A stretch of 64,000 nucleotides of DNA from the NCBI RefSeq assembly GCF_001975665.1, contig NZ_CP019419.1:3641501-3705500 (forward strand), in the 5' to 3' direction. Every line of letters starts with the position of its first letter. The first letter of the stretch is position 1. Under the pieces are notes generated by a model, which did no database searches, had not been told where the DNA came from, and saw only the letters and a list, made by a program, of their open reading frames with translations. This DNA is from Polaribacter reichenbachii. Its GTDB lineage: Bacteria; Bacteroidota; Bacteroidia; Flavobacteriales; Flavobacteriaceae. The position numbers were made by a program, and so were the translations under genes. Below are positions 1 to 64,000 of this stretch, one piece after another.

Positions 1-410
1 TAAAAACATACATTTTGTTAATTTCATTGTTTTACTTTTTAGTTAATTCTATTTGGTTTGACTATGTGTGTAATTTTGGACAAAATATTAGCACAAATTT
101 TATTGGATAGATTTATTACTTATCCTTTGAAATTTGAGTTCTAAAATTAATCCTTAACAATATTAAACAAATGTAATTTTGAAACTAGTAGTAAAATGGT
201 CTATTTGAAAAACAAATGTTCTAAGTAGTAATATTTTTTAATATAAATGACTTTAGAGTTTCATTGTTATACCTAAGTTAAGTATTACAATCTTAGCAAC
301 CTTTATAATTCTTAAATTTTTATGTATTTATAATCTGCTATTTTAATATAGGTATTGATAGTGTTTTTCATCAATAACAAACTTTAAATTTTTCTAAATA
401 AAGGGCATAA
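1..410. other. intergenic stretch, nothing recognised
   Basis: This AT-rich stretch has no open frame of useful length on either strand and no RNA gene or repeat that I can recognise. It probably ends a gene or regulatory region lying left of the window. The only structured element nearby is the terminator that follows it. Confidence 0.5.
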
Positions 411-441
411 AAAAAAGCCTTTTAATTACAAAAGGCTTTTA
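411..441 (-). terminator. rho-independent terminator of the cold-shock-domain gene
   Basis: The arms AAAAGCCTTTT and AAAAGGCTTTT are separated by a short AATTAC-like loop. On the minus strand the stem is followed by a run of T. It lies about 20 bp after the stop of the gene at 463-915 and fits its transcript end. Confidence 0.8.
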
Positions 442-462
442 ATTATTTGTTGTTAAATAAAG

Positions 463-915
463 TTATATTTTCTTCACTTTTACAGCATTCATACCACGCA
501 TTCCTTTTTCAAGTTCAAAAGAAACTTTATCGTTTTCTGCAATTTGATCTATTAAACCACTAACGTGAGTAAAATATTTTTCACCATTATCAGAATCTAT
601 AATAAAACCAAATCCTTTAGAAGTATCAAAGAAATTTACTTTACCTTTTCTTACAGGATCTTCTTCTGGTAAATCTTCTTTTTTAGTTACAGATATCTGA
701 ATATCTTCTAACTCGTATTCTACTTTTAATTCTGGATCTGGTGGAGTATCTGTTAAATTTCCATTATGATCTACATAAGCAAACTGAATTCCAGAAGTTC
801 CATTTTCTTCTTTATTTGCTTTTCTTGCTTCCATTTTTTTACGCTTATCTGCTCTCTTCTTTAAGCGTTTTTTTTCTTTTTCACTTTTACTAAATGTCTG
901 TTGCGATTTTGCCAT
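463..915 (-). CDS. cold-shock-domain protein with long charged N-terminus
   Basis: A 150-residue protein. The C-terminal part, about residues 88-150, is a cold-shock domain with the RNP1-like KGFGFI (100-105) and RNP2-like YFTHVS (114-119), which bind single-stranded RNA or DNA. The first ~35 residues are very rich in Lys, Arg and Glu and probably form a basic helix that adds nucleic-acid affinity; residues 45-85 are acidic and likely disordered. Stand-alone Csp proteins are about 65-70 residues, so this is the longer Bacteroidota form. It is a single-gene unit with its own terminator. A role as RNA chaperone is inferred from the family. Confidence 0.88.
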   Translation of the reverse strand: MAKSQQTFSKSEKEKKRLKKRADKRKKMEARKANKEENGTSGIQFAYVDHNGNLTDTPPDPELKVEYELEDIQISVTKKEDLPEEDPVRKGKVNFFDTSKGFGFIIDSDNGEKYFTHVSGLIDQIAENDKVSFELEKGMRGMNAVKVKKI

Positions 916-1217
916 TAACTATATAAATATTTTTAATATGATTTAACCTATACTCGTTTGAGAAATTTTCTTTTTTCTAAGAATATAAGCTTTTGAAAAT
1001 TGTCTTAAACCTAAATTTATAAAGACAATATAGCTAAGTAGGTAATTTTAAGAAATTTCTCAGTTTTACAAAGGTATTATAAAAAAAAAGGTTTTCAAAA
1101 TTGAAAGCAATATTAAATTATTTCTCTAACCCTCAAAATGTTAATAAAACATTAAATATACAAAAAATCTCATTATTAATAGTATTACTATTATATTTGC
1201 ATTTTAAATTACCAAGT

Positions 1218-1889
1218 ATGAAAGATTTATTATCAGTTTTAAAAATATCTGTGCCTAATAAAATTTTTATAAAAGACCCTGAAACGTCAGAATTAGGAAA
1301 AAGAATTATAGAAAATAGCATCATTTTAATTAATGATATTGGTTTTGAAAGTTTTACTTTTAAAAAATTAGGTATTAAAATCAAGTCGAACGAAAGTTCT
1401 ATTTATAGGTATTTTGAGAGCAAACATAAATTATTACTCTATTTATCTTCTTGGTACTGGGCTTGGTTAGAGTATCAATTAGTTTTAGAAACATTTAGTA
1501 TTTCTGATAAAAAAGAAAAACTAGAAAAAGCCATTTTCATAGTAACAAAAACAGTAAAAGAAGACAGTAATTTTTCGCACATAAATGAAACATTATTATA
1601 TAAAATAATTGTGAATGAAAGTTCTAAATCTTTTTTAACCAAAGAAGTAGATAAAGATAATAAAGAAGGTTATTTTGAAGTCTATAAACGATTAATTACT
1701 AGATTAAAAGCAATGATTGTAGATGTAAGTCCAGATTATAAATATCCATTAAGTTTAGCGAGCACAATACTTGAAGGTGGTTTACATCAACATTTTTTAA
1801 ACGAACATTTCCCTTCTATTACTAATAGTAAAAAAGGAAAAACACCAACAAAATTTTTTATAAATCTTATACATCAAACTTTAAATTAA
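1218..1889 (+). CDS. TetR/AcrR-family transcriptional regulator
   Basis: The N-terminal third has the TetR helix-turn-helix pattern, with GFESFTFKKLGIKI followed by SSIYRYFESKHKLL, which is the classic recognition-helix and YF-K/H-L ending. The C-terminal ligand domain is not recognisable by eye. An upstream in-frame TTG at 1101 would add 39 residues including a hydrophobic stretch ahead of the HTH, which is unusual, so the ATG at 1218 is preferred. The stop is 4 bp before the ABC transporter gene, so it is probably the first gene of the export operon 1218-6358 and its local regulator (inference). Confidence 0.75.
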   Translation: MKDLLSVLKISVPNKIFIKDPETSELGKRIIENSIILINDIGFESFTFKKLGIKIKSNESSIYRYFESKHKLLLYLSSWYWAWLEYQLVLETFSISDKKEKLEKAIFIVTKTVKEDSNFSHINETLLYKIIVNESSKSFLTKEVDKDNKEGYFEVYKRLITRLKAMIVDVSPDYKYPLSLASTILEGGLHQHFLNEHFPSITNSKKGKTPTKFFINLIHQTLN

Positions 1890-1893
1890 TTCA

Positions 1894-3558
1894 ATGGAAA
1901 ACAAACAACTAACTCCTTGGCAACGTTTTATTGGATTGTTGAGATTAGAGAAAAGAGATATTTTTCAGATCTTTTATTATGCTATTTTTGGCGGATTTGT
2001 AGCACTAACCTTACCTCTTGGTATACAAGCAATTATCAACTTAATACAAGGCGCACAAGTTTCTACTTCTTGGGTAGTTTTAGTAGTAGTGGTTACAATT
2101 GGTGTACTTTTTTCTGGTGCTTTACAATTAATGCAATTAAGAATTATAGAAACCATTCAGCAAAGAATTTTTACAAGAGCTTCTTTTGAATTGAGCTATC
2201 GATTTCCTAAAATAAAAATGCATGAGTTGCACAATTATTATCCACCAGAATTGGCAAACCGTTTTTTTGATACGATTACCATTCAAAAAGGTTTATCAAA
2301 AATTTTAATTGATGTACCTACTGCTATTCTACAAATTATTTTTGCGTTGATACTGTTATCATTCTATCATCCTTTTTTTATCATTTTTGGTATTCTTTTG
2401 CTGTTTTTAATATTTATTGTTTTTAAATTCACAGCTCAAAGGGGTCTAGAAACCAGCTTATTAGAGTCTAAAATTAAATATAAAGTAGCACATTGGATTC
2501 AAGAAGTTGCAAGAACCGTAGTAAGTTTTAAACTTTCTGGTAACACCAATTTAGCAATGACTAAAAATGATGATTTAGTAAATAAATATTTAGAAGCTAG
2601 AGAAAATCATTTTAAAGTTCTACTCTTACAATTCAGTCAAATGATTGGTTTTAAGGTAATTGTAACTGCAAGTTTATTACTAATTGGTGGAGCGTTAGTG
2701 CTAAGTCAAGAAATGAACATTGGGCAATTTGTAGCTGCAGAAATTATTATTCTTTTAGTAATTGGCTCTGTAGAAAAATTAATTATTGGTTTAGAATCTT
2801 TTTATGATGTATTAACATCTATAGAAAAAATAGGCCAAGTTGTAGATAAAGAATTAGAATCTCAAATTGGAGAAAAACCAATCTTTAAAAAAGGATTAAT
2901 CTTAGAATTGGATGAAATTTTTTATGATGTAGATGATCGCGAAAAATCGATAATTAAAAACCTTTCATTAACCCTAAAACCTGAAAGTAGAATTTTAGTA
3001 ATGGGAGAAAGTGGTGCAGGTAAATCGAGTTTATTACGTTTAATTTCAGGAATTATAGAACCAACTTCGGGTAATATTTACGTGAACAACTTATCCTTAA
3101 GTAGCTTACATAGAAATCATTATAGATCTCAATTAGGCTTATCTCTTTCTGAAGAAAATCCTTTTGAAGGTACCATAAGAGAAAACCTAATTTTTGGTAA
3201 TGATAAAGTAAAAGACAGCCAAATTTTTGAAGTTTTACAAGTTGTTGGTTTATCGCAATTTTTAAAAGAACAACCTAATGGTTTAGATACCATTTTGTAT
3301 CCAGAAGGTAAACAGATGTCTTATACTATTGCTAAAAAAATAATTTTAGCAAGAGCCATTATAAAGCAACCTAAAATAATGATTTTAGAAGATCCTTTAG
3401 ATCAATTTAATCTAGAAGAAACTGTACGAATTATTGATTATTTAACTGATGTAAAAAAAACTTGGTCGCTAATTGTGGTGAGTAGCAAAAAGAGCTGGAG
3501 AACAAAATGCAATCAAATTATTACACTAGAAAAAGGAGAAATTAAATCTATAAATTAA
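1894..3558 (+). CDS. ABC exporter half-transporter with degenerate ATPase motifs
   Basis: A 554-residue fusion of a type I exporter membrane domain (hydrophobic segments near 28-50, 60-80, 145-180 and 255-300) and an ATPase domain. Walker A is intact (GESGAGKSS, 371-379). The signature expected as LSGGQ reads MSYTI (475-479), Walker B ends in LED rather than LDE (498-500), the Q-loop Gln is not visible and the switch His is replaced in VVSSKKSW. There is no C39 peptidase domain at the N-terminus. It is followed by HlyD and TolC genes, so an envelope-spanning export complex is likely, but the ATPase may be weak or structural. The substrate is unknown. Confidence 0.85.
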   Translation: MENKQLTPWQRFIGLLRLEKRDIFQIFYYAIFGGFVALTLPLGIQAIINLIQGAQVSTSWVVLVVVVTIGVLFSGALQLMQLRIIETIQQRIFTRASFELSYRFPKIKMHELHNYYPPELANRFFDTITIQKGLSKILIDVPTAILQIIFALILLSFYHPFFIIFGILLLFLIFIVFKFTAQRGLETSLLESKIKYKVAHWIQEVARTVVSFKLSGNTNLAMTKNDDLVNKYLEARENHFKVLLLQFSQMIGFKVIVTASLLLIGGALVLSQEMNIGQFVAAEIIILLVIGSVEKLIIGLESFYDVLTSIEKIGQVVDKELESQIGEKPIFKKGLILELDEIFYDVDDREKSIIKNLSLTLKPESRILVMGESGAGKSSLLRLISGIIEPTSGNIYVNNLSLSSLHRNHYRSQLGLSLSEENPFEGTIRENLIFGNDKVKDSQIFEVLQVVGLSQFLKEQPNGLDTILYPEGKQMSYTIAKKIILARAIIKQPKIMILEDPLDQFNLEETVRIIDYLTDVKKTWSLIVVSSKKSWRTKCNQIITLEKGEIKSIN

Positions 3559-3567
3559 GAAAAAGTC

Positions 3568-4932
3568 ATGTTAAATATTTCTAACAATCAATTAAATAAG
3601 ACTGTAGATTTAAAAAAGTTTAAATCTGGTAAAAGTATTTTTACCAAAAATTATTACAAGTCTTTTAATAAATTTTTATTGGCTGCTGCAATCTTTGGTT
3701 TTATTGTGCTCTTTTTACCTTGGACACAAAATATTACAGGTAATGGTTTGGTAACTACCTTAACACCAGATCAAAGGCCACAAACTATTCAATCTCAAAT
3801 TCCTGGTAGAATAGAACAATGGTTTGTGAAAGAAGGAGATACTGTAAAAAAAGGAGATGTAATTTTAAGAATATCCGAAGTAAAAAGCGATTATTTTGAT
3901 AACAAATTAATAGAAAGAACCAATGAGCAGATTAATGCAAAAACCTCTTCTGTAAATGCTTATAAATACAAAGTGGAAGCTTTAGATAGACAGGTAATTG
4001 CCTTAAAAGAAGAGCGTAAACTAAAATTAGAACAAGCGCAAAACAAATTATTACAGTCTAAATTAAAAGTAAAAAGCGATAGTATCGATTTTGAAGCTGC
4101 AAAAACAAATATTAAAATTGCAGAAAGACAATTTAACAGAACTCAAACTTTACAAAGCGAAGGTTTAAAAGCTGTAAAAGATGTTGAAGAAAAACGTTTA
4201 AAATTGCAAGAAACTCAAGCAAAATTAATTGGCAAAGAGAACAAATTATTAGCTACAAAAAATGAAGTTTTAAACGCAAAAGTTGAAATATCTAGAGTAA
4301 AAGCAAGTTATGCTGATAAAATTTCGAAAGCAGAAAGCAATCGTTTTACAGCACAATCTAGTGGTTATGATGCTAAAGCACAGGTTTCTAAATTAGAAAA
4401 TAGCAATAGTAATTACAAAGCAAGAAATAGTTTATTAAATGTTACTGCTCCTTTTGATGCGATTATTAACAAAGCTTTAAAAGGCGGAATTGGAGGTACC
4501 TTTAAAGAAGGTGAAGATTTAGTGGGTATTATGCCAATTAAATACGATTTAGCTGTAGAAACTTTTGTAAGACCAATAGACTTACCTCTTTTACATATTG
4601 GTGAAAAAGTTCGTGTTCAATTTGATGGTTGGCCAGCAATTGTATTTTCTGGATGGCCAAATGTTTCTTACGGAACATATGGTGCAAAAGTAGTTGCAAT
4701 AGAAAATTTTATAAGCAATAATGGAAAATATCGAGTTCTTTTAGCACCTGATGAAACAGATCATAAATGGCCAGAAGCCATTAGAGTTGGCTCTGGTGCT
4801 AAAACAATTGCGCTATTAGAAGATGTACAAATTTGGTACGAACTTTGGCGACAACTAAACAGTTTTCCTCCAAATTATTATCAGCCTGAAAATAGTAAAA
4901 AAGGAACATCAGACAATAAAGATAAAAAATAG
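3568..4932 (+). CDS. HlyD-family membrane fusion protein
   Basis: A 454-residue periplasmic adaptor. It has one N-terminal membrane anchor (about 36-54), a first lipoyl-like half with GRIEQWFVKEGDTVKKGDV (about 90-108), a long coiled-coil hairpin rich in Glu/Lys/Ala (about 120-285), and a second half-motif near NVTAPFDAII (about 290-300), followed by a beta-barrel. It lies 9 bp after the ABC gene and 1 bp before the TolC-like gene, completing a three-part exporter. It would bridge the inner-membrane transporter and the outer-membrane channel. Confidence 0.87.
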   Translation: MLNISNNQLNKTVDLKKFKSGKSIFTKNYYKSFNKFLLAAAIFGFIVLFLPWTQNITGNGLVTTLTPDQRPQTIQSQIPGRIEQWFVKEGDTVKKGDVILRISEVKSDYFDNKLIERTNEQINAKTSSVNAYKYKVEALDRQVIALKEERKLKLEQAQNKLLQSKLKVKSDSIDFEAAKTNIKIAERQFNRTQTLQSEGLKAVKDVEEKRLKLQETQAKLIGKENKLLATKNEVLNAKVEISRVKASYADKISKAESNRFTAQSSGYDAKAQVSKLENSNSNYKARNSLLNVTAPFDAIINKALKGGIGGTFKEGEDLVGIMPIKYDLAVETFVRPIDLPLLHIGEKVRVQFDGWPAIVFSGWPNVSYGTYGAKVVAIENFISNNGKYRVLLAPDETDHKWPEAIRVGSGAKTIALLEDVQIWYELWRQLNSFPPNYYQPENSKKGTSDNKDKK

Positions 4933-4960
4933 TATGCGTTCATTTTTAGATTATAAATCG

Positions 4961-6358
4961 ATGAAAAATTACATTATAATATTGTTTTTATTAATGGTTG
5001 CCCATTTTTCTGCACAAGAAAAAGTAACTTCTGTAATGAGCTTATCAGAATATTTAAGCTATGTAAAAAAGTATCACCCTATTGTAAAACAAGCCAATTT
5101 AGTAATTAATAATAGCGAAGCAAAACTACAAAAAGCTAGAGGTGCTTTTGATCCTAAAATTGAAGTTGATTTCGATCAAAAAAAATTTAAGGAAAAAGAA
5201 TATTACAATAAATTAAATGGTGCTTTTAAAATACCTACTTATTACGGATTGGAATTTAAAGCCAATTTTGAGAATAATGAAGGCGAATACCTAAACCCAG
5301 AATCTACAGTACCAACAGATGGTATATATGCTGTTGGTGTTTCTGCTTCTTTATTAAACGGATTGCTGATTAACAAAAGAATGGCAGCTTTAAAACAAGC
5401 AAAATTTTTTATCAATCAAGCAAAAGAAGAACAACAAATATTGGTAAATGAAATTTTATACAATGCAGCACTCTCCTACTTTAATTGGTTAAAAACCTAT
5501 AATGATAAATTGGTTTATGATGCTTTTTTAGAAAATGCCAACATCCGTTTTAACAACACAAAAAGAGCTTTTCAAGAAGGCGAAAAACCTGCCATAGACA
5601 CTTTAGAAGCAGGAATTAATTTAAACACCCGAAAACTTAATTTAGAAAAAGCACGTATAAAATTGGTAAAATCTTCTCTAGAATTATCTAACTTTCTTTG
5701 GATGAATAACAACACACCTATAGAATTACAAGATCATATTATTCCTGATGTTTCTACTTTAGATAACGTAGATACTACTTTTAACATTGCACTTTTTAAC
5801 GATGCTAATTTCGACATCAACAACCATCCAAAAATTAAAGCTTTAGAGTTTAAAATAGAAAGTTTAACTATTGATAAAAAATTAAAAATGAATAACTTAT
5901 TACCAAAATTAGATGTTCAGTATAATTTTTTAACTACTACTCCAGAAGAATCAAATTCTTTAAATGTAGATAATTACAAAGCAGGCATTAATTTTAAATT
6001 ACCTATTTTTTTAAGAAAAGAACGCGGCGATTTAAAACTTGCAAAAACAAAATTACAAGATGCCAAACTAGAAAATGAAGCGACTAAAATATCCATCAAA
6101 AATAAAATAAATGCATTGCAACAAGAGTTAACTTCTTTTGTAATTCAAAATGAATACATTACCAATATTGTAAGAGATTATGACACTCTGTTAAAAGCTG
6201 AAGAACGCAAATTCTTTTTAGGAGAAAGCTCTTTGTTTTTAGTAAATTATAGAGAATCTAAATTGATAGAAACCAAATTAAAAGCTATTGAATTAGAGAA
6301 TTCTTTCTTTAAATCGAAAGCCAATTTATTTAAAGCTGCAGTAATTACTATCAATTAA
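4961..6358 (+). CDS. TolC-family outer-membrane efflux protein
   Basis: A protein of about 465 residues with a signal peptide (MKNYIIILFLLMVAHFSAQ) and repeated amphipathic, coiled-coil helices typical of TolC-type channels. A start at 4934 puts a polar stretch of nine residues in front of the signal peptide, so the ATG at 4961 is preferred. Last gene of the TetR-ABC-HlyD-TolC unit; the outer-membrane exit duct of the exporter. Confidence 0.85.
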   Translation: MKNYIIILFLLMVAHFSAQEKVTSVMSLSEYLSYVKKYHPIVKQANLVINNSEAKLQKARGAFDPKIEVDFDQKKFKEKEYYNKLNGAFKIPTYYGLEFKANFENNEGEYLNPESTVPTDGIYAVGVSASLLNGLLINKRMAALKQAKFFINQAKEEQQILVNEILYNAALSYFNWLKTYNDKLVYDAFLENANIRFNNTKRAFQEGEKPAIDTLEAGINLNTRKLNLEKARIKLVKSSLELSNFLWMNNNTPIELQDHIIPDVSTLDNVDTTFNIALFNDANFDINNHPKIKALEFKIESLTIDKKLKMNNLLPKLDVQYNFLTTTPEESNSLNVDNYKAGINFKLPIFLRKERGDLKLAKTKLQDAKLENEATKISIKNKINALQQELTSFVIQNEYITNIVRDYDTLLKAEERKFFLGESSLFLVNYRESKLIETKLKAIELENSFFKSKANLFKAAVITIN

Positions 6359-6362
6359 AAGA

Positions 6363-6563
6363 TTAATCCTCATCATCTAAAGTAAAAAAATCATTTACAG
6401 AAATATTAAAAACTGCTGATAATTTTAAAGCCAAAACTGTAGAAGGCACATATCTATTTTTCTCAATAGAATTAATCGTTTGTCTAGAAACTCCTATTTT
6501 TTTTGCCAAATCATCTTGGGTTAAATCTAAAATAGCACGTTGTACTTTTAAGGTATTTTTCAT
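6363..6563 (-). CDS. small Xre-family regulator (YgzD-like HTH)
   Basis: A 66-residue protein that is almost entirely a helix-turn-helix of the Xre type: LTQDDLAKKIGVSRQTINSIE is preceded by a short helix and followed by a YVPSTVLALKLSAVF pattern. It begins one base after the stop of the upstream membrane-protein gene, so the two are co-transcribed. This pairing of a tiny Xre regulator with a small multi-pass membrane protein recurs in Bacteroidota and Firmicutes. A palindrome upstream (7017-7046) may be its operator (inference). Confidence 0.85.
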   Translation of the reverse strand: MKNTLKVQRAILDLTQDDLAKKIGVSRQTINSIEKNRYVPSTVLALKLSAVFNISVNDFFTLDDED

Positions 6564-6564
6564 A

Positions 6565-6960
6565 TTAACGATTCATTCTTTTTAACTGCCAAAAGAACAT
6601 CAACTGAACAATCAACATAAAAAATAATACCTGAAAATAATTAAAACCTTGTAGCGTTTCATTTTCATCAAGCAAAATACCTACTCCATAATTAATTAAA
6701 GGTTGCACTAAAGAATACACAATAGCTATTAAAAAAGCCAGCCTATAAGATTGAGATCGTAAACTATCTATAAACTCATCTTCTTCTTTACTTTTTGATA
6801 AAGAAATTATCAATAAACCCACTAATAAAAAAGCTTGTAAAATTGGTCTAATCCATTCTGAATTGTCAATAAATTTTCTGCCGAGCATTAAAGTAAAAGC
6901 AGCAATAGCAATTATTAATCCGATTTTTTTATACTGATAACCCAATTGAAACTTATTCAT
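6565..6960 (-). CDS. four-helix membrane protein paired with Xre regulator
   Basis: About 131 residues from the ATG at 6960, with four hydrophobic segments (IGLIIAIAAFTLML, ILQAFLLVGLLIISL, LAFLIAIVYSLVQ, VLFFMLIVQLMFF). A longer start at 7008 adds 16 polar residues before it and runs close to the palindrome; the shorter start fits a membrane protein better. The function is unknown. Its link to the downstream 66-residue regulator suggests it is controlled by that regulator or modulates it. Confidence 0.65.
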   Translation of the reverse strand: MNKFQLGYQYKKIGLIIAIAAFTLMLGRKFIDNSEWIRPILQAFLLVGLLIISLSKSKEEDEFIDSLRSQSYRLAFLIAIVYSLVQPLINYGVGILLDENETLQGFNYFQVLFFMLIVQLMFFWQLKRMNR

Positions 6961-7016
6961 TTTTTCTAAATGAGTTCTTTCTCTTTCACAAATTGATTGT
7001 TTATACATCTTGTTTA

Positions 7017-7046
7017 TTTGACAAATTAACTTATTAATATGTCAAA
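7017..7046. promoter_or_regulatory. inverted repeat, candidate operator of the Xre regulator
   Basis: The arms TTTGACA and TGTCAAA are a perfect inverted repeat separated by 16 AT-rich bases. It sits between the divergent genes 6960 (minus) and 7121 (plus), where an autoregulator of the 6363-6960 operon would act. The TTTG within each arm could also serve as a Bacteroidota -33 element. Confidence 0.4.
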
Positions 7047-7120
7047 TATACTTTACATATTTAACATAGACAAATATTTTTTATTACATTTATAACTTAA
7101 CTAACTAAACTTTTTAAATT

Positions 7121-7552
7121 ATGGCAACTATTACCAAACCTTCTAAATCTTTCTGGATCATTAGTGTTTTAGCACTTCTATGGAATGCAATTGGTGTGCT
7201 TGCATATCTTGGGCAATCTTTTATGACTGATGATATGAAATCGTTAATACCTGCAGATCAATTAAAATTAATAGAAAATACACCATCTTGGGTTACAGCA
7301 GCTTTTGCTGTTGCAGTTTGGTTTGGCTTATTAGGATGTATTTTACTTTTAGCACGCAAAAAATTAGCTCATAAAGTATTTATCATTTCTTTATTAGGGG
7401 TTCTCGTGCAAACAGGTTATACATTTTTTATGACTAACGCCATTGAAGTTTATGGTAATACAGGTTTAATTCAGCCAATATTAACAATTTTAATCAGCTT
7501 TTACTTGGTGTTTTTTGCTAAAAAGTGTGAAAATTCTGGAATCTTAGCCTAA
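7121..7552 (+). CDS. small multi-pass membrane protein
   Basis: A 143-residue protein with four predicted membrane helices (about 12-30, 58-78, 86-104, 118-134). Homologues in flavobacteria are sometimes labelled sugar transporter, but nothing in the sequence supports a substrate. It is divergent from the Xre/membrane-protein pair and shares the 7009-7120 intergenic region. It could be a target of the same regulator. Confidence 0.6.
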   Translation: MATITKPSKSFWIISVLALLWNAIGVLAYLGQSFMTDDMKSLIPADQLKLIENTPSWVTAAFAVAVWFGLLGCILLLARKKLAHKVFIISLLGVLVQTGYTFFMTNAIEVYGNTGLIQPILTILISFYLVFFAKKCENSGILA

Positions 7553-7567
7553 TACATACAATTATAT

Positions 7568-8032
7568 TTATTCAAATAGAGCCACCAAAAATTCGGCAAC
7601 ACAAGCTGGTTTTTGTTGGCTTTTAATTTCTATAGTACAAGCAAATGTTATTTTAATTCCGTTATTATCTAAATCTTCTATTTCTTTAACAGAAGAGTGC
7701 ATTCTTAACTCACTATTTACAGGTACAGGACAAGGAAAACGAACTTTATTTAAACCATAGTTTAAGCCCATCTTAACACTTTTAATAATAAACATTTCAC
7801 CCAACATTTTAGAAATCATTGCTACAGACATAAATCCGTGAGCCACTGTGCTTTTAAACGGACTTTCTTTTTTAGCTCTTATTTCATCAGTATGAATCCA
7901 TTGTTTGTCTAAAGTAGCATTTGCAAAATCATTTATCATCTCTTGAGTAATTGTGTACCAATCTCCTATGGGTAACTCCTTCCCTTTCATTAATTTAAAA
8001 TCTTTTAAATCTGTAAATTCTAATGGTTTCAT
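7568..8032 (-). CDS. MaoC-family hydratase/dehydratase
   Basis: A 154-residue single hot-dog-fold protein. The hydratase 2 pattern is visible in ITQEMINDFANATLD-Q-WIHTD and in the FKSTVAHGFMSVAMI stretch, where Asp/His of the hot-dog active site and the following H-G-F are conserved in the R-specific enoyl-CoA hydratase/NodN branch. It probably acts on acyl-CoA thioesters; the exact substrate is not readable. Single gene, convergent with 7121-7552. Confidence 0.8.
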   Translation of the reverse strand: MKPLEFTDLKDFKLMKGKELPIGDWYTITQEMINDFANATLDKQWIHTDEIRAKKESPFKSTVAHGFMSVAMISKMLGEMFIIKSVKMGLNYGLNKVRFPCPVPVNSELRMHSSVKEIEDLDNNGIKITFACTIEIKSQQKPACVAEFLVALFE

Positions 8033-8104
8033 ATTCGTCTTTTTTTAACTTTTTTTAGGTATTAAACTATTACAATTCATTAAATTAGTCAAAATTTTTA
8101 ACCT

Positions 8105-11100
8105 ATGAGATCAATTCTACTAATTCTTACATTTTTATCTATTTCTATTTACGGCCAAGACAATCCTCAATGGATGAGGCATTCTGCTATTTCTCCTGAT
8201 GGAACACAAATCGCTTTTACATACAAAGGAGATTTGTATAAAGTGAGTGCCAATGGTGGTACAGCAAAACAACTTACCTATCACAATGCACACGATTATA
8301 AAGCAGTTTGGAGCAAAGACGGTTCTAAGTTAGCTTTTGCATCTAACAGATATGGAAATTTTGATATTTACACAATGAATTCAGAAGGTGGAGCAGCAAC
8401 GAGATTAACTTTCCATTCTAATGATGAAATCCCTTTTTCCTTTTCTTCGGATGATAAAAATGTTGTTTTTGGAGCTTTAAGACAAGATGATGTTAATCAC
8501 AGACAATATCCTTCTGGCTCTCAATCAGAATTATATAGTGTTCCTGTAACTTCTGGTAGAGTTTCTCAAATATTTACAATTCCTGCAGAATATATTCAGT
8601 ATTCTAAAGACGGACAAACAATGTTATATCACGATAAAAAAGGTGGAGAAAATGAATGGAGAAAACATCACACATCATCCATAACCAGAGATATTTGGTT
8701 GTATGATGCAAAAACGAACAGTCATAAAATGATTACTACTCATAATGCAGAAGACAGACATCCATTTTTTACTGCTGATGAAAAAAGTATGTATTATTTA
8801 AGTGAAAGAAGTGGTTCTTTTAACATTCATAAAATGAATTTAGAAACTAAATCCGATATAAAATTAACCAATTTCAGTTTGCATCCTGTTCGTTTTTTAA
8901 GTGTAGCAAATGGTATTATTTCTTTTGGTTATGATGGAGAATTGTATACGATGAAAGAAGGAGCATCACCTAAAAAATTAGCAATTAAAATTATAACTCA
9001 AGATAAAGAAAATACAGAAAAATTTATTGCTGTAAATGGTGGAATTCAAGAAATGGCAGTTTCTCCAAATGGAAAAGAAATTGCTTTTATTGCTAGAGGC
9101 GAAGTATTTGTAACTTCTGTAGATAAATCTTTTACAAAAAGATTAACCAATACACCAGAAAACGAGCGTTTTGTTTCTTGGGGACCAGAAGGTAAATCTG
9201 TTGTTTACAGCAGCGAAAGAAATGGTAAATGGAGTGTTTTTAAATCTGAAAAAGTTAGAAAAGAAGAGCCATTTTTCTATGCATCAACATTAATAAAAGA
9301 ATCTACTTTAATAGAAAACAAATTAGATAATTACTTAGCTGAGTATTCTCCAGATGGAAAAAAAATAGCTTTTATAGAAGGCAGAAGAACACTTAAAATA
9401 ATTGATGTTGCCTCTAAAAAAGAAACTACATTGTTAACACCTGAAGATTTATTTCATATGAGAGATGGAGATAAATACTTTACTTGGAGCTCAGATAGCA
9501 AATGGTTATTGGTAGATTGGAGCAAAACTTTAAGCAATAGTGAAGTACTTTTAATGGCTGCTGATGGTTCTAAAAGAATCAATTTAAACGAAAGTGGTTA
9601 TTATGATTATTATCCAAAATGGGTAAATGGTGGTAAGCAAATGTTGTGGTTTAGCAACAGAAACGGTTTAAAATCTTATGCAACAAGTGGTCGATCTCAA
9701 TCAGATGTGTATAGTATGTTTTTTACTCAAGAAGCTTGGGATGAATTTAATTTAAGTGATGAAGAATACAAATTAATGCAAGCCATAAAAGAAGAGCAAA
9801 AAAAGAAAAAAGAGGAAGAAAAGAAAGACGAAAAAGACGAAAAAAAATCTAAGAAAAAAGACGCTAAATCTAAAGAAAAGAAAGAAGAAGAAAAAACAAA
9901 AGCTCTTGAGTTTGACTGGGCAAATATGAAAGACAGAACCAAAAGACTAACCATACATTCTTCTAGTTTAGGTGATGCTGTATTGTCTAAAAAAGGAGAT
10001 TTTTTATATTATTTAGCAAGTTTTGAAGGTAAATCGAATCTTTGGAGTACTAATTTAAGAACTAGAGAAACCAAAATGTTAATGCCATTAAATACTCGTT
10101 CTGGTAGTTTACAATGGGATAAAGAAATGAAAAACCTTTATTTACTGAGCAGTGGCAGAATTACAAAACTAAATCCGGCAAGTAAAAAACAAGAAGGTGT
10201 TTCTATAAAAGGTGAAATTTTATTAGACGAATATGCAGAAAGAAAAGCCATGTTCGATCATGTTTGGATTCGTACAAATGCCATTTTTTATCATCCAGAT
10301 TTTCACGGAATTAATTGGGGTAAAATGAAAGAAGAATATCAAAAATACCTACCTCACATTTCTAACGGTTATGAATTTTCTGAAATGTTATCAGAAATGT
10401 TAGGAGAATTAAACGTTTCTCATGCAGGTGCTAGATACAGTGGTAGTAGCGTTTCTAATGCAGATGCAACAGCTTCTTTAGGTGTTTTTATGAATTACGA
10501 TTTTAAAAATGATGGAATTTTAATTGATGAAATAATATCAGGAGGTCCTTTAGATAAAGCTAAATTTAAAGTAGAAAAAGGAAACATTATCACAAAAATA
10601 GATGGTGTAAACATCTCTAAAGATCAAGATATAGCCAAATACTTAAACCGAAAATCGGGTAAATTTATGCTCTTAGAAATTCTTGATCCAAAAACAAAAA
10701 AGACGCAAACCATAACTGTAAAACCTATTTCTTTGGGCCAAGAAAACAGATTACTATACAATAGATGGGTTAAAATTAATGAAAAAGAAGTAGCAAAAGA
10801 AAGTAAAGGGCAATTAGGTTATGTACATATTCCGGGCATGAGTGATGGACCTTACAGAAGTATTTACCAAGATATGATGGGTAAATATGCTGATAAAAAA
10901 GGTGTAATTATTGATACTCGTTTTAATGGTGGTGGAGATTTAGTAGCAGATTTAGCTATGTTTTTTACTGGAGTACCATTTATAACTTATGCTACAGAAG
11001 CAAAAGTTGTGGGTGGAGAACCAACTTCTAGATGGACAAAACCAACTTTATCTATCTTTAACGAAAGTATGTATTCTGATGGACATTGTTACGCTTCTGG

Positions 11101-11359
11101 TTATACAGATTTAAAAATAGGAAAAACTGTTGGTATGCCAGTACCAGGAACTTGTAGTTTTGCAGGTTGGGAAGGTTTACAGAATGGTGGTTACTGGGGA
11201 GTTGTACCTGTAAGCGCTAAAAACAAAGCTGGTGAATGGATGGAAAACAACCAAACAGAACCTACTATTAAAGTTAAAAATATGCCTGGTAAAGTAGATA
11301 ATGGTATAGATGAACAATTAATGCGTTCTATTCAAGAGCTTTTAAAGGATGTAAACTAA
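8105..11359 (+). CDS. tricorn-like S41 protease, secreted
   Basis: A 1084-residue protein with a signal peptide (MRSILLILTFLSISIYG), beta-propeller repeats of the PD40 type (SPDG-I-AF motifs, about 25-550), a Lys/Glu-rich linker (about 560-605), a PDZ-like segment (about 800-880) and a C-terminal S41 catalytic domain. By comparison with Thermoplasma tricorn, Ser772-His773 in LNVSHAG, Ser991-Asp992 in MYSDGH and Glu1052 in TEPTI match the catalytic tetrad region (established family knowledge; alignment by eye). The signal peptide places it in the periplasm or at the surface, unlike cytosolic archaeal tricorn. It likely trims peptides. A bidirectional terminator follows. Confidence 0.9.
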   Translation: MRSILLILTFLSISIYGQDNPQWMRHSAISPDGTQIAFTYKGDLYKVSANGGTAKQLTYHNAHDYKAVWSKDGSKLAFASNRYGNFDIYTMNSEGGAATRLTFHSNDEIPFSFSSDDKNVVFGALRQDDVNHRQYPSGSQSELYSVPVTSGRVSQIFTIPAEYIQYSKDGQTMLYHDKKGGENEWRKHHTSSITRDIWLYDAKTNSHKMITTHNAEDRHPFFTADEKSMYYLSERSGSFNIHKMNLETKSDIKLTNFSLHPVRFLSVANGIISFGYDGELYTMKEGASPKKLAIKIITQDKENTEKFIAVNGGIQEMAVSPNGKEIAFIARGEVFVTSVDKSFTKRLTNTPENERFVSWGPEGKSVVYSSERNGKWSVFKSEKVRKEEPFFYASTLIKESTLIENKLDNYLAEYSPDGKKIAFIEGRRTLKIIDVASKKETTLLTPEDLFHMRDGDKYFTWSSDSKWLLVDWSKTLSNSEVLLMAADGSKRINLNESGYYDYYPKWVNGGKQMLWFSNRNGLKSYATSGRSQSDVYSMFFTQEAWDEFNLSDEEYKLMQAIKEEQKKKKEEEKKDEKDEKKSKKKDAKSKEKKEEEKTKALEFDWANMKDRTKRLTIHSSSLGDAVLSKKGDFLYYLASFEGKSNLWSTNLRTRETKMLMPLNTRSGSLQWDKEMKNLYLLSSGRITKLNPASKKQEGVSIKGEILLDEYAERKAMFDHVWIRTNAIFYHPDFHGINWGKMKEEYQKYLPHISNGYEFSEMLSEMLGELNVSHAGARYSGSSVSNADATASLGVFMNYDFKNDGILIDEIISGGPLDKAKFKVEKGNIITKIDGVNISKDQDIAKYLNRKSGKFMLLEILDPKTKKTQTITVKPISLGQENRLLYNRWVKINEKEVAKESKGQLGYVHIPGMSDGPYRSIYQDMMGKYADKKGVIIDTRFNGGGDLVADLAMFFTGVPFITYATEAKVVGGEPTSRWTKPTLSIFNESMYSDGHCYASGYTDLKIGKTVGMPVPGTCSFAGWEGLQNGGYWGVVPVSAKNKAGEWMENNQTEPTIKVKNMPGKVDNGIDEQLMRSIQELLKDVN

Positions 11360-11380
11360 ATTATCAAAATCGATATTGTA

Positions 11381-11422
11381 AAATGACCTTTCTAATTTCT
11401 TAAGAAATTGGAAAGGTCATTT
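11381..11422. terminator. bidirectional terminator between convergent genes
   Basis: Arms AAATGACCTTTC and GAAAGGTCATTT flank an inner AATTTC/GAAATT pairing, giving a long hairpin with T-rich sequence on both sides. It serves the tricorn-like gene on the plus strand and the ParDE pair on the minus strand. Confidence 0.8.
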
Positions 11423-11465
11423 ATTATTTTATAAATAAATATTTTTCATCCAATTTATAAAATCA

Positions 11466-11762
11466 TTACTTTAACCTTTCTTCAATATTCATTCTTTGAT
11501 GTAAAATACGAATAATTTCTATTTGTGATTTTTGGTAATTGATTTTATAAAAGATAAAATGCGATTTTACTTTAGTTTTAAAATAGCCGTCTTTTACATA
11601 ACTAAAATCTAAACCTAACATAGGGTTCTTACAGATAAAATCTATTTCCTGAAAAATTAAGTTAATATATCTATCAGCTTGTGCAATAGACCAAGTTTCA
11701 AAAGTGTAGTTCCAAATTTTTGTTAAATCGATTTCAGCCTCAATACTGATTTTAAAATCCAT
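11466..11762 (-). CDS. parE: ParE/RelE-superfamily toxin
   Basis: A 98-residue protein with the ParE pattern: an N-terminal DFKISIEAEIDL-I-NYTFETW helix region, CKNPMLGLDFSYV in the middle and a C-terminal HFIFYKI...IEIIRILHQRMN strand-and-tail segment. It starts immediately after the antitoxin stop with no gap, as is usual for type II pairs. ParE toxins poison DNA gyrase; that target is known for the family, not shown here. Confidence 0.88.
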   Translation of the reverse strand: MDFKISIEAEIDLTKIWNYTFETWSIAQADRYINLIFQEIDFICKNPMLGLDFSYVKDGYFKTKVKSHFIFYKINYQKSQIEIIRILHQRMNIEERLK

Positions 11763-12008
11763 TTATTTCAAAGCATTTTTGTGCATTTTATCTAAGAAAG
11801 TATTCTTATCAAAATTTTCTATAAAACCAGAATTTTCACCTTTTTCAAGTGCTTTAATCAACTCCTTTTTCTTGTTTTCTTCTTGTTCAAAAAATCTTAA
11901 AGCAGTTCTTACTACCTCACTTGCAGAAGAATAACGACCACTACTAATTTGTTCATTTATAAAATTATTAAAATAGTTACCTAAAAGTATCGATGTATTT
12001 TTCGCCAT
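11763..12008 (-). CDS. parD: ParD-family antitoxin
   Basis: About 81 residues from the ATG at 12008. The ribbon-helix-helix stretch reads TSILLGNYFNNFINEQISSGRYSSASEVVRTALR, followed by an acidic C-terminal tail that would wrap the toxin. An upstream start at 12035 would add nine residues and overlap the operator palindrome, so the shorter start is chosen. It neutralises the ParE-like product and, with it, represses the pair's promoter. Confidence 0.9.
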   Translation of the reverse strand: MAKNTSILLGNYFNNFINEQISSGRYSSASEVVRTALRFFEQEENKKKELIKALEKGENSGFIENFDKNTFLDKMHKNALK

Positions 12009-12028
12009 TTTTATTCTTTTCATCAAAT

Positions 12029-12045
12029 ATACCAAGTCTTGGTAT
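12029..12045. promoter_or_regulatory. ParD autoregulatory operator candidate
   Basis: ATACCAAGTCTTGGTAT is a perfect 8-bp inverted repeat around a single central base. It lies 20 bp upstream of the antitoxin start, where RHH antitoxins bind to repress their own operon. Confidence 0.7.
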
Positions 12046-12101
12046 TATTTGCAAATAATAAATATTTTGATAGCAATTAAAGTAATTCAAAACAATATTT
12101 T

Positions 12102-12725
12102 CTAAGATTTAGAAAATAAATCATCCTTAATTTTGGGCAACTCTAAATGAAATTTTACAGCAATTAACCTGATGATAACAATTATAGAAGCAGAAATAAT
12201 AAAAACAATATCCTCAGAAATTCCGAAATAAGAAAGACATAAATAAGAAACTCCGCCAACTAAACAAGCAGAAGCATAGATTTCTTTTTCAAAAATTAAA
12301 GGAACCTTATTGGTTAGTACATCTCTTAAAACACCTCCAAAAACTGCAGAAATCATTCCCATTATAATTGCGATAATAGGATGTAATTCGTAATTCAAAC
12401 CTTTTTGCAAGCCTAATAAAGTAAATACACTTAAACCAATAGTATCAAACAAAAACAACGTTTTACTTAAAAACGCAATTTTACTTTTGAATAAAAATGT
12501 TAAAACAACAGCAGTTAAAATTGTCCATAAATAATTCAGGTCTCCAATCCAATTTATAGGATGAGCATCAATTAAAACATCACGTAACATTCCACCACCA
12601 ACAGCAGTTACAAAAGCAATAATAATTACACCAAATAAATCGAACTTTTTATCAGATGCAACCAAAGCTCCACTAATTGCAAAAGCAAAGGTTCCTAATA
12701 TGTCTAAAACATAAATTAGTTCCAT
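12102..12725 (-). CDS. TRIC-family cation channel (UPF0126/YicG-like)
   Basis: A 207-residue membrane protein with two repeats of the UPF0126 type. Each repeat carries the glycine-rich GGGMLRDVL (first) or GGVLRDVL (second) motif, which marks trimeric intracellular cation channel homologues. About seven hydrophobic segments are visible, the expected number. It starts directly after the helicase stop on the minus strand, so the two are likely co-transcribed, although no functional link is evident. Confidence 0.88.
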   Translation of the reverse strand: MELIYVLDILGTFAFAISGALVASDKKFDLFGVIIIAFVTAVGGGMLRDVLIDAHPINWIGDLNYLWTILTAVVLTFLFKSKIAFLSKTLFLFDTIGLSVFTLLGLQKGLNYELHPIIAIIMGMISAVFGGVLRDVLTNKVPLIFEKEIYASACLVGGVSYLCLSYFGISEDIVFIISASIIVIIRLIAVKFHLELPKIKDDLFSKS

Positions 12726-13847
12726 TTAAACAGTAACTTCTGTAAATTTTATATTTAATTCTTTCTGTAGTTCGTGCACTCTTTCTAATTCGTAAGGTAA
12801 AACTAAAGCTAAAGAAACACCTGTTTTTCCTGCTCTTGCAGTTCTTCCAGATCTATGTGTATAATAGTCTGTTTGTTCTGGTAATTGATGGTGAATTACA
12901 AACTCTAACTCTTTTACATCAATTCCACGTGCAGAAACATCCGTAGAAATTAAATATTGTAAACTTTCATTTTTAAAAGCACGCATAACTTTATCACGTT
13001 CTTTTTGTTGCATATCACCTTCTAAAGCTGCTGCAGAAAAACCTTCTTCTGTTAATTGTTTGGCTAGATTTTGAGCGCCTGCTTTTGTTCTACAAAAAAT
13101 AATACCTCTTTGAGCTTCTCTTTTTTCAAGAAAAGTAATTATTAAATCTGTTTTTTCTTTAATAGTTGTTTTGACAAAATGATGTCTAATATTCTCATTC
13201 ACCAAAGATTTAGGGTTTACCTCTACTCTTGGTGCATTTCCATCCATATAAGTTTTAATAATCTTCTTAATTTCTTCTGGCATTGTAGCCGAAAATAACC
13301 AAGTTTTTCTGTCAGATTTTGTCGTAAACTTTAAGATTCTATTCAAATCTTGTTTAAAACCCATACTTAACATTTCATCAGCTTCGTCTAAAATAACGGT
13401 TTTTACGTGGCTAATGTCTACTGCTCCTCTTTCTATTAAATCGATTAATCTACCAGGTGTTGCAACTACAATATGGGTTGTTCTTTTTAAATTATTCATT
13501 TGTCTATCTATCTTTTCTCCTCCAAAAACGGCTTCTAGAAAAATACGTTCATCAACATATTTTGTAAACTTGAATAATTGTTTTTTAATTTGCTGTACCA
13601 ACTCTCTTGTTGGCGATAAAATTAAAGCCTGAATATGCTCTGAACTAGCATCAATTTGATGTAAAACAGGCAAACCAAATGCAGCAGTTTTACCTGTACC
13701 TGTTTGTGCTAAACCTATAAAATCGGTTTTAGATTTTAATAAAATTGGTATGGCTTTTTCTTGTATTTCAGTAGGCTTAGAAATCCCAATTTCTTGGATT
13801 GATTTTATATAATCTTTACGAATTCCGAGTGCAGAAAATGTTGACAT
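12726..13847 (-). CDS. DEAD-box ATP-dependent RNA helicase
   Basis: A 373-residue helicase core with almost no extension. Motifs in order: Q motif (KPTEIQEKAIP), I (AQTGTGKT), Ia (PTRELVQQ), Ib (TPGRLIDL), II (DEAD), III (SAT), IV (GIIFCRT), V (STDVSARGID) and VI (HRSGRTARAG). All catalytic motifs are intact. Short RhlE-like enzymes of this kind act in ribosome assembly and RNA turnover. A region of about 120 bp separates it from the thioesterase gene upstream. Confidence 0.93.
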   Translation of the reverse strand: MSTFSALGIRKDYIKSIQEIGISKPTEIQEKAIPILLKSKTDFIGLAQTGTGKTAAFGLPVLHQIDASSEHIQALILSPTRELVQQIKKQLFKFTKYVDERIFLEAVFGGEKIDRQMNNLKRTTHIVVATPGRLIDLIERGAVDISHVKTVILDEADEMLSMGFKQDLNRILKFTTKSDRKTWLFSATMPEEIKKIIKTYMDGNAPRVEVNPKSLVNENIRHHFVKTTIKEKTDLIITFLEKREAQRGIIFCRTKAGAQNLAKQLTEEGFSAAALEGDMQQKERDKVMRAFKNESLQYLISTDVSARGIDVKELEFVIHHQLPEQTDYYTHRSGRTARAGKTGVSLALVLPYELERVHELQKELNIKFTEVTV

Positions 13848-13969
13848 TGTTTCTTAATTTTTTGCAAAGATACTTTTATTAATGTGTACTGACACAAATT
13901 ACACAAATTGTACAAAAAATAACAACAATTTTAAGTTAAGAATGATTTTTACTGTAAAATTAAAATGGA

Positions 13970-14368
13970 TTAATTCTGTAGCACTTTTAAAACATCTTCT
14001 CTAATTCTTGTAGGCTTAAATGTTTTGGCATTTAACATTGCCCAAGTTGTTTTTGCTTTTACCAACAACACATTACCTTTATAAAACTCCATAAAACGTA
14101 TAGACGTTATTCCTTTAGTTTCTCCTACCCAAGTTTTTACAGTAATTTCATCGCCCAAACCTGCTTGCTTTAAATAATCAATTTCGTGTCTTATTACTAC
14201 CCAAACATATTGTGGCAAAGGATTTTCTTTGGTTAAAAAAGACCAATGTGTTGTGGCAATTTTATCCATCCATTTTACATAAACCAAATTATTTACGTGT
14301 TGTAAATTGTCTATATCTTCTGCAGAAACAGTAATTTTTAACGTGAAAACGTTTTCTAATTTATTCAT
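13970..14368 (-). CDS. acyl-CoA thioesterase, 4HBT hot-dog family
   Basis: About 132 residues from the ATG at 14368. The 4-hydroxybenzoyl-CoA thioesterase pattern is seen in DIDNLQHVNNLVYVKWMD (Asp/His near residues 18-24) and in the following VVIRHEIDYLKQAGLGDEI. YbgC-like proteins of this type hydrolyse acyl-CoAs. An in-frame ATG at 14380 adds four residues; either is possible. It is a single gene, divergent from the MATE pump at 14462. Confidence 0.82.
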   Translation of the reverse strand: MNKLENVFTLKITVSAEDIDNLQHVNNLVYVKWMDKIATTHWSFLTKENPLPQYVWVVIRHEIDYLKQAGLGDEITVKTWVGETKGITSIRFMEFYKGNVLLVKAKTTWAMLNAKTFKPTRIREDVLKVLQN

Positions 14369-14461
14369 TATAGCAAACATAGATATTTTAATAAACCTAT
14401 AATAATTATTGATAATAGTTTAACAAAAAGCTTTTAATTTATGTTGATATTTGCAACTCTT

Positions 14462-15805
14462 ATGGCAAAACTAGCAAACGATTTAGGTACAGAAAAAATT
14501 AGTAGTTTATTGATAAAACAAGCAGTACCAGCTACAATTGGTATTCTTGTGATGTCTTTAAATATGATTGTAGATACTATTTTCGTTGGACAATGGGTTG
14601 GGGTTTTAGCAATTGCAGCCATAACAGTGGTTTTACCCATTGCTTTTTTAATTTCATCTATAGGAATGGGAATTGGTATTGGAGGAAGCTCTATTATTTC
14701 TAGAGCTTTAGGCGCAGAAAACTCAAGTAAGGCTTTTTTAACCTTTGGTAACCAAATTTGTTTAACACTTATTTTAGCCATTATTTTTGTGCTTTTAGGT
14801 AACTTTTATAGTGTACCCATTTTAAATTTGTTTGGAGCTAAAGGAGATATTTTACCAATTGCATCAGAATATTTTGCTATGGTAATTTTTGGAGTACCTT
14901 TTTTAGCTTTTGCAATGATGGGAAATCCTGTAATTAGAGCAGAAGGCAAACCTAAATTTGCAATGTATGCAATGATAATTCCTGCAATTTTAAACATTGT
15001 TTTAGATGTTGTTTTTATTAAGTTTTTTGATTGGGGTATGACAGGTGCTGGTTTAGCTACTTCTATTTCTTATGCAAGTATTGGTTTGTATATTTTATAT
15101 TTCTTTTTATCAAGTAAAAGTGAACTTAAAATTATACCCAAAAACTTTGCTTTAGATGGTAAAATTGTAAGAGAAATTGTTGAATTAGGTGGAGTTTCAG
15201 TTGTTAGACAAGGTGCAATTAGTGTATTAATGATCGTTTTAAATTATTCGCTTTTTACTTATGGTGGAGAGATTTCTATTTCTATTTTCGGAATTATAAA
15301 TCGAGTAATGATGTTTTCTTTATCGCCAGTAATGGGCGTTTCTCAAGGTTTTTTACCTGTTGCAGGTTTTAATATTGGCGCTAAAAAGAATGATAGAGTT
15401 AAAGAAACCATTAAAAAATCTATATACTTTGGTTCTATTTTAGGGACATTCATTTTCTTGGCAATCATTTTGTTTAAAGAACAAGTAATACAGATTTTTA
15501 CAGATGATATTACTTTGTTAAATGAAACCCCAAATGCAATGCTCATTGTGTTTATTGCAACCCCTATTATTACAATGCAATTAATTGGTTCTGCTTATTT
15601 TCAGGCAGCAGGTAAAGCAATGCCTGCTTTATTACTAACCTTATTAAAACAAGGAATTTTCTTAATTCCTCTAGCCTATATTTTACCAAAATATTATGGT
15701 GTTCTTGGTGTTTGGTGGTCTTTCCCAATAGCAGATATTTTATCAACAATAGTTACTGTTTTGGTTTTAAAAAGAGAGATTGATAAGAATTTAATTTCTG
15801 CTTAA
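14462..15805 (+). CDS. MATE-family multidrug efflux transporter
   Basis: About 447 residues with 12 hydrophobic segments in two homologous halves. The N-half shows LLIKQAVPATIGILVMSLN and VDTIFVGQWVG, and the C-half GAISVLMIVLN and FGIINRVMMFSLSPVMGVSQG, which are the MATE/NorM hallmarks. The start at 14462 (MAKLANDLG) is preferred over 14441, which adds a short hydrophobic leader. It probably exports cationic compounds in exchange for Na+ or H+. Confidence 0.9.
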   Translation: MAKLANDLGTEKISSLLIKQAVPATIGILVMSLNMIVDTIFVGQWVGVLAIAAITVVLPIAFLISSIGMGIGIGGSSIISRALGAENSSKAFLTFGNQICLTLILAIIFVLLGNFYSVPILNLFGAKGDILPIASEYFAMVIFGVPFLAFAMMGNPVIRAEGKPKFAMYAMIIPAILNIVLDVVFIKFFDWGMTGAGLATSISYASIGLYILYFFLSSKSELKIIPKNFALDGKIVREIVELGGVSVVRQGAISVLMIVLNYSLFTYGGEISISIFGIINRVMMFSLSPVMGVSQGFLPVAGFNIGAKKNDRVKETIKKSIYFGSILGTFIFLAIILFKEQVIQIFTDDITLLNETPNAMLIVFIATPIITMQLIGSAYFQAAGKAMPALLLTLLKQGIFLIPLAYILPKYYGVLGVWWSFPIADILSTIVTVLVLKREIDKNLISA

Positions 15806-15990
15806 TTAGCCAATATTAAATTTATAATTATAAGAATTGGACATTTTGTTGATGATATAAGTAATAATTATGCTTATAAAAATTAAAAATTTTATCACAA
15901 AATGTTAAAATAAATAAATTTAGAATTCTTATTACTAAATTTATAAATACTAAACAGCTATTTAAGAATTTAATTCAAACTGATTCATCA

Positions 15991-17604
15991 ATGCCTTTTC
16001 TTAGAATTTTAAAAAACAATAAAATTATCTTTTTAATTCTTTGTATATTTTTCTCAACAACTTATTATTCTCAAATAAAAACTAAAATTAGAGGAAAAAT
16101 ACTTGATAAAACCACAAAACTACCAGTTTCTTATGCTACTATCCTTTTAAAAAAAAATAGTTTAGGATTGTATGCAAATGAAGAAGGTGATTTTTTAATT
16201 TCTAATAGTTTAAAATATCAATCAGATACCATTATTATTTCTTCTATTGGTTACAAAAAAATATATCTACCTATAAAAGGTCTATCAAAAAAAGAAATAA
16301 ATAAAATCTATTTACATCAAGTTAAAGAAACCCTAGATGAAATTACTATTGTGTCTAATAAAAAGAAAAATAAGGTACCTTCTAAATCATTAATTAAAGA
16401 AGCAATTAAACGAATACCACAAAATTACCCATCTAGTTCTTTTTCTATATTATCTTATTACAGAGATTATTTAAAAAGAAATGGTACATATTATAATTTA
16501 AATGAAGCCATTATTCAAACTATAGATAGCGGTTTTTTAACGCCACACTATAAAAATAACTTTCGCCTTTTAAGTTATAAGAACAACCCAAATTTTACTA
16601 GAGAATCATTTATTCCTGATGATTATGATAGTATTAATCAAAGTCCTGATTATCAAAATCCAAAAAAATATGTTCCTTATGCTAAAATTCCTAATAAAGG
16701 TGGAAACGAATTATTTATTTTATTAGGCCATGATCCTTTAAGAAATTACAATACCACTTCATTTTCGTTTATAAATAAATTAAAAAGAGATTTTATAAAA
16801 AATCATTCCTTTAAAAAACCCATTAAAATATTTCAAGATGAAACAATGTTTTATAAAGTACCTTTTTATACTCATAAAAATATTATTTATAATGGTAAAC
16901 CTGTACATAAAGACGCCAATAAGAATGTAATAGATACTAAAGAACAACAAACTGATATTGCTTTAATTGAAGGAGAAATTGTTATTAATCCTAAAGATTA
17001 CACCATACATCAAATTAAATATAAAGCAATATTAGAATCGACTAAAAAGCAAGTTTACGAATTACGATTAGAATATGGTTACATAGATAATACCAAATCT
17101 TTAATGCGTTTAAATTATGTTTCTTTTAATAATGAGTTTTTTACAGTAGATAATAATGATAAAGATTATTTTAAAATTGTTAATTACAAAAGAAAAGATA
17201 ATTATTTATCCATCAAAACAAATGCTGTTATAGACGCTAAAAACGCAACAAACAAATCACTTTATAACATTTATAATAAAAAAGATAAAATTAAAATTAA
17301 AATTAAGAATGTAAAAATAGTTGGAAATGAAATTAGAGTATTTTTTAAACATCCTTATCAACTTAATTTAGAATTAAAAATAGATATTAGGAATATTAAA
17401 GACAATAAAGGAAGAATTATTAACCAAAAAAAATTACTTCGTTACTATCAGTTTAGAGAACTTTTTGTGCAACAGTTTAATAAAGAGGTTTCTTTTACAA
17501 ACAAATGCTATATGCAAAATGTACCTTTACATAAAAATTGTATTTCTAAATCTGCTGAAACAAAAGATTTTTTAATGAATAGCCCGTTTCAAAAAATTGA
17601 TTAA
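15991..17604 (+). CDS. secreted CarboxypepD_reg-like domain protein
   Basis: A 537-residue protein with a signal peptide (FLILCIFFSTTYYSQ) and, at about 33-115, a carboxypeptidase regulatory-like beta-sandwich (IRGKILDKTTKLPVSYATI...DTIIISSIGYKKIYL), the same fold found at the N-terminus of SusC-like receptors. The rest (about 130-537) is a conserved flavobacterial module with the early S-LIKEAIKRIPQNYP element, of unknown function. There is no TonB box, plug or barrel, so it is not a receptor. A periplasmic or outer-membrane-associated location is likely. Confidence 0.75.
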   Translation: MPFLRILKNNKIIFLILCIFFSTTYYSQIKTKIRGKILDKTTKLPVSYATILLKKNSLGLYANEEGDFLISNSLKYQSDTIIISSIGYKKIYLPIKGLSKKEINKIYLHQVKETLDEITIVSNKKKNKVPSKSLIKEAIKRIPQNYPSSSFSILSYYRDYLKRNGTYYNLNEAIIQTIDSGFLTPHYKNNFRLLSYKNNPNFTRESFIPDDYDSINQSPDYQNPKKYVPYAKIPNKGGNELFILLGHDPLRNYNTTSFSFINKLKRDFIKNHSFKKPIKIFQDETMFYKVPFYTHKNIIYNGKPVHKDANKNVIDTKEQQTDIALIEGEIVINPKDYTIHQIKYKAILESTKKQVYELRLEYGYIDNTKSLMRLNYVSFNNEFFTVDNNDKDYFKIVNYKRKDNYLSIKTNAVIDAKNATNKSLYNIYNKKDKIKIKIKNVKIVGNEIRVFFKHPYQLNLELKIDIRNIKDNKGRIINQKKLLRYYQFRELFVQQFNKEVSFTNKCYMQNVPLHKNCISKSAETKDFLMNSPFQKID

Positions 17605-18279
17605 TTAATCAATAATACTTTCTCCATTTAAATTAGTAGTTAAAATATCACTAAACAAATTAAAGAAAGGTCTTAAAGCTTTAAAACTTTCATCTAATTC
17701 TGATAAAAAATTAGGCGATAAAACCTCTGCATCTGTAAAATTTCTAATTGCTATAAAGCCTTTTTTTCTTAATAAATCTATGTCTTTATGTGTTTTATCA
17801 AAACCCCTTGGAGCAGATTTTAATTCATCTCCGGCAAATTTACCTCCAAAATGTTTTATATAATTTTTATCATTTAAAATATCATAAAATTCTGATGCGT
17901 CTTGCTCAATTTCTTTTCTTAATCTAAATAAATCATCTTTTTCTGGCTGCCAAAATCCACCTCCTAAAAATGTTTCTCCAGGCTTAATTTGTAAAAAATA
18001 ACCTCCTCTTAATGCTGCACCTAATCTAGAAAATGAAACTGCTAATCTTGGATTATAGGGAGTTTTATCTTTAGAAAAACGTACATCTCTATAAATTCTA
18101 TAGATTTTCATTTTTTCTATTTCATCGTGTTTTTCTAAATTTAATTGCATTTCTAAAAACACTTCTTTTACCTGACTTTGAATTTTAGTAAATGTAGGTT
18201 TGTGTTCTGCAAACCAATCTCTATTATTATTTTTTTGTAAATCTTTTAAAAATTGAAACGTTGATTTCTCTATCTGCAT
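17605..18279 (-). CDS. DUF2461-family protein
   Basis: A 224-residue protein that matches the DUF2461 (TIGR02453) family from its opening (FLKDLQKNNNRDWFAEHK), the KMKIYRIYRDVRFSKDKTPYN core and the GGYFLQIKPGETFLGGGFW stretch. Full length. The biochemical role of the family is unknown. Its stop abuts the end of the convergent gene 15991-17604 with no gap. Confidence 0.85.
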   Translation of the reverse strand: MQIEKSTFQFLKDLQKNNNRDWFAEHKPTFTKIQSQVKEVFLEMQLNLEKHDEIEKMKIYRIYRDVRFSKDKTPYNPRLAVSFSRLGAALRGGYFLQIKPGETFLGGGFWQPEKDDLFRLRKEIEQDASEFYDILNDKNYIKHFGGKFAGDELKSAPRGFDKTHKDIDLLRKKGFIAIRNFTDAEVLSPNFLSELDESFKALRPFFNLFSDILTTNLNGESIID

Positions 18280-18335
18280 TCTAATAACATTTAAAACCTC
18301 AAGTTACAAAATAGATTTGTAACTTCGATTTTGAA

Positions 18336-19151
18336 ATGCATCAAAAAACAAAAGACATTCAAAATAGATATGATGGCTTTTTACAAACGCCTAGTTTGTG
18401 GAAAAATAAAGATGTATATGAATTACATCAATTTAAAATTGAACCCAAAACTTTAAAAATTGATTTTAATATTGATGAAAAACTAAGATTAGGTAAATAT
18501 ATAGAACGTTTTGTTTCTTATCAATTAGCACAAGAAAAAGACATTAATATACTTTGTGAAAATATTCAAATTCAGCAAAATAGAATTACTTTAGGCGAAT
18601 TGGATTGTATCCTTCTAAAGGATAAAAAACCAATTCATTTAGAGGTAATTTATAAGTTTTATTTGTTTGATGACACAGTTGGAACCACTGAAATTGATCA
18701 TTTTATTGGGCCAAACAGAAAAGATGCTTTAGTAGAAAAACTCACTAAACTGAAAGAAAAACAATTGCCACTACTCTATTCTAATGAATGTGAAAATTAT
18801 TTAAAAAGCATCCATTTATCATCAGAAAAAATAGAGCAACAAGTATATTTTAAAGCACAATTATTTGTGCCTTATGCATTTAAAAATATGCAATTAAAAA
18901 CTTTGAATACAGATTGTATTTCTGGTTTTTACATCAATCAAAAAGAACTTACAGCGTTTAATGATTGTAAGTTTTTTATCCCTAATAAAAAAGATTGGTT
19001 GGTGAATCCGCATCAAAATGTAAAATGGTTTAATTATACCGACTTTAAAGAAAAATCTGCTGCATATTTAGCCAGAAATTTTTCGCCTCTTTGTTGGTTA
19101 AAAATGAAAAATGGAGAAATTTTTAAATTTTTTCTAGTTTGGTGGAACTGA
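18336..19151 (+). CDS. DUF1853-family protein
   Basis: A 271-residue cytosolic protein with the DUF1853 features: a core of RLGKYIERFVSYQL, GELDCILL and HLEVIYKFYL (the D-x(n)-E-x-K order recalls a PD-(D/E)xK nuclease fold), then FIGPNRKDALVEKLTKL. It ends in a conserved CWLKMKNGEIFKFFLVWW. No activity has been assigned to the family as far as I know; the nuclease-like arrangement is my inference. Confidence 0.72.
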   Translation: MHQKTKDIQNRYDGFLQTPSLWKNKDVYELHQFKIEPKTLKIDFNIDEKLRLGKYIERFVSYQLAQEKDINILCENIQIQQNRITLGELDCILLKDKKPIHLEVIYKFYLFDDTVGTTEIDHFIGPNRKDALVEKLTKLKEKQLPLLYSNECENYLKSIHLSSEKIEQQVYFKAQLFVPYAFKNMQLKTLNTDCISGFYINQKELTAFNDCKFFIPNKKDWLVNPHQNVKWFNYTDFKEKSAAYLARNFSPLCWLKMKNGEIFKFFLVWWN

Positions 19152-19182
19152 CTTTAACTTCAGCAATAAAATTTAATACATA

Positions 19183-19216
19183 AAAAAAAGAACTCAAAAT
19201 ATGAGTTCCTTTTTTA
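19183..19216. terminator. bidirectional terminator
   Basis: Arms GAACTCA and TGAGTTC are separated by AAATA, with runs of A before and T after. It lies between the convergent DUF1853 gene and the MacAB-like operon and can serve both. Confidence 0.8.
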
Positions 19217-19239
19217 TTCTTATTGAAGTTATAACTTAA

Positions 19240-20355
19240 TTAGTTATTACCATCATTTTTATCATCTTTAGAAACTTTGTTCCAGATTTTAATTTCGTCA
19301 GTTTCAGAAATTCCGTCTAAAACTTCTACGTTTACGCCATCAGAAGTTCCTAATTTTAAAGTTCTTTTTTCAAAAGTTCCTTCTCCAGTTTTTACTTCTA
19401 CATATGGTTCTTCTGTTTTTTTATCAAATTTTAATAAAGCTTCTTTAATTGCTAAAACACTGTCTTTTTTTTCTAACACAATATCTGCATTGGCACTATA
19501 ACCAGCTCTAATAAAATAATTGTCGTCTAAAGAAACATCTGCCTTAATTTTAAACTGAACTGCACCAGATTCTTCTGTACCTTTTGGTGCGATAAAGTTT
19601 AATTTTGCAGGAAACATTTTCCCTTCTATAGCTCCAATTGAAACCTCAATATCTGAACCACTTACTAATTTACCAACTTCTGATTCATCTACTTTACCTT
19701 CAAAGATCATTTTGTTCATATCTGCAATAGATGCAATAGTTGTACCTGCATTAAAGTTGTTAGATTGTATTACTTGGTCTCCTTCTTTAACCGGAATTTC
19801 TAAAATAGTTCCAGACATTTGAGCCATAATATTTGTGTTCGCAGAACCACCTGAACCTGCAGAACCTTTTTTAATAATCATATAATCGTTCTGAGCATTT
19901 TTTAAATCTTGCTTTGCTTGATTATAAGTTAACTCTACATTCTCGAATTCTTGTCTAGAAATAACACCTTTATCGAATAAATTTTTATTTCTTTTGTAAG
20001 AAATCTCAGCATTACTCAAGCTAATTCTAATATTATCTACTCTACCTTTTGCACTAATTAAAGATTGCTCATTAGGTACAACTCTTACAGTTGCAATTAA
20101 ATCACCTTTCTTTACTTTAGAACCTTCTAAAAGCATTATTTTATCGATAATACCTGTTATTTGTGGCTTAATTTCAATTTCTTCTAAAGGAGTTACTTTA
20201 CCTGTAGCTACCGTTTTTTTAACAATTGTAGTTTTAAAAGGCGTTTCTGTTTCGTATTCTACAATACTAGTTTTGTTCTTTTTTCCGAACCAAATTAACG
20301 CTGCAATAAAACCTATTGCTATGATAATTAAAATAATTTTTGCTCTTTTACTCAT
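19240..20355 (-). CDS. MacA-like periplasmic adaptor of ABC efflux system
   Basis: A 371-residue protein with one N-terminal membrane anchor (about 6-24), a lipoyl-like domain (LEEIEIKPQITGIIDKIML, EGSKVKKGDLI), a short coiled-coil hairpin (about 95-145), the second lipoyl half near MAQMSGTILEIPVKEGDQV, and a beta-barrel and membrane-proximal domain. The HlyD_D23/MacA layout is complete. It is the last gene of the operon 23551 to 19240 with two FtsX-type permeases and an ATPase, which makes a MacAB-like export machine. Confidence 0.88.
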   Translation of the reverse strand: MSKRAKIILIIIAIGFIAALIWFGKKNKTSIVEYETETPFKTTIVKKTVATGKVTPLEEIEIKPQITGIIDKIMLLEGSKVKKGDLIATVRVVPNEQSLISAKGRVDNIRISLSNAEISYKRNKNLFDKGVISRQEFENVELTYNQAKQDLKNAQNDYMIIKKGSAGSGGSANTNIMAQMSGTILEIPVKEGDQVIQSNNFNAGTTIASIADMNKMIFEGKVDESEVGKLVSGSDIEVSIGAIEGKMFPAKLNFIAPKGTEESGAVQFKIKADVSLDDNYFIRAGYSANADIVLEKKDSVLAIKEALLKFDKKTEEPYVEVKTGEGTFEKRTLKLGTSDGVNVEVLDGISETDEIKIWNKVSKDDKNDGNN

Positions 20356-20376
20356 GATTTAGTTGATTGATTTTCT

Positions 20377-21621
20377 TTATTCTTCTCTTAATGCTTCTAT
20401 TGGTTTTACTACTGTTGCCATATGTGCAGGTATTAAACCTATCATTGTACCTAATACTATTAAGGTAGCAAATGCTATAAAAATAATTGGTATGTTTACT
20501 GTTGGGTTTATTAAAATGGCATCATCTCCTTGCCCTAAAAAGTTGTCGATTAAAAATAAGATAAAACCACCAAACACAATACCTAACATACCAGCTATTG
20601 TTGTTAGAAAAACTGATTCTAATATAATTTGCTGACGAATACTTTTTGGTGTTGCACCCAAAGCGCGTCGAATTCCGATTTCTTTTGTACGTTCTTTTAC
20701 AGTTATTAAAAGGATATTACCAATTGCAAAAACTCCTGCAATTAAAGTTGCAATACCAACGAACCATGTTAAAAACTGCATACCTGTTAAAAAACCGGTT
20801 ACTTTACCTATTTCTTTACCTAAATTTACACTACCAAATGCTCTTTTATCCTCTGGATGTACTTTGTGTAAACCTTTTAAAGTTAAAAGAATATCGGTTT
20901 CCATTTGCTCAATATCTGTACCTTTATGAGCAGTAATCATCATCCAATCAACTTTATTAGCTGTGTTATATACTTTTTTAAACGTTGTAAAAGGTATGTA
21001 AGCTGTATCACCATCAAAATCTATTGTATTTGAGGGTTTATAAACACCAATAACCTTATAATTTATACTGTTTATTTTAATATATTCTCCAATTGGCATT
21101 TCACCTTTATCAAACAATTGTTTGTACATATCTTCTGATATCACAGTAACTTTTGAATTTAAAAGGATATCATTTCCATTTAAAAAACGCCCAAATATCA
21201 ATTGCTTTTTTTGAATTTGATCTAAAACAGGATAATCTCCACTTACTCTAAAATCACCAGATTTAAAATTGTGTACGAGCAAATTATTAGTTTGATTTCT
21301 TGGTGCTAATAATTGTATTTCATCTGAAAATTCTGATTTTAAAACTTCAATATCGTTCATTGTTAAACGAAACCTTCTACCTTCTTGAAAACCTTTAAAA
21401 GGTGTATCTGTAGATTGAGTCCAAACAAAAACACTATTGGTTGCAAAGTTTCCAAACAGTTTATTAAAACCATTTTCCATTCCTCTTGCTGCTCCTAAAA
21501 GCACAACTAAAAGGAAAATACCCCAAAGCACACCAATAATTGTAATTACGGTTCTCACTTTATTTTTACGGATGCTTCCGTAAATTTCTTGCCAAGTATC
21601 TGAATCAAATAAAAACTTCAT
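20377..21621 (-). CDS. MacB-like ABC transporter permease
   Basis: About 414 residues, with an N-terminal membrane helix (VRTVITIIGVLWGIFLLVVLLG), a large periplasmic MacB_PCD-type domain (about 45-270) and three C-terminal helices with the FtsX motif (VKERTKEIGIRRALGATPKSI). The ATG at 21621 lies 2 bp after the upstream stop; an earlier TTG would overlap it. It is a paralogue of the next permease; the two probably form a heterodimer driven by the ATPase at 22859-23551. Confidence 0.9.
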   Translation of the reverse strand: MKFLFDSDTWQEIYGSIRKNKVRTVITIIGVLWGIFLLVVLLGAARGMENGFNKLFGNFATNSVFVWTQSTDTPFKGFQEGRRFRLTMNDIEVLKSEFSDEIQLLAPRNQTNNLLVHNFKSGDFRVSGDYPVLDQIQKKQLIFGRFLNGNDILLNSKVTVISEDMYKQLFDKGEMPIGEYIKINSINYKVIGVYKPSNTIDFDGDTAYIPFTTFKKVYNTANKVDWMMITAHKGTDIEQMETDILLTLKGLHKVHPEDKRAFGSVNLGKEIGKVTGFLTGMQFLTWFVGIATLIAGVFAIGNILLITVKERTKEIGIRRALGATPKSIRQQIILESVFLTTIAGMLGIVFGGFILFLIDNFLGQGDDAILINPTVNIPIIFIAFATLIVLGTMIGLIPAHMATVVKPIEALREE

Positions 21622-21623
21622 AA

Positions 21624-22856
21624 TCAATCTGCTCTTAATGCTACAATAGGTTTAATATTTGCTGCTCTTTTTGCGGGTACATAACCTGCAATTAATCCTG
21701 ATAAAACTAGAATAATTGTTGCTCCAATTACAATACCTGGACTTACACTTGGGTCTTTAATAAAGTAATCTTTTTCTAAACTATCTCCAATCAAAGACAA
21801 TAAATAAGTACCCAAAGACAAACCTAAATAACCGGCAATTGTAGTGATTAAAACAGATTCTTGTACAACCATACCTACAATAGATGATGGTTTTGCTCCA
21901 AGTGCTTTTCTTATCCCAAATTCTTTAGTTCTTTCTTTAATTACAAAAATCATAATATTAGAAATACCTATAATACCTGCAACTAAAGTACCAGAACCAA
22001 TTAAGATTACAATTGCATATAATGCTCCCATAAATTGACCAACTCCTTTATTCGCTTCTGCCATATTTCTAACAGAAAGGGCACTTTGATCATCTGGATG
22101 AATGCTTAATTTTTTACGTAAATCACGCTCCATTTTATTACCAAAAGCAACTGCAGCATCTAAACTTAAATTTGGGTCATAACCCAATGCCATTTGACTA
22201 ATGTAATCATTGTTACCATAAATCATTTGTGCTGTAGTTAAAGGTATAAAGGCTTTTCTTTCTTCATTATCTCCACCTTCATCAGAAAAAACACCAATAA
22301 TTAAATAAGAACTTCCATTAACATTTAAACGTTTACCTAAAGCAGGTCTTTCTCCAAATAGATCTTCTTTTATCAATCTACCTATAACAATTACTTTAGA
22401 TTTTTCTTTAATGTCTCTTTCATTTACATACCTACCTTCGTTTATGATGGTTTTTTCTAAAAATTGATGATCAGGATGTATTGCCATAACACTATAAGTG
22501 TCTGCATTATTCTTGTATTTTAAAACAAAGTTTTTATAAATTCTTGCTGACTGATATTGTAATTTGTCTCCAAATTCCTCTTTTACAAAATTATAATCGT
22601 CATTTTTTAATTGGATTCTTCGACCTGTTTGTAAACCTTTATATGGTTTAGAAGATTTCCAAACCCTAACAAACATTGCATTTTGAGCATCATCTGCAAA
22701 AGCACCTTTAAAAGTGTTACTTAAACCACTAACTATACCAAAAAGTAAGGTGAATAATAAAATGGCAAAAGCTACAGTAAAACCAGACATTACAGAACGT
22801 AATCTGTTTTTATTAATGCTTTGAAAAATTTCTCTCCATCTGTCTAAATCAAACAT
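21624..22856 (-). CDS. MacB-like ABC transporter permease (paralogue)
   Basis: A 410-residue protein with the same plan as its neighbour: an opening RWREIFQSINKNRLRSVMSG, a first helix (AFAILLFTLLFGIVSG), a periplasmic domain and a C-terminal FtsX domain with VIKERTKEFGIRKALGAKPSSI. The two permeases are diverged in the periplasmic part. It has no ATPase domain of its own, unlike Escherichia coli MacB. It uses the ATPase encoded 2 bp upstream. Confidence 0.9.
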   Translation of the reverse strand: MFDLDRWREIFQSINKNRLRSVMSGFTVAFAILLFTLLFGIVSGLSNTFKGAFADDAQNAMFVRVWKSSKPYKGLQTGRRIQLKNDDYNFVKEEFGDKLQYQSARIYKNFVLKYKNNADTYSVMAIHPDHQFLEKTIINEGRYVNERDIKEKSKVIVIGRLIKEDLFGERPALGKRLNVNGSSYLIIGVFSDEGGDNEERKAFIPLTTAQMIYGNNDYISQMALGYDPNLSLDAAVAFGNKMERDLRKKLSIHPDDQSALSVRNMAEANKGVGQFMGALYAIVILIGSGTLVAGIIGISNIMIFVIKERTKEFGIRKALGAKPSSIVGMVVQESVLITTIAGYLGLSLGTYLLSLIGDSLEKDYFIKDPSVSPGIVIGATIILVLSGLIAGYVPAKRAANIKPIVALRAD

Positions 22857-22858
22857 AA

Positions 22859-23551
22859 TTATACTGCTTTAGACGCTTTTGTTAACTCATCACTAATAAT
22901 AAGACCATCTTTTAAACGTACAATTCTTTTGGTTTGTTCTGCAACTTCTTCTTCGTGTGTAATTACAAAAACTGTCATTCCTTCATCATTAATGTCTTTT
23001 AATAAGTCCATTACAGAATCCGTTGTCGTAGAATCTAATGCACCAGTTGGCTCATCTGCTAAAACTACTTTTGGTTTGGTTACTAAAGCTCTTGCAATGG
23101 CAACTCTTTGTTTTTGCCCTCCAGAAAGTTCGTTTGGTAAATGGTTTGCCCAATCTTTTAAACCTACTTTTTCTAGATAATCTAAAGCAACTTTTAAACG
23201 GTCTTTTCTATTCATACCTTTATAATACAAAGGTAATGCAACGTTTTCTAATGCTGTTTTATAAGAAATTAAGTTAAAAGACTGAAAAATAAAACCTAAG
23301 AATTTATTTCTTAAAAGCGCTGCTTTTTTCTCATTCATATCTTTAATTAGCTGACCATTTAAATAATAATCACCTTCGTCATGAATATCTAATAAACCAA
23401 CAATATTTAATAATGTAGATTTCCCTGAACCAGAAGAACCCATAATAGAAACAAACTCGCCTTCTTTTATGTGTAAATCAATTCCCTTAAGTACGTGTAA
23501 AGAATCTTTTCCTATTGGATAAGATTTGTGTAGTTTTTCTATTCTAATCAT
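22859..23551 (-). CDS. ABC transporter ATP-binding protein (MacB/LolD type)
   Basis: A 230-residue nucleotide-binding protein with all motifs intact: Walker A GSSGSGKST, Q-loop FIFQSFNLI, signature LSGGQKQR, Walker B VVLADEPTGALDS and the switch His in VFVITHEEEVA. It is the first gene of the efflux operon and energises the two permeases. Contrast with the degenerate ATPase at 1894-3558. Confidence 0.92.
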   Translation of the reverse strand: MIRIEKLHKSYPIGKDSLHVLKGIDLHIKEGEFVSIMGSSGSGKSTLLNIVGLLDIHDEGDYYLNGQLIKDMNEKKAALLRNKFLGFIFQSFNLISYKTALENVALPLYYKGMNRKDRLKVALDYLEKVGLKDWANHLPNELSGGQKQRVAIARALVTKPKVVLADEPTGALDSTTTDSVMDLLKDINDEGMTVFVITHEEEVAEQTKRIVRLKDGLIISDELTKASKAV

Positions 23552-23731
23552 TTGGTTTGGTTAATTTAACTACTAATGTATTGAATGCTAATGATAGCTT
23601 TTATTAATTTTATGTTAAAAGCAATTTCTAATTAACAATACAAACATAAGACGTTGCAATTAAAAAAATGTTACAAGGTTTTTTAAAAAAAGTTAAAGTA
23701 ATTTTGTTTTTTTACTTTGTAAAGTGATTTT

Positions 23732-24148
23732 ATGGTCGATATTCCTTTAAATAAAAAACTAATTCTTTTTGATGGCGTTTGCAATCTGTGCAATAATTCC
23801 GTTTTAAAAGTTATAAAATACGATAAGAAAAATACCTTTCTTTTTACTGCTTTACAATCTGAAACTGGTAAAAAAATCACAAAACAATTACATATAGATA
23901 CTCAAAAAGTAGATTCAATAATTTTATACGAACCTGGCATTTCTTATGATATAAAATCTACAGCTGCTTTAAAAGTTATGAATGATTTTGGAGGAATTTG
24001 GCAACTTACCCAAATAGGATTTCTTTTTCCAGAGTCTTTCAGAAATTTCATTTACGATTTTATTGCAAAAAATAGATACAAATGGTTTGGTAAAAAAGAA
24101 AGCTGTATGATACCAACCAAAGAATTAAAAGCTAAATTTTTAGATTAA
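23732..24148 (+). CDS. DCC1-like thiol-disulfide oxidoreductase (DUF393)
   Basis: A 138-residue protein with the DUF393 signature near its N-terminus: LILFDGVCNLCNNSV, where the CxxC (Cys17 and Cys20) follows the D-G pair that names the family (DxxCxxC). The body continues with FTALQSETGK and a C-terminal FRNFIYDFIAKNRYKWFGK, also typical. A thioredoxin-like redox role is inferred from the family. It lies 1 bp ahead of the HAD gene, so the two are likely an operon. Confidence 0.85.
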   Translation: MVDIPLNKKLILFDGVCNLCNNSVLKVIKYDKKNTFLFTALQSETGKKITKQLHIDTQKVDSIILYEPGISYDIKSTAALKVMNDFGGIWQLTQIGFLFPESFRNFIYDFIAKNRYKWFGKKESCMIPTKELKAKFLD

Positions 24149-24149
24149 A

Positions 24150-24806
24150 ATGAAAATACCAAAAGAAATTAAATGTGTTATTTTTGATATGGATGGAGTT
24201 ATAATAGACTCAGAAGAAATTCATAAAAAAGCGTATTATGAAACATTTACGTCTGTTGGGGTCGATGTTTCTCCTGAACTTTATAAAACACTCACAGGAT
24301 CATCAACCATAAATACATTTCAGAGATTAATAGCGCATTATAATTTAGATGTAAAACCAGAAGACTTAGTTATTGATAAAAGAAAACGTTATGTAAATTT
24401 CTTTGAAAACGATCCAACTTTACATTTAGTAAATGGCGTAGAAAACCTTATAAAATATTGCTACAACAAAGGGTTAACTTTAGTTTTAGCCTCATCTTCT
24501 GCAATGGTAAATATTGATAGAGTTTTTAATCGTTTTAATTTAAACTCTTATTTTAATGCTAAAATTAGTGGTGCGGATTTAACGGAATCTAAACCACACC
24601 CAGAAATCTTTGAAAAAGCAGCAATTTTAGGTAATACTCCAAAAGAAAACTGTATAGTTATTGAAGATTCAGATAACGGAATTAAAGCTGCAAATGATGC
24701 TGGTATTTTTGTCTTCGGATTTAAAAATCCTATGGTTGCAGATCAATCTTTAAAAAATGCTGATTTTGTTATTGATGATTATAACACCATAAAAACGTAT
24801 TTATAA
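24150..24806 (+). CDS. HAD-superfamily phosphatase/phosphoglucomutase
   Basis: A 218-residue HAD protein of subfamily IA. Motif I is FDMDGVIIDSE, motif II is in LVLASSSAM, the motif III Lys is in ESKPHPEIF, and motif IV is IEDSDNGIKAA. The alpha-helical cap lies between about residues 20 and 85. The closest general match is beta-phosphoglucomutase-like hydrolases; the substrate cannot be read from sequence. Confidence 0.87.
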   Translation: MKIPKEIKCVIFDMDGVIIDSEEIHKKAYYETFTSVGVDVSPELYKTLTGSSTINTFQRLIAHYNLDVKPEDLVIDKRKRYVNFFENDPTLHLVNGVENLIKYCYNKGLTLVLASSSAMVNIDRVFNRFNLNSYFNAKISGADLTESKPHPEIFEKAAILGNTPKENCIVIEDSDNGIKAANDAGIFVFGFKNPMVADQSLKNADFVIDDYNTIKTYL

Positions 24807-24808
24807 AA

Positions 24809-25216
24809 CTATTTATTGCCTAAATATTGTTCAATATCTTCTATTTGATGTTGTAAAGCCTCAGCAGAAATTTGAATTTCTTTAATTAATAATGCCAAAG
24901 AAATAAGCAGTAAAATTAAGCCAATACCAAAAGCCCAAACTGCAATTATGTAAAAATCAATATAAATTAAGAACATTGTTAATACGCAGAATAACAAACT
25001 TGTAATTCCGAATATTTGCATATATCTCGTTAAATTTAAACGAATTCTTAAGTTTTTAATCTGTCTTAAAAGAGAGTCATCATTATTTTCTAAATACTTA
25101 GCGTGTAAATTTCTGATAACAGAAGCATACGCCAAAAATCGATTTGTATAAGCAAGCATAATCAAAGAAATCGCCGAAAATAATAAAGCTGGTGTGGTTA
25201 AAGTAAGTTGTTCCAT
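24809..25216 (-). CDS. DUF2721 membrane protein
   Basis: About 135 residues from the ATG at 25216 (MEQLTLTTPALLFSAISLIM), which matches how family members begin. It has an N-terminal helix followed by AYTNRFLAYASVIRNLH, then two further helices and a final coiled segment (EIQISAEALQHQIEDIE). Full length for DUF2721; the function is unknown. Confidence 0.8.
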   Translation of the reverse strand: MEQLTLTTPALLFSAISLIMLAYTNRFLAYASVIRNLHAKYLENNDDSLLRQIKNLRIRLNLTRYMQIFGITSLLFCVLTMFLIYIDFYIIAVWAFGIGLILLLISLALLIKEIQISAEALQHQIEDIEQYLGNK

Positions 25217-25285
25217 ATATAACATCAAAAATAAAGAATAATTCCGATTTAAGGTAGGCTTTAATTTTTTCTCTATTTTTGAAAA

Positions 25286-25954
25286 ATGAAAAATATTCTT
25301 TTTTTAATCGCTCTTGGTTTTTGTATTACAATAAGTGCTCAAAATTTACCAAAAGGTTTTGTGTATTTATCTGATATTGATGCTTCCATCCAAAAAGAAT
25401 TACGTTATTTAGGTAACAATAATTTTATAGGTAAACCTATTGATGGTTATATAAACAATTGTGTTATTGTTAGTAAAGAAACTGCTAAAGCTCTAAAAAA
25501 AGTACAAACCATTTTAAATAAAAAAGGCTTAAGTCTAAAAATTTTTGATGCTTACAGACCACAACAAGCTGTAAACCATTTTGTAAAATGGGCAAAGGTT
25601 TTGAATGATACTTTAATGAAACAACAATACTACCCAAAAGTACCAAAATCACAATTGTTTAATTTAGGGTATATCGCATCAAAATCTGGACATACAAGAG
25701 GTAGCACAACAGATTTAACTATTATTGATATAAAAACAGGCAAAGAATTAGATATGGGTAGCCCATTTGATTTTTTCGGAATTGAATCTCATCCTTTCTA
25801 TAAAAACATTACCCAGAAACGAAAAGAAAACAGAATGTTACTTAGAAAAGTGATGTTAGACAATGGTTTTAAACCTTATGATCATGAATGGTGGCATTTT
25901 ACCTTAAAAAACGAACCTTTTCCTAAAACGTATTTTAATTTCCCTATTCAATAA
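25286..25954 (+). CDS. M15-family D-Ala-D-Ala dipeptidase, exported
   Basis: A 222-residue protein with a signal peptide and the VanX/DdpX catalytic set: Arg91 in DAYRP, His136 and Asp143 in SGHTRGSTTDLT, Glu201 and His204 in HEWWHF. The H-x6-D and E-x2-H spacing matches VanX zinc ligands and the catalytic base. It should cleave D-Ala-D-Ala released from or in peptidoglycan. With its signal peptide and no vanHA nearby, a wall-recycling role is more likely than glycopeptide resistance. Confidence 0.9.
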   Translation: MKNILFLIALGFCITISAQNLPKGFVYLSDIDASIQKELRYLGNNNFIGKPIDGYINNCVIVSKETAKALKKVQTILNKKGLSLKIFDAYRPQQAVNHFVKWAKVLNDTLMKQQYYPKVPKSQLFNLGYIASKSGHTRGSTTDLTIIDIKTGKELDMGSPFDFFGIESHPFYKNITQKRKENRMLLRKVMLDNGFKPYDHEWWHFTLKNEPFPKTYFNFPIQ

Positions 25955-26031
25955 CAATTTTAACAAAACTGAAACAGCTTCAAAAAAAATCGGCATTATA
26001 TTTGTATTGTTCTTGCTAGAAATTTAAATGT

Positions 26032-26703
26032 ATGAAACTAATTTTTAAATCTTTTTTTATCCTTTCTTGTGTTTGTTTTACCACAAATATAGTTGCTCAA
26101 TTAGATACAAATAAAGGCACAAAAGAAAAAGGAAAAACAAAATCTATTGTTTTAAAGAACTCTAAAGAAGTTAATAAGCCAAAGTCTATTGAATTAAATG
26201 GTACAGATGGTTTTCAAAAAGCATATGATGCCGAAAAAGAGAAATTAAAAAACGAACAGAAAGAAGACAATTTAAAAAACAAAGGGATTCTTACACAAGC
26301 AAAACTAAACGAACAACGTTTTTTAAAATCTTTCCAAAAAATTAATGGTCAATATATAATTCCTAAAATAGATCAAGATTTAGGTAGTTTTAGAACAAGC
26401 TCTAAAAGTGTAAATATTATTTGTAGAGATTTTCAATATCCTGATGGAGATCGAGTTACCATTTACGTTAACGATGTTCCCTTAATTTACAACATCCTTT
26501 TAAAAACAAGTTATCAAAAATTCAATATTCCTTTAAACGTTGGTATTAATAAAATTGCATTTAAAGCATTAAACCAAGGAACTTCTGGACCAAATACTGC
26601 TGCTTTTAAGGTTTATAATGATGCAGGTATGCTAATTTCATCTAACGAATGGAACTTAGCAACAGGTGCAAAAGCTACTTTAGTTATTGCCAAAGATAAA
26701 TAA
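26032..26703 (+). CDS. secreted protein of unknown function
   Basis: A 223-residue protein with a signal peptide (FILSCVCFTTNIVAQ), a Lys/Glu-rich, likely disordered middle (about 25-95) and a C-terminal beta-rich domain (about 110-223). That domain contains SVNIICRDFQYPDGDRVTIYVNDV, shortened here, and an IPLNVGINKIAFKALNQG stretch, which looks like an Ig-like or secreted-adhesion fold. I do not recognise the family. A TATATTTG at 25997-26004 could be its -7 element. Confidence 0.6.
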   Translation: MKLIFKSFFILSCVCFTTNIVAQLDTNKGTKEKGKTKSIVLKNSKEVNKPKSIELNGTDGFQKAYDAEKEKLKNEQKEDNLKNKGILTQAKLNEQRFLKSFQKINGQYIIPKIDQDLGSFRTSSKSVNIICRDFQYPDGDRVTIYVNDVPLIYNILLKTSYQKFNIPLNVGINKIAFKALNQGTSGPNTAAFKVYNDAGMLISSNEWNLATGAKATLVIAKDK

Positions 26704-26748
26704 TTACGAATTCTTCAATTAAATGATGTAATTTTTTAAAAAACAAGT

Positions 26749-26779
26749 TTTTTTATTCTTTATAAAACTGTTATTTTTG
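26749..26779 (+). promoter_or_regulatory. Bacteroidota-type promoter of pdhA
   Basis: TATTTTTG at 26772-26779 is a perfect TAnnTTTG -7 element. A T-rich TTTT lies 19 bp before it at the -33 position (consensus TTTG). The 5' leader to the ATG at 26840 is about 55 nt. Confidence 0.5.
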
Positions 26780-26839
26780 TCGTTAAGATTATTAGCGTGA
26801 GTTTATAATTTAACAAAAAATAACAACAAAGACTAAAGA

Positions 26840-27829
26840 ATGAAAAAAATCACCAAACAAACCTATTTAGATTGGTACAAAGACATGCTTTTCTGGCGTA
26901 AGTTCGAAGACAAGTTAGCATCTGTTTACATTCAACAAAAAGTAAGAGGATTCTTACACCTGTATAATGGACAGGAAGCTATTTTAGCAGGAGCTTTACA
27001 TGCAATGGATTTATCGAAAGATAAAATGATTACTGCCTACAGAAATCACGTACAACCAATTGGTATGGGAGAAGATCCTAAACGTGTTATGGCTGAACTT
27101 TATGGTAAAGCAACAGGAACTTCTAAAGGTATGGGTGGTTCTATGCATATTTTTTCTAAAGAATTTCGTTTTTATGGTGGTCATGGTATTGTTGGTGGTC
27201 AAATTCCTTTAGGTGCTGGTCTTGCATTTGCAGACAAATATAAAGGTAATGATGCCGTAACTTTAACTTGTTTTGGTGATGGTGCTGCAAGACAAGGTTC
27301 TTTACATGAAGCTTTTAATATGGCTATGTTATGGAAATTACCTGTTATTTTTATTGTAGAAAATAATGGTTATGCAATGGGGACTTCTGTAGATAGAACT
27401 GCGAATCATGATGATATTTGGAAATTAGGTTTAGGTTACGAAATGCCTTGTGGACCAGTAGATGCTATGAATCCTATTAAGGTTGCAGAAGCTGTAGATG
27501 AAGCCATTCAAAGAGCTAGACGTGGAGATGGACCAACTTTCTTAGAAATGAAAACATACAGATATAGAGGTCATTCAATGTCTGATGCGCAACACTACAG
27601 AACAAAAGATGAAGTTGAAGAGTACAAAAAAATTGATCCAATAACTCAAGTAAAAGATATTATCTTAGAAAAGGGTTATGCTACAGAAGAAGAAATTTCT
27701 GAAATAGATAAAGACGTAAAAAGTAAAGTAAAAGAATGCGAAAAGTTCGCAGAAGAATCTCCATATCCAGAAACTCAACAGTTATATGATATGGTATACG
27801 AACAAGAAGATTATCCTTTTATAAGTTAA
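26840..27829 (+). CDS. pdhA: pyruvate dehydrogenase E1 component, alpha subunit
   Basis: A 329-residue E1-alpha subunit. The thiamine diphosphate motif is GDGAARQGSLHEAFNMA...NNGYAMGTS, shortened here, and the phosphorylation-loop region YRYRGHSMSD is present. Full length for the two-subunit E1. It lies 3 bp before the E2 gene, but no E1-beta gene is adjacent, so pdhB must be elsewhere, as in many flavobacteria. It decarboxylates pyruvate and passes the acetyl group to E2 lipoamide. Confidence 0.95.
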   Translation: MKKITKQTYLDWYKDMLFWRKFEDKLASVYIQQKVRGFLHLYNGQEAILAGALHAMDLSKDKMITAYRNHVQPIGMGEDPKRVMAELYGKATGTSKGMGGSMHIFSKEFRFYGGHGIVGGQIPLGAGLAFADKYKGNDAVTLTCFGDGAARQGSLHEAFNMAMLWKLPVIFIVENNGYAMGTSVDRTANHDDIWKLGLGYEMPCGPVDAMNPIKVAEAVDEAIQRARRGDGPTFLEMKTYRYRGHSMSDAQHYRTKDEVEEYKKIDPITQVKDIILEKGYATEEEISEIDKDVKSKVKECEKFAEESPYPETQQLYDMVYEQEDYPFIS

Positions 27830-27832
27830 GAT

Positions 27833-29446
27833 ATGGCTACAGTAATAAATATGCCGCGTTTAAGTGACACCATGGAAGAAGGTGTTGTGGCACAATGGTT
27901 AAAAAAAGTTGGAGATAAAGTTGAAGAAGGCGATATTTTAGCAGAAATCGAAACTGATAAAGCTACAATGGAGTTTGAATCTTTCTATGAAGGAACTTTA
28001 TTACACATTGGTATTCAAGAAGGAGAAACTTCTCCTGTAGATAAACTTTTAGCCATTATTGGTGAAGAAGGCGAAGATATATCTGCACTTTTAAACGGAG
28101 AAGCAGAACCTGTAAAAGAAGAAGCTGCCACAGAAGAAACTAAAGAAGAAACTACTTCTGAAGCTTCAACTGAAAGTGCTGCTATTCCAGAAGGTGTAAA
28201 TGTTATTGCTATGCCTCGTTTAAGTGATACGATGACAGATGGTACAGTAGCTTCTTGGTTAAAGAAAGTTGGCGACAAAGTTGAAGAAGGTGATATTTTA
28301 GCAGAAATTGAAACTGATAAAGCAACAATGGAATTTGAATGTTTCTACGAAGGAACAATCTTACACATTGGTGTTCAAGAAGGTGAAACAGCTCCTGTTG
28401 ATAGCTTACTTACAATAATTGGCCCAGAAGGAACTGATGTTTCTGCGATTGTAGCAAGTGGTGGAACTGCTTCTGCAGCTCCAGCAGAAGAAAAACCTGC
28501 TGCAACTCCAGAAAAGAAAGAAACTAAACCTGTTGCTAAAGTAGAAGAAGCAAAACCTGCTGCAACTACAAGTAATACTTCTAACGGTCGTGTTTTTGCA
28601 TCTCCATTAGCAAAGAAAATTGCTGCTGATAAAGGTTTTAATCTTGCTGATATTACTGGTTCTGGCGAAAATGGTAGAATTATTAAAAAAGATGTAGAAA
28701 ACTTTACTCCTGCTGCTAAAGTAGAAGCTAGTGCTGCTACAACTACTGTTATTGCTGCTGGTGAAGAAAAATCTGAGGAAGTTAAAAATTCTCAAATGCG
28801 TAAAGCAATTGCAAAATCTTTAGGTAATTCTAAATTTACTGCTCCTGATTTCAGTTTAAATATTGAGGTTGATATGGACAATGCAATGGCTTCTCGTAAA
28901 ACTATCAATGCAATTCCAGATGTAAAAGTGTCATTTAATGATATGGTTGTTAAAGCTTGTGCTATGGCATTAAAAAAACATCCACAAGTAAACACTTCTT
29001 GGTCAGATGCTAATACAATTTACCACAGTCATATTCATGTTGGTGTTGCTGTTGCTGTAGATGATGGCTTATTAGTACCTGTAATTAAACATACAGACTC
29101 TTTAAGTTTAACTCAAATTGGTGCAGGTATTAGAGATTTAGCTGGTAAAGCAAGAAACAAAAAATTAGCTCCTGCAGAAATGCAAGGAAGTACTTTTACA
29201 GTATCTAACTTAGGTATGTTTGGTATTCAGAATTTTAATTCTATTATCAATCAACCAAACTCTGCAATTTTATCTGTAGGTGCAATTGTGCAAAAACCAG
29301 TTGTTAAAGATGGGCAAATTGTTGTTGGTAATACAATGAACTTAACTTTAACTTGCGATCACAGAACTGTTGATGGTGCTGTTGGTGCTCAATTTTTACA
29401 AACTTTAAAAACGTTTATAGAAAACCCTGTTACAATGTTAGCATAG
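27833..29446 (+). CDS. pdhC: pyruvate dehydrogenase E2, dihydrolipoamide acetyltransferase
   Basis: A 537-residue E2 with two N-terminal lipoyl domains whose lipoylated lysines are Lys43 and Lys163, both in ETDKATMEFE. Ala/Glu/Pro-rich linkers follow, then an E1/E3-binding domain (ASPLAKKIAADKGFNLADI, about 256-290) and the catalytic core ending in the CDHRTVDGA motif (His and Asp of the HxxxD active site). It transfers acetyl from lipoamide to CoA and scaffolds the complex. A terminator follows, so pdhA-pdhC is a two-gene operon. Confidence 0.96.
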   Translation: MATVINMPRLSDTMEEGVVAQWLKKVGDKVEEGDILAEIETDKATMEFESFYEGTLLHIGIQEGETSPVDKLLAIIGEEGEDISALLNGEAEPVKEEAATEETKEETTSEASTESAAIPEGVNVIAMPRLSDTMTDGTVASWLKKVGDKVEEGDILAEIETDKATMEFECFYEGTILHIGVQEGETAPVDSLLTIIGPEGTDVSAIVASGGTASAAPAEEKPAATPEKKETKPVAKVEEAKPAATTSNTSNGRVFASPLAKKIAADKGFNLADITGSGENGRIIKKDVENFTPAAKVEASAATTTVIAAGEEKSEEVKNSQMRKAIAKSLGNSKFTAPDFSLNIEVDMDNAMASRKTINAIPDVKVSFNDMVVKACAMALKKHPQVNTSWSDANTIYHSHIHVGVAVAVDDGLLVPVIKHTDSLSLTQIGAGIRDLAGKARNKKLAPAEMQGSTFTVSNLGMFGIQNFNSIINQPNSAILSVGAIVQKPVVKDGQIVVGNTMNLTLTCDHRTVDGAVGAQFLQTLKTFIENPVTMLA

Positions 29447-29468
29447 TTTCTACAAAACATTTATAAAT

Positions 29469-29502
29469 AAAAAACCTAAACTTAATTGTTTAGGTTTTTT
29501 TT
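29469..29502 (+). terminator. terminator of pdhA-pdhC
   Basis: Arms CCTAAAC and GTTTAGG flank TTAATT, with six A before and eight T after. It lies about 25 bp after the pdhC stop. Confidence 0.85.
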
Positions 29503-29612
29503 GTATCACAAATTAACCAAATCAAGTTTTAGATCAGTTAAAATCATAAAAAAACTAGATTTTAAAATTAAATTTGAAGGAGGAACCAATTGAATCATAA
29601 CCTTCAAATAAA

Positions 29613-31709
29613 ATGTACGAACTTAAAAAACGAAAAAAAAGCAATCACCACAGAAAAAATATAATTCTACAAGTATTAACTATTACCTTTTTATTAGTAG
29701 GATTTTACACAAATGCACAAGTAAATTTTATAAAAGATCGTAAACACATACAATTAACTAACTGGAAATTTCAAAAAGGTGTTTTTTATAAAGGAGAAAG
29801 CAAAAACTTTAACGATTCTACTTGGCAAAATATAAAAGTACCACACACCTACTCTATGGATGCCATAGAAAATGTAGGCTATTATAAAGGCATTGCTTGG
29901 TATCGTACACATATAAACATCCCTAAATCTATGGAAAACGAACGTGTTTTTCTACGTTTTGGAGCTGTTGGACAAGAAGCTATCATTTATGTAAATGGAA
30001 TAAAAATAGGCAACCATATAGGTGGTTATTCTGCATTTTGTTATGAAATTACAAAAGCTGTAAAAATTGGAGAACATAATTTAATCGTTGTAAAAACTAG
30101 TAATGCACCAAATTATAAGAGAATTCCCGTAAATGATGTTTTGTTTAATCATTATGGAGGCATATATCGTTCAGCGCAAATTTTCTCAACACCAAAATTC
30201 AATATTTCACCAACCTTTTATGCTTCTTCTGGTGTTTTTGTCCATTTAATAGAACAATCAAAAAACTCTGCTAAAATTGAAGTGAGAACACATATCACAA
30301 ATAAAGAAAACCTAAATCAATTAACTTTAAATTATAAAATTTTAGACGCTAATAACCAATATATTAATAGTTTATCAAAAATAATTAAAATTGATAAAAA
30401 AAATACTATAGATACTCAGTCTATAGAAATAGAAAATCCTATTTTATGGAATGGACGAAAAAATCCATATTTATATTCAGTAGAAGTTACGCTGAGTGAT
30501 GGAAAAACTTCGGATAAAATTTGTGAAACTTTTGGTTTAAGAACTTTTAAAGTTGATGCTGATAAAGGTTTCTTTTTAAATGATGAACCTTATCGAATTT
30601 ACGGTGTAGCTATGCATCAAGAATGGCAACAAGTTGGGCCAGCACTTACATTAGAAAACCATAAAAAAGATATGGAAATTATTGATGAAATTGGTGCTAC
30701 AGGTTTACGATTATCTCATTATCAACATTCACAAAACACTTATAATTCTGCAGATAAATTAGGTTTATTAGTATGGACAGAAATACCTTTTGTACACGAT
30801 TATAGTGGTCGTGAACAAGGAAATGCAAAACAACAATTAACTGAATTAATTTATCAAAACTACAATCATCCTAGCATATTTTCTTGGGGATTATGGAACG
30901 AAGTTCGTGCTTGGAAAAGCGCTGACGAACCTTGCGTAATTCTTACAAAAGAACTCAACAATTTAGCTCATAAATTAGATAGTACTCGTTTTACAGTTTC
31001 TGCTAGCGATCGTGGAATGGAATCAAATATGGGAAACATCAGCGATTTACAAGCTTGGAATAAATATTATGGTTGGTATTATGGGCAATATTCAGATATG
31101 GAAAAATGGTTAGATGAATCTCGAATAAAATATCCAAATATTGAATTAGCCATTAGTGAATATGGTGTTGGAGGAAATATTTATCAGCAAAATAGAGCTT
31201 TATTAGAGAAACCAATTGGAAATTATTTTCCTGAGCCAGTACAAACAAATTATCACGAAGTTACTTGGAAAAATATTAAGGAACGTCCTTTTATTTGGTC
31301 TTCTTTTATCTGGAATATTTTTGATTTTTCTGTAGCTGGCTGGAACAGAGGTGGAATTAAAAACCTAAATCATAAAGGATTAGTTACTTATGACAGAAAA
31401 GTTAAAAAGGATGCTTTTTATTTTTATAAAGCAAATTGGAGCGATTCTCCTGTTTTATATATTGCTGAATTAAGAAATACAAAAAGAACGGAAGCTAAAA
31501 CTCAAGTAAAAGTTTTTACCAATTTAGAAAAAATTACACTTTACATCAATGGTAGAAAAATTGCTACAAAAAAACAATCTGATGATTATAATACCATCAT
31601 ATTTCACGATATTTTATTGAAAAACGAGATTAACAAAATTGAAGTGAAAAGCAAAAAAGGCAAAGAAAAATTTAGTCATAAAGCTGAATGGATTTTATCA
31701 AAAAAATAA
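29613..31709 (+). CDS. glycoside hydrolase family 2 enzyme, exported
   Basis: A 698-residue GH2 protein with an N-terminal signal anchor (about 17-35), a jelly-roll sugar-binding domain (WQNIKVPHTY, YKGIAWYRTH), an Ig-like domain and a TIM barrel. The acid/base is Glu430 in SWGLWNEVRAW and the nucleophile Glu516 in ELAISEYG. Closest in type to beta-galactosidases. It is 6 bp from the GH117 gene, so it probably works on galactose-containing red-algal oligosaccharides (inference from the pair). Leader has AAGGAGGAA at 29577-29585, rather far (about 28 nt) from the ATG. Confidence 0.88.
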   Translation: MYELKKRKKSNHHRKNIILQVLTITFLLVGFYTNAQVNFIKDRKHIQLTNWKFQKGVFYKGESKNFNDSTWQNIKVPHTYSMDAIENVGYYKGIAWYRTHINIPKSMENERVFLRFGAVGQEAIIYVNGIKIGNHIGGYSAFCYEITKAVKIGEHNLIVVKTSNAPNYKRIPVNDVLFNHYGGIYRSAQIFSTPKFNISPTFYASSGVFVHLIEQSKNSAKIEVRTHITNKENLNQLTLNYKILDANNQYINSLSKIIKIDKKNTIDTQSIEIENPILWNGRKNPYLYSVEVTLSDGKTSDKICETFGLRTFKVDADKGFFLNDEPYRIYGVAMHQEWQQVGPALTLENHKKDMEIIDEIGATGLRLSHYQHSQNTYNSADKLGLLVWTEIPFVHDYSGREQGNAKQQLTELIYQNYNHPSIFSWGLWNEVRAWKSADEPCVILTKELNNLAHKLDSTRFTVSASDRGMESNMGNISDLQAWNKYYGWYYGQYSDMEKWLDESRIKYPNIELAISEYGVGGNIYQQNRALLEKPIGNYFPEPVQTNYHEVTWKNIKERPFIWSSFIWNIFDFSVAGWNRGGIKNLNHKGLVTYDRKVKKDAFYFYKANWSDSPVLYIAELRNTKRTEAKTQVKVFTNLEKITLYINGRKIATKKQSDDYNTIIFHDILLKNEINKIEVKSKKGKEKFSHKAEWILSKK

Positions 31710-31715
31710 AAGAAA

Positions 31716-33005
31716 ATGAAATATATTTTAACTGTAATTACTGCTTTACTACTTTTTAACTGTTCGAAAAAAGAAGTAAAAAAAGAAACTATAAACAATC
31801 AAAAGCCATTTCCTTTAAAAATAAAAGACATTGAACCAAATAGAGTTATGAGTGCTGCAATGCAAAGATCCTTTAAACACTATGAAGCTCCTAGATTGTT
31901 AGACAATGAATTGTATACCAATTTTAAATACACTGAACTTAAAGGTTTTAATTATAACAATGGAAATGGAACCATAAGCAGAAGAGATCCTTCTAAAATC
32001 ATTTATGAAAATGGTAAATATTATGTTTGGTACACACATCGTGAAACGCCAACTGAACCAAAAGGAAAAAATGGTGCTAATGATACAATACCTTCTACAG
32101 ACTGGGATTTAGCAGAAATTTGGTATGCAACAAGTAAAGATGGTTTTACTTGGAATGAACAAGGTGTTGCTATAAAAAGACCAAAAAAACCACAACCTGG
32201 ATGGCGTTCTGTAGCTACTGCTGATATTTTAAAATTTAAGGACAAATATTATTTATACTACCAAGCTTTTAATGCACCAAGTGGAACTTATAACGAAGAA
32301 AAAGACGCTTATGATATTTGTCCTGTTGCAATGTCTTGGGCAGATTCTCCTGATGGTCCTTGGATACCTTTTAATGAAGTAGTAATCCCTTTTGGCAAAA
32401 GTAACGAATGGGATTGGCGAGTAATTCACGATCCAATGCCTTTGGTGCATAATGGAAAAATTTATCTTTATTACAAATCAGGAATGGATCAAAGAGATAA
32501 AAATAGAAAACATTGGGATTGCTGGGGATTAGCAATTGCAGATCAACCAGAAGGTCCTTTTAAAAAACATCCCTTAAGCCCTGTTATGAATTCTGGGCAC
32601 GAAACCATTTTGTTTCCTTTTAAAGAAGGTGTAGCTGCAATTGTAGGTACAGATGGTATTGAACATTATACAATTCAGTATGCAAAAGATTGGGTAAATT
32701 TTGAAATTGCATCAGTTACTCAATTATTACCTACAGCTGCAGGTGTTTTTTCGAAAGATGCTTTTACAGATAACCCTAATGCAGACGGAATTACTTGGGG
32801 ACTTTCTCATTTTATAAATGCTGGTAAAAACTGGAAAAAACTTTACTCTAAATTAGGACGATTCGACTGTGATTTAAGTCAATCTACTGATGATCCTAGT
32901 ATGAAAAAATCTAATATTCTATTACCAAATGAACTTTATTTCTCACAAGGATTATCAAAAAAACAAAAAGAAAGAATTATGCTCGAAAATTCTAATAAAA
33001 AATAA
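31716..33005 (+). CDS. GH117-like anhydro-L-galactosidase lipoprotein
   Basis: A 429-residue lipoprotein (lipobox LLLFNC, Cys16) with a five-bladed propeller pattern. It fits GH117 (alpha-1,3-(3,6-anhydro)-L-galactosidase): an N-terminal SAAMQRSFKHYEAPR swap segment, Asp91 in SRRDPSKII at the general-base position, Asp239 in VIHDPMPLVHNGKIYLYYKS and His295-Glu296 in SGHETILFPF at the acid position. Such enzymes release anhydrogalactose from neoagaro- or neoporphyra-oligosaccharides. The preceding GH2 gene would handle the remaining galactose end. No agarase or SusCD pair is present in the window. Confidence 0.8.
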   Translation: MKYILTVITALLLFNCSKKEVKKETINNQKPFPLKIKDIEPNRVMSAAMQRSFKHYEAPRLLDNELYTNFKYTELKGFNYNNGNGTISRRDPSKIIYENGKYYVWYTHRETPTEPKGKNGANDTIPSTDWDLAEIWYATSKDGFTWNEQGVAIKRPKKPQPGWRSVATADILKFKDKYYLYYQAFNAPSGTYNEEKDAYDICPVAMSWADSPDGPWIPFNEVVIPFGKSNEWDWRVIHDPMPLVHNGKIYLYYKSGMDQRDKNRKHWDCWGLAIADQPEGPFKKHPLSPVMNSGHETILFPFKEGVAAIVGTDGIEHYTIQYAKDWVNFEIASVTQLLPTAAGVFSKDAFTDNPNADGITWGLSHFINAGKNWKKLYSKLGRFDCDLSQSTDDPSMKKSNILLPNELYFSQGLSKKQKERIMLENSNKK

Positions 33006-33071
33006 AACTTGAAATCAATTCATCTTATTTATCATTCAAATTAATAGATATAATTTAAAAATAGACAAAAA

Positions 33072-34466
33072 CTAATTGGCTATAACAACAGCTTCCTTTT
33101 CTTTTATCAATCTTAAAGTTAATCTATTAAATCTGATAAACAATAAAACTGATGCTGTAGATAAACCAGCTAACAAGCCTAACCAAATACCAAAACTTCC
33201 TAACCTTTCTGCTGCACCAAAATAATACGAAACAGGAAAACCAACACACCAATAAGAAATAAAGGTTAAAATCGTTGGTATTTTAACATCTTGTAAACCA
33301 CGTAAAGCTCCTAATACCAAAACCTGTATACTATCAGATATTTGAAAAAATGCAGCTGCAATTAAAAGTTTAGAAGCTATTGTAATTACTTCCAAATTAT
33401 CCACATAATTTACTTTATCATCTAAATCAACATAAATGGTAGGCATTATTTTGTGAAATAAGAAAAATAAAATAGCAAAAACTGTGGCTAAAATTAATCC
33501 TAAGAAAAAGATTGAAAATGCAATTCTACGCAATTCTTTAAAATTTTGTAATCCTTTTTGATTACCAACTCTTATCATAGAAGCAACACTTAAACCCATT
33601 GCAACCATAAACGTCATCGAAGATAAATTTAATGCAATTTGATTTGCGGCTTGTGGATTTTTACCTAATAACCCACTTAACCAAATGGCAGCTGTAAAAA
33701 TAGCGACTTCAAAAAACATTTGCATAGCACTTAAAGAACCTAAATTGATAATTTTTTTTATCATTAAAACATCTAAAACAAAGAACTTTAAATTGCTGAT
33801 AATTCGCTTAGATCGTGTTTTATTTTTTAATAAAAGCCATAAATAAATTACCATAATTATTCTAGAAGCCAATGTACCATAAGCTGCACCAACAATACCT
33901 AATTCTGGAAAACCAAACTTACCAAAAATGAATAAATAGTTTAATACAACGTTTACAATATTGGCAATTAAGGTAGCATACATAGGGTATTTAGTCATAG
34001 ACATACCATCACTAAACTGCTTAATTGCCTGAAAAATAATTAACGGAATTAAAGAAAAAGCCACCAAATCTAAATACGGAATTGCCAACTCAACAACTTC
34101 TTTGGGTTGCTGCATTAAATACATTAAAGGTTTGGCAAAAAAGACCATCAAGAACAATAAAATACCTAAAGAAGTACATAAAAATAATCCGTTTTTAAAG
34201 GTAGCTCTTGCTTGTTCTAAATTATCAGAGGCATCAGCTTCTGCAATTAAAGGTGTAATTGCTGTAGAAAAACCAATACCAATAGACATTGCAATAAACA
34301 TAAAACTGTTACCTAAAGAAACTGCAGCCAATTCTGCAGTACCTAATTGCCCAACCATAATATTATCTATAAAAGCAACAAAAGTATGCCCTAACATACC
34401 CAACATTACTGGTGCTGCTAGTTTCCAATTGTATTGAAATTCTGATGTATATTGAGTAAGATTCAC
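33072..34466 (-). CDS. MATE-family efflux transporter (second)
   Basis: About 464 residues with 12 hydrophobic segments and NorM-type motifs: KLAAPVMLGMLGHTFVAFID, NIMVGQLGTAELAAVSLGNS and a second half with SLSAMQMFFEVAIFTAAIWL. I choose a GTG start at 34466 because family members begin at this (M/V)NLTQYTSEF segment. The in-frame ATG at 34502 would add twelve non-conserved residues. It is only distantly similar to the MATE protein at 14462-15805. Confidence 0.88.
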   Translation of the reverse strand: MNLTQYTSEFQYNWKLAAPVMLGMLGHTFVAFIDNIMVGQLGTAELAAVSLGNSFMFIAMSIGIGFSTAITPLIAEADASDNLEQARATFKNGLFLCTSLGILLFLMVFFAKPLMYLMQQPKEVVELAIPYLDLVAFSLIPLIIFQAIKQFSDGMSMTKYPMYATLIANIVNVVLNYLFIFGKFGFPELGIVGAAYGTLASRIIMVIYLWLLLKNKTRSKRIISNLKFFVLDVLMIKKIINLGSLSAMQMFFEVAIFTAAIWLSGLLGKNPQAANQIALNLSSMTFMVAMGLSVASMIRVGNQKGLQNFKELRRIAFSIFFLGLILATVFAILFFLFHKIMPTIYVDLDDKVNYVDNLEVITIASKLLIAAAFFQISDSIQVLVLGALRGLQDVKIPTILTFISYWCVGFPVSYYFGAAERLGSFGIWLGLLAGLSTASVLLFIRFNRLTLRLIKEKEAVVIAN

Positions 34467-34566
34467 TTTGTAAATGATAAATTTCGGACTGCGAAGATAC
34501 ATATAAGATTATCATTTTTTAAGGAGAACTTCACAGTTTTAAGTTAAGTTTTTGAATAAAAAATAT

Positions 34567-34574
34567 TACTTTTG
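34567..34574 (+). promoter_or_regulatory. candidate -7 element of tpx
   Basis: TACTTTTG is a perfect match to the Bacteroidota TAnnTTTG -7 element, 22 bp before the tpx start. The -33 position reads TTAA, so the match is partial. Confidence 0.4.
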
Positions 34575-34596
34575 ATGCAAACCAAAATCAATTACA

Positions 34597-35094
34597 ATGG
34601 CAGATATTACATTAAAAGGAAACGCAATAAACACAGTAGGCAACTTACCAAAAACAGGATCTAAAGCACCTGATTTTAAATTAACTACAGTAGATTTAGC
34701 TCAAAAAAGTTTATCAGATTTTGCAGGTAAAAACATCATTTTAAATATTTTTCCGAGTGTAGATACTGGCACTTGTGCAACTTCTGTAAGAGAATTTAAT
34801 AAAAAAGCTGCAGATTTAGAAAACACAGTTGTATTATGTATTTCTAGAGATTTACCATTTGCTCAAGCTCGTTTTTGTGGTGCAGAAGGTATAGATAATG
34901 TAGTAATGCTTTCTGATTTTGCAACAGGTACTTTTGGTAAAGATTACGCGTTAGAAATAGCAAATGGTCCTTTAGCAAACTTACACTCTAGAGCAATTGT
35001 TATTATTGATGAAAATGGTAAAGTTGCTTACACCGAACAAGTACCAGAAATTGTTGATGAACCTAATTATGAAAATGCTTTAAAAGCGATTTAA
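34597..35094 (+). CDS. tpx: thiol peroxidase
   Basis: A 165-residue atypical 2-Cys peroxiredoxin. The peroxidatic cysteine is Cys60 in PSVDTGTCATS and the resolving cysteine Cys94 in ARFCGAEG, matching the Cys61/Cys95 pair of E. coli Tpx. It reduces alkyl and hydrogen peroxides using thioredoxin. Full length. It lies 2 bp before dgkA; ftsK and later envelope genes follow in the same direction. Confidence 0.95.
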   Translation: MADITLKGNAINTVGNLPKTGSKAPDFKLTTVDLAQKSLSDFAGKNIILNIFPSVDTGTCATSVREFNKKAADLENTVVLCISRDLPFAQARFCGAEGIDNVVMLSDFATGTFGKDYALEIANGPLANLHSRAIVIIDENGKVAYTEQVPEIVDEPNYENALKAI

Positions 35095-35096
35095 TA

Positions 35097-35477
35097 ATGA
35101 AAGATCCTAAAGATGGTTTTATAATTGGCAGAATTAAAAGTTTAAAATTTGCATTAAAAGGTATGTGGATTTTAGTTACTACAGAAGATAGTATAAAAGC
35201 TCAATTATTCTGTGCCATTATTGCAACTATTATGGGTTTTTATTTTGAGATTTCTACTACAGAATGGGCATTGCAATTTATAATAATTGGCTTAGTATTA
35301 GTGGCAGAAGCTGCAAATACAGCTATAGAAGAAGTTGCAGATTTTATTCACCCAGATTATCATAAAAAAATTGGCTTAATTAAAGATATTGCTGCTGGTG
35401 CACCAAGTTTCGCTGCATTAATATCTTTAATTGTTGCTGGTTTTATTTATGTACCTAAAATAGCTTTATTATTTTAA
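35097..35477 (+). CDS. dgkA: diacylglycerol kinase
   Basis: A 126-residue three-helix membrane protein of the DgkA family, with the signature VAEAANTAIEEVADFI (Glu and Asn of the active site). It phosphorylates diacylglycerol or undecaprenol in the inner membrane. The sequence is complete, and the start overlaps the region just after the tpx stop. Confidence 0.92.
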   Translation: MKDPKDGFIIGRIKSLKFALKGMWILVTTEDSIKAQLFCAIIATIMGFYFEISTTEWALQFIIIGLVLVAEAANTAIEEVADFIHPDYHKKIGLIKDIAAGAPSFAALISLIVAGFIYVPKIALLF

Positions 35478-35520
35478 TCAAATACGTATATTTACGCCTT
35501 AAAAAAAATCAAATTTTTTA

Positions 35521-37992
35521 ATGGCTAAAAAGAAACAAAGCGTAAAAAAATCATCAATTTTAACAGAAGAAAAATCAAGTATTTTTTCTTTTTTAAAAAC
35601 AAGACAAACCCAAACTATCTTTGGTTTTTTCTTGATTATATTTTCGCTTTTCTTATGTATTGCCTTTATTTCCTTTTTTTTTAGTTGGCAAGAAGACCAA
35701 AGTGTTCTTAATAAATTAGCCGATAAAACTATAAAAAGTAAAAACTTGCTGGGTAAAATTGGAGCAAGTTTAAGTCATTTTTTTATATATAAAGGTTTTG
35801 GCTTAGCTGCTTTTGTTATTGCTTATCAAATTTTTATTTCTGGTGTTGCAGTCTTAGTAAAAAAGAAACTTTCTAGAATTATCATTTCTTGGAACTGGAG
35901 TTTGTTTATTATGCTTTGGTTTTCGGTTTCATTAGGATTTTTGCATCAAAAATATGCATTATTGTCTGGTGTAATTGGTTTTGAAGTGAATGATTATGTA
36001 CAAACATTTATAGGTAAAACAGGTTTAGTTTTAATTTTAGTGTTCTTATTAATTGCATATATTGTACTTCGTTATAAAATAACAATAGATGCTTATCTAG
36101 AAAAAGTAAAACAAAATAAAATTGAAAGACAAGCAAGAGAATTTGTTGAAAGCGAACAACAAACAACCACTAAAATTAACAAAAAAGTAGAATTTAAAAA
36201 TCAAGAAGCTGAAAAGAAAACAGAATTAATAGTTGAAAGTAAAAAGGAAAAATCGGAGTTTGAACTTTCTCTAGAAAATTTAAAACCAACTATTACCAAT
36301 CATTCTGATGTAACTACAAAAAATGAAGAAATTACTTTAAAAGTTGAACAAGAGATTACACCAGAACTTAAAGTTGAAGAAACTGTAATTGAGGATTTAA
36401 AAGAGGTAGAAATTGATATAGCAATTGCAAGAGAAGAAGAGCATTCTGTAGAGAATTTATCAGATAAAGTTTTAAAAGATTTTGGCGAGTTTGATCCAAC
36501 CTTAGAGCTATCAAACTTTAAATTCCCTACTTTTAATTTACTAAAACAATACAACGAAAGTATTTCTATAGATCCTACTGAACTAGAAGCCAATAAAAAT
36601 AGAATTGTAGAAACTTTAAAAAACTACAAAATTGGTATCGCAGAAATTAAGGCAACTGTTGGACCAACAATTACACTATATGAAATTGTACCAGAAGCAG
36701 GAATTCGTATTTCTAAAATTAAAAATTTAGAAGACGACATTGCACTATCTTTATCTGCTTTGGGTATAAGAATTATTGCTCCAATTCCTGGTAAAGGAAC
36801 TATTGGTATAGAAGTACCTAATAAAAAATCGACTATAGTTTCTATGCATTCTGCCATTTCATCAAAGAAATTTCAAGAATCGCAAATGCAATTGCCAATA
36901 GCTTTAGGTAAAACAATTTCTAATGAAACTTTTGTGGTTGATTTAGCAAAAATGCCTCACTTATTAATGGCAGGTGCAACTGGTCAAGGAAAATCTGTAG
37001 GTTTAAATGCGGTTTTAACATCACTCTTATATAAAAAACACCCTGCAGAAGTTAAGTTTGTTTTGGTCGATCCTAAAAAAGTAGAGTTAACTTTATTCAA
37101 TAAAATTGAACGTCATTATTTGGCTAAATTGCCTGATACTGAAGATGCAATTATTACAGATACTACCAAAGTTGTGCATACATTAAACTCTTTGTGTATA
37201 GAAATGGATAATCGTTACGATTTGCTAAAAGCAGCAATGGTAAGAAATATTAAAGAGTACAACACTAAATTTAAACAGCGTAAATTAAATCCTAACGATG
37301 GACATCAATTTTTACCTTATATCGTTTTGGTTATTGATGAATTTGCAGATTTAATTATGACAGCTGGTAAAGAAGTAGAAACGCCTATTGCACGTTTAGC
37401 TCAATTGGCTAGAGCCATTGGTATTCATTTAATTGTAGCTACACAAAGACCTTCTGTAAACGTAATTACAGGTATTATTAAAGCCAATTTCCCTGCAAGA
37501 ATTGCATTTAGAGTTACTTCAAAAATTGATTCTAGAACCATTTTAGATGCTGGTGGTGCAGATCAATTAATTGGTCGTGGAGATTTATTATATACCAATG
37601 GAAATTCGATAACAAGAATACAATGTGCTTTTGTTGATACTCCAGAAGTAGAAAAAATTACTGATTTTATTGGTTCGCAAAAAGCATACACAGAAGCTCA
37701 TTTATTACCAGAATATGTAGATGATGAAAGTGGCACAAGTATTGATATTGATGTAGCAGACAGAGATAAATTGTTTAAAGAAGCTGCAGAAATTATTGTT
37801 ACAGCACAACAAGGTTCTGCTTCTTTATTACAAAGAAAATTAAAATTAGGCTACAACAGAGCTGGTAGATTAATAGATCAATTAGAAGCTGCAGGTATTG
37901 TTGGTGGCTTTGAAGGTAGTAAAGCAAGACAAGTGTTAGTTTCAGATTTTATGGCTTTAGAACAATTATTAGAAAACGAAAAAAATCAATAG
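35521..37992 (+). CDS. ftsK: DNA translocase FtsK
   Basis: An 823-residue protein with four N-terminal membrane helices (about 30-200), an acidic, low-complexity linker (about 200-330) and a motor domain. Walker A is GATGQGKSVG (about 482-491), Walker B VLVIDEFADLI, and a gamma winged-helix domain ends the protein (ASLLQRKLKLGYNRAGRLID). It pumps DNA at the septum toward dif. The linker is shorter than in E. coli, as is usual in Bacteroidota. Confidence 0.95.
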   Translation: MAKKKQSVKKSSILTEEKSSIFSFLKTRQTQTIFGFFLIIFSLFLCIAFISFFFSWQEDQSVLNKLADKTIKSKNLLGKIGASLSHFFIYKGFGLAAFVIAYQIFISGVAVLVKKKLSRIIISWNWSLFIMLWFSVSLGFLHQKYALLSGVIGFEVNDYVQTFIGKTGLVLILVFLLIAYIVLRYKITIDAYLEKVKQNKIERQAREFVESEQQTTTKINKKVEFKNQEAEKKTELIVESKKEKSEFELSLENLKPTITNHSDVTTKNEEITLKVEQEITPELKVEETVIEDLKEVEIDIAIAREEEHSVENLSDKVLKDFGEFDPTLELSNFKFPTFNLLKQYNESISIDPTELEANKNRIVETLKNYKIGIAEIKATVGPTITLYEIVPEAGIRISKIKNLEDDIALSLSALGIRIIAPIPGKGTIGIEVPNKKSTIVSMHSAISSKKFQESQMQLPIALGKTISNETFVVDLAKMPHLLMAGATGQGKSVGLNAVLTSLLYKKHPAEVKFVLVDPKKVELTLFNKIERHYLAKLPDTEDAIITDTTKVVHTLNSLCIEMDNRYDLLKAAMVRNIKEYNTKFKQRKLNPNDGHQFLPYIVLVIDEFADLIMTAGKEVETPIARLAQLARAIGIHLIVATQRPSVNVITGIIKANFPARIAFRVTSKIDSRTILDAGGADQLIGRGDLLYTNGNSITRIQCAFVDTPEVEKITDFIGSQKAYTEAHLLPEYVDDESGTSIDIDVADRDKLFKEAAEIIVTAQQGSASLLQRKLKLGYNRAGRLIDQLEAAGIVGGFEGSKARQVLVSDFMALEQLLENEKNQ

Positions 37993-38029
37993 TGGCTCAG
38001 AAAGATTAAGAGCAACAAAATTTTAGAAC

Positions 38030-38686
38030 ATGAAAAAAATAACAATCTTATTTTTAAGCTTATTTATAACAAGCATAACTTTTTCACAAACCTCACCAAA
38101 AGCAAAAGCATTATTAGATGAAGTTTCATCAAAAATGAGTGCCTATAATAATATGTTTCTTGGTTTTAGTCAGACTTTAAGTAACGAAGAAGCAGGAATT
38201 AAAGAAGGTGATGAACCACCAATTAGAGGAGAAATAAATTTGCAAGGCGAAAAATACAATCTAAATTATTTAGGGAATAACTTTATTTACGATGGTAGCA
38301 AACTCTATGTAATTAACAACGAAGAAAAAGAAATTTCTATTACAGAAGGAGATATGGATGGCGATGATGGTTTTATTTATCCTTCTAAATTACTTACTTT
38401 TTATAAAGAAGGTTATAATTTAGAAATGGGTAAATTAGAAAACATAAATGGTAGAAAAATACAATTTGTAACCTTAAATCCAATTGATAGTGATTCTGAA
38501 ATTGTAAAAGTTGAATTAGGAATTGATGAAAAAACAAAGCACATTTATAAGTTAGTACAAACTGGTACTAATGGCGCAAAAACTAGTTTTACGATTACAA
38601 CTTTTAAAAGTAATCAAGCTTTATCAGAAGGTTTTTTTAAGTTTGATAAGCAAAAATATTTGGCTCAAAAATATACAATTGATTAA
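38030..38686 (+). CDS. lolA: outer-membrane lipoprotein carrier LolA
   Basis: A 218-residue periplasmic protein with a signal peptide (ILFLSLFITSITFSQ), followed by the LolA pattern KALLDEVSSKMSAYNNM, a half-barrel of strands (RGEINLQGEKYNL, FIYDGSKLYVINNEEKEI), and YPSKLLTFYKEGYNL. It ferries lipoproteins across the periplasm. Its terminator overlaps the region in front of the LptF/LptG-like gene. Confidence 0.85.
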   Translation: MKKITILFLSLFITSITFSQTSPKAKALLDEVSSKMSAYNNMFLGFSQTLSNEEAGIKEGDEPPIRGEINLQGEKYNLNYLGNNFIYDGSKLYVINNEEKEISITEGDMDGDDGFIYPSKLLTFYKEGYNLEMGKLENINGRKIQFVTLNPIDSDSEIVKVELGIDEKTKHIYKLVQTGTNGAKTSFTITTFKSNQALSEGFFKFDKQKYLAQKYTID

Positions 38687-38709
38687 ATATTTCAATTAAC
38701 AATAAATTA

Positions 38710-38746
38710 GTAGCATCTTATTAATTAAGATGCTACTTTTGTTTTT
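38710..38746 (+). terminator. lolA terminator abutting the next start codon
   Basis: Arms GTAGCATCTTA (38710-38720) and TAAGATGCTAC (38726-38736) with loop TTAAT form an 11-bp stem, followed by TTTTGTTTTTT. The ATG at 38748 follows the T-tract directly, so no separate leader exists for the downstream gene. Confidence 0.85.
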
Positions 38747-38747
38747 T

Positions 38748-40187
38748 ATGAAGATTTTAGATAAATACATCCTAAAGAGTTTTCTAGTACCTTTTGTAGC
38801 TACATTTCTAATTGTACTTTTTGTATTAGTAATGCAGGCTTTATGGCAAGCTTTCGAGAATATTGCTGGTAAAGGAATTAGTCTTGTCTTTATTTTAAAG
38901 TTTTTATACTACACCACTTTAATGATTATTCCGCAAGCGTTACCAATTGGTGTGCTTTTATCGTCTATTATGGCAATGGGTAATTTAGGTGAAAATTATG
39001 AATTTGCTGCAGCTAAATCTGCAGGAATTTCTCTACAAAGGTTGGTAAGACCAATGGCAATTTTAGCGATTGCTTTAAGCGGAATTAACTTCTTGTTTTT
39101 AAATAATGTATATCCATATGCAATTTTAAATCAATCGAATTTATATTTAAACATCAAAAAGAAAAAGCCAGCAATGGCTTTAGTTCCTGGAAGTTTTAAT
39201 GCAGATTTACCTGGTTATCAAATTAAATTTGATGAAAAATACGGTGAAGATGAAAACCTATTAAAAAAAGTTTTAATCTACGATTTAAATAGCAGAAAAG
39301 GGAATCAAAAAGTAATAACTGCAGATAGAGGTAAAATTATTACAGAAGAAGGCAGTAGATATATGACCTTTGTTTTGTATGATGGCTATTATTACGAAGA
39401 ACATATAAAGTCTGCAAGAACACAAAATAAAAGAAAAAGAATGGCAGCATCTAATGCCACTTTTAAGGAATATGAATTCAATATTGATATTTCATCGATA
39501 ATGGGAGGTGATTTAGATACCAACAGAGTTACCAATCATTTTAGAATGCTAACCTTAAAAGAATTAAAGGATACCATACCAAAATTAAAAGGTAGGTATG
39601 ATGAAATTTTAGGTTTACGAGCAAAAAATATTTACATCAGTACACAAGCTAAAGAATTATATAAATACCCAGATTCTTTAAAAAATAACAAACTAGATAG
39701 CATTACTTTAAATAACTTTGAGATTAAAGATAAAATTTCTATTTTAAATTCTGCTACTACAAAAACAAATAGAGTTTTAAGTACATTAAAAAACAATACA
39801 GAAACCGTTAAATGGAACAGAAAAGGTCTTAATTTTTACGATACAGAATATTATAATAGAATTGCTTTTTCTTTATCGTGCGTTATTCTCTTTTTTATTG
39901 GTGCGCCTTTAGGCTCCATTATTAGAAAAGGTGGTTTTGGTATGCCAATGATATTGGCCATAGCCATCTATGTAACTTATTTCTTTACCAATACTTTTGG
40001 TAGAAATTTAGCAGAAGAAAGTACTGTTTCTGCATTTTTAGGTTCTTGGGTTTCTGCAATTATTATGATTCCTGTTGCTATTTTATTAACCAGAAGAGCT
40101 ACAAAAGACAAAGGAATTTTTAATATTGATTCCTTTTTACAACCTATTACTAAAATATTTAAAAAAATAGTACCTAAAAAAAGGTAG
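38748..40187 (+). CDS. LptF/LptG-family lipopolysaccharide export permease
   Basis: About 479 residues, with three N-terminal helices (MKILDKYILKSFLVPFVATF onward), a large beta-jellyroll periplasmic domain (about 130-370) and three C-terminal helices (FSLSCVILFFIGAPLGSIIRK). The YjgP/YjgQ pattern is clear; F and G cannot be told apart from sequence. The upstream start at 38730 would lie inside the terminator stem, so the ATG at 38748 is chosen. It extracts LPS from the inner membrane with LptB. Confidence 0.88.
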   Translation: MKILDKYILKSFLVPFVATFLIVLFVLVMQALWQAFENIAGKGISLVFILKFLYYTTLMIIPQALPIGVLLSSIMAMGNLGENYEFAAAKSAGISLQRLVRPMAILAIALSGINFLFLNNVYPYAILNQSNLYLNIKKKKPAMALVPGSFNADLPGYQIKFDEKYGEDENLLKKVLIYDLNSRKGNQKVITADRGKIITEEGSRYMTFVLYDGYYYEEHIKSARTQNKRKRMAASNATFKEYEFNIDISSIMGGDLDTNRVTNHFRMLTLKELKDTIPKLKGRYDEILGLRAKNIYISTQAKELYKYPDSLKNNKLDSITLNNFEIKDKISILNSATTKTNRVLSTLKNNTETVKWNRKGLNFYDTEYYNRIAFSLSCVILFFIGAPLGSIIRKGGFGMPMILAIAIYVTYFFTNTFGRNLAEESTVSAFLGSWVSAIIMIPVAILLTRRATKDKGIFNIDSFLQPITKIFKKIVPKKR

Positions 40188-40192
40188 AAAAT

Positions 40193-41338
40193 ATGACATC
40201 ACAAATTTCAGATAAAAAAACACAATTAAATACTATAGAAGAAGCTATTACCGATATTAAAAACGGTAAAGTTATTATAGTTGTAGATGATGAAAACAGA
40301 GAGAATGAAGGTGATTTTTTAGCCGCTGCAGAAATGGCTACGCCAGAGATGATTAACTTTATGGCTACTCATGGCCGTGGATTAATTTGTGCGCCTTTAA
40401 CTGAAACTCGTTGTAAAGAATTACAGTTGGGTATGATGGTGAATAATAACACAGACCCAATGGAAACCGCTTTTACAGTTTCTGTAGATTTACGTGGTAA
40501 AGGAGTTACAACTGGTATTTCTGCATCTGATAGAGCATTAACAATTAAAGCTTTAATAGATAAAGAAACCAAACCATTCGATTTAGGAAGACCAGGTCAT
40601 ATTTTTCCGTTAATTGCTAGAGAAGGTGGTGTTTTACGTAGAACAGGTCATACAGAAGCAGCCATAGATTTTGCAAGATTAGCAGGTTTACAACCAGCAG
40701 GAGTTATTGTAGAAATTATGAATGATGATGGTTCAATGGCTCGTTTACCTCAACTTTTAGAAGTCGCTAAAAAGTTTGATATTAAAATAGTTTCTATCGA
40801 AGATTTAGTAGCTTATAGAATGGAACACGATTCGTTAATAGAAAAGAAAGAAGACTTTAATATAGAAACTCGTTTTGGTAAATTTAGATTAAGAGCTTAC
40901 CAACAAACTACAAATAACCAAGTACACATTGCCTTAACCAAAGGGAATTGGATCAATGATGAAGGCGTTTTAACAAGAATAAATTCCACTTTGGTAAATA
41001 ACGATATTCTTGGAACTTTAACCAATAATGCCGATAAGAAATTAGACCAAATGTTTAAGGTGATTAATGATCATGAAAAAGGAGCAATTTTATTCATCAA
41101 TCAACAAAATCAATCTAAAAACTTATTAAGTAGATTAGCTGTTTTAAAAGAAAGTCAGAAAAATGGTGAAATGAAAGCACCTGCAATTTCTATGGATCAA
41201 AGAGATTTTGGAATTGGTGCTCAAATTCTGCACGATTTAAATATCAGCAAACTAAAATTGATAACGAATACTCAACAAACCAAAAGAGTGGGAATGATTG
41301 GTTATGGTTTAGAAATTATTGATTATGTTAATTATTAA
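40193..41338 (+). CDS. ribB: RibBA-like protein: active RibB, degenerate RibA domain
   Basis: A 381-residue two-domain protein. The N-terminal half (about 12-207) is a complete 3,4-dihydroxy-2-butanone 4-phosphate synthase: DDENRENEGD (32-41), HGRGLIC, GHIFPL and GVLRRTGHTEA. The C-terminal half (about 215-381) has the GTP cyclohydrolase II fold, with RDFGIGAQILHDL and a final KRVGMIGYGL. However, the zinc-binding region expected as ECLTGD-x-FGS-x-RCDCG reads STLVNNDILGTLTNNAD, with no cysteine. The RibA half is therefore probably inactive; a separate ribA would be needed. It starts 5 bp after the LptF/G stop. Confidence 0.9.
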   Translation: MTSQISDKKTQLNTIEEAITDIKNGKVIIVVDDENRENEGDFLAAAEMATPEMINFMATHGRGLICAPLTETRCKELQLGMMVNNNTDPMETAFTVSVDLRGKGVTTGISASDRALTIKALIDKETKPFDLGRPGHIFPLIAREGGVLRRTGHTEAAIDFARLAGLQPAGVIVEIMNDDGSMARLPQLLEVAKKFDIKIVSIEDLVAYRMEHDSLIEKKEDFNIETRFGKFRLRAYQQTTNNQVHIALTKGNWINDEGVLTRINSTLVNNDILGTLTNNADKKLDQMFKVINDHEKGAILFINQQNQSKNLLSRLAVLKESQKNGEMKAPAISMDQRDFGIGAQILHDLNISKLKLITNTQQTKRVGMIGYGLEIIDYVNY

Positions 41339-41412
41339 ACTATTAACAAATCTAACTTTCTAAAAAAACACGAAATACTTACCTTTTTACTTTCTAAAAA
41401 AACATTTAATTT

Positions 41413-42147
41413 ATGAAAGTAAAAGATAAAGTTGTAATTGTAACTGGAGCATCCAAAGGAATAGGAAAAGAAATTGCAATACTCTTAGCCAAAAATGGTG
41501 CTAAAGTTGTTGTTAATTATTCCAATAGCGAAAAAGAAGCAAATGCTGTAGTTGATGCTATTAAAAAAAATAATGGTAAAGCTTTTGCTTTTAAAGCTGA
41601 TGTTAGCAAAAAAGAAGAAGTAATTGCTCTTTTTGATAAAACTATTGCCAGCTTTGGTAAAATAGATGTTTTAGTAAATAATGCTGGTGTAATGTCTGCC
41701 AAAAAACTAAAAGATAATTCAGAAGCAGATTTCGACAAGCATTTTAATGTAAACGTAAAAGGTATTTTAAATACGCTACAAGAAGCAGAAAGCAAACTTG
41801 CAGATAATGGAAATATTGTAAATATTTCTTCTAGTACTGTAAAATTAATGTTACCAACTTACGCAATTTACTCAGCATCTAAAGCAGCAGTAGAACAAAT
41901 TACACGTGTATTTTCTAAAGAGATTGGTAGAGGGATTTCTGTAAATGCCGTAGCTCCTGGTCCAACAGAAACCAACTTGTTTTTAGAAGGAAAGTCTGAT
42001 GAATTTATAGAAAAACTAAAAGGAATGAATGCTTTTCATAGACTTGCTAAACCAATAGACATTGCTCAAGTGGTTTTATTTATGGCAAGTGATGAATCTA
42101 AATGGATTTCTGGACAAGTTATTGGAGCAAATGGAGCAATGGTTTAA
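41413..42147 (+). CDS. short-chain dehydrogenase/reductase
   Basis: A 244-residue classical SDR with the cofactor motif TGASKGIGKE near the N-terminus, NNAG at the structural strand, the catalytic Ser in ISSSTVKL and YxxxK in YSASKAA. The FabG-like layout is complete. It probably prefers NADP(H), judging by VNYSNSEKEA at strand 2. The substrate is unknown. Its last four bases overlap the end of the convergent pepE-like gene. Confidence 0.9.
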   Translation: MKVKDKVVIVTGASKGIGKEIAILLAKNGAKVVVNYSNSEKEANAVVDAIKKNNGKAFAFKADVSKKEEVIALFDKTIASFGKIDVLVNNAGVMSAKKLKDNSEADFDKHFNVNVKGILNTLQEAESKLADNGNIVNISSSTVKLMLPTYAIYSASKAAVEQITRVFSKEIGRGISVNAVAPGPTETNLFLEGKSDEFIEKLKGMNAFHRLAKPIDIAQVVLFMASDESKWISGQVIGANGAMV

Positions 42148-42845
42148 ATTAAAACCTCTACTCCACTTTTTAATTCAATTGGTTTTTGGTTTTTACGAAA
42201 CAATCTTGCTGTTAATTTTCCACGTAAATAAATAGCATTATCCACAACCTCTAACCAACTACCTTCTCGTAAACCTAACACAGAAATATCATTAAAAACG
42301 TGAAATTCTTTTATTCTGGTTTCTCGAGTTTCTCCCATATGTTTAGAACCTTTTATAGGATCTAAATAATGGGCGTTAATATTAAAGGGAATACAACCTA
42401 AAGTAGTAAAACTTGGCGGATACACAATTGGCATATCATTAGTATTCTTCATATTTATACCACAAATATTGCTCCCTGCACTTGTACCTAAATAAGCTGT
42501 CCCGTTTTCTAAAACTTCTTTTAAGGTTGATAAAACATCATTTTTATACAATTGATTTACCAACTCAAAAGTATTACCACCTCCTGTAAAAATAGCTTCT
42601 GCATTTAATATTGCTTCTTTAGGATTTTTAAATTGATGAATTCCTTTTACCTCTATATTTATGGTAGAAAATGCTTTGTGTGCAATTGCTGTATATGCAT
42701 CGTAAGTAATGCCACTTGGTCTTGCATAAGGTATAAAAAGTAACGTTTTTACATCAGCAAAAAAAGACTTTAATGTTAGTAATAAATATTCTAAATAACC
42801 ACTTCCGTGAATGGTAGATGTACTTGCAATAATCATTTTTTTCAT
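42144..42845 (-). CDS. pepE: peptidase E (alpha-aspartyl dipeptidase), S51
   Basis: A 233-residue protein with the S51 nucleophile Ser in GTSAGSNICG, preceded by FTGGGNTFELV, and the acidic/His triad region near INAHYLDP. It hydrolyses N-terminal Asp dipeptides. Full length for PepE. It ends within the convergent SDR gene (4-bp overlap of stop regions). Confidence 0.88.
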   Translation of the reverse strand: MKKMIIASTSTIHGSGYLEYLLLTLKSFFADVKTLLFIPYARPSGITYDAYTAIAHKAFSTINIEVKGIHQFKNPKEAILNAEAIFTGGGNTFELVNQLYKNDVLSTLKEVLENGTAYLGTSAGSNICGINMKNTNDMPIVYPPSFTTLGCIPFNINAHYLDPIKGSKHMGETRETRIKEFHVFNDISVLGLREGSWLEVVDNAIYLRGKLTARLFRKNQKPIELKSGVEVLI

Positions 42846-42952
42846 AAAAGAGAAATCGATCTAATTGATAATAATCTTAATAATTCTAAAATTATTTTTT
42901 TTGTAAATATTAATTGGCTAAATTAACTAATTAAATATTTAAGCCTCAAAAT

Positions 42953-43492
42953 ATGAAAACTAAAATTTTTATGCTCACGTTATTTATTAGTTTGTTTTAT
43001 GCTTGCGAAATTTCTAATACAACAGACGTAGAAATTAATACTTTAGATTTAGTAGGTACTTGGTCTTTAACAAATATTGTAATAGATAATGCTGAATTAA
43101 ACGTAACAAGTCCTGTTATTACTACAATTACAGGTAGCGGATTTGGAAAAGATTTGAATGCAACACTTACTTTTTCTGAAAATCCTAATCTTGCTGAAAT
43201 TAATGGCGATTTAACTTTTGTTTTAAACTATAATTTAACTGGCGAAACTTATACAGAAGAACTTTATTTAGATAATATCTTTTTCAATGACACTTTTAGT
43301 TTTTTATCAAGTTCCTGGGAGTTAGATGGTAATGTACTAACACTAAACGAAGGTGGTGAACAATTAAATATTGATCTTATCTCTTATATTGATGACATTT
43401 TAACCATAGAAGTAGATGTTAACAAAACAATTACTGTAGATGATGTTACTTCTATTGTAACTGGTAAAGCCACTTTAACTATAGAAAAATAA
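42953..43492 (+). CDS. lipocalin-like lipoprotein
   Basis: A 179-residue lipoprotein with a signal peptide ending in the lipobox LFYAC (Cys18). The mature part opens with LVGTWSLTNI, the Trp-containing start typical of lipocalin-like domains, followed by alternating beta strands with SFLSSSWELDGNVLTLNEGG. Likely periplasmic or surface attached; the ligand is unknown. A terminator follows. Confidence 0.65.
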   Translation: MKTKIFMLTLFISLFYACEISNTTDVEINTLDLVGTWSLTNIVIDNAELNVTSPVITTITGSGFGKDLNATLTFSENPNLAEINGDLTFVLNYNLTGETYTEELYLDNIFFNDTFSFLSSSWELDGNVLTLNEGGEQLNIDLISYIDDILTIEVDVNKTITVDDVTSIVTGKATLTIEK

Positions 43493-43513
43493 TATTTTTA
43501 AACAAATTATCTT

Positions 43514-43544
43514 AAAAGCATCGTAAAATTTATGATGCTTTTTC
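43514..43544 (+). terminator. terminator after lipocalin-like gene
   Basis: Arms AAAAGCATC and GATGCTTTT flank GTAAAATTTAT and are followed by T-rich sequence. Confidence 0.75.
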
Positions 43545-43610
43545 TGTTTAACAAAAGTTTATAAAAGCATTAATAGAGTTTTAAGAGCTACTCCCCTTTT
43601 CTTTGTTAAT

Positions 43611-44381
43611 ATGAGAAATTTGGCACTACTTTGTTGTATGTTATTTTGTATTTTGTCTTACAGTCAAGAAACAAGAAAAGTAATTACTGGTAAAATCTTG
43701 TTTGATGATGAAGCTGTTAAAGATGCACATATCATCAATAAAAACTCTAATCAAGGAGCAAGTACCAACGATTTTGGCTTGTTCGAAATTCCGGTTGCTA
43801 TTGGTGATGTAATCACGTTTTCTCACATCAATCTTCAAAAAAAAGAAATTACAATTACCCAAGAAATTATAGACCAAGAAATCTTTCTAATTACTCTAAA
43901 AGGTAAAACTTATGAATTAGAAGAAATTGTTTTAGAAAAACCAAAGAGCATATTTTATGTAGATCCAGAAATAATGCCACCACCAACCGTAAATGCAAAA
44001 ACACTGAATTTACCTTATGCAAATACAATTGCTAAAAAAGATTATGCTGTTGTAAAATTTAGATCTGGTGCAGCTGTAAATTTAGACAATTTAATAATTT
44101 CTTTAAACGGAAATCTTAGACGTGAAAAAGAATTAAAAAAAATAAAGTTAGAAGATAAAGCACTTGCAAAAATTAGAAAATATTTTACAGATGATTTTTT
44201 TATAACAGACTTAAATATAAAACCAGAAAATATATATCCGTTTTTAAATTATTGTTATAAGAAAAACATCATAAATTATTTTAACAAAGAAAACAATTTG
44301 GCTGTTACAAGAATTTTAATTCAAGAAAGCAGAACTTTTCCGCAGAAGAAAACCGAAATCACATTGCTCGAAGAAAAGTAA
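43611..44381 (+). CDS. CarboxypepD_reg-like secreted protein, paralogue 1
   Basis: A 256-residue protein with a signal peptide (LCCMLFCILSYSQ) and a carboxypeptidase regulatory-like beta-sandwich at about 22-100 (ITGKILFDDEAVKDAHIINK, VITFSHINLQKKEI). The C-terminal part ends in a conserved helical module (YFTDDFFITDLNIKPENIYPF). First of three tandem homologues; it differs most from the other two. Such proteins often sit in the flavobacterial envelope, function unknown. Confidence 0.7.
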   Translation: MRNLALLCCMLFCILSYSQETRKVITGKILFDDEAVKDAHIINKNSNQGASTNDFGLFEIPVAIGDVITFSHINLQKKEITITQEIIDQEIFLITLKGKTYELEEIVLEKPKSIFYVDPEIMPPPTVNAKTLNLPYANTIAKKDYAVVKFRSGAAVNLDNLIISLNGNLRREKELKKIKLEDKALAKIRKYFTDDFFITDLNIKPENIYPFLNYCYKKNIINYFNKENNLAVTRILIQESRTFPQKKTEITLLEEK

Positions 44382-44404
44382 GATTATCAATCTAAAAATG
44401 CTAT

Positions 44405-45220
44405 ATGATAAAAAAACTACTCTTATTTTTTTCGTTTTTTATTATAATTTTAAACGCTTCTTCACAAGAAAATAAAACTATAATTAACGGAAAAATTTTA
44501 GATTCTTTAGGTATTGTTAAAAATGCAAACATCATAAACCTAAATACAAAACTAGGTACTTTTTCTAATGATTTTGGTGTATTCAGAATGTTAGTTTCTA
44601 AAGGAGATTCTTTAATAATTTCTTCTGTACAGCATAGATCAAAAAAAATATACGTTTCAGATAAAATTATATCAGAAAATAATTTAGAAATTTCTTTAAA
44701 ATTAAACATCTACACTTTAGATGAATTTGTGTTAAAAAGACACGATTTAATGGGTAGATTGGCTGTTGATGTAAAATCTTTACCCAAAAATAAACAAGAT
44801 TCCATATTAAGAGATGTTATGGATTTTTCTAAAGTGAATTTTGAGCATCAAGATACTAGAATTGATGCAAATATAAGAGCAAAACCTATAATTGCTAAAA
44901 CTGTTTCCAATCAATATTCTGGTTTAAAAGTCGGTAAAGTTTTAAGTAAACTCAATCCTTTTAAAAAAGACAAAAAAACGAAACCTTTAGAAGATAATTT
45001 AAGTTATTTAGAGGCATTTCCTACTAAATTATTAAGTGAACTTGGTGAAGACTACTTTTATAATCAATTAAAGATTCCCAAAGAAAAATATTATCATTTT
45101 TTAGAATATTGCAAACCTTTAAATATCGAAAAAATGTACAAAAATGGTAGGGTTTTAGAAGTTATAGAGGTACTAAGAACCCAAAGTTTTCAATATCTTA
45201 AAATTATCAGTAAAAAATAA
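44405..45220 (+). CDS. CarboxypepD_reg-like secreted protein, paralogue 2
   Basis: A 271-residue homologue of the next gene. It has a signal peptide, the INGKILDSLGIVKNANIINL domain and a C-terminal LSELGEDYFYNQLKIPKEKY module. The regulatory domain is clearly a duplicate of paralogue 3 (shared DSLGIVKNANIINL). Begins 21 bp after paralogue 1, so the three probably form one unit. Confidence 0.7.
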   Translation: MIKKLLLFFSFFIIILNASSQENKTIINGKILDSLGIVKNANIINLNTKLGTFSNDFGVFRMLVSKGDSLIISSVQHRSKKIYVSDKIISENNLEISLKLNIYTLDEFVLKRHDLMGRLAVDVKSLPKNKQDSILRDVMDFSKVNFEHQDTRIDANIRAKPIIAKTVSNQYSGLKVGKVLSKLNPFKKDKKTKPLEDNLSYLEAFPTKLLSELGEDYFYNQLKIPKEKYYHFLEYCKPLNIEKMYKNGRVLEVIEVLRTQSFQYLKIISKK

Positions 45221-45347
45221 CTGAACAAAATTCATCCATAGTAAATTCTTTAAACTACTTCTTAATAATAGTTTTTAACATAAGTTTAAAACAGATTTTT
45301 TAAACCATAAACAATAAAAGTTTTACTTTGTAAGTAAAGTTTTATTT

Positions 45348-46154
45348 ATGATAAAAAAATTATTGCTATTTTTTCTTTTTTTAGGATGCACTTTAAGCGC
45401 TTATTCACAAAAGAAACCTAAAATAATTATTGGTAAAATCACAGATTCTTTAGGTATTGTTAAGAATGCGAATATCATCAACCTAAAAACAAATCAAGGT
45501 ACTTTCTCTAGTGAGCAAGGTTTGTATAGAATTTTTGCTTCAGAAGGAGATACACTTCGCTTTTCTTCTGTACAGCATCAATCTAAAAAAATTGTAATTA
45601 CAGAACGTATTATAGATGCTAAAGAACTAAACGTAAAACTAAAACTTACCATTTATACTTTAGATGAGTTTGATTTAAAAAGACACAATTTAATGGGTAG
45701 ATTAGGTGTAGATTTAAAAGATGTACCTAATAATAAGAAAGACTCTTTATTAAGAAGTGCTTTAGATTTTTCTAATATCGATTTTAGTGAAGTAGACCCT
45801 AGAATAGATGCCAACATAAGAGCAAAACCACCAGAAAATAATGTAGATCCTATTAGTAAATTTTCTGGTGCAGGAGCTGCAGCTGTTATGCCTTTTAAAT
45901 ATTCTGAAAGGTTATGGGCTTTGCGTAAAGAATTGGCTCGAAAAAAAGCATTTCCTTATCAAATACTATCTGAACTTGGTGAGCAGTTTTTCTTTGATCA
46001 ATTAAAAATACCAATAGAAAACTATTTTCACTTTTTAGAGTACTGTAATCCTTTAGGTATAGAAGATTTGCATAAAGAAGGTAAAACTCTAGAATTGATT
46101 AAAATATTAAGAGCTGAAAGTATTTCTTACCTAAAAATCGAGAAAAAAGAGTAA
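45348..46154 (+). CDS. CarboxypepD_reg-like secreted protein, paralogue 3
   Basis: A 268-residue homologue of paralogue 2 with the same signal peptide, regulatory domain (DSLGIVKNANIINL, SSVQHQSKKI) and C-terminal LSELGEQFFFDQLKIPIENY module. The intervening region has a variable insertion. A recent tandem duplication is likely. Confidence 0.7.
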   Translation: MIKKLLLFFLFLGCTLSAYSQKKPKIIIGKITDSLGIVKNANIINLKTNQGTFSSEQGLYRIFASEGDTLRFSSVQHQSKKIVITERIIDAKELNVKLKLTIYTLDEFDLKRHNLMGRLGVDLKDVPNNKKDSLLRSALDFSNIDFSEVDPRIDANIRAKPPENNVDPISKFSGAGAAAVMPFKYSERLWALRKELARKKAFPYQILSELGEQFFFDQLKIPIENYFHFLEYCNPLGIEDLHKEGKTLELIKILRAESISYLKIEKKE

Positions 46155-46268
46155 TTTAGCTCAAAACTTGAATAATTATTATCAAAATAAACAAAAAGCA
46201 AAGAATTCACTAATAAAAAATACAGTTTATATCACATTTTAAAGTGAGTTTATAGTAAAGCAATTCTA

Positions 46269-46766
46269 ATGAAATTAAAAAACACCTTATTACTCTTTTT
46301 AATTATTCCGCTTTTATCTTTTTCGGTTCATAAATATTATTTGAGTTTAACCCAAATAAATTACAAGCCAGAAGCCAAAGCAATTCAAATTACCATTAAT
46401 GTTTTTATGGATGATATTGAAACAGCTTTAAACAAAGACAACAACATAGATTTACAATTAACCACAAAAAAAGAACTTAAAAATAACGATATCTATTTCG
46501 AAAATTATTTAAAAGATAAACTCTTTTTTAAGGTAGATAATATCTCAAAAAACTTTAATTATATTGGCAAAGAATATGATGGAGATTTGGTTTTCTTTTA
46601 TTTAGAAATAGAAAACATAGAAAAAGTAACTACAATCGATGTTACCAACAAGATTTTAATTGAGCATTTTGATGAACAACAAAACTTAATAAAATCGAAA
46701 GTAAATGGTAAAAGCAAAAGTAAGTTATTAACCAAAGAAGAAAATTCAGTACAACTCAAATATTAA
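46269..46766 (+). CDS. DUF6702-like secreted protein
   Basis: A 165-residue protein with a signal peptide and, just after it, the HKYYLSLTQINYKPE start that characterises the DUF6702 family, then INVFMDDIETALNK. The family usually lies in front of M1 metallopeptidases in flavobacteria, as here (16 bp gap). A role in helping export, folding or localising the peptidase is possible but unproven. Confidence 0.75.
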   Translation: MKLKNTLLLFLIIPLLSFSVHKYYLSLTQINYKPEAKAIQITINVFMDDIETALNKDNNIDLQLTTKKELKNNDIYFENYLKDKLFFKVDNISKNFNYIGKEYDGDLVFFYLEIENIEKVTTIDVTNKILIEHFDEQQNLIKSKVNGKSKSKLLTKEENSVQLKY

Positions 46767-46782
46767 CACAAACAAACATTTT

Positions 46783-48894
46783 ATGAAAAAAATTGGACTC
46801 TTATTGTTCTCATTTGCATTTGCTGCCAATTCTTATGGCCAAATCACAAAACAAGGACATACAAATCAAAATAAGTTTAAGCAATTAAAACAAGAATTAC
46901 CAACACCAAATTTAGAGAGAACTGCCTCTGGTAAACCTGGTAAAGAGTACACACAGCAGAAAGTAGATTATGTAATGGACATTACTTTAGATGATGCCAA
47001 TACAAAAATTACAGGCTCAGAAACCATTACTTATCATAACAATTCTAAAGACGATTTAGAGTATTTATGGGTACAATTAGACCAGAATATGAGAGCTGCA
47101 GACTCTAAAACTCCAGACATTAGTCCGAGTAGAATTAGAACTAAAATGAGTAAAGGCAGATATAATAGAGCTTTTCCAGAAGAACGTTTTGATGGTGGTT
47201 TTAATATAATGAGTGTTACTAATAAAGATGGTAGCCCATTATTACATACTATTAACCAAACAATGATGCGTATTAACTTAGTAGAACCTTTAGCTTCTGG
47301 AGCTACTTTTGAGTTTAATATTTCTTGGTGGTACAACATCAACAATCATAGAACAGATGGTGGTAGATCTGGTTACGAGCATTTTGATGAAAATGACAAT
47401 AACAATTATGTAATTGCACAGTTTTACCCAAGAATGTGTGTTTATGATAATGTAGAAGGATGGCAAAACGACCAATTCTGGGGAAGAAGTGAATTCGCAT
47501 TAGAATTTGGAGATTTTACGGTTAACATTACAGTACCAGAAGACCATATGTTAGGTGCAACAGGAGTTTTACAAAACGAAAGTGAAGTTTTAACCAAAAA
47601 GGAACAAAAAAGATTAGAAACTGCAAGAAAAACTTTTGATGATGTAGTTGTTATTAGAACTCAAAAAGAAGCAGAAAAGATTGAAAAATCGAAAGCAACA
47701 GGTACTAAAACTTGGAAATTTGTTGCAGAAAACGTGCGTGATTATGCATTTGCAACATCAAGAAAATTTATTTGGGATGCTATGGCTGTAGATATTAATG
47801 GTAAAACTGTAATGGCTTATTCATTATATTCTAAAGAAGCAAATCCATTATATGGTGATCATTCTACAAAAGCAGTTGCACAAACTTTAGAAACATATTC
47901 TAAATATACTTTCGATTATCCTTACCACAAAGCAATTTCTGTTGATGGGCAAATGGGTATGGAATATCCTCAAATTTGTTTTAATCCTGGTAGACCAGAT
48001 TTACCAGATGGTGGTTATTCTGATAGAATGAAATACAGAATGGTTAAAGTTACAATTCACGAAGTTGGCCATAACTTTTTCCCAATGATTGTAAATTCTG
48101 ATGAAAGACAATGGACTTGGATGGACGAAGGTTTAAACTCATATATGGAAATGTTAGCTGAGTTAGATTACGATCCTAACTTTCCAATTACAAGAGGTTA
48201 TCCTAAAAATATTGTAAGATATATGTCTGGAGATCAATCTAGAATTGCTCCAATTATGTCTAAAGGAGATAACGTATATAGTTTTGGTTCTAACGCTTAT
48301 GGTAAACCAGCAACAGCTCTTTGGATTTTAAGAGAAACCATTATGGGTAAAGAATTATTTGACCACGCTTTTAGAACTTATTCACAAAGATGGATGTTTA
48401 AACGCCCATCACCAGCAGATTTCTTTAGAACTATGGAAGATGCCTCTGGTATAGATTTAGACTGGTTTTGGAGAGGATGGTTTTACACTACAGATGTTAC
48501 TGATATAGGTATTAAAGGTGTTAAAAAATATGCTACAAAAGAATCTGGAGATACAGTTGAGTTTGTAGAAGATACTACAGAAGGTTTAGGTTTTGCTAAA
48601 AATGAAAACAAATATCATTACGAAATCACTTACGAAAAACCAGGTGGATTAGTAATGCCAATTATTGTAGAATTTACTTATAAAGATGGTACAAAAGAGA
48701 AAAAAACATACCCAGCACAAATCTGGAGATATAATGATAAAGAAGTAACTAAAGTTTTTTCATCATCTAAACAAATAGAAAGCATAATGATAGATCCTGA
48801 TTTAGAAACTGCAGATGTAGATACTTCTAACAATGCATTTCCTAAAGAAACAGCAAACAAATTCGACAAGTTTAAATCGAAAATAAAAGGATAA
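46783..48894 (+). CDS. M1-family metallopeptidase, paralogue A
   Basis: A 703-residue exported peptidase. It has a signal peptide (LLLFSFAFAANSYGQ), an N-terminal beta-domain and the zinc motif HEVGHNFFPM with the third ligand Glu in WTWMDEGLNSY, 18 residues on. The HExGH form differs from the usual HExxH spelling only in its last variable place. A C-terminal beta-domain ends with a PGGLVMPIIVEF stretch and a strand-rich tail. It probably removes N-terminal residues from peptides. It is followed by a terminator and a close paralogue. Confidence 0.9.
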   Translation: MKKIGLLLFSFAFAANSYGQITKQGHTNQNKFKQLKQELPTPNLERTASGKPGKEYTQQKVDYVMDITLDDANTKITGSETITYHNNSKDDLEYLWVQLDQNMRAADSKTPDISPSRIRTKMSKGRYNRAFPEERFDGGFNIMSVTNKDGSPLLHTINQTMMRINLVEPLASGATFEFNISWWYNINNHRTDGGRSGYEHFDENDNNNYVIAQFYPRMCVYDNVEGWQNDQFWGRSEFALEFGDFTVNITVPEDHMLGATGVLQNESEVLTKKEQKRLETARKTFDDVVVIRTQKEAEKIEKSKATGTKTWKFVAENVRDYAFATSRKFIWDAMAVDINGKTVMAYSLYSKEANPLYGDHSTKAVAQTLETYSKYTFDYPYHKAISVDGQMGMEYPQICFNPGRPDLPDGGYSDRMKYRMVKVTIHEVGHNFFPMIVNSDERQWTWMDEGLNSYMEMLAELDYDPNFPITRGYPKNIVRYMSGDQSRIAPIMSKGDNVYSFGSNAYGKPATALWILRETIMGKELFDHAFRTYSQRWMFKRPSPADFFRTMEDASGIDLDWFWRGWFYTTDVTDIGIKGVKKYATKESGDTVEFVEDTTEGLGFAKNENKYHYEITYEKPGGLVMPIIVEFTYKDGTKEKKTYPAQIWRYNDKEVTKVFSSSKQIESIMIDPDLETADVDTSNNAFPKETANKFDKFKSKIKG

Positions 48895-48942
48895 AATCTT
48901 AAGTCTGTAAAAGACACTATTTACTTTACTAAAAGTTAATTT

Positions 48943-48972
48943 AAAAGGCAATATGTGTACATATTGCCTTTT
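48943..48972 (+). terminator. terminator between M1 peptidase genes
   Basis: Arms AAAAGGCAATATGT and ACATATTGCCTTTT meet around GT, giving a perfect 14-bp stem with a T-rich end. It follows paralogue A by about 50 bp. Confidence 0.85.
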
Positions 48973-49066
48973 ATTATGATAAAGGTTTGTTAAAATTTTA
49001 ACAAACCTTTACCTCTTTGTATAGTAATTGTTAATTTTAGCCTAAATAAAATTCAAATCATAACAA

Positions 49067-51268
49067 ATGAAAAAAATCTCTTTATTCGTATTTTCTTTAT
49101 TCTTTATAAGCACTGTTAGCATTGCGCAAGAAAAAAAGGAAGAAAAGAAAACGCAACAAGGACACACAGACCAAAACAAATTCAGACAAATGAAAGATGT
49201 TTTGGCAACGCCTAACGATCAGCATACAGCTTCTGGTGCTCCAGGACATCAATATACGCAACAAAAAGTTGATTATATTATGGACATTCGTTTAGAAGAA
49301 AGTACAAATAAAATTTATGGTGATGAAAAAATAACGTATCACAATAACTCTAAAGACAATTTAGAATATTTATGGGTACAGTTAGACCAAAATATGAGAG
49401 CTGACGATTCTAAAACTCCGTTAGCAAAATCTGAAGGTGCATCTGCATTTATAACACCAAGTAACTTTAAAAGTACCTATTTAAAAGAAGGTAAAGGTTT
49501 TGGTTTTAATATAGAAAAAGTAACAAGTGCTGGTAAACCATTATCACATTTCATCAACAGAACAATGATGAGAGTTAATTTACCTAAAGCTTTAGCTCCT
49601 GGTGAAAGCTTTGAGTTTAGCATAAAATGGAATTATAAAATTAACGACATTAACAAAGATGGAGGTCGTTCTGGTTTAGAATCTTTTCCTGATGGAAACA
49701 ACAACTACACAATTGCACAATTTTTTCCAAGATTAGCAGTATATAATAATGTAGAAGGATGGCAAAATATGCAATTCTGGGGACGTTCTGAGTGGGCTTT
49801 AGAATTTGGAGATTATGAAGTTAACTTAACTGTACCAGAAGATCATATTGTAGATGCTACAGGTGTTTTACAAAACGAAAAAGATGTTTTAACTAAAACA
49901 CAACGTAAACGTTGGGAAGCTGCCAGAAAATCTTTTGATAAACCAGTTTTAATCGTAACTCAAGAAGAAGCTGAAAAAGCTGAAAAAGGACGTGCAACAG
50001 GTACAAAAACTTGGACATTTAAAGCACAACAGGTAAGAGATTTTGCTTTTGCAACATCAAGAAAATACATTTGGGATGCTATGGCTACAGATGTAAATGG
50101 TAAAACGGTTATGGCTGTATCATTATACCCTAAAGAAGGTAATCCTTTATGGGAAGAGCACTCAACAAGAGCTGTAGCCACTACTTTAATTGAATATTCT
50201 AAGTTAACGTTTACCTATCCTTATCCTAAAGCAATTTCTGTACATTCAGAAAGACAAGGTATGGAGTACCCAATGATTTGTTTCAACTTTGGTCGTCCAA
50301 ATCCTGATGGAACGTATTCAGACAGAACTAAAAAAGGAATGTTAGGTGTAATTATCCACGAAGTTGGGCACAACTTTTTCCCAATGATTGTAAATTCTGA
50401 TGAAAGACAATGGACATGGATGGATGAAGGTTTAAACTCTTTTGTAGAAATTTTAGCAGAAGATGTTTACGATCCTGAATTATTTGCATCAAACCCTGCA
50501 AAAAATATTACACGTTATATGGGTGGAGATCAATCTAACATCTCTCCTATCATGTCTCAAGGAGATTATGTAAAACAATTCGGACCAAATGCATATTCTA
50601 AACCAGCTGCTGGTTTATATATGTTACGTAAAACAATTATGGGTCCAGAATTATTTGATCACGCTTTTAGAACTTATTCACAAAGATGGATGTTTAAACA
50701 CCCAACTCCAGAAGATTTCTTTAGATCTATGGAAGATGCATCTGGTATGGATTTAGATTGGTTTTTTAGAGGATGGTTTTATACTACAGATGTTACAGAC
50801 ATAGGTATTAAAAATGTGAAACCTTTATATTTAACTGATAAGCCAAGTGAAAGAGTAACTAAGTTAAAAGAACAATACAAACAGTATTTTGATAACTTAG
50901 GAGACTTAGTTTACATTACTGATAAAAAAGAAGATGCAAACCCAAAAGCAATGGATAAATATTTAGATGGTGTAGAAGCGCCAAGCTATATTTACTCAGT
51001 AGAATTCGAAAAACCAGGAGGTTTAGTAATGCCATTAATCGTAGAATTAACCTATGCTGATGGTACTACAGAAAGACAAACTTTCCCAGCACAAATTTGG
51101 ATGAAAGATGATGCCACTGTAAAAAGAATTTTCTCTTCTACACAAGAAATTAAAAGTTTTAAAGTAGATCCAGATCAAGAAACTGCAGATGTAAATACAT
51201 CTAACAACAGCTGGCCAAAACCACAAACTGATAAGTTTGATCAATTTAAAGCTAAAGTAAAAGGATAA
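49067..51268 (+). CDS. M1-family metallopeptidase, paralogue B
   Basis: A 733-residue exported enzyme very similar to paralogue A over its whole length, with the same HEVGHNFFPM and WTWMDEGLNS zinc site. It has an extra segment of about 35 residues (about 595-635, KPSERVTKLKEQ onward) before the C-terminal domain, which accounts for most of the length difference. It has its own terminator and likely its own promoter after 48972. A tandem duplication with later divergence. Confidence 0.9.
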   Translation: MKKISLFVFSLFFISTVSIAQEKKEEKKTQQGHTDQNKFRQMKDVLATPNDQHTASGAPGHQYTQQKVDYIMDIRLEESTNKIYGDEKITYHNNSKDNLEYLWVQLDQNMRADDSKTPLAKSEGASAFITPSNFKSTYLKEGKGFGFNIEKVTSAGKPLSHFINRTMMRVNLPKALAPGESFEFSIKWNYKINDINKDGGRSGLESFPDGNNNYTIAQFFPRLAVYNNVEGWQNMQFWGRSEWALEFGDYEVNLTVPEDHIVDATGVLQNEKDVLTKTQRKRWEAARKSFDKPVLIVTQEEAEKAEKGRATGTKTWTFKAQQVRDFAFATSRKYIWDAMATDVNGKTVMAVSLYPKEGNPLWEEHSTRAVATTLIEYSKLTFTYPYPKAISVHSERQGMEYPMICFNFGRPNPDGTYSDRTKKGMLGVIIHEVGHNFFPMIVNSDERQWTWMDEGLNSFVEILAEDVYDPELFASNPAKNITRYMGGDQSNISPIMSQGDYVKQFGPNAYSKPAAGLYMLRKTIMGPELFDHAFRTYSQRWMFKHPTPEDFFRSMEDASGMDLDWFFRGWFYTTDVTDIGIKNVKPLYLTDKPSERVTKLKEQYKQYFDNLGDLVYITDKKEDANPKAMDKYLDGVEAPSYIYSVEFEKPGGLVMPLIVELTYADGTTERQTFPAQIWMKDDATVKRIFSSTQEIKSFKVDPDQETADVNTSNNSWPKPQTDKFDQFKAKVKG

Positions 51269-51294
51269 GATTTTCTACTTATATTATTTGAACG

Positions 51295-51342
51295 TAAACC
51301 TCGTAATTACTACAATTCAGTAATTACGAGGTTTATTTTTTT
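51295..51342 (+). terminator. terminator of M1 peptidase B
   Basis: Arms TAAACCTCGTAATTAC and GTAATTACGAGGTTTA form a perfect 16-bp stem around a nine-base loop and are followed by seven T. A very strong terminator about 25 bp after the stop. Confidence 0.9.
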
Positions 51343-51516
51343 AAGTGATTTTTTTAGTTTAGAAATCATACAATTAGAAGAATTGAAGTCGATTTAAATT
51401 AAGGAAACTATAATAATTGAATATGTAAAGTCATCCAATTTATTGGTAAGAAAAAAGGTTAAACTAATTTTCGAATTAGCTAAAATGATATATTTTAAAA
51501 AAATACATTATTCTTT

Positions 51517-51872
51517 TTATATATAGACAGTTATACCATTTTTTAATTTTCTTTTAATTAGAATTGCAGGTTGGTGATTAATATCGAATTTTGGGAAGTT
51601 TCGTTTTTCGCTAAGTACTTCTGGTTTATCTTCTGCTGTACCTTTAAAACCATTTTAAATTTACCCACTGCAATTTTACCATCTGCCAAATACTCTTCTA
51701 ATTTAATACCTAATACCAACAAAACAGCTTTTACATCTTCACTATGCAATGTATACTAAATACAAATCATATCTAGATCTATTGTATCCGTATTTATTGC
51801 TTGCAAAATATATTGTTCTTTGTTAACACCAATACAATTATTTCTTTTTGTTATTCTAAACCTTAATGCCAT
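51517..51872 (-). pseudogene. decayed HU-family DNA-binding protein gene
   Basis: Reading the minus strand from ATG 51872 gives MALRFRITKRNNCIGVNK, then a shared frame DTIDLDMICI, an in-frame TAG near codon 39, LHSEDVKAVLLVLGIKLEEY, then FKMVLK. After this the reading frame shifts: the other frame continues as GTAEDKPEVLSEKRNF and INHQPAILIKRKLKNG to a TAA at 51517. This order matches the long HU-like (histone-like) proteins common in Bacteroidota. The gene therefore carries a stop with a small deletion (expected motif ICYEVSNE missing), a missing strand near GKIAVG and a one-base deletion. About 118 codons in total. Confidence 0.85.
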
Positions 51873-52118
51873 ACCATTTAAAATTTCTATTGTTAGAATA
51901 TATAAATACTTAAGTATCTGTTTACAATTTATTCTTAATTAACTATAATAAAAATATGTATTTTATACTTATTTATTTCAATAGATACGTTTAAGATTAT
52001 AAAAAGGTTACTATGCTTGATTATTTAATAAGATAGTTTTTGGGTTATGTACCTACTCTTAAAAAATTTAATCAGAATTAAGAAAGTATCATTAAAATTG
52101 TTAACTTTACTGATAGCT

Positions 52119-53240
52119 ATGAAAACAATAACTTTAAAACCAAAAAAACACCGAGAAAAAGAAGTTTTTTCTATTGAGTATCCTTTTGATAAGGAAATAA
52201 AAACTCACTTAAAAAAACTACCTTTTGTTTTTTGGAGCAATACACTTAGATGTTATTATGCTGAGTTAAATAAAGAAAATGTTGGTTTAATTTTTGATCA
52301 TTTAAGACTTAAAAAATGGTTTATAGATTACAGTAGTCTTCAATTAAAAAACAAATCTATAACCAAGAAAAAAGAAGCAACTCCCCTATTTTTACCAAAT
52401 CTTTCAGAAGCATTAAAAATTGATATTAATAAATTTAAAAGATGGTTACAACAAAAAAGATTAAGTGAAAATACTGTAAATACCTATGCAGATGTAACTA
52501 CATCTTTCTTAAAATATAGTGTATTAAAAAACTCAAATAATTATTCAACAAAGCTTATTGAAGCCTTTAATTACGATTTTATTTTTAAACAAAACAAATC
52601 TGTTTCATATCAAAATCAATGCATAAATGGCATAAAGAAATACTTTGAGTTTAAAGGTTTACAGGTTGAGAACATGTACATAGAAAGACCTAAAAAAGAA
52701 AGAAAATTACCATCGGTTTTAAGTGTAATAGAAATTAAATCCATCTTAGCCAACACAAAAAATTTAAAGCATAAAACACTATTATCATTAATTTATTCAG
52801 CAGGATTAAGGATTGGAGAAGCTCTAAATTTAAAAGTGAAAGATGTTGATGGACAGAGAATGTTAATCCATATTCATCAGGCAAAAGGTAAAAAGGATAG
52901 ATATACATTATTATCTGCCAGCTTTTTAAAATTATTGAGAGATTATTACAAAGCCTACAAACCAAAAGATTATTTATTTGAAGGACAAAAAGGAGCACAA
53001 TATACAAACTCAAGTGCACAATCAGTATTAAAAATTGCAACTCAAAAAGCAGGAATAAAAAAAAGAGTCACCTTACATACATTAAGGCATAGTTTTGCAA
53101 CCCATTTATTAGAAAACGGAACAGATATAAGATATATTCAGGAATTGTTGGGTCATAATAGTCCAAAAACCACAATGATTTACACACACGTAACAGAAAC
53201 CAGCATAAAAAACATTAAAAATCCGTTTGATGATTTATAG
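52119..53240 (+). CDS. tyrosine recombinase, cassette-array integrase candidate
   Basis: A 373-residue recombinase from the ATG at 52119 (an ATG at 52047 would add 24 hydrophobic residues). Catalytic residues, in this numbering: Arg231 (GLRIGE), Lys256 (AKGKKD), His320 and Arg323 (HTLRHSF), His346 (LLGH), Tyr355 (TMIYTHV). Core-binding domain at about 90-190. In front of it lies an N-terminal module of about 85 residues (HREKEVFSIEYPFDKEIK) that I cannot assign. Between the Lys and the HxxR motif there is no room for the 16-20-residue extra segment of IntI integrases, so it is Xer-like rather than canonical IntI. It lies just upstream of attI, in the cassette direction. Confidence 0.88.
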   Translation: MKTITLKPKKHREKEVFSIEYPFDKEIKTHLKKLPFVFWSNTLRCYYAELNKENVGLIFDHLRLKKWFIDYSSLQLKNKSITKKKEATPLFLPNLSEALKIDINKFKRWLQQKRLSENTVNTYADVTTSFLKYSVLKNSNNYSTKLIEAFNYDFIFKQNKSVSYQNQCINGIKKYFEFKGLQVENMYIERPKKERKLPSVLSVIEIKSILANTKNLKHKTLLSLIYSAGLRIGEALNLKVKDVDGQRMLIHIHQAKGKKDRYTLLSASFLKLLRDYYKAYKPKDYLFEGQKGAQYTNSSAQSVLKIATQKAGIKKRVTLHTLRHSFATHLLENGTDIRYIQELLGHNSPKTTMIYTHVTETSIKNIKNPFDDL

Positions 53241-53256
53241 TAAAATGATATCTTTA
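53226..53256 (+). promoter_or_regulatory. candidate cassette promoter (Pc)
   Basis: TTTG (53226-53229), 19 bases, then TATCTTTA (53249-53256): a Bacteroidota sigma-ABfr promoter (TTTG-N19-TAnnTTTG) with one mismatch. The -33 box overlaps the last codons of the recombinase gene. A start near 53263 would read through the attI junction into cassette 1, exactly the position of Pc in integrons. Confidence 0.6.
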
Positions 53257-53319
53257 ACTAAACTAAATGAATATTTATAATAACAACAAAAACTCAGCAT
53301 AGCCCACCAAAAAAGATCA

Positions 53320-53360
53320 AAAGGCTTATAAAAGTTGAGTGTATATACAAGTTACCTACA
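53320..53360 (+). other. attI-like recombination site
   Basis: The junction TATACAAG^TTACCTACA has its G at 53351. The sequence in front, GGCTTATAAAAGTTG and TGTATATACAAG, resembles the right arm of the attC sites (GCTTATACAACAACG^TTACC), but there is no left partner or central hairpin. The first cassette base is 53352. The exact left edge of the site is not known. Confidence 0.6.
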
Positions 53361-53378
53361 ATACAAAAAAAACGAACT

Positions 53379-54122
53379 ATGAGTTTATTTAACGACATAA
53401 TTGAAGGACTTATTAAAGGTTTTACTTCTTCAAATAAGAATTTAAAACTAATTGTAAAAGTCTCAATTGCTTTTGTGATTTTAGCAATACTTGTAGTTCT
53501 TGTAGGAGAATTAAAAGCTGACGATGTTAACAAAAAAAGTTTTGACCTTGTTGCTGGAGTTCTAGGGTTAGTTGGAGCATTTTTAGGTTTTGGAATAAAG
53601 GTTTATGAAGACACTAAAGAAAACGAAAAAAGAGCTGAAAAAATAGAGTCTCTTGAAAAAGAAATAAAAGAAAAACCAGATGAAAGTCAAACAGCTTGGG
53701 AACTTGCTCGATTAAAATTAGAAAGTTATTTGAATAAAAACTTAAAACAAGTTTCATCAATTTTTTATCTTTCTGCTACAGTAATGTTAGTTGGATTTGG
53801 ATTAATAATTTTTGGAGTTTATAAAGTTTATTCAAATCCAGAATTATTAAACCCTTCAATTTTAGTTACTTGTACAGGAGTAATTGTTAATTTTATTGGC
53901 GGAACTTTATTATTAATTTATCGTTCTACAATGAATCAAGCAAAAGGATATGTCGAAGTACTTGAAAGAATTAATGCAGTCGGAATGTCTATCCAAATTT
54001 TAGAATCAATAGATGATAAAAATCTTGAATTAAAAGATTCGACAACAGCAGAAATTGCAAAGGAACTTTTAAAAATTTATGGAAAGAATAATCTGAAAAG
54101 TACTGTAGGTAACACCGTATAA
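53379..54122 (+). CDS. cassette 1: TRADD-N-associated-like membrane protein
   Basis: A 247-residue membrane protein with helices at about 24-44, 55-74, 126-149 and 160-181 and a charged coiled segment between the two pairs. The second pair with its flanks (ELARLKLESYLNKNLKQVSS, then LIYRSTMNQAKGYVEVLERI) resembles the TRADD-N-associated membrane domain found in bacterial signalling and conflict proteins; this is a by-eye match. The ATG is 28 bp after the attI junction. The last four codons and stop (GNTV, TAA at 54120) are encoded by the R'' end of the attC site. The gene likely uses the Pc promoter. Confidence 0.6.
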   Translation: MSLFNDIIEGLIKGFTSSNKNLKLIVKVSIAFVILAILVVLVGELKADDVNKKSFDLVAGVLGLVGAFLGFGIKVYEDTKENEKRAEKIESLEKEIKEKPDESQTAWELARLKLESYLNKNLKQVSSIFYLSATVMLVGFGLIIFGVYKVYSNPELLNPSILVTCTGVIVNFIGGTLLLIYRSTMNQAKGYVEVLERINAVGMSIQILESIDDKNLELKDSTTAEIAKELLKIYGKNNLKSTVGNTV

Positions 54123-54242
54123 ACTTTATTGCTGGTTTTAGCTCACTTGGGAAATTCCTTCGGAATTTCGCCGTTCGTGTTTTATTTAGTAAATTCAGTG
54201 CTTAAACAACGCAACAAAGCTTATACAACAACGTTACCACAC
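54104..54242 (+). repeat. attC-like site 1
   Basis: R''-like TGTAGGTAAC (54104-54113) is complementary to the cassette start TTACCTACA. Then come ACCGTATAAACTTTATTGC, a central hairpin with a UUCG-type loop (GAAATTCC/GGAATTTC, 54151-54169), the right arm GCAACAAAGCTTATAC and R' GTTACCACAC with G at 54233. The outer arms pair with a few wobble or mismatched positions. Confidence 0.85.
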
Positions 54243-54244
54243 AT

Positions 54245-54946
54245 TTGAGAAAAACGCTTTTCATATCGACAATTTTAGTTTTGAATTCATTCTTTTCGTT
54301 TGCCCAAAACAGAATTGAATTAGTTACGAATGATTGTAGTCAAGAAAATGGATTTACAATGTTTTTATTGGATAGAGCTAAACCAAAAATTCTAACTGAA
54401 CAAAAATTTGAACAAGAAGAAAAATATTGGAATAGCCAAAAGAAGATTTTACTCAATAATTCGGACATTCTAAAAATAGAATACACGAATATTTTTGGAC
54501 AGATAATCGACACAACTTTCACAAACGCAAAGGAACTGAATGAAATAAAAATCTGTGTAAATAAATTCAAAGATTACGAAAAGAAATCTCTAATAAAAGA
54601 ATCAATCCAAAACGACCAAAGCTGGGTTTTAAACTCAACTTGGGGACATCAAACTTTTGAATCTGACAAATTAATTTTAAAACCTAAAAAAGGATTTCTA
54701 AAATATAAATATTACAAAAACGGAAAAAGAATAAAACGTGGAAAAATAAAAATAACAGAATTTGTTATAGACAAAATAGCTTTGTTTGAGCGAAAACTGA
54801 ATTTAATGAAAAACGTCGACAACTCTTGTAATTTTGGAATCAATTATAACCTGAACAATGGAATTGAAAAAATTAATTTTCAAGACGACAGTTGTTCTGG
54901 ATTTTCGAATGAACAATTATTGTCTGATTTAAAAATATCGGAATAA
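54245..54946 (+). CDS. cassette 2: secreted protein of unknown function
   Basis: A 233-residue protein with a signal peptide (LFISTILVLNSFFSFAQ) and a soluble domain with Lys-rich KPKKGFLKYKYYKNGKRIKRG, which suggests beta strands. No family is recognised. The start is a TTG at 54245, only 12 bp inside the cassette; no ATG lies upstream of the signal peptide within the cassette. Confidence 0.6.
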   Translation: MRKTLFISTILVLNSFFSFAQNRIELVTNDCSQENGFTMFLLDRAKPKILTEQKFEQEEKYWNSQKKILLNNSDILKIEYTNIFGQIIDTTFTNAKELNEIKICVNKFKDYEKKSLIKESIQNDQSWVLNSTWGHQTFESDKLILKPKKGFLKYKYYKNGKRIKRGKIKITEFVIDKIALFERKLNLMKNVDNSCNFGINYNLNNGIEKINFQDDSCSGFSNEQLLSDLKISE

Positions 54947-54952
54947 AAAAAC

Positions 54953-55092
54953 GTGTGGTAACACCGTGTATAATTAATTGCTTTTTAGAGCTTACTTACG
55001 AAAATTCCTGCGGAATTTTCTCGGGTTCGTAAAAGTTTACTAACTTAGTTACTTAACCACGCAACTAACCATACACAAACACGTTACCTGTA
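54953..55092 (+). repeat. attC-like site 2
   Basis: R''-like GTGTGGTAAC (54953-54962) pairs with the cassette 2 start TTACCACAC. Left arm GTGTATAATTAATTGC, central hairpin GAAAATTCC/GGAATTTTC (55000-55020), right arm GCAACTAACCATACAC, R' GTTACCTGTA with G at 55083. Confidence 0.85.
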
Positions 55093-55095
55093 ATT

Positions 55096-55698
55096 ATGAA
55101 AAAAACGAAAGTCATTCTTTATTTAATAATTGCTTCTTCAATTTTTATTTCTTGTAAAAAGGAAATTAAAGAAATGAATGAGTTGTTAGAAACGGATTTT
55201 AAAATTATTGAATTTTATTATGGTTATGACAATTATGAGAAAAATATCAGAAATGCTGAATCTGAACCAATAATAATAAAAGAAAGAAATTTTCTTGAAA
55301 TTAATGTAGATGTAGATGGAAATTGTGAAATAGAAGGAAAAAGAATTGAATCCAATTTAATTATTCCTGAACTAAAAAAATATCTAATTCCAAATCCCGA
55401 AAATGAAAGTATGCCAAAAACTATTGAGAAGGAATTTACTTACGCTGGAAAAATAATAGTAAATGAAAATTTATTAATTTCTGCATTATTTGACAAAGAT
55501 TTGAGTTATAAGAAATATAGTGAAATAAGGAACAAAATTTATATTGCACGAAATGAAATTAGAAATGAATTTGCAACAAAGAATTACGGAAAAACTTTAG
55601 CTGAATTAATGATATCTGACAAAAAAACTGAAAATGAACAATTTTATGAATTAAATGATATTTTCCCTTTTAATTATTCAGAAATAATGGAGGAATAA
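55096..55698 (+). CDS. cassette 3: ExbD-periplasmic-domain-like lipoprotein
   Basis: A 200-residue lipoprotein (IIASSIFISC, Cys20). The mature part resembles the periplasmic domain of Bacteroidota ExbD: LEINVDVDGNCEIEGKRIE, LKKYLIPNPENESMPKT, SYKKYSEIRNKIYIARNEI, RNEFATKNYGKTLAEL and a final IFPFNYSEI. The order matches ExbD's strand, short loop, long helix with Y-ELR-E and a C-terminal P-ISEAEP-like end. The N-terminal membrane helix of ExbD is replaced by a lipobox, so it cannot join an ExbB pentamer in the usual way. It may compete for TonB-type partners (inference). Confidence 0.6.
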   Translation: MKKTKVILYLIIASSIFISCKKEIKEMNELLETDFKIIEFYYGYDNYEKNIRNAESEPIIIKERNFLEINVDVDGNCEIEGKRIESNLIIPELKKYLIPNPENESMPKTIEKEFTYAGKIIVNENLLISALFDKDLSYKKYSEIRNKIYIARNEIRNEFATKNYGKTLAELMISDKKTENEQFYELNDIFPFNYSEIMEE

Positions 55699-55704
55699 AA
55701 AAAC

Positions 55705-55844
55705 TACAGGTAACACCGTGTATAAAAAATTGCTACTTTAGTACTTAACCAAAAGCAGTTGCAATTTTATGCACTTTGATTTTCCGTTGGAAAATCCTCG
55801 CACACAAAAACGCAACTTTCCATAACACAAACACGTTGTAGCTA
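55705..55844 (+). repeat. attC-like site 3
   Basis: R''-like TACAGGTAAC (55705-55714) pairs with the cassette 3 start TTACCTGTA. Left arm GTGTATAAAAAATTGC, central hairpin GATTTTCC/GGAAAATC (55778-55796), right arm GCAACTTTCCATAACAC, R' GTTGTAGCTA with G at 55835. The R' core differs from site 1 and 2 and matches the next cassette. Confidence 0.8.
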
Positions 55845-55854
55845 ATTACAGAAA

Positions 55855-56634
55855 ATGAAAAATTTCCTCTTAATATTAATACTTTTTTTTTCAATTTCTT
55901 GCGCAAATAAAAAGAAAAACAATAAAGATGAGTTAGAGAAAAACAAAACTCTAAAAGCCTCATTAATTCTTGGGGAAAGAATAGATGGTCCTGCAAACAT
56001 TAGAGATACGATTAATGGAAAGTTACTATTCGAATTGAATGATTTAACATTAATAGAAACAACAGAAATAAAAAACAACTGGCTTGAAGTAGGAGTATTT
56101 ATAAAACCAACCATAGAACAGGCTGAGAATTTCTACATCTTACCAAACACAAAAATTTATTCAAAAAACAAATTAATTGGAATAACTAAAGATACTGTAA
56201 ACTTTCTTTTTGGTGCGGAAGATTATGCCTTTATCAATGGGTTTTCTCATAAGAACAATATCAAGTCAAATACTATTCCTGAGAATGAACTTAAATCTAT
56301 AATAAAAAAGAATGAATTTTCATTATCAGATTTCAATCCTTTTATTGAAAATTTTGGATTTGAAATCTCTGAACTGGGTAAACTAGAGGATATCGAACAG
56401 TACTACATTAGTCAAAGTATACTAGTTGACATCTCTCCAAGAGACAGAATTACACTTCTGTTTAGAGACAAAATGCTAATTGGATTTATTCATTCCCGAA
56501 AAATTTCTTTAGAAAAATTTAAAACCTATGATTTAGTTCGTGGACATAAATTGACAATAACTTCAGATTTAAAAGATTATGAAATCAAAAAAATAATTGA
56601 ATCTAAAATACAAGTATATAACTCTATTGATTAA
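55855..56634 (+). CDS. cassette 4: lipoprotein with SH3-like region
   Basis: A 259-residue lipoprotein (LILFFSISC, Cys16). Residues about 38-85 (GPANIRDTINGKLLFELND, NNWLEVGVFI) resemble a bacterial SH3-like fold, with the paired strands and Trp expected for such domains. The rest is unassigned. The ATG is 20 bp after the cassette start. Two of its neighbours are also lipoproteins. Confidence 0.6.
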   Translation: MKNFLLILILFFSISCANKKKNNKDELEKNKTLKASLILGERIDGPANIRDTINGKLLFELNDLTLIETTEIKNNWLEVGVFIKPTIEQAENFYILPNTKIYSKNKLIGITKDTVNFLFGAEDYAFINGFSHKNNIKSNTIPENELKSIIKKNEFSLSDFNPFIENFGFEISELGKLEDIEQYYISQSILVDISPRDRITLLFRDKMLIGFIHSRKISLEKFKTYDLVRGHKLTITSDLKDYEIKKIIESKIQVYNSID

Positions 56635-56639
56635 AAAAC

Positions 56640-56777
56640 TAGCTACAACAACGCGTATAATTAATGGCTAGTTTTAGCCTGCTTACGAACATTCCTGCGG
56701 AATATTCTATCTGTGATTTATTTGCTAACTTAGTTGCTTAAACACGCCACAAATCATACGCAAGACCGTTACCCAAC
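56640..56777 (+). repeat. attC-like site 4
   Basis: R''-like TAGCTACAAC (56640-56649) pairs with the cassette 4 start TTGTAGCTA. Left arm GCGTATAATTAATGGC, central hairpin GAACATTCC/GGAATATTC with one mismatch (56687-56707), right arm GCCACAAATCATACGC, R' GTTACCCAAC with G at 56768. Confidence 0.8.
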
Positions 56778-56809
56778 ATTAACCACTCAACTCAAAACTG
56801 AAAGAAAAA

Positions 56810-57316
56810 TTGAAAGCTGAATTTATTAATCAACCAACATCTGGACAATATGAGGAAAAAATTTTTGACTTAAATACAGTTTGGAAAAGTCAAATTTGGA
56901 GTTGGACAAAATTCGTAACAAAAAGTGGATTTGAATGGGTAGGAATGTTTCGTGGAGAACAGAAAAGAATTGCAATTGCGGAAAAAATTAATCAAATAGG
57001 AATTCTAACAAGTGACGGACTTTATATTTTAGATATTGAGGAAAAAGAAATCCTATATTTTGACCAAAAAGTAGAATATGGAGAATTAGCTGAAATCCCA
57101 ACAAAAGATAAATTCATTGTTTCGGAATTTGGCAAAATCGGAATAATTGACGAAAATTTTAAAATAAAGTATTTAAATCTTGAATTTGAGATTGAAAATA
57201 TTGTGTTTGGAAAATATGAGGAAAAAAGATTGAAAATAAACTTTGAGAAACTACCTAATTATGAAATAATAGATGGCTTTTTAAATACTGAAAATTGGAA
57301 AATAGAAATGAAATAA
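56810..57316 (+). CDS. cassette 5: cytosolic protein of unknown function
   Basis: A 168-residue protein without signal peptide or membrane helix. It is made of alternating strands (KRIAIAEKINQIGILTSDG, DKFIVSEFGKIGIIDENFK), which suggests a repeat of beta elements. No family is recognised. No ATG precedes the first conserved-looking residues; the apparent start is a TTG at 56810, about 40 bp into the cassette. A start further upstream or another non-ATG codon cannot be excluded. Confidence 0.5.
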   Translation: MKAEFINQPTSGQYEEKIFDLNTVWKSQIWSWTKFVTKSGFEWVGMFRGEQKRIAIAEKINQIGILTSDGLYILDIEEKEILYFDQKVEYGELAEIPTKDKFIVSEFGKIGIIDENFKIKYLNLEFEIENIVFGKYEEKRLKINFEKLPNYEIIDGFLNTENWKIEMK

Positions 57317-57321
57317 AAAAC

Positions 57322-57460
57322 GTTGGGTAACACCGTATAAACTTTATTGCTAGTTATAGCTCACTTGGGAAATTCCTCCGGAATTTCGCCGTTCGTGGTT
57401 TATTTACTAAATTCACTGCTTAAACAACGCAACAAAGCTTATACAACAACGTTCTACGCA
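57322..57460 (+). repeat. attC-like site 5
   Basis: R''-like GTTGGGTAAC (57322-57331) pairs with the cassette 5 start TTACCCAAC. Left arm GTATAAACTTTATTGC, central hairpin GAAATTCC/GGAATTTC (57369-57387), right arm GCAACAAAGCTTATAC, R' GTTCTACGCA with G at 57451. Nearly identical to site 1 over about 120 bp. Confidence 0.85.
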
Positions 57461-57476
57461 ATTTAAAATCAACATA

Positions 57477-58337
57477 ATGGAAACATTCGGAAATAGGATA
57501 AATGATTTAATACAAGTTAACAAAAGTCTTCTTTTTTTACAAGGAGAAATGGCTCAACTAACTTATCTTTCATTTGAACAAAATATTAAATGGATTAATA
57601 ATTTGGAAGAAGGTGCAACAATCCCAATTTCATATCCTTTAGGATTTAAGGCTGACAATACAGCTATAATGAGTACTCCTCGAAATTATACAAAAGATGA
57701 ACTAACTGAAAAATATGCTCATTTAGGTATGAATAAATTACCTATAGATGCAATTTTTCAGCTTGTTACTATTATGGAAACTTTGATGAATGATATTTTA
57801 CGAACAATTTTAATAGAATATCCAAGCAAAATACCTTCAAAGAAAAAAGTTGATATTGATTGTGTTTTAAACGCTTCCTCTTTAGAACAAGCTAAAATTA
57901 CAATTATAGATGGAATTTTAAATGAAATAGCATATAAATCTCCAAAAGATTACGCTTCTGAATTTGAGAAATATACGAGTGTGAAACTACTGGAAAATCC
58001 TGTTTTTCATAAATACATTGAACTAAAAGCCACAAGAGATATTCATATACATAATGGAGGAACTGCAAATGAAATTTATTTAATAAAATCTGGAGTGGTT
58101 GCAAGAGTTAAGAATGGAGAATTTTTACCTGTAGATATTCAATATTTTTTAATGTCTTATGAACAGTGTTTACAATTAAACGAAATTTTAGAAAAAGAAT
58201 TAGACAAAATATGGCCAAGTGAAAATTTCAGAAAAAGCGAAACAAAAAAGGAAAGTACTGAAAAAGAGGAAGTAGTTCAAAAAGTAATTGAAGAATCAAA
58301 AACGGAAAATAAAGAAGAAACAGAAAAAACTGCGTAG
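57477..58337 (+). CDS. cassette 6: HEPN-like protein
   Basis: A 286-residue mostly helical protein. Arg187 to His192 (RDIHIH, R-x4-H) sits in ELKATRDIHIHNGG, the local pattern of HEPN RNase active sites, and the preceding helices (IFQLVTIMETLMNDILR) fit the HEPN bundle. The C-terminal 50 residues are a Lys/Glu-rich tail. It could be an RNA-cleaving toxin or defence protein, although no nucleotidyltransferase antitoxin (MNT) gene is adjacent. The final codons and stop (TAG at 58335) lie in the R'' box. Confidence 0.6.
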   Translation: METFGNRINDLIQVNKSLLFLQGEMAQLTYLSFEQNIKWINNLEEGATIPISYPLGFKADNTAIMSTPRNYTKDELTEKYAHLGMNKLPIDAIFQLVTIMETLMNDILRTILIEYPSKIPSKKKVDIDCVLNASSLEQAKITIIDGILNEIAYKSPKDYASEFEKYTSVKLLENPVFHKYIELKATRDIHIHNGGTANEIYLIKSGVVARVKNGEFLPVDIQYFLMSYEQCLQLNEILEKELDKIWPSENFRKSETKKESTEKEEVVQKVIEESKTENKEETEKTA

Positions 58338-58470
58338 AACACCGTATAAACTTTATTGCTGGCTTTTTGCTTACTTGCGAAAGTCCTTGCGGACTTTCTT
58401 GGTCAGTAATTATTTAGTAACTTTACTGCTAAACCATCGCAACAAAGCTTATACATCAACGTTGGGCGTC
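58331..58470 (+). repeat. attC-like site 6
   Basis: R''-like TGCGTAGAAC (58331-58340) pairs with the cassette 6 start TTCTACGCA. Left arm GTATAAACTTTATTGC, central hairpin GAAAGTCC/GGACTTTC (58379-58398), right arm GCAACAAAGCTTATAC, R' GTTGGGCGTC with G at 58461. Confidence 0.85.
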
Positions 58471-58505
58471 ATACAACAAAATTACTGCAAATAAGAGAAA
58501 TTAGG

Positions 58506-60749
58506 ATGATTGATAAAATAGAACTAAAAGAAACAAACACCTATATTCAAAAAGTCGAAGTAAATAATCTAGCTAAAGTTAATTTCTTTTTCGGGAGTAA
58601 TGGTTCTGGAAAATCTACTATTGCTAAGTTATTGTATAACCAAAGCTTATCAGATGTAGAAAAAGATAATAAATTTGAACAATGTAAAATTTCAGGCTTT
58701 AATCTTAAAAATGATGAAATTTTAGTTTTTGATGAAAAGTATGTTGAAAGAAATTTTATTTCAAACAAAGAATTATCTGGATTATTTACCCTTAATGAGG
58801 AAAACAAAGATATTGATGACAAAATTCGTACAAATCAAAAGGAGTTAAACAAACTAGACAATTATTTAGAAAACTTTTCTAAACGTGAGAGAAAAATAAA
58901 AAAAGCATTAAATGACAAACACGAAGAATTAAAGAGAAATTGTTGGTGGGAAAGAAATTCGTTTGACACTTTTTATGAAATTGAATTAGAATATTCGAGA
59001 AATAAAGAAAACCATCTAAGAAATATTAGAAATTACCTGCCTATAGATAAATCTGATGAAGAACTATCGTTAGAATCATTATCTGCTAGATATAAAGATT
59101 TATTTGAGATTAAAAGAGAGAAGATTGACATTAAAATATCTTCAGATTTATTCAAAAAACTTGGAAAACTTGAAAATGATATAATTCCATTAATGGAAGA
59201 AGTTATAACTACCAACAAAGAAGTAAATATCGCAGAATTAATAGACGCATTAGGCATAAGGAAATGGGTTGAAGAAGGACGTAATTTTGTTCTTGATGAG
59301 AAAAAAAACATTTGTCCTTTTTGTCAAAGTGAAACATACGATGACAATTTAAAACAGAGTTTTGAAGAGTATTTTAATAAAACCTATCAAGAAAAAATTA
59401 ACAAAATTAAATCTTTAAAAGAAGCATATTTAATAACATTCAATCAATTGTTAGAAAATATTATTCAAGTGTCTAAAGTTTACAACAAGGATAATCAGAC
59501 TACAGACCTACATACTGAATGTAGTAACTTACTTGCTGACAATATTAAAAAACTTGAGAGAAAACTTGAGTATTCAAATGAAATTATTGAATTCTTTGAT
59601 ATTTATAATTTCGACCTAGAATTAGATATTATTAATGATGAAATTGAAGATAATAATGAGAAAATTGAAGATTTTCAAAAAAACAAAGAACAATTAATAG
59701 AAGATATTTGGAACTATTTAGCAAAAGAAAGTGTTAATGAGATAAAAGAATACGATAACTATAACTCAAGAATAACTAAGATTTTACTTCAACTGAACAC
59801 TCTTTCATCTCACTTTGAAAACTCTAAAAAAACAATCAAAGACAAAGTTGAAAAATTAAAATCAAAAACAGTTTCAACAGATAAAGCTGTTAAAGCTATA
59901 AATGGAATTCTAAAAAGTTCTGGTTTTGATAATTTTGAAATAGAAGAAAAAGAAACCTCAAATAATATTTCAAGATATATTTTAAAACGTGAAAATAATT
60001 CTGAACAAGATGTATTTAAAACGCTTAGTGAAGGCGAAAAGAATTTTATAGCCTTTCTTTACTTCTATCAATTAGTATTAGGAACAGATGATAAAGATTC
60101 AGAATTAAAGAAAAGAATAGTTGTAATTGATGATCCTGTTTCAAGTTTAGATAGTCAGGTGTTATTCGTTGTATCAACACTAATTCATTCCCTAATAAAA
60201 TATTCTGAAACAGATAAAAATCAATTTAAAAATTCAACTATAAAACAAGTATTTATATTATCTCATAATTTATATTTCTATAAAGAGGTATCGTTTAAAC
60301 AAAGACCTATTTGTAGAAATAAAGCACACTTTTCAGTTTCAAAATTTAACGGCATTTCAAATATTGAGCATAAAGGAGTCGATACTTTCGTACACAATGA
60401 CTATATGTTACTTTGGAAAAGTATAAAAGAATTAAAAGAAACAAATAATAAAGTATTCAATATTACTATCGGAAATAGTATGAGAAGAATTATTGAAAGC
60501 TACGTGAATTTTATAGGTTTAGGCAAAAGTCCTTGGGATAGTCTTAAAAGCTTAGACGTTTCAGACCCAATTTACCCAATATGCTCTTCTTTAATATCTG
60601 AAATTAATGATGTTAGTCACAAATCACTACCATTTGATGATTTATATTATCAAAGAATTGTTAATGAGGAGCCTGACAAACTTTATTCTGCCTTCCAAAA
60701 AATATTTAAAAGTATCGGAGAAGAACACTATAAGATGATGATGAACTAA
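58506..60749 (+). CDS. cassette 7: RloC/PrrC-like AAA ATPase, anticodon nuclease candidate
   Basis: A 747-residue protein of the AAA_13 type: Walker A GSNGSGKST (30-38), coiled coils with a CPFC zinc-hook motif (270-273), signature LSEGEK (507-512), Walker B VVIDDPVSSLD (539-549) and H-loop LSHN. After the ATPase core, Arg660, Glu664 (in SMRRIIESY) and His705 (in NDVSHKS) recall the R-E-H triad of the anticodon nucleases PrrC and RloC; the spacing is near PrrC's R320/E324/H356. These are tRNA-cleaving antiphage proteins. Match made by eye. It is the largest cargo gene of the array. Confidence 0.72.
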   Translation: MIDKIELKETNTYIQKVEVNNLAKVNFFFGSNGSGKSTIAKLLYNQSLSDVEKDNKFEQCKISGFNLKNDEILVFDEKYVERNFISNKELSGLFTLNEENKDIDDKIRTNQKELNKLDNYLENFSKRERKIKKALNDKHEELKRNCWWERNSFDTFYEIELEYSRNKENHLRNIRNYLPIDKSDEELSLESLSARYKDLFEIKREKIDIKISSDLFKKLGKLENDIIPLMEEVITTNKEVNIAELIDALGIRKWVEEGRNFVLDEKKNICPFCQSETYDDNLKQSFEEYFNKTYQEKINKIKSLKEAYLITFNQLLENIIQVSKVYNKDNQTTDLHTECSNLLADNIKKLERKLEYSNEIIEFFDIYNFDLELDIINDEIEDNNEKIEDFQKNKEQLIEDIWNYLAKESVNEIKEYDNYNSRITKILLQLNTLSSHFENSKKTIKDKVEKLKSKTVSTDKAVKAINGILKSSGFDNFEIEEKETSNNISRYILKRENNSEQDVFKTLSEGEKNFIAFLYFYQLVLGTDDKDSELKKRIVVIDDPVSSLDSQVLFVVSTLIHSLIKYSETDKNQFKNSTIKQVFILSHNLYFYKEVSFKQRPICRNKAHFSVSKFNGISNIEHKGVDTFVHNDYMLLWKSIKELKETNNKVFNITIGNSMRRIIESYVNFIGLGKSPWDSLKSLDVSDPIYPICSSLISEINDVSHKSLPFDDLYYQRIVNEEPDKLYSAFQKIFKSIGEEHYKMMMN

Positions 60750-60759
60750 AAAGTACGAA

Positions 60760-60898
60760 CGCCCAACACCGTATATAATTTATTGCTGGCTTCTCGCCTA
60801 CTTACGAAAGTCCTCGCGGACTTTCTTGGTCTGTATTTATTTACTAAATTAGTTGCTTAAACCACGCAACAAACCATATACAAACACGTTGTGCATAA
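60760..60898 (+). repeat. attC-like site 7
   Basis: R''-like ACGCCCAAC (60760-60768) pairs with the cassette 7 start TTGGGCGT. Left arm GTATATAATTTATTGC, central hairpin GAAAGTCC/GGACTTTC (60807-60826), right arm GCAACAAACCATATAC, R' GTTGTGCATA with G at 60889. Confidence 0.85.
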
Positions 60899-60913
60899 TT
60901 TGAACTGAACGAA

Positions 60914-61477
60914 ATGAAACTAACATTAATACTATTTTCAACACTATTTTTTCTGATCAATTCTTGTGAAAAAGGAAATGATAAGACAAAAATTTCACCT
61001 GAAAATGGAATGGAAAAATTATTCGTTGCGGAAGATATATTTAATCAGAAATGGATTGATACTTTAATGCCAATCAGAAATGCCGATTTTTATGAATTTA
61101 AAAATGAAAATAAAAACTTAATAAAATACTCTTACATTTTAGATTATAGTTCTGACCAAAATCAGATTTATGGAAAAATGGAATCAAATACTTATATTTT
61201 TGACAACATTGATTTGGTGCTTATTGACAAATTAATTGCTGAACACAATAAAACGAATCTGAATGGAATGGAATATTTGATAGAAGAAACAGATGAATTT
61301 AACTTACCTTTTGAGTCGTGTAAAACATTTGCTCTTCTCAACCCAAACAACAGAGATTTCAAAGGATTTACGATTAATTATATTAAAGAAAATAAACTAA
61401 TTCAATCAAAAATTTTATTCAATAATTTTTTCCCAATTGATTGGGATATTGCTGTTAAAAAACTGAATGAATTATAA
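60914..61477 (+). CDS. cassette 8: lipoprotein of unknown function
   Basis: A 187-residue lipoprotein (LFSTLFFLINSC, Cys18) with a mixed alpha/beta soluble part. No family is recognised. The ATG is 24 bp after the cassette start. It is the last cassette with a full attC-like end. Confidence 0.6.
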   Translation: MKLTLILFSTLFFLINSCEKGNDKTKISPENGMEKLFVAEDIFNQKWIDTLMPIRNADFYEFKNENKNLIKYSYILDYSSDQNQIYGKMESNTYIFDNIDLVLIDKLIAEHNKTNLNGMEYLIEETDEFNLPFESCKTFALLNPNNRDFKGFTINYIKENKLIQSKILFNNFFPIDWDIAVKKLNEL

Positions 61478-61482
61478 AAAAC

Positions 61483-61622
61483 TATGCACAACATTGTATA
61501 AAAATAATGCTTAAATTTAATCCTAAATCAAAAGGTTAGTGCGCATTTGGTCACTCTGATTTTCCTGCGGAAAATCCTCGGACGCAAACCCGCACTATTC
61601 TTATACGAGACCGTTGTGCATA
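61483..61622 (+). repeat. attC-like site 8 (divergent)
   Basis: R''-like TATGCACAAC (61483-61492) pairs with the cassette 8 start TTGTGCATA. Left arm ATTGTATAAAAATAATGC is diverged; the central hairpin GATTTTCC/GGAAAATC (61558-61576) is intact; right arm ends TTATACGAGACC, R' GTTGTGCATA with G at 61613. The flank 61614 onward starts like cassette 8. Confidence 0.75.
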
Positions 61623-61827
61623 ATGCGAAAATCGTGCTAAACATCAACATTTGAACTAAAAAAGCCAACCGCACAAACAGCACATTTATTTTTTCCAGAC
61701 ACCTAAAGCCAACGCTTAAAAAAATAAAAGAGCTGTTTTTAGCCAACGCTCAAAAACGGAACGCAAAACAGAATTAAGAAATGACTTTGCAATACCATTG
61801 CATTAATAATTCTCTATCTTTGTGACA
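61614..61827. other. sequence after the last attC-like site
   Basis: No gene and no further attC-like site is visible. The first 11 bases repeat the beginning of cassette 8, as if another related cassette stood here and lost its end. Slightly richer in C/G repeats (AGCCAACG is seen three times). Confidence 0.45.
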
Positions 61828-62145
61828 ATGAAATTTATCACTATCATATTATCCTTATTAATACTTGTTTTGTCAATCAAACCTTGTTCTGACGGAAATA
61901 ATGCCGAAGACCTGCACCAAGACGAAATAACTGCTGAACACAATCATCAAAATGATAGTGATGATACTTGTCCAATAACTTGTATTTGTAATTGTTGTGG
62001 AATCGCAATTACATATCAACCAATTCAAACTTTTGAATTAGGTATTAACAATCAGATTTCTACAGAAATTCTATCTGTTTATCAATCAATCTACAGATTT
62101 AATTTTCATTCCAACATCTGGCAACCGCCTCAATTGATTAGCTAA
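61828..62145 (+). CDS. DUF6660-like small secreted Cys-rich protein
   Basis: About 105 residues from the ATG at 61828 (a GTG at 61822 is the alternative). It has a signal peptide, an acidic/His-rich stretch (DLHQDEITAEHNHQND) and a cluster of cysteines CPITCICNCCG, then FNFHSNIWQPPQL, which matches the DUF6660 end. The His/Cys richness suggests metal binding (inference). It lies about 50 bp before a TonB-dependent receptor; the two are commonly paired. Confidence 0.7.
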   Translation: MKFITIILSLLILVLSIKPCSDGNNAEDLHQDEITAEHNHQNDSDDTCPITCICNCCGIAITYQPIQTFELGINNQISTEILSVYQSIYRFNFHSNIWQPPQLIS

Positions 62146-62196
62146 TTTATCGACCACAAGTCAAGAATTTTTAGTTAATTAATTTTTACATTTTCA

Positions 62197-64000
62197 ATGA
62201 ATAAATACATATTGAGCGCAATGCTCACAATTATAATATGCTTTTCAGTAAAAGCACAAACCTCTGATATCTTAATAAAAGTCCTTTCAGAATCCGAAAA
62301 CGAACCGTTATTAGGAGCAACAGTATATTTTGAGGAATTAGAAAAAGGAGCAGTAACCGATTTTGACGGAATTGCAACTTTTACAGAAATTCCAAACGGA
62401 GAACTTATTCTAATAATTTCATATTTAGGTTTTGAAACCTTAAAAACTACTATTCTAATCCCTAATGGTTCAAACTTAATTTTCAAGTTAAAAAGTGGAG
62501 GAAATGAATTGGATGAAGTTGTGTTACAATCTTCAAGAAGTACAAGAACGGTAAGAAAAATTCCAACAAGAATAGAATATATTGGTGCAGAAGAATTAGG
62601 AGAAAAAGCCATAATGAATCCCACCAATATCTCAATGGTACTTCGTGAAAGCACAGGAATTCAAATGCAACAAACTTCTTTAAGTAGCGGAAGTACAAAT
62701 ATTAGAATACAAGGACTTGATGGACGCTACACGCAACTTTTAAGAGATGGATTTCCTCTTTATGGAGGTTTTTCAAGTGGTTTGAGCATATTGCAAATTC
62801 CACCATTAGACTTACAACAGTTTGAAATTATTAAAGGAAGTTCTTCAACACTATATGGTGGTGGAGCAATTGCAGGTTTAATAAATATGGTTTCAAAAAC
62901 ACCTGACGAAGAACCAGCTTTAGATATTATGTTGACGCAAACCCAAGCATTAGGAAGTACAGCAAATGTATTTTACAGCAAGCGAAATGAGAAATTTGGT
63001 GTTTCACTTTACGGTTCTGGTCATTACCAAAAAGTTTATGACCCAGAAAATGATGGATTTAGTAATTTACCAAAAACAACATCAATTTCATTCAACCCAA
63101 AATTCTTTTATTATCCATCAGAAAAAACAACGTTTTGGATTGGTTTAAATGGTACTTACGATGACAGAATTGGTGGAGATGTAACAAAAATTGAAAGTGG
63201 AGAAAACGGAATTCATCAATATACAGAAGAAAATATCTCAAAGAGGTTGAGCAGTCAAGCAGTTTATAAAACGCAAATAGATTCAATAAGTTCTTTGAAC
63301 ATAAAAAATAGTATTTCCTTTTTCGATAGAAACCTTACTATTCCAGATTTTAATTTTGACGGTAAACAAATCAACACGTTTACAGAAATCACTTATCAAA
63401 AAGCATCTTCAAAAGCTGATTGGATTTTTGGAGCAAACTTATACACTTCAAATTTTGATGAAAATGATAATGCAACTTTACAACGTGACCAAACAGATAT
63501 AACGTATGGAATGTTCGCAAACAACATTTATGACCTTTCAGATAATTGGATTTTAGAAACTGGATTGAGAGCTGATTACAACACAGACTTTGGATTTTTT
63601 CCACTTCCAAGAATTTCATTATTGTATAAAAATGACAATGGATTTTCAAGCAGAATTGGTGGTGGTTTAGGCTACAAAATACCAGATATTTTTACAGAAG
63701 AAGCAGAATTTATAAATTTTGAAAATGTACTTGGTATAGATAAATCAAACTTAAAAGCAGAACGTTCTTACGGTTTAAATCTTGACTTTAATTATAAAAC
63801 TCGTCTATTTGAGAGTATAGGTTTTTCTATTAATCAGCTTTTTTACGTTTCTGCAATAAACAACGGTTTATTATTAAATAGTACAGATAATGGATTGTTT
63901 GCATTTGAAAATGCAACCGACGAAATTTTAAGTAAAGGAGCAGAAACAAACATAAAGTTTACCTACAAAGACTTTCGATGGTTTTTAAATTATGCGCTAA
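62197..64000 (+). CDS. TonB-dependent receptor, truncated by window edge
   Basis: At least 601 residues; the frame stays open from the ATG at 62197 to the last base. It has a signal peptide (ILSAMLTIIICFSVKAQ), a CarboxypepD_reg-like domain (about 25-105, LLGATVYFEELEKGAVTDFD) and a plug domain (about 120-230, SGSTNIRIQGLDGRYTQLLR, then a GSSSTLYGGGAIAGLINMV closing motif). The start of a beta-barrel follows. The DUF6660-like protein before it suggests metal or small-chelate uptake. The C-terminus lies outside the window. Confidence 0.9.
   Translation, partial: MNKYILSAMLTIIICFSVKAQTSDILIKVLSESENEPLLGATVYFEELEKGAVTDFDGIATFTEIPNGELILIISYLGFETLKTTILIPNGSNLIFKLKSGGNELDEVVLQSSRSTRTVRKIPTRIEYIGAEELGEKAIMNPTNISMVLRESTGIQMQQTSLSSGSTNIRIQGLDGRYTQLLRDGFPLYGGFSSGLSILQIPPLDLQQFEIIKGSSSTLYGGGAIAGLINMVSKTPDEEPALDIMLTQTQALGSTANVFYSKRNEKFGVSLYGSGHYQKVYDPENDGFSNLPKTTSISFNPKFFYYPSEKTTFWIGLNGTYDDRIGGDVTKIESGENGIHQYTEENISKRLSSQAVYKTQIDSISSLNIKNSISFFDRNLTIPDFNFDGKQINTFTEITYQKASSKADWIFGANLYTSNFDENDNATLQRDQTDITYGMFANNIYDLSDNWILETGLRADYNTDFGFFPLPRISLLYKNDNGFSSRIGGGLGYKIPDIFTEEAEFINFENVLGIDKSNLKAERSYGLNLDFNYKTRLFESIGFSINQLFYVSAINNGLLLNSTDNGLFAFENATDEILSKGAETNIKFTYKDFRWFLNYAL

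Follow-up and report, generated by a model that had tools for sequence, protein, structure and literature searches.

Does the row of genes behind a predicted flavobacterial recombinase amount to an integron, and if so, is it an integron of the kind already described? The prevailing view is that integrons depend on IntI and its special insert and are rare in Bacteroidota. An earlier note on the 64,000-nucleotide stretch analysed here (the window) had placed an integron-like cassette array at 52119–61613. The gene at its left end (52119–53240, + strand) encodes a protein of 373 aa, or of 397 aa if the upstream ATG at 52047 is used as the start. The predicted product has an extra N-terminal domain (residues 1–72), a core-binding domain (residues about 97–180) and a catalytic domain (residues about 200–364). 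The catalytic residues R231, K256, H320, R323, H346 and Y355 are all present and are invariant in 19/19 aligned relatives, confirming that the gene is a tyrosine recombinase gene, as had been proposed. Named relatives, such as that of Algibacter onchidii (53%), support a flavobacterial affiliation. Viral contigs yielded one distant relative (30%).

Eight cassettes (53352–61613) follow on the + strand, all in one direction as first described. The first (53352–54233) encodes a 247 aa membrane protein with a CyanoTRADDas_TM domain, and the seventh (58462–60888) a 747 aa AAA_13 ATPase assigned by PADLOC to the candidate defence family PDC-S06. Proteins of unknown function are encoded by cassettes 2 (54234–55083), 3 (55084–55835; 200 aa), 4 (55836–56768; 259 aa), 5 (56769–57451), 6 (57452–58461; 286 aa) and 8 (60889–61613; 187 aa). 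The recombinase stop is separated from the first cassette by an attI-like stretch (53241–53351, + strand) that ends in TATATACAAG^TT, with the G of the crossover triplet at 53351. In the window sequence the first cassette is joined to this stretch at G^TT, in line with the junction suggested earlier, and an ATATAAC-like end before GTT is conserved in attI-like stretches. The integron-like layout of recombinase, attI-like junction, tandem cassettes in one direction and related sites holds.

A promoter at the left end, which the earlier note had also listed, was not recovered. Sigma-70-like matches near the recombinase were at chance level (15, against a mean of 18.8 in shuffles). The Bacteroidota -7 promoter motif, TANNTTTG, is missing from the 120 bases 3' of the window recombinase. 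Elsewhere, this motif follows the recombinase stop in 16/31 genus recombinases, compared to 9% of control stretches, and in 11/29 named recombinases, compared to 6% of controls.

The eight related sites are 124–126 bases long and run from AAC to GTT on the + strand, as the note had indicated (54111–54235, 54960–55085, 55712–55837, 56647–56770, 57329–57453, 58338–58463, 60765–60890 and 61490–61615). Among them, 9 of 16 stem pairs have changed on both sides and 98.7% of cells are paired. For 142 distinct sites, in an alignment fitted to the model, 96.6% are paired and both-side changes occur in 15 of 19 pairs. Judged by these alignments, the predicted site hairpin is maintained through compensatory changes; at minimum energy, sites 3 and 8 (2/8 window sites) fold differently. 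No Rfam family reached its gathering score within the window, so known RNA elements do not explain the sites.

The fold also has a strand preference. The bottom strand folds more stably than the top in 132 of 137 sites (mean 3.1 kcal/mol), and two G-T pairs, where the top strand would have A-C mismatches, are kept in 131/141 and 140/142 sites. XerA-type enzymes, the type to which the window recombinase scores (below), normally act on double-stranded sites. The cassettes could thus be real but recombined as double-stranded DNA, with the hairpin serving another purpose such as transcription termination, a reading that also suits the placement of the sites at gene ends. The strand bias and the fixed G-T pairs instead fit selection on one DNA strand. 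Furthermore, in PMC9892861, IntI1 recombined a site from Polaribacter phage P12002L on the bottom strand, while the top strand gave no recombinants. We detected seven matches to our site model in this phage at E 3e-4 or better, and the assayed site may be among them. Double-strand recombination is, on this evidence, improbable.

If the sites bound mobile cassettes, each cassette start may be expected to fit its own 3' site. In 8/8 window cassettes, the first 9–10 bases are the reverse complement of the left end of the cassette's own 3' site. The summed match is 79, and among all 40320 pairings of starts and sites the identity pairing alone reaches this value. Across 21 stretches (the window plus 10 more from the same genome and 10 from 8 relatives), the own-end match spans at least 8 bases in 120 of 133 testable cassettes, compared to 3.4% of mismatched pairs; the 13 cassettes that fail count against the mechanism proposed below. 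This survey used 169 of 178 site matches, leaving aside 2 that duplicated window sites and 7 that were weak. The longest cassette runs were 4 to 22 in 12 stretches and 1 to 5 in reversed-sequence controls. Because the reversed controls reach 4, chains of 3–4 cassettes in named loci were left out of the count. By this test, cassettes are circular-permutation units, each predicted start fitting its own 3' site. Wider own-end matching was also considered as a mark separating this class from IntI integrons and was dropped, since runs built on 7-base matches were no shorter in reversed controls, and matches of 11 to 15 bases occur in some IntI regions.

Own-end matching also corrects the extent of the array. 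While the eight-cassette head stands, the end placed at 61613 does not: at least 36 cassettes form an unbroken row, each with an own-end match of at least 9, and the 36th ends at 102022 on the window scale (C1:3743522). Cassette 9 begins in the window (61614–64000, + strand), spans 6192 bases in all to C1:3709305, and contains genes for a DUF6660 protein and a TonB-dependent receptor. Of the 36 cassettes, 35 have an ORF of at least 80 aa, and in each of these the longest ORF is on the array strand; the remaining cassette has no such ORF. Site positions in another genome, G053, suggest arrays of up to about 130 kb.

Cassettes also recur elsewhere. Window cassette 2 is found in a relative, G001, as the fifth cassette of a different array (84.6% DNA identity over 774 bases), and beyond the cassette boundary the two loci are unrelated (20/60 bases alike). 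In G052, 100% identical copies of a cassette sit at attI and 14 kb further on. Overall, 111 cassette copies were found at ≥95%, and 61 of them stop 0 to 6 bases beyond the boundary. As a point against the proposed movement, the copies mostly share a single genome, so homologous exchange could account for some of them. For the window locus itself, homologous flanks were not found among the stretches compared. The earlier note had staked its reading on change at G^TT among relatives, and cassettes gained, lost or copied at the predicted boundaries are indeed what we found. By these comparisons, cassettes occupy varying positions, within a genome and between genomes, with apparent breaks at G^TT. 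One could argue that the sites are dispersed repeats with no part in recombination, as they resemble one another and occur outside the main array as well. We give this next to no credence: own-end matching, unbroken chains and copies breaking at G^TT all speak against it, and at the sequence level the own-end test refutes it.

What kind of enzyme heads the array? The integron integrase is defined by an IntI-specific additional domain near patch III (as stated in PMC9668308). Opposite residues 180–246 of the 2a3v chain, the window recombinase has only 24 residues. The spacing from G-x-R to HxLRH is 90–91 in 19/19 relatives, 133 in 15/15 IntI (measured in 15 of 20 IntI loci) and 94–98 in 12/12 Xer. 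The IntI model TIGR02249 gives a split match of 193 bits against a cut-off of 265, while the XerA-type model NF040815 scores 224.1 bits against a cut-off of 220, placing the protein in the XerA type. Because the insert is missing, the predicted recombinase is not an IntI. A true IntI nearby was also rejected: 0/58 genus and 0/249 family genomes had a match over the curated cut-off, while the same search was positive in 85 of 296 genomes of the phylum.

The enzyme might nevertheless descend from an IntI that lost its insert, making the Bacteroidota arrays one more clade of ordinary integrons. Monophyly of IntI with the array recombinases is not rejected by an AU test (p 0.27), TIGR02249 scores the recombinase at 193 bits, and the C-terminal end of the recombinase is similar to IntI. 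Smyshlyaev 2021 (PMC8138268) also describes the insert as not fully conserved in the integron-like subgroup. On the other hand, in the best tree, built without 3 array loci, the 12 IntI rows group in a clade of their own (100), as do the 31 Bacteroidota rows (92), and other recombinases branch between the two. NF040815 outscores TIGR02249 and passes its own cut-off, the extra N-terminal domain is absent from 17/17 IntI and 12/12 Xer frames scanned, and the site model finds no match beside IntI (20 IntI loci and 8 IntI regions). We consider IntI descent unlikely, though a good deal less so than double-strand recombination. The N-terminal domain bears a weak, unproven resemblance to DNA-structure-binding folds, with HARP and the XPB N-terminal (damage recognition) fold as tentative candidates. 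HARP (PF07443) matched 2/19 recombinase members at E up to 1, its best score being 19.4 bits against a gathering cut-off of 25, in the relative L007 and not in the window protein; the N-terminal profile matched 4o66 at E 1.1. Whole-model fold lists gave no coverage of residues 1–94. HARP was dropped as a firm assignment.

We then consider whether recombinase and sites belong together. Of the 249 genomes sampled from the family, 213 have sites and 174 have the recombinase (threshold E 1e-60). Sites occur in 162/174 recombinase-bearing genomes compared to 51/75 of the others (Fisher p 1.7e-6, kinship ignored). In 14 of the 19 genus stretches a cassette chain begins within 150 bases of the recombinase stop; where recombinase and sites lie on one contig no more than 60 kb apart, the sites are 3' and in the same orientation in 15/15 genomes (by eye, among the matches listed). 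Chains were doubtful in G016, G009, Algoriphagus, Mesonia and MAG39, and the first step in Algibacter is a weak match. Taken with the lack of site matches at IntI loci, the predicted site class and recombinase go together. Two observations count against this: 51/249 family genomes have sites without the recombinase and 12/249 the recombinase without sites. The former would be explained if a different recombinase (XerC/XerD or a trans-acting one) moved the cassettes and the neighbour were a bystander; the window genome does have two more Xer-like genes, and site clusters away from any recombinase copy and from the main array. Set against the array-head position, the family-wide association and the fact that integrase-less clusters (CALIN) are common in classical integrons too (according to PMC9024848), a bystander is highly improbable.

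In integrons, the bottom-strand hairpin is cut and joined to attI, and the product is resolved by replication. We propose a similar course for this locus, and put the probability at roughly 85% that 52119–61613 opens an array of at least 36 cassettes, likely captured and excised at G^TT via the folded bottom strand by the neighbouring predicted recombinase. The acting enzyme would be the recombinase next to the array. It would cut the hairpin bottom strand between A and C, and the cut strand would be joined to attI and resolved by replication. In IntI, structure recognition is the task of the catalytic-domain insert; here another part, possibly the extra N-terminal domain, may take its place. 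The 5/19 genus stretches in which a clear chain start near the recombinase stop is absent are a point against this mechanism, as are the promoter not recovered in the window and the rarity of the strict R box (below).

Since the predicted recombinase is without the domain held to define integron enzymes, the system is probably a second kind of integron that has been overlooked. The class is not described in the full-text literature searched, a scope without bioRxiv and most subscription papers. The Bacteroidota arrays have been missed so far, a likely reason being that published tools require the IntI domain (PMC9668308 and PMC9024848). In IntegronFinder 2.0, 93% of complete integrons were from Gammaproteobacteria and the Bacteroidetes addition was Salinibacter (PMC9024848). 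The earlier assumption that integrons are rare in this phylum does not fit a site class carried by 213/249 genomes of one family. More tentatively, at somewhat short of even odds, the Bacteroidota integron may have evolved independently, from a XerA-type recombinase that gained a HARP/XPB-like N-terminal domain for insert-free cutting of folded attC; with sites in most family genomes, it would be among the largest unrecognised bacterial gene-exchange systems. Should the mechanism prove right, folded sites can be recombined without the insert, integrons have originated or been remodelled on more than one occasion, and standard tools have been blind to a large reserve of mobile genes, many defence candidates among them. 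It also raises a testable question: which part of the enzyme reads the hairpin.

Like class 1 and sedentary chromosomal IntI integrons, this locus has a recombinase gene, an attI-like insertion point, a long array of cassettes, mostly with one gene each and all in one direction, hairpin sites that keep AAC/GTT and show a bottom-strand bias, and site clusters without a recombinase. It differs in a recombinase that lacks the IntI insert and has the extra N-terminal domain, and in sites of ~125 bases with a 16-bp stem and a sequence class of their own. In class 1 integrons the integrase is divergent from the cassettes, whereas here it is co-directional with attI at its 3' end. GTT is kept, but the strict R box GTTRRRY (given as G^TTRRRY in PMC9892861) is found in only 27/282 cassette starts. 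Spirochaete integrons share the recombinase orientation relative to the cassettes (PMC9668308; for Treponema, PMC3607928) but, as PMC9668308 presents them, carry IntI with the insert that the window recombinase lacks. The attC clusters of phage P12002L share the window's site model in their seven matches; they are on a phage, without a recombinase, and PMC9892861 describes them as ordinary attC sites, one usable by IntI1. Compared to XerA-type enzymes (NF040815; PDB 4a8e, 5hxy), the window recombinase is set apart by its extra N-terminal domain and its place at the head of a cassette array.

The DNA at window positions 52119-61613 holds a tyrosine recombinase (52119-53240) followed by eight cassettes, all in one direction, with eight related attC-like sites between them. 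These sites, estimated at about 130 bp in the earlier note, measure 124-126 bases from the left AAC to the right GTT. If a cassette was once a closed circle, its first bases must fit the left end of its own 3' site, and we found this fit in all eight, seven times over 10 bases and once over 9. The sum of these matches, 79, is reached by only one of 40320 pairings, namely the true pairing. The first cassette has the same kind of start at 53351, 111 bases past the recombinase, which places the proposed attI-like junction there. The eight cassettes stand as first described, but the end of the array does not, since 36 successive cassettes (each match at least 9) run on beyond 61613 to C1:3743522 (chromosome coordinates). 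Cassettes 9 and 10 (window 61614-64000, continuing to C1:3716145) each contain several genes and are unusually large (6.2 and 6.8 kb). All but one of the 36 cassettes have an ORF of 80 aa or more, and in 35/35 of these it is the array strand that encodes the longest one.

As expected from the earlier note, the function of the cargo is mostly unknown, and there are several defence-like matches. One is to PDC-S06, and 26 further cassette proteins include one match each to SoFic and AbiEii, as well as restriction enzymes and other defence candidates. Pfam matches include SLATT domains and a TonB receptor; cassettes 9/10 carry a TonB-dependent receptor and a DUF6660 protein, the latter with a 91.6% identical counterpart in a relative (G016). 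Outside the array, two large proteins that resemble each other and look secreted are encoded side by side (46783-51268); they share an HEVGH zinc-peptidase-like motif and likely stem from a tandem duplication.

The bottom strand of the sites forms AAC/GTT plus a 16-pair stem, in which 9 of 16 pairs are changed on both sides with pairing kept among the window sites. In an alignment fitted to the model, 96.6% of cells are paired across 142 distinct sites. The bottom strand folds better than the top in 132/137 sites, partly because two nearly fixed G-T pairs have A-C as their top-strand counterpart. Of the window sites, 3 and 8 have a deviating minimum-energy fold.

A covariance model built from the eight window sites gave 85 matches in the same genome (E up to 1), in the main array and further clusters. 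No copy of the window-type recombinase was found alongside the clusters at C1:3011730-3027045, 3265579-3276216, 3322552-3374252 and 3402583-3413902. Among family genomes, sites were found in 213 of 249, and the recombinase was present in 174; both occurred in 162, the recombinase alone in 12, sites alone in 51 and neither in 24, counts that ignore kinship. Within the genus, 56/58 genomes have sites. Within the genus, the recombinase has its nearest relative (60%) at L004/L111 (G001:C1:1905240-1906352), a copy that carries four stops; two other copies in that genome are intact, each heading an array.

Among 133 testable cassettes, from the window, ten further stretches of the same genome and ten stretches of eight relatives, the own-end match was at least 8 in 120 (compared with 3.4% of mismatched pairs) and 13 failed. 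The longest runs were 4-22 in real stretches and 1-5 in reversed-sequence controls. Runs of at least 5 occurred in six of 80 named loci (Algibacter onchidii, Flavobacteriaceae S0862, Winogradskyella ursingii, Seonamhaeicola aphaedonensis, Rufibacter and a Bacteroidetes MAG) and in none of their reversed controls (longest 4). An ATATAAC-like stretch before GTT is common to genus attI ends, lying 33 bases past the recombinase stop in 7/19 genus stretches. TANNTTTG is enriched 3' of the recombinase stop in relatives and is not present there in the window.

Cassette gain, loss or copying at the G^TT boundaries is supported by copies at other positions. Copies elsewhere (at least 95%) were found for 49/282 cassettes at 111 places, 61 of which stop 0-6 bases beyond the boundary. 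G052 has one cassette both at attI and within the array, the two being 100% identical. Window cassette 2 reappears at another position in G001, and G009 carries a counterpart (92.5%) of a Winogradskyella cassette. Past the boundary, 19, 20 and 17 of 60 bases, respectively, are alike. One G009 array (L108) has five copies of a 550-base cassette with identical sites.

Residues 1-72 of the recombinase are predicted with confidence to fold as a small domain (pLDDT 93). A profile of this domain was found in 0/17 IntI and 0/12 Xer frames, and its likeness to HARP and the XPB N-terminal domain was under accepted thresholds. We infer that it would read DNA structure.

In the passages retrieved by full-text literature searches, PMC8618304, PMC2426708, PMC9892861, PMC9024848, PMC9668308 and PMC8138268 included, there was no account of the present recombinase/site class. 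A passage of PMC9892861 describes a site of Polaribacter phage P12002L recombined by IntI1 from the bottom strand, and the phage (L245) has seven matches to our site model. Together, these suggest that IntI1 may accept the present site class, with the proviso that the assayed site may differ from the model matches. Three of the seven phage sites have very short loops (55-58 bases in total), and the sites lie near methyltransferase and Mom-like genes.

Judged from sequence, the array is an integron by layout and history. A full IntI (422 bits) occurs in G107, the sole one in the window's class among the genomes listed. Passages of PMC8138268 describe the IntI insert as essential to integron function and as incompletely conserved in an integron-like subgroup. 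The window's recombinase does not share this defining protein feature of IntI integrons, so the array is not a member of that group, and the system possibly represents an independent origin of integrons.
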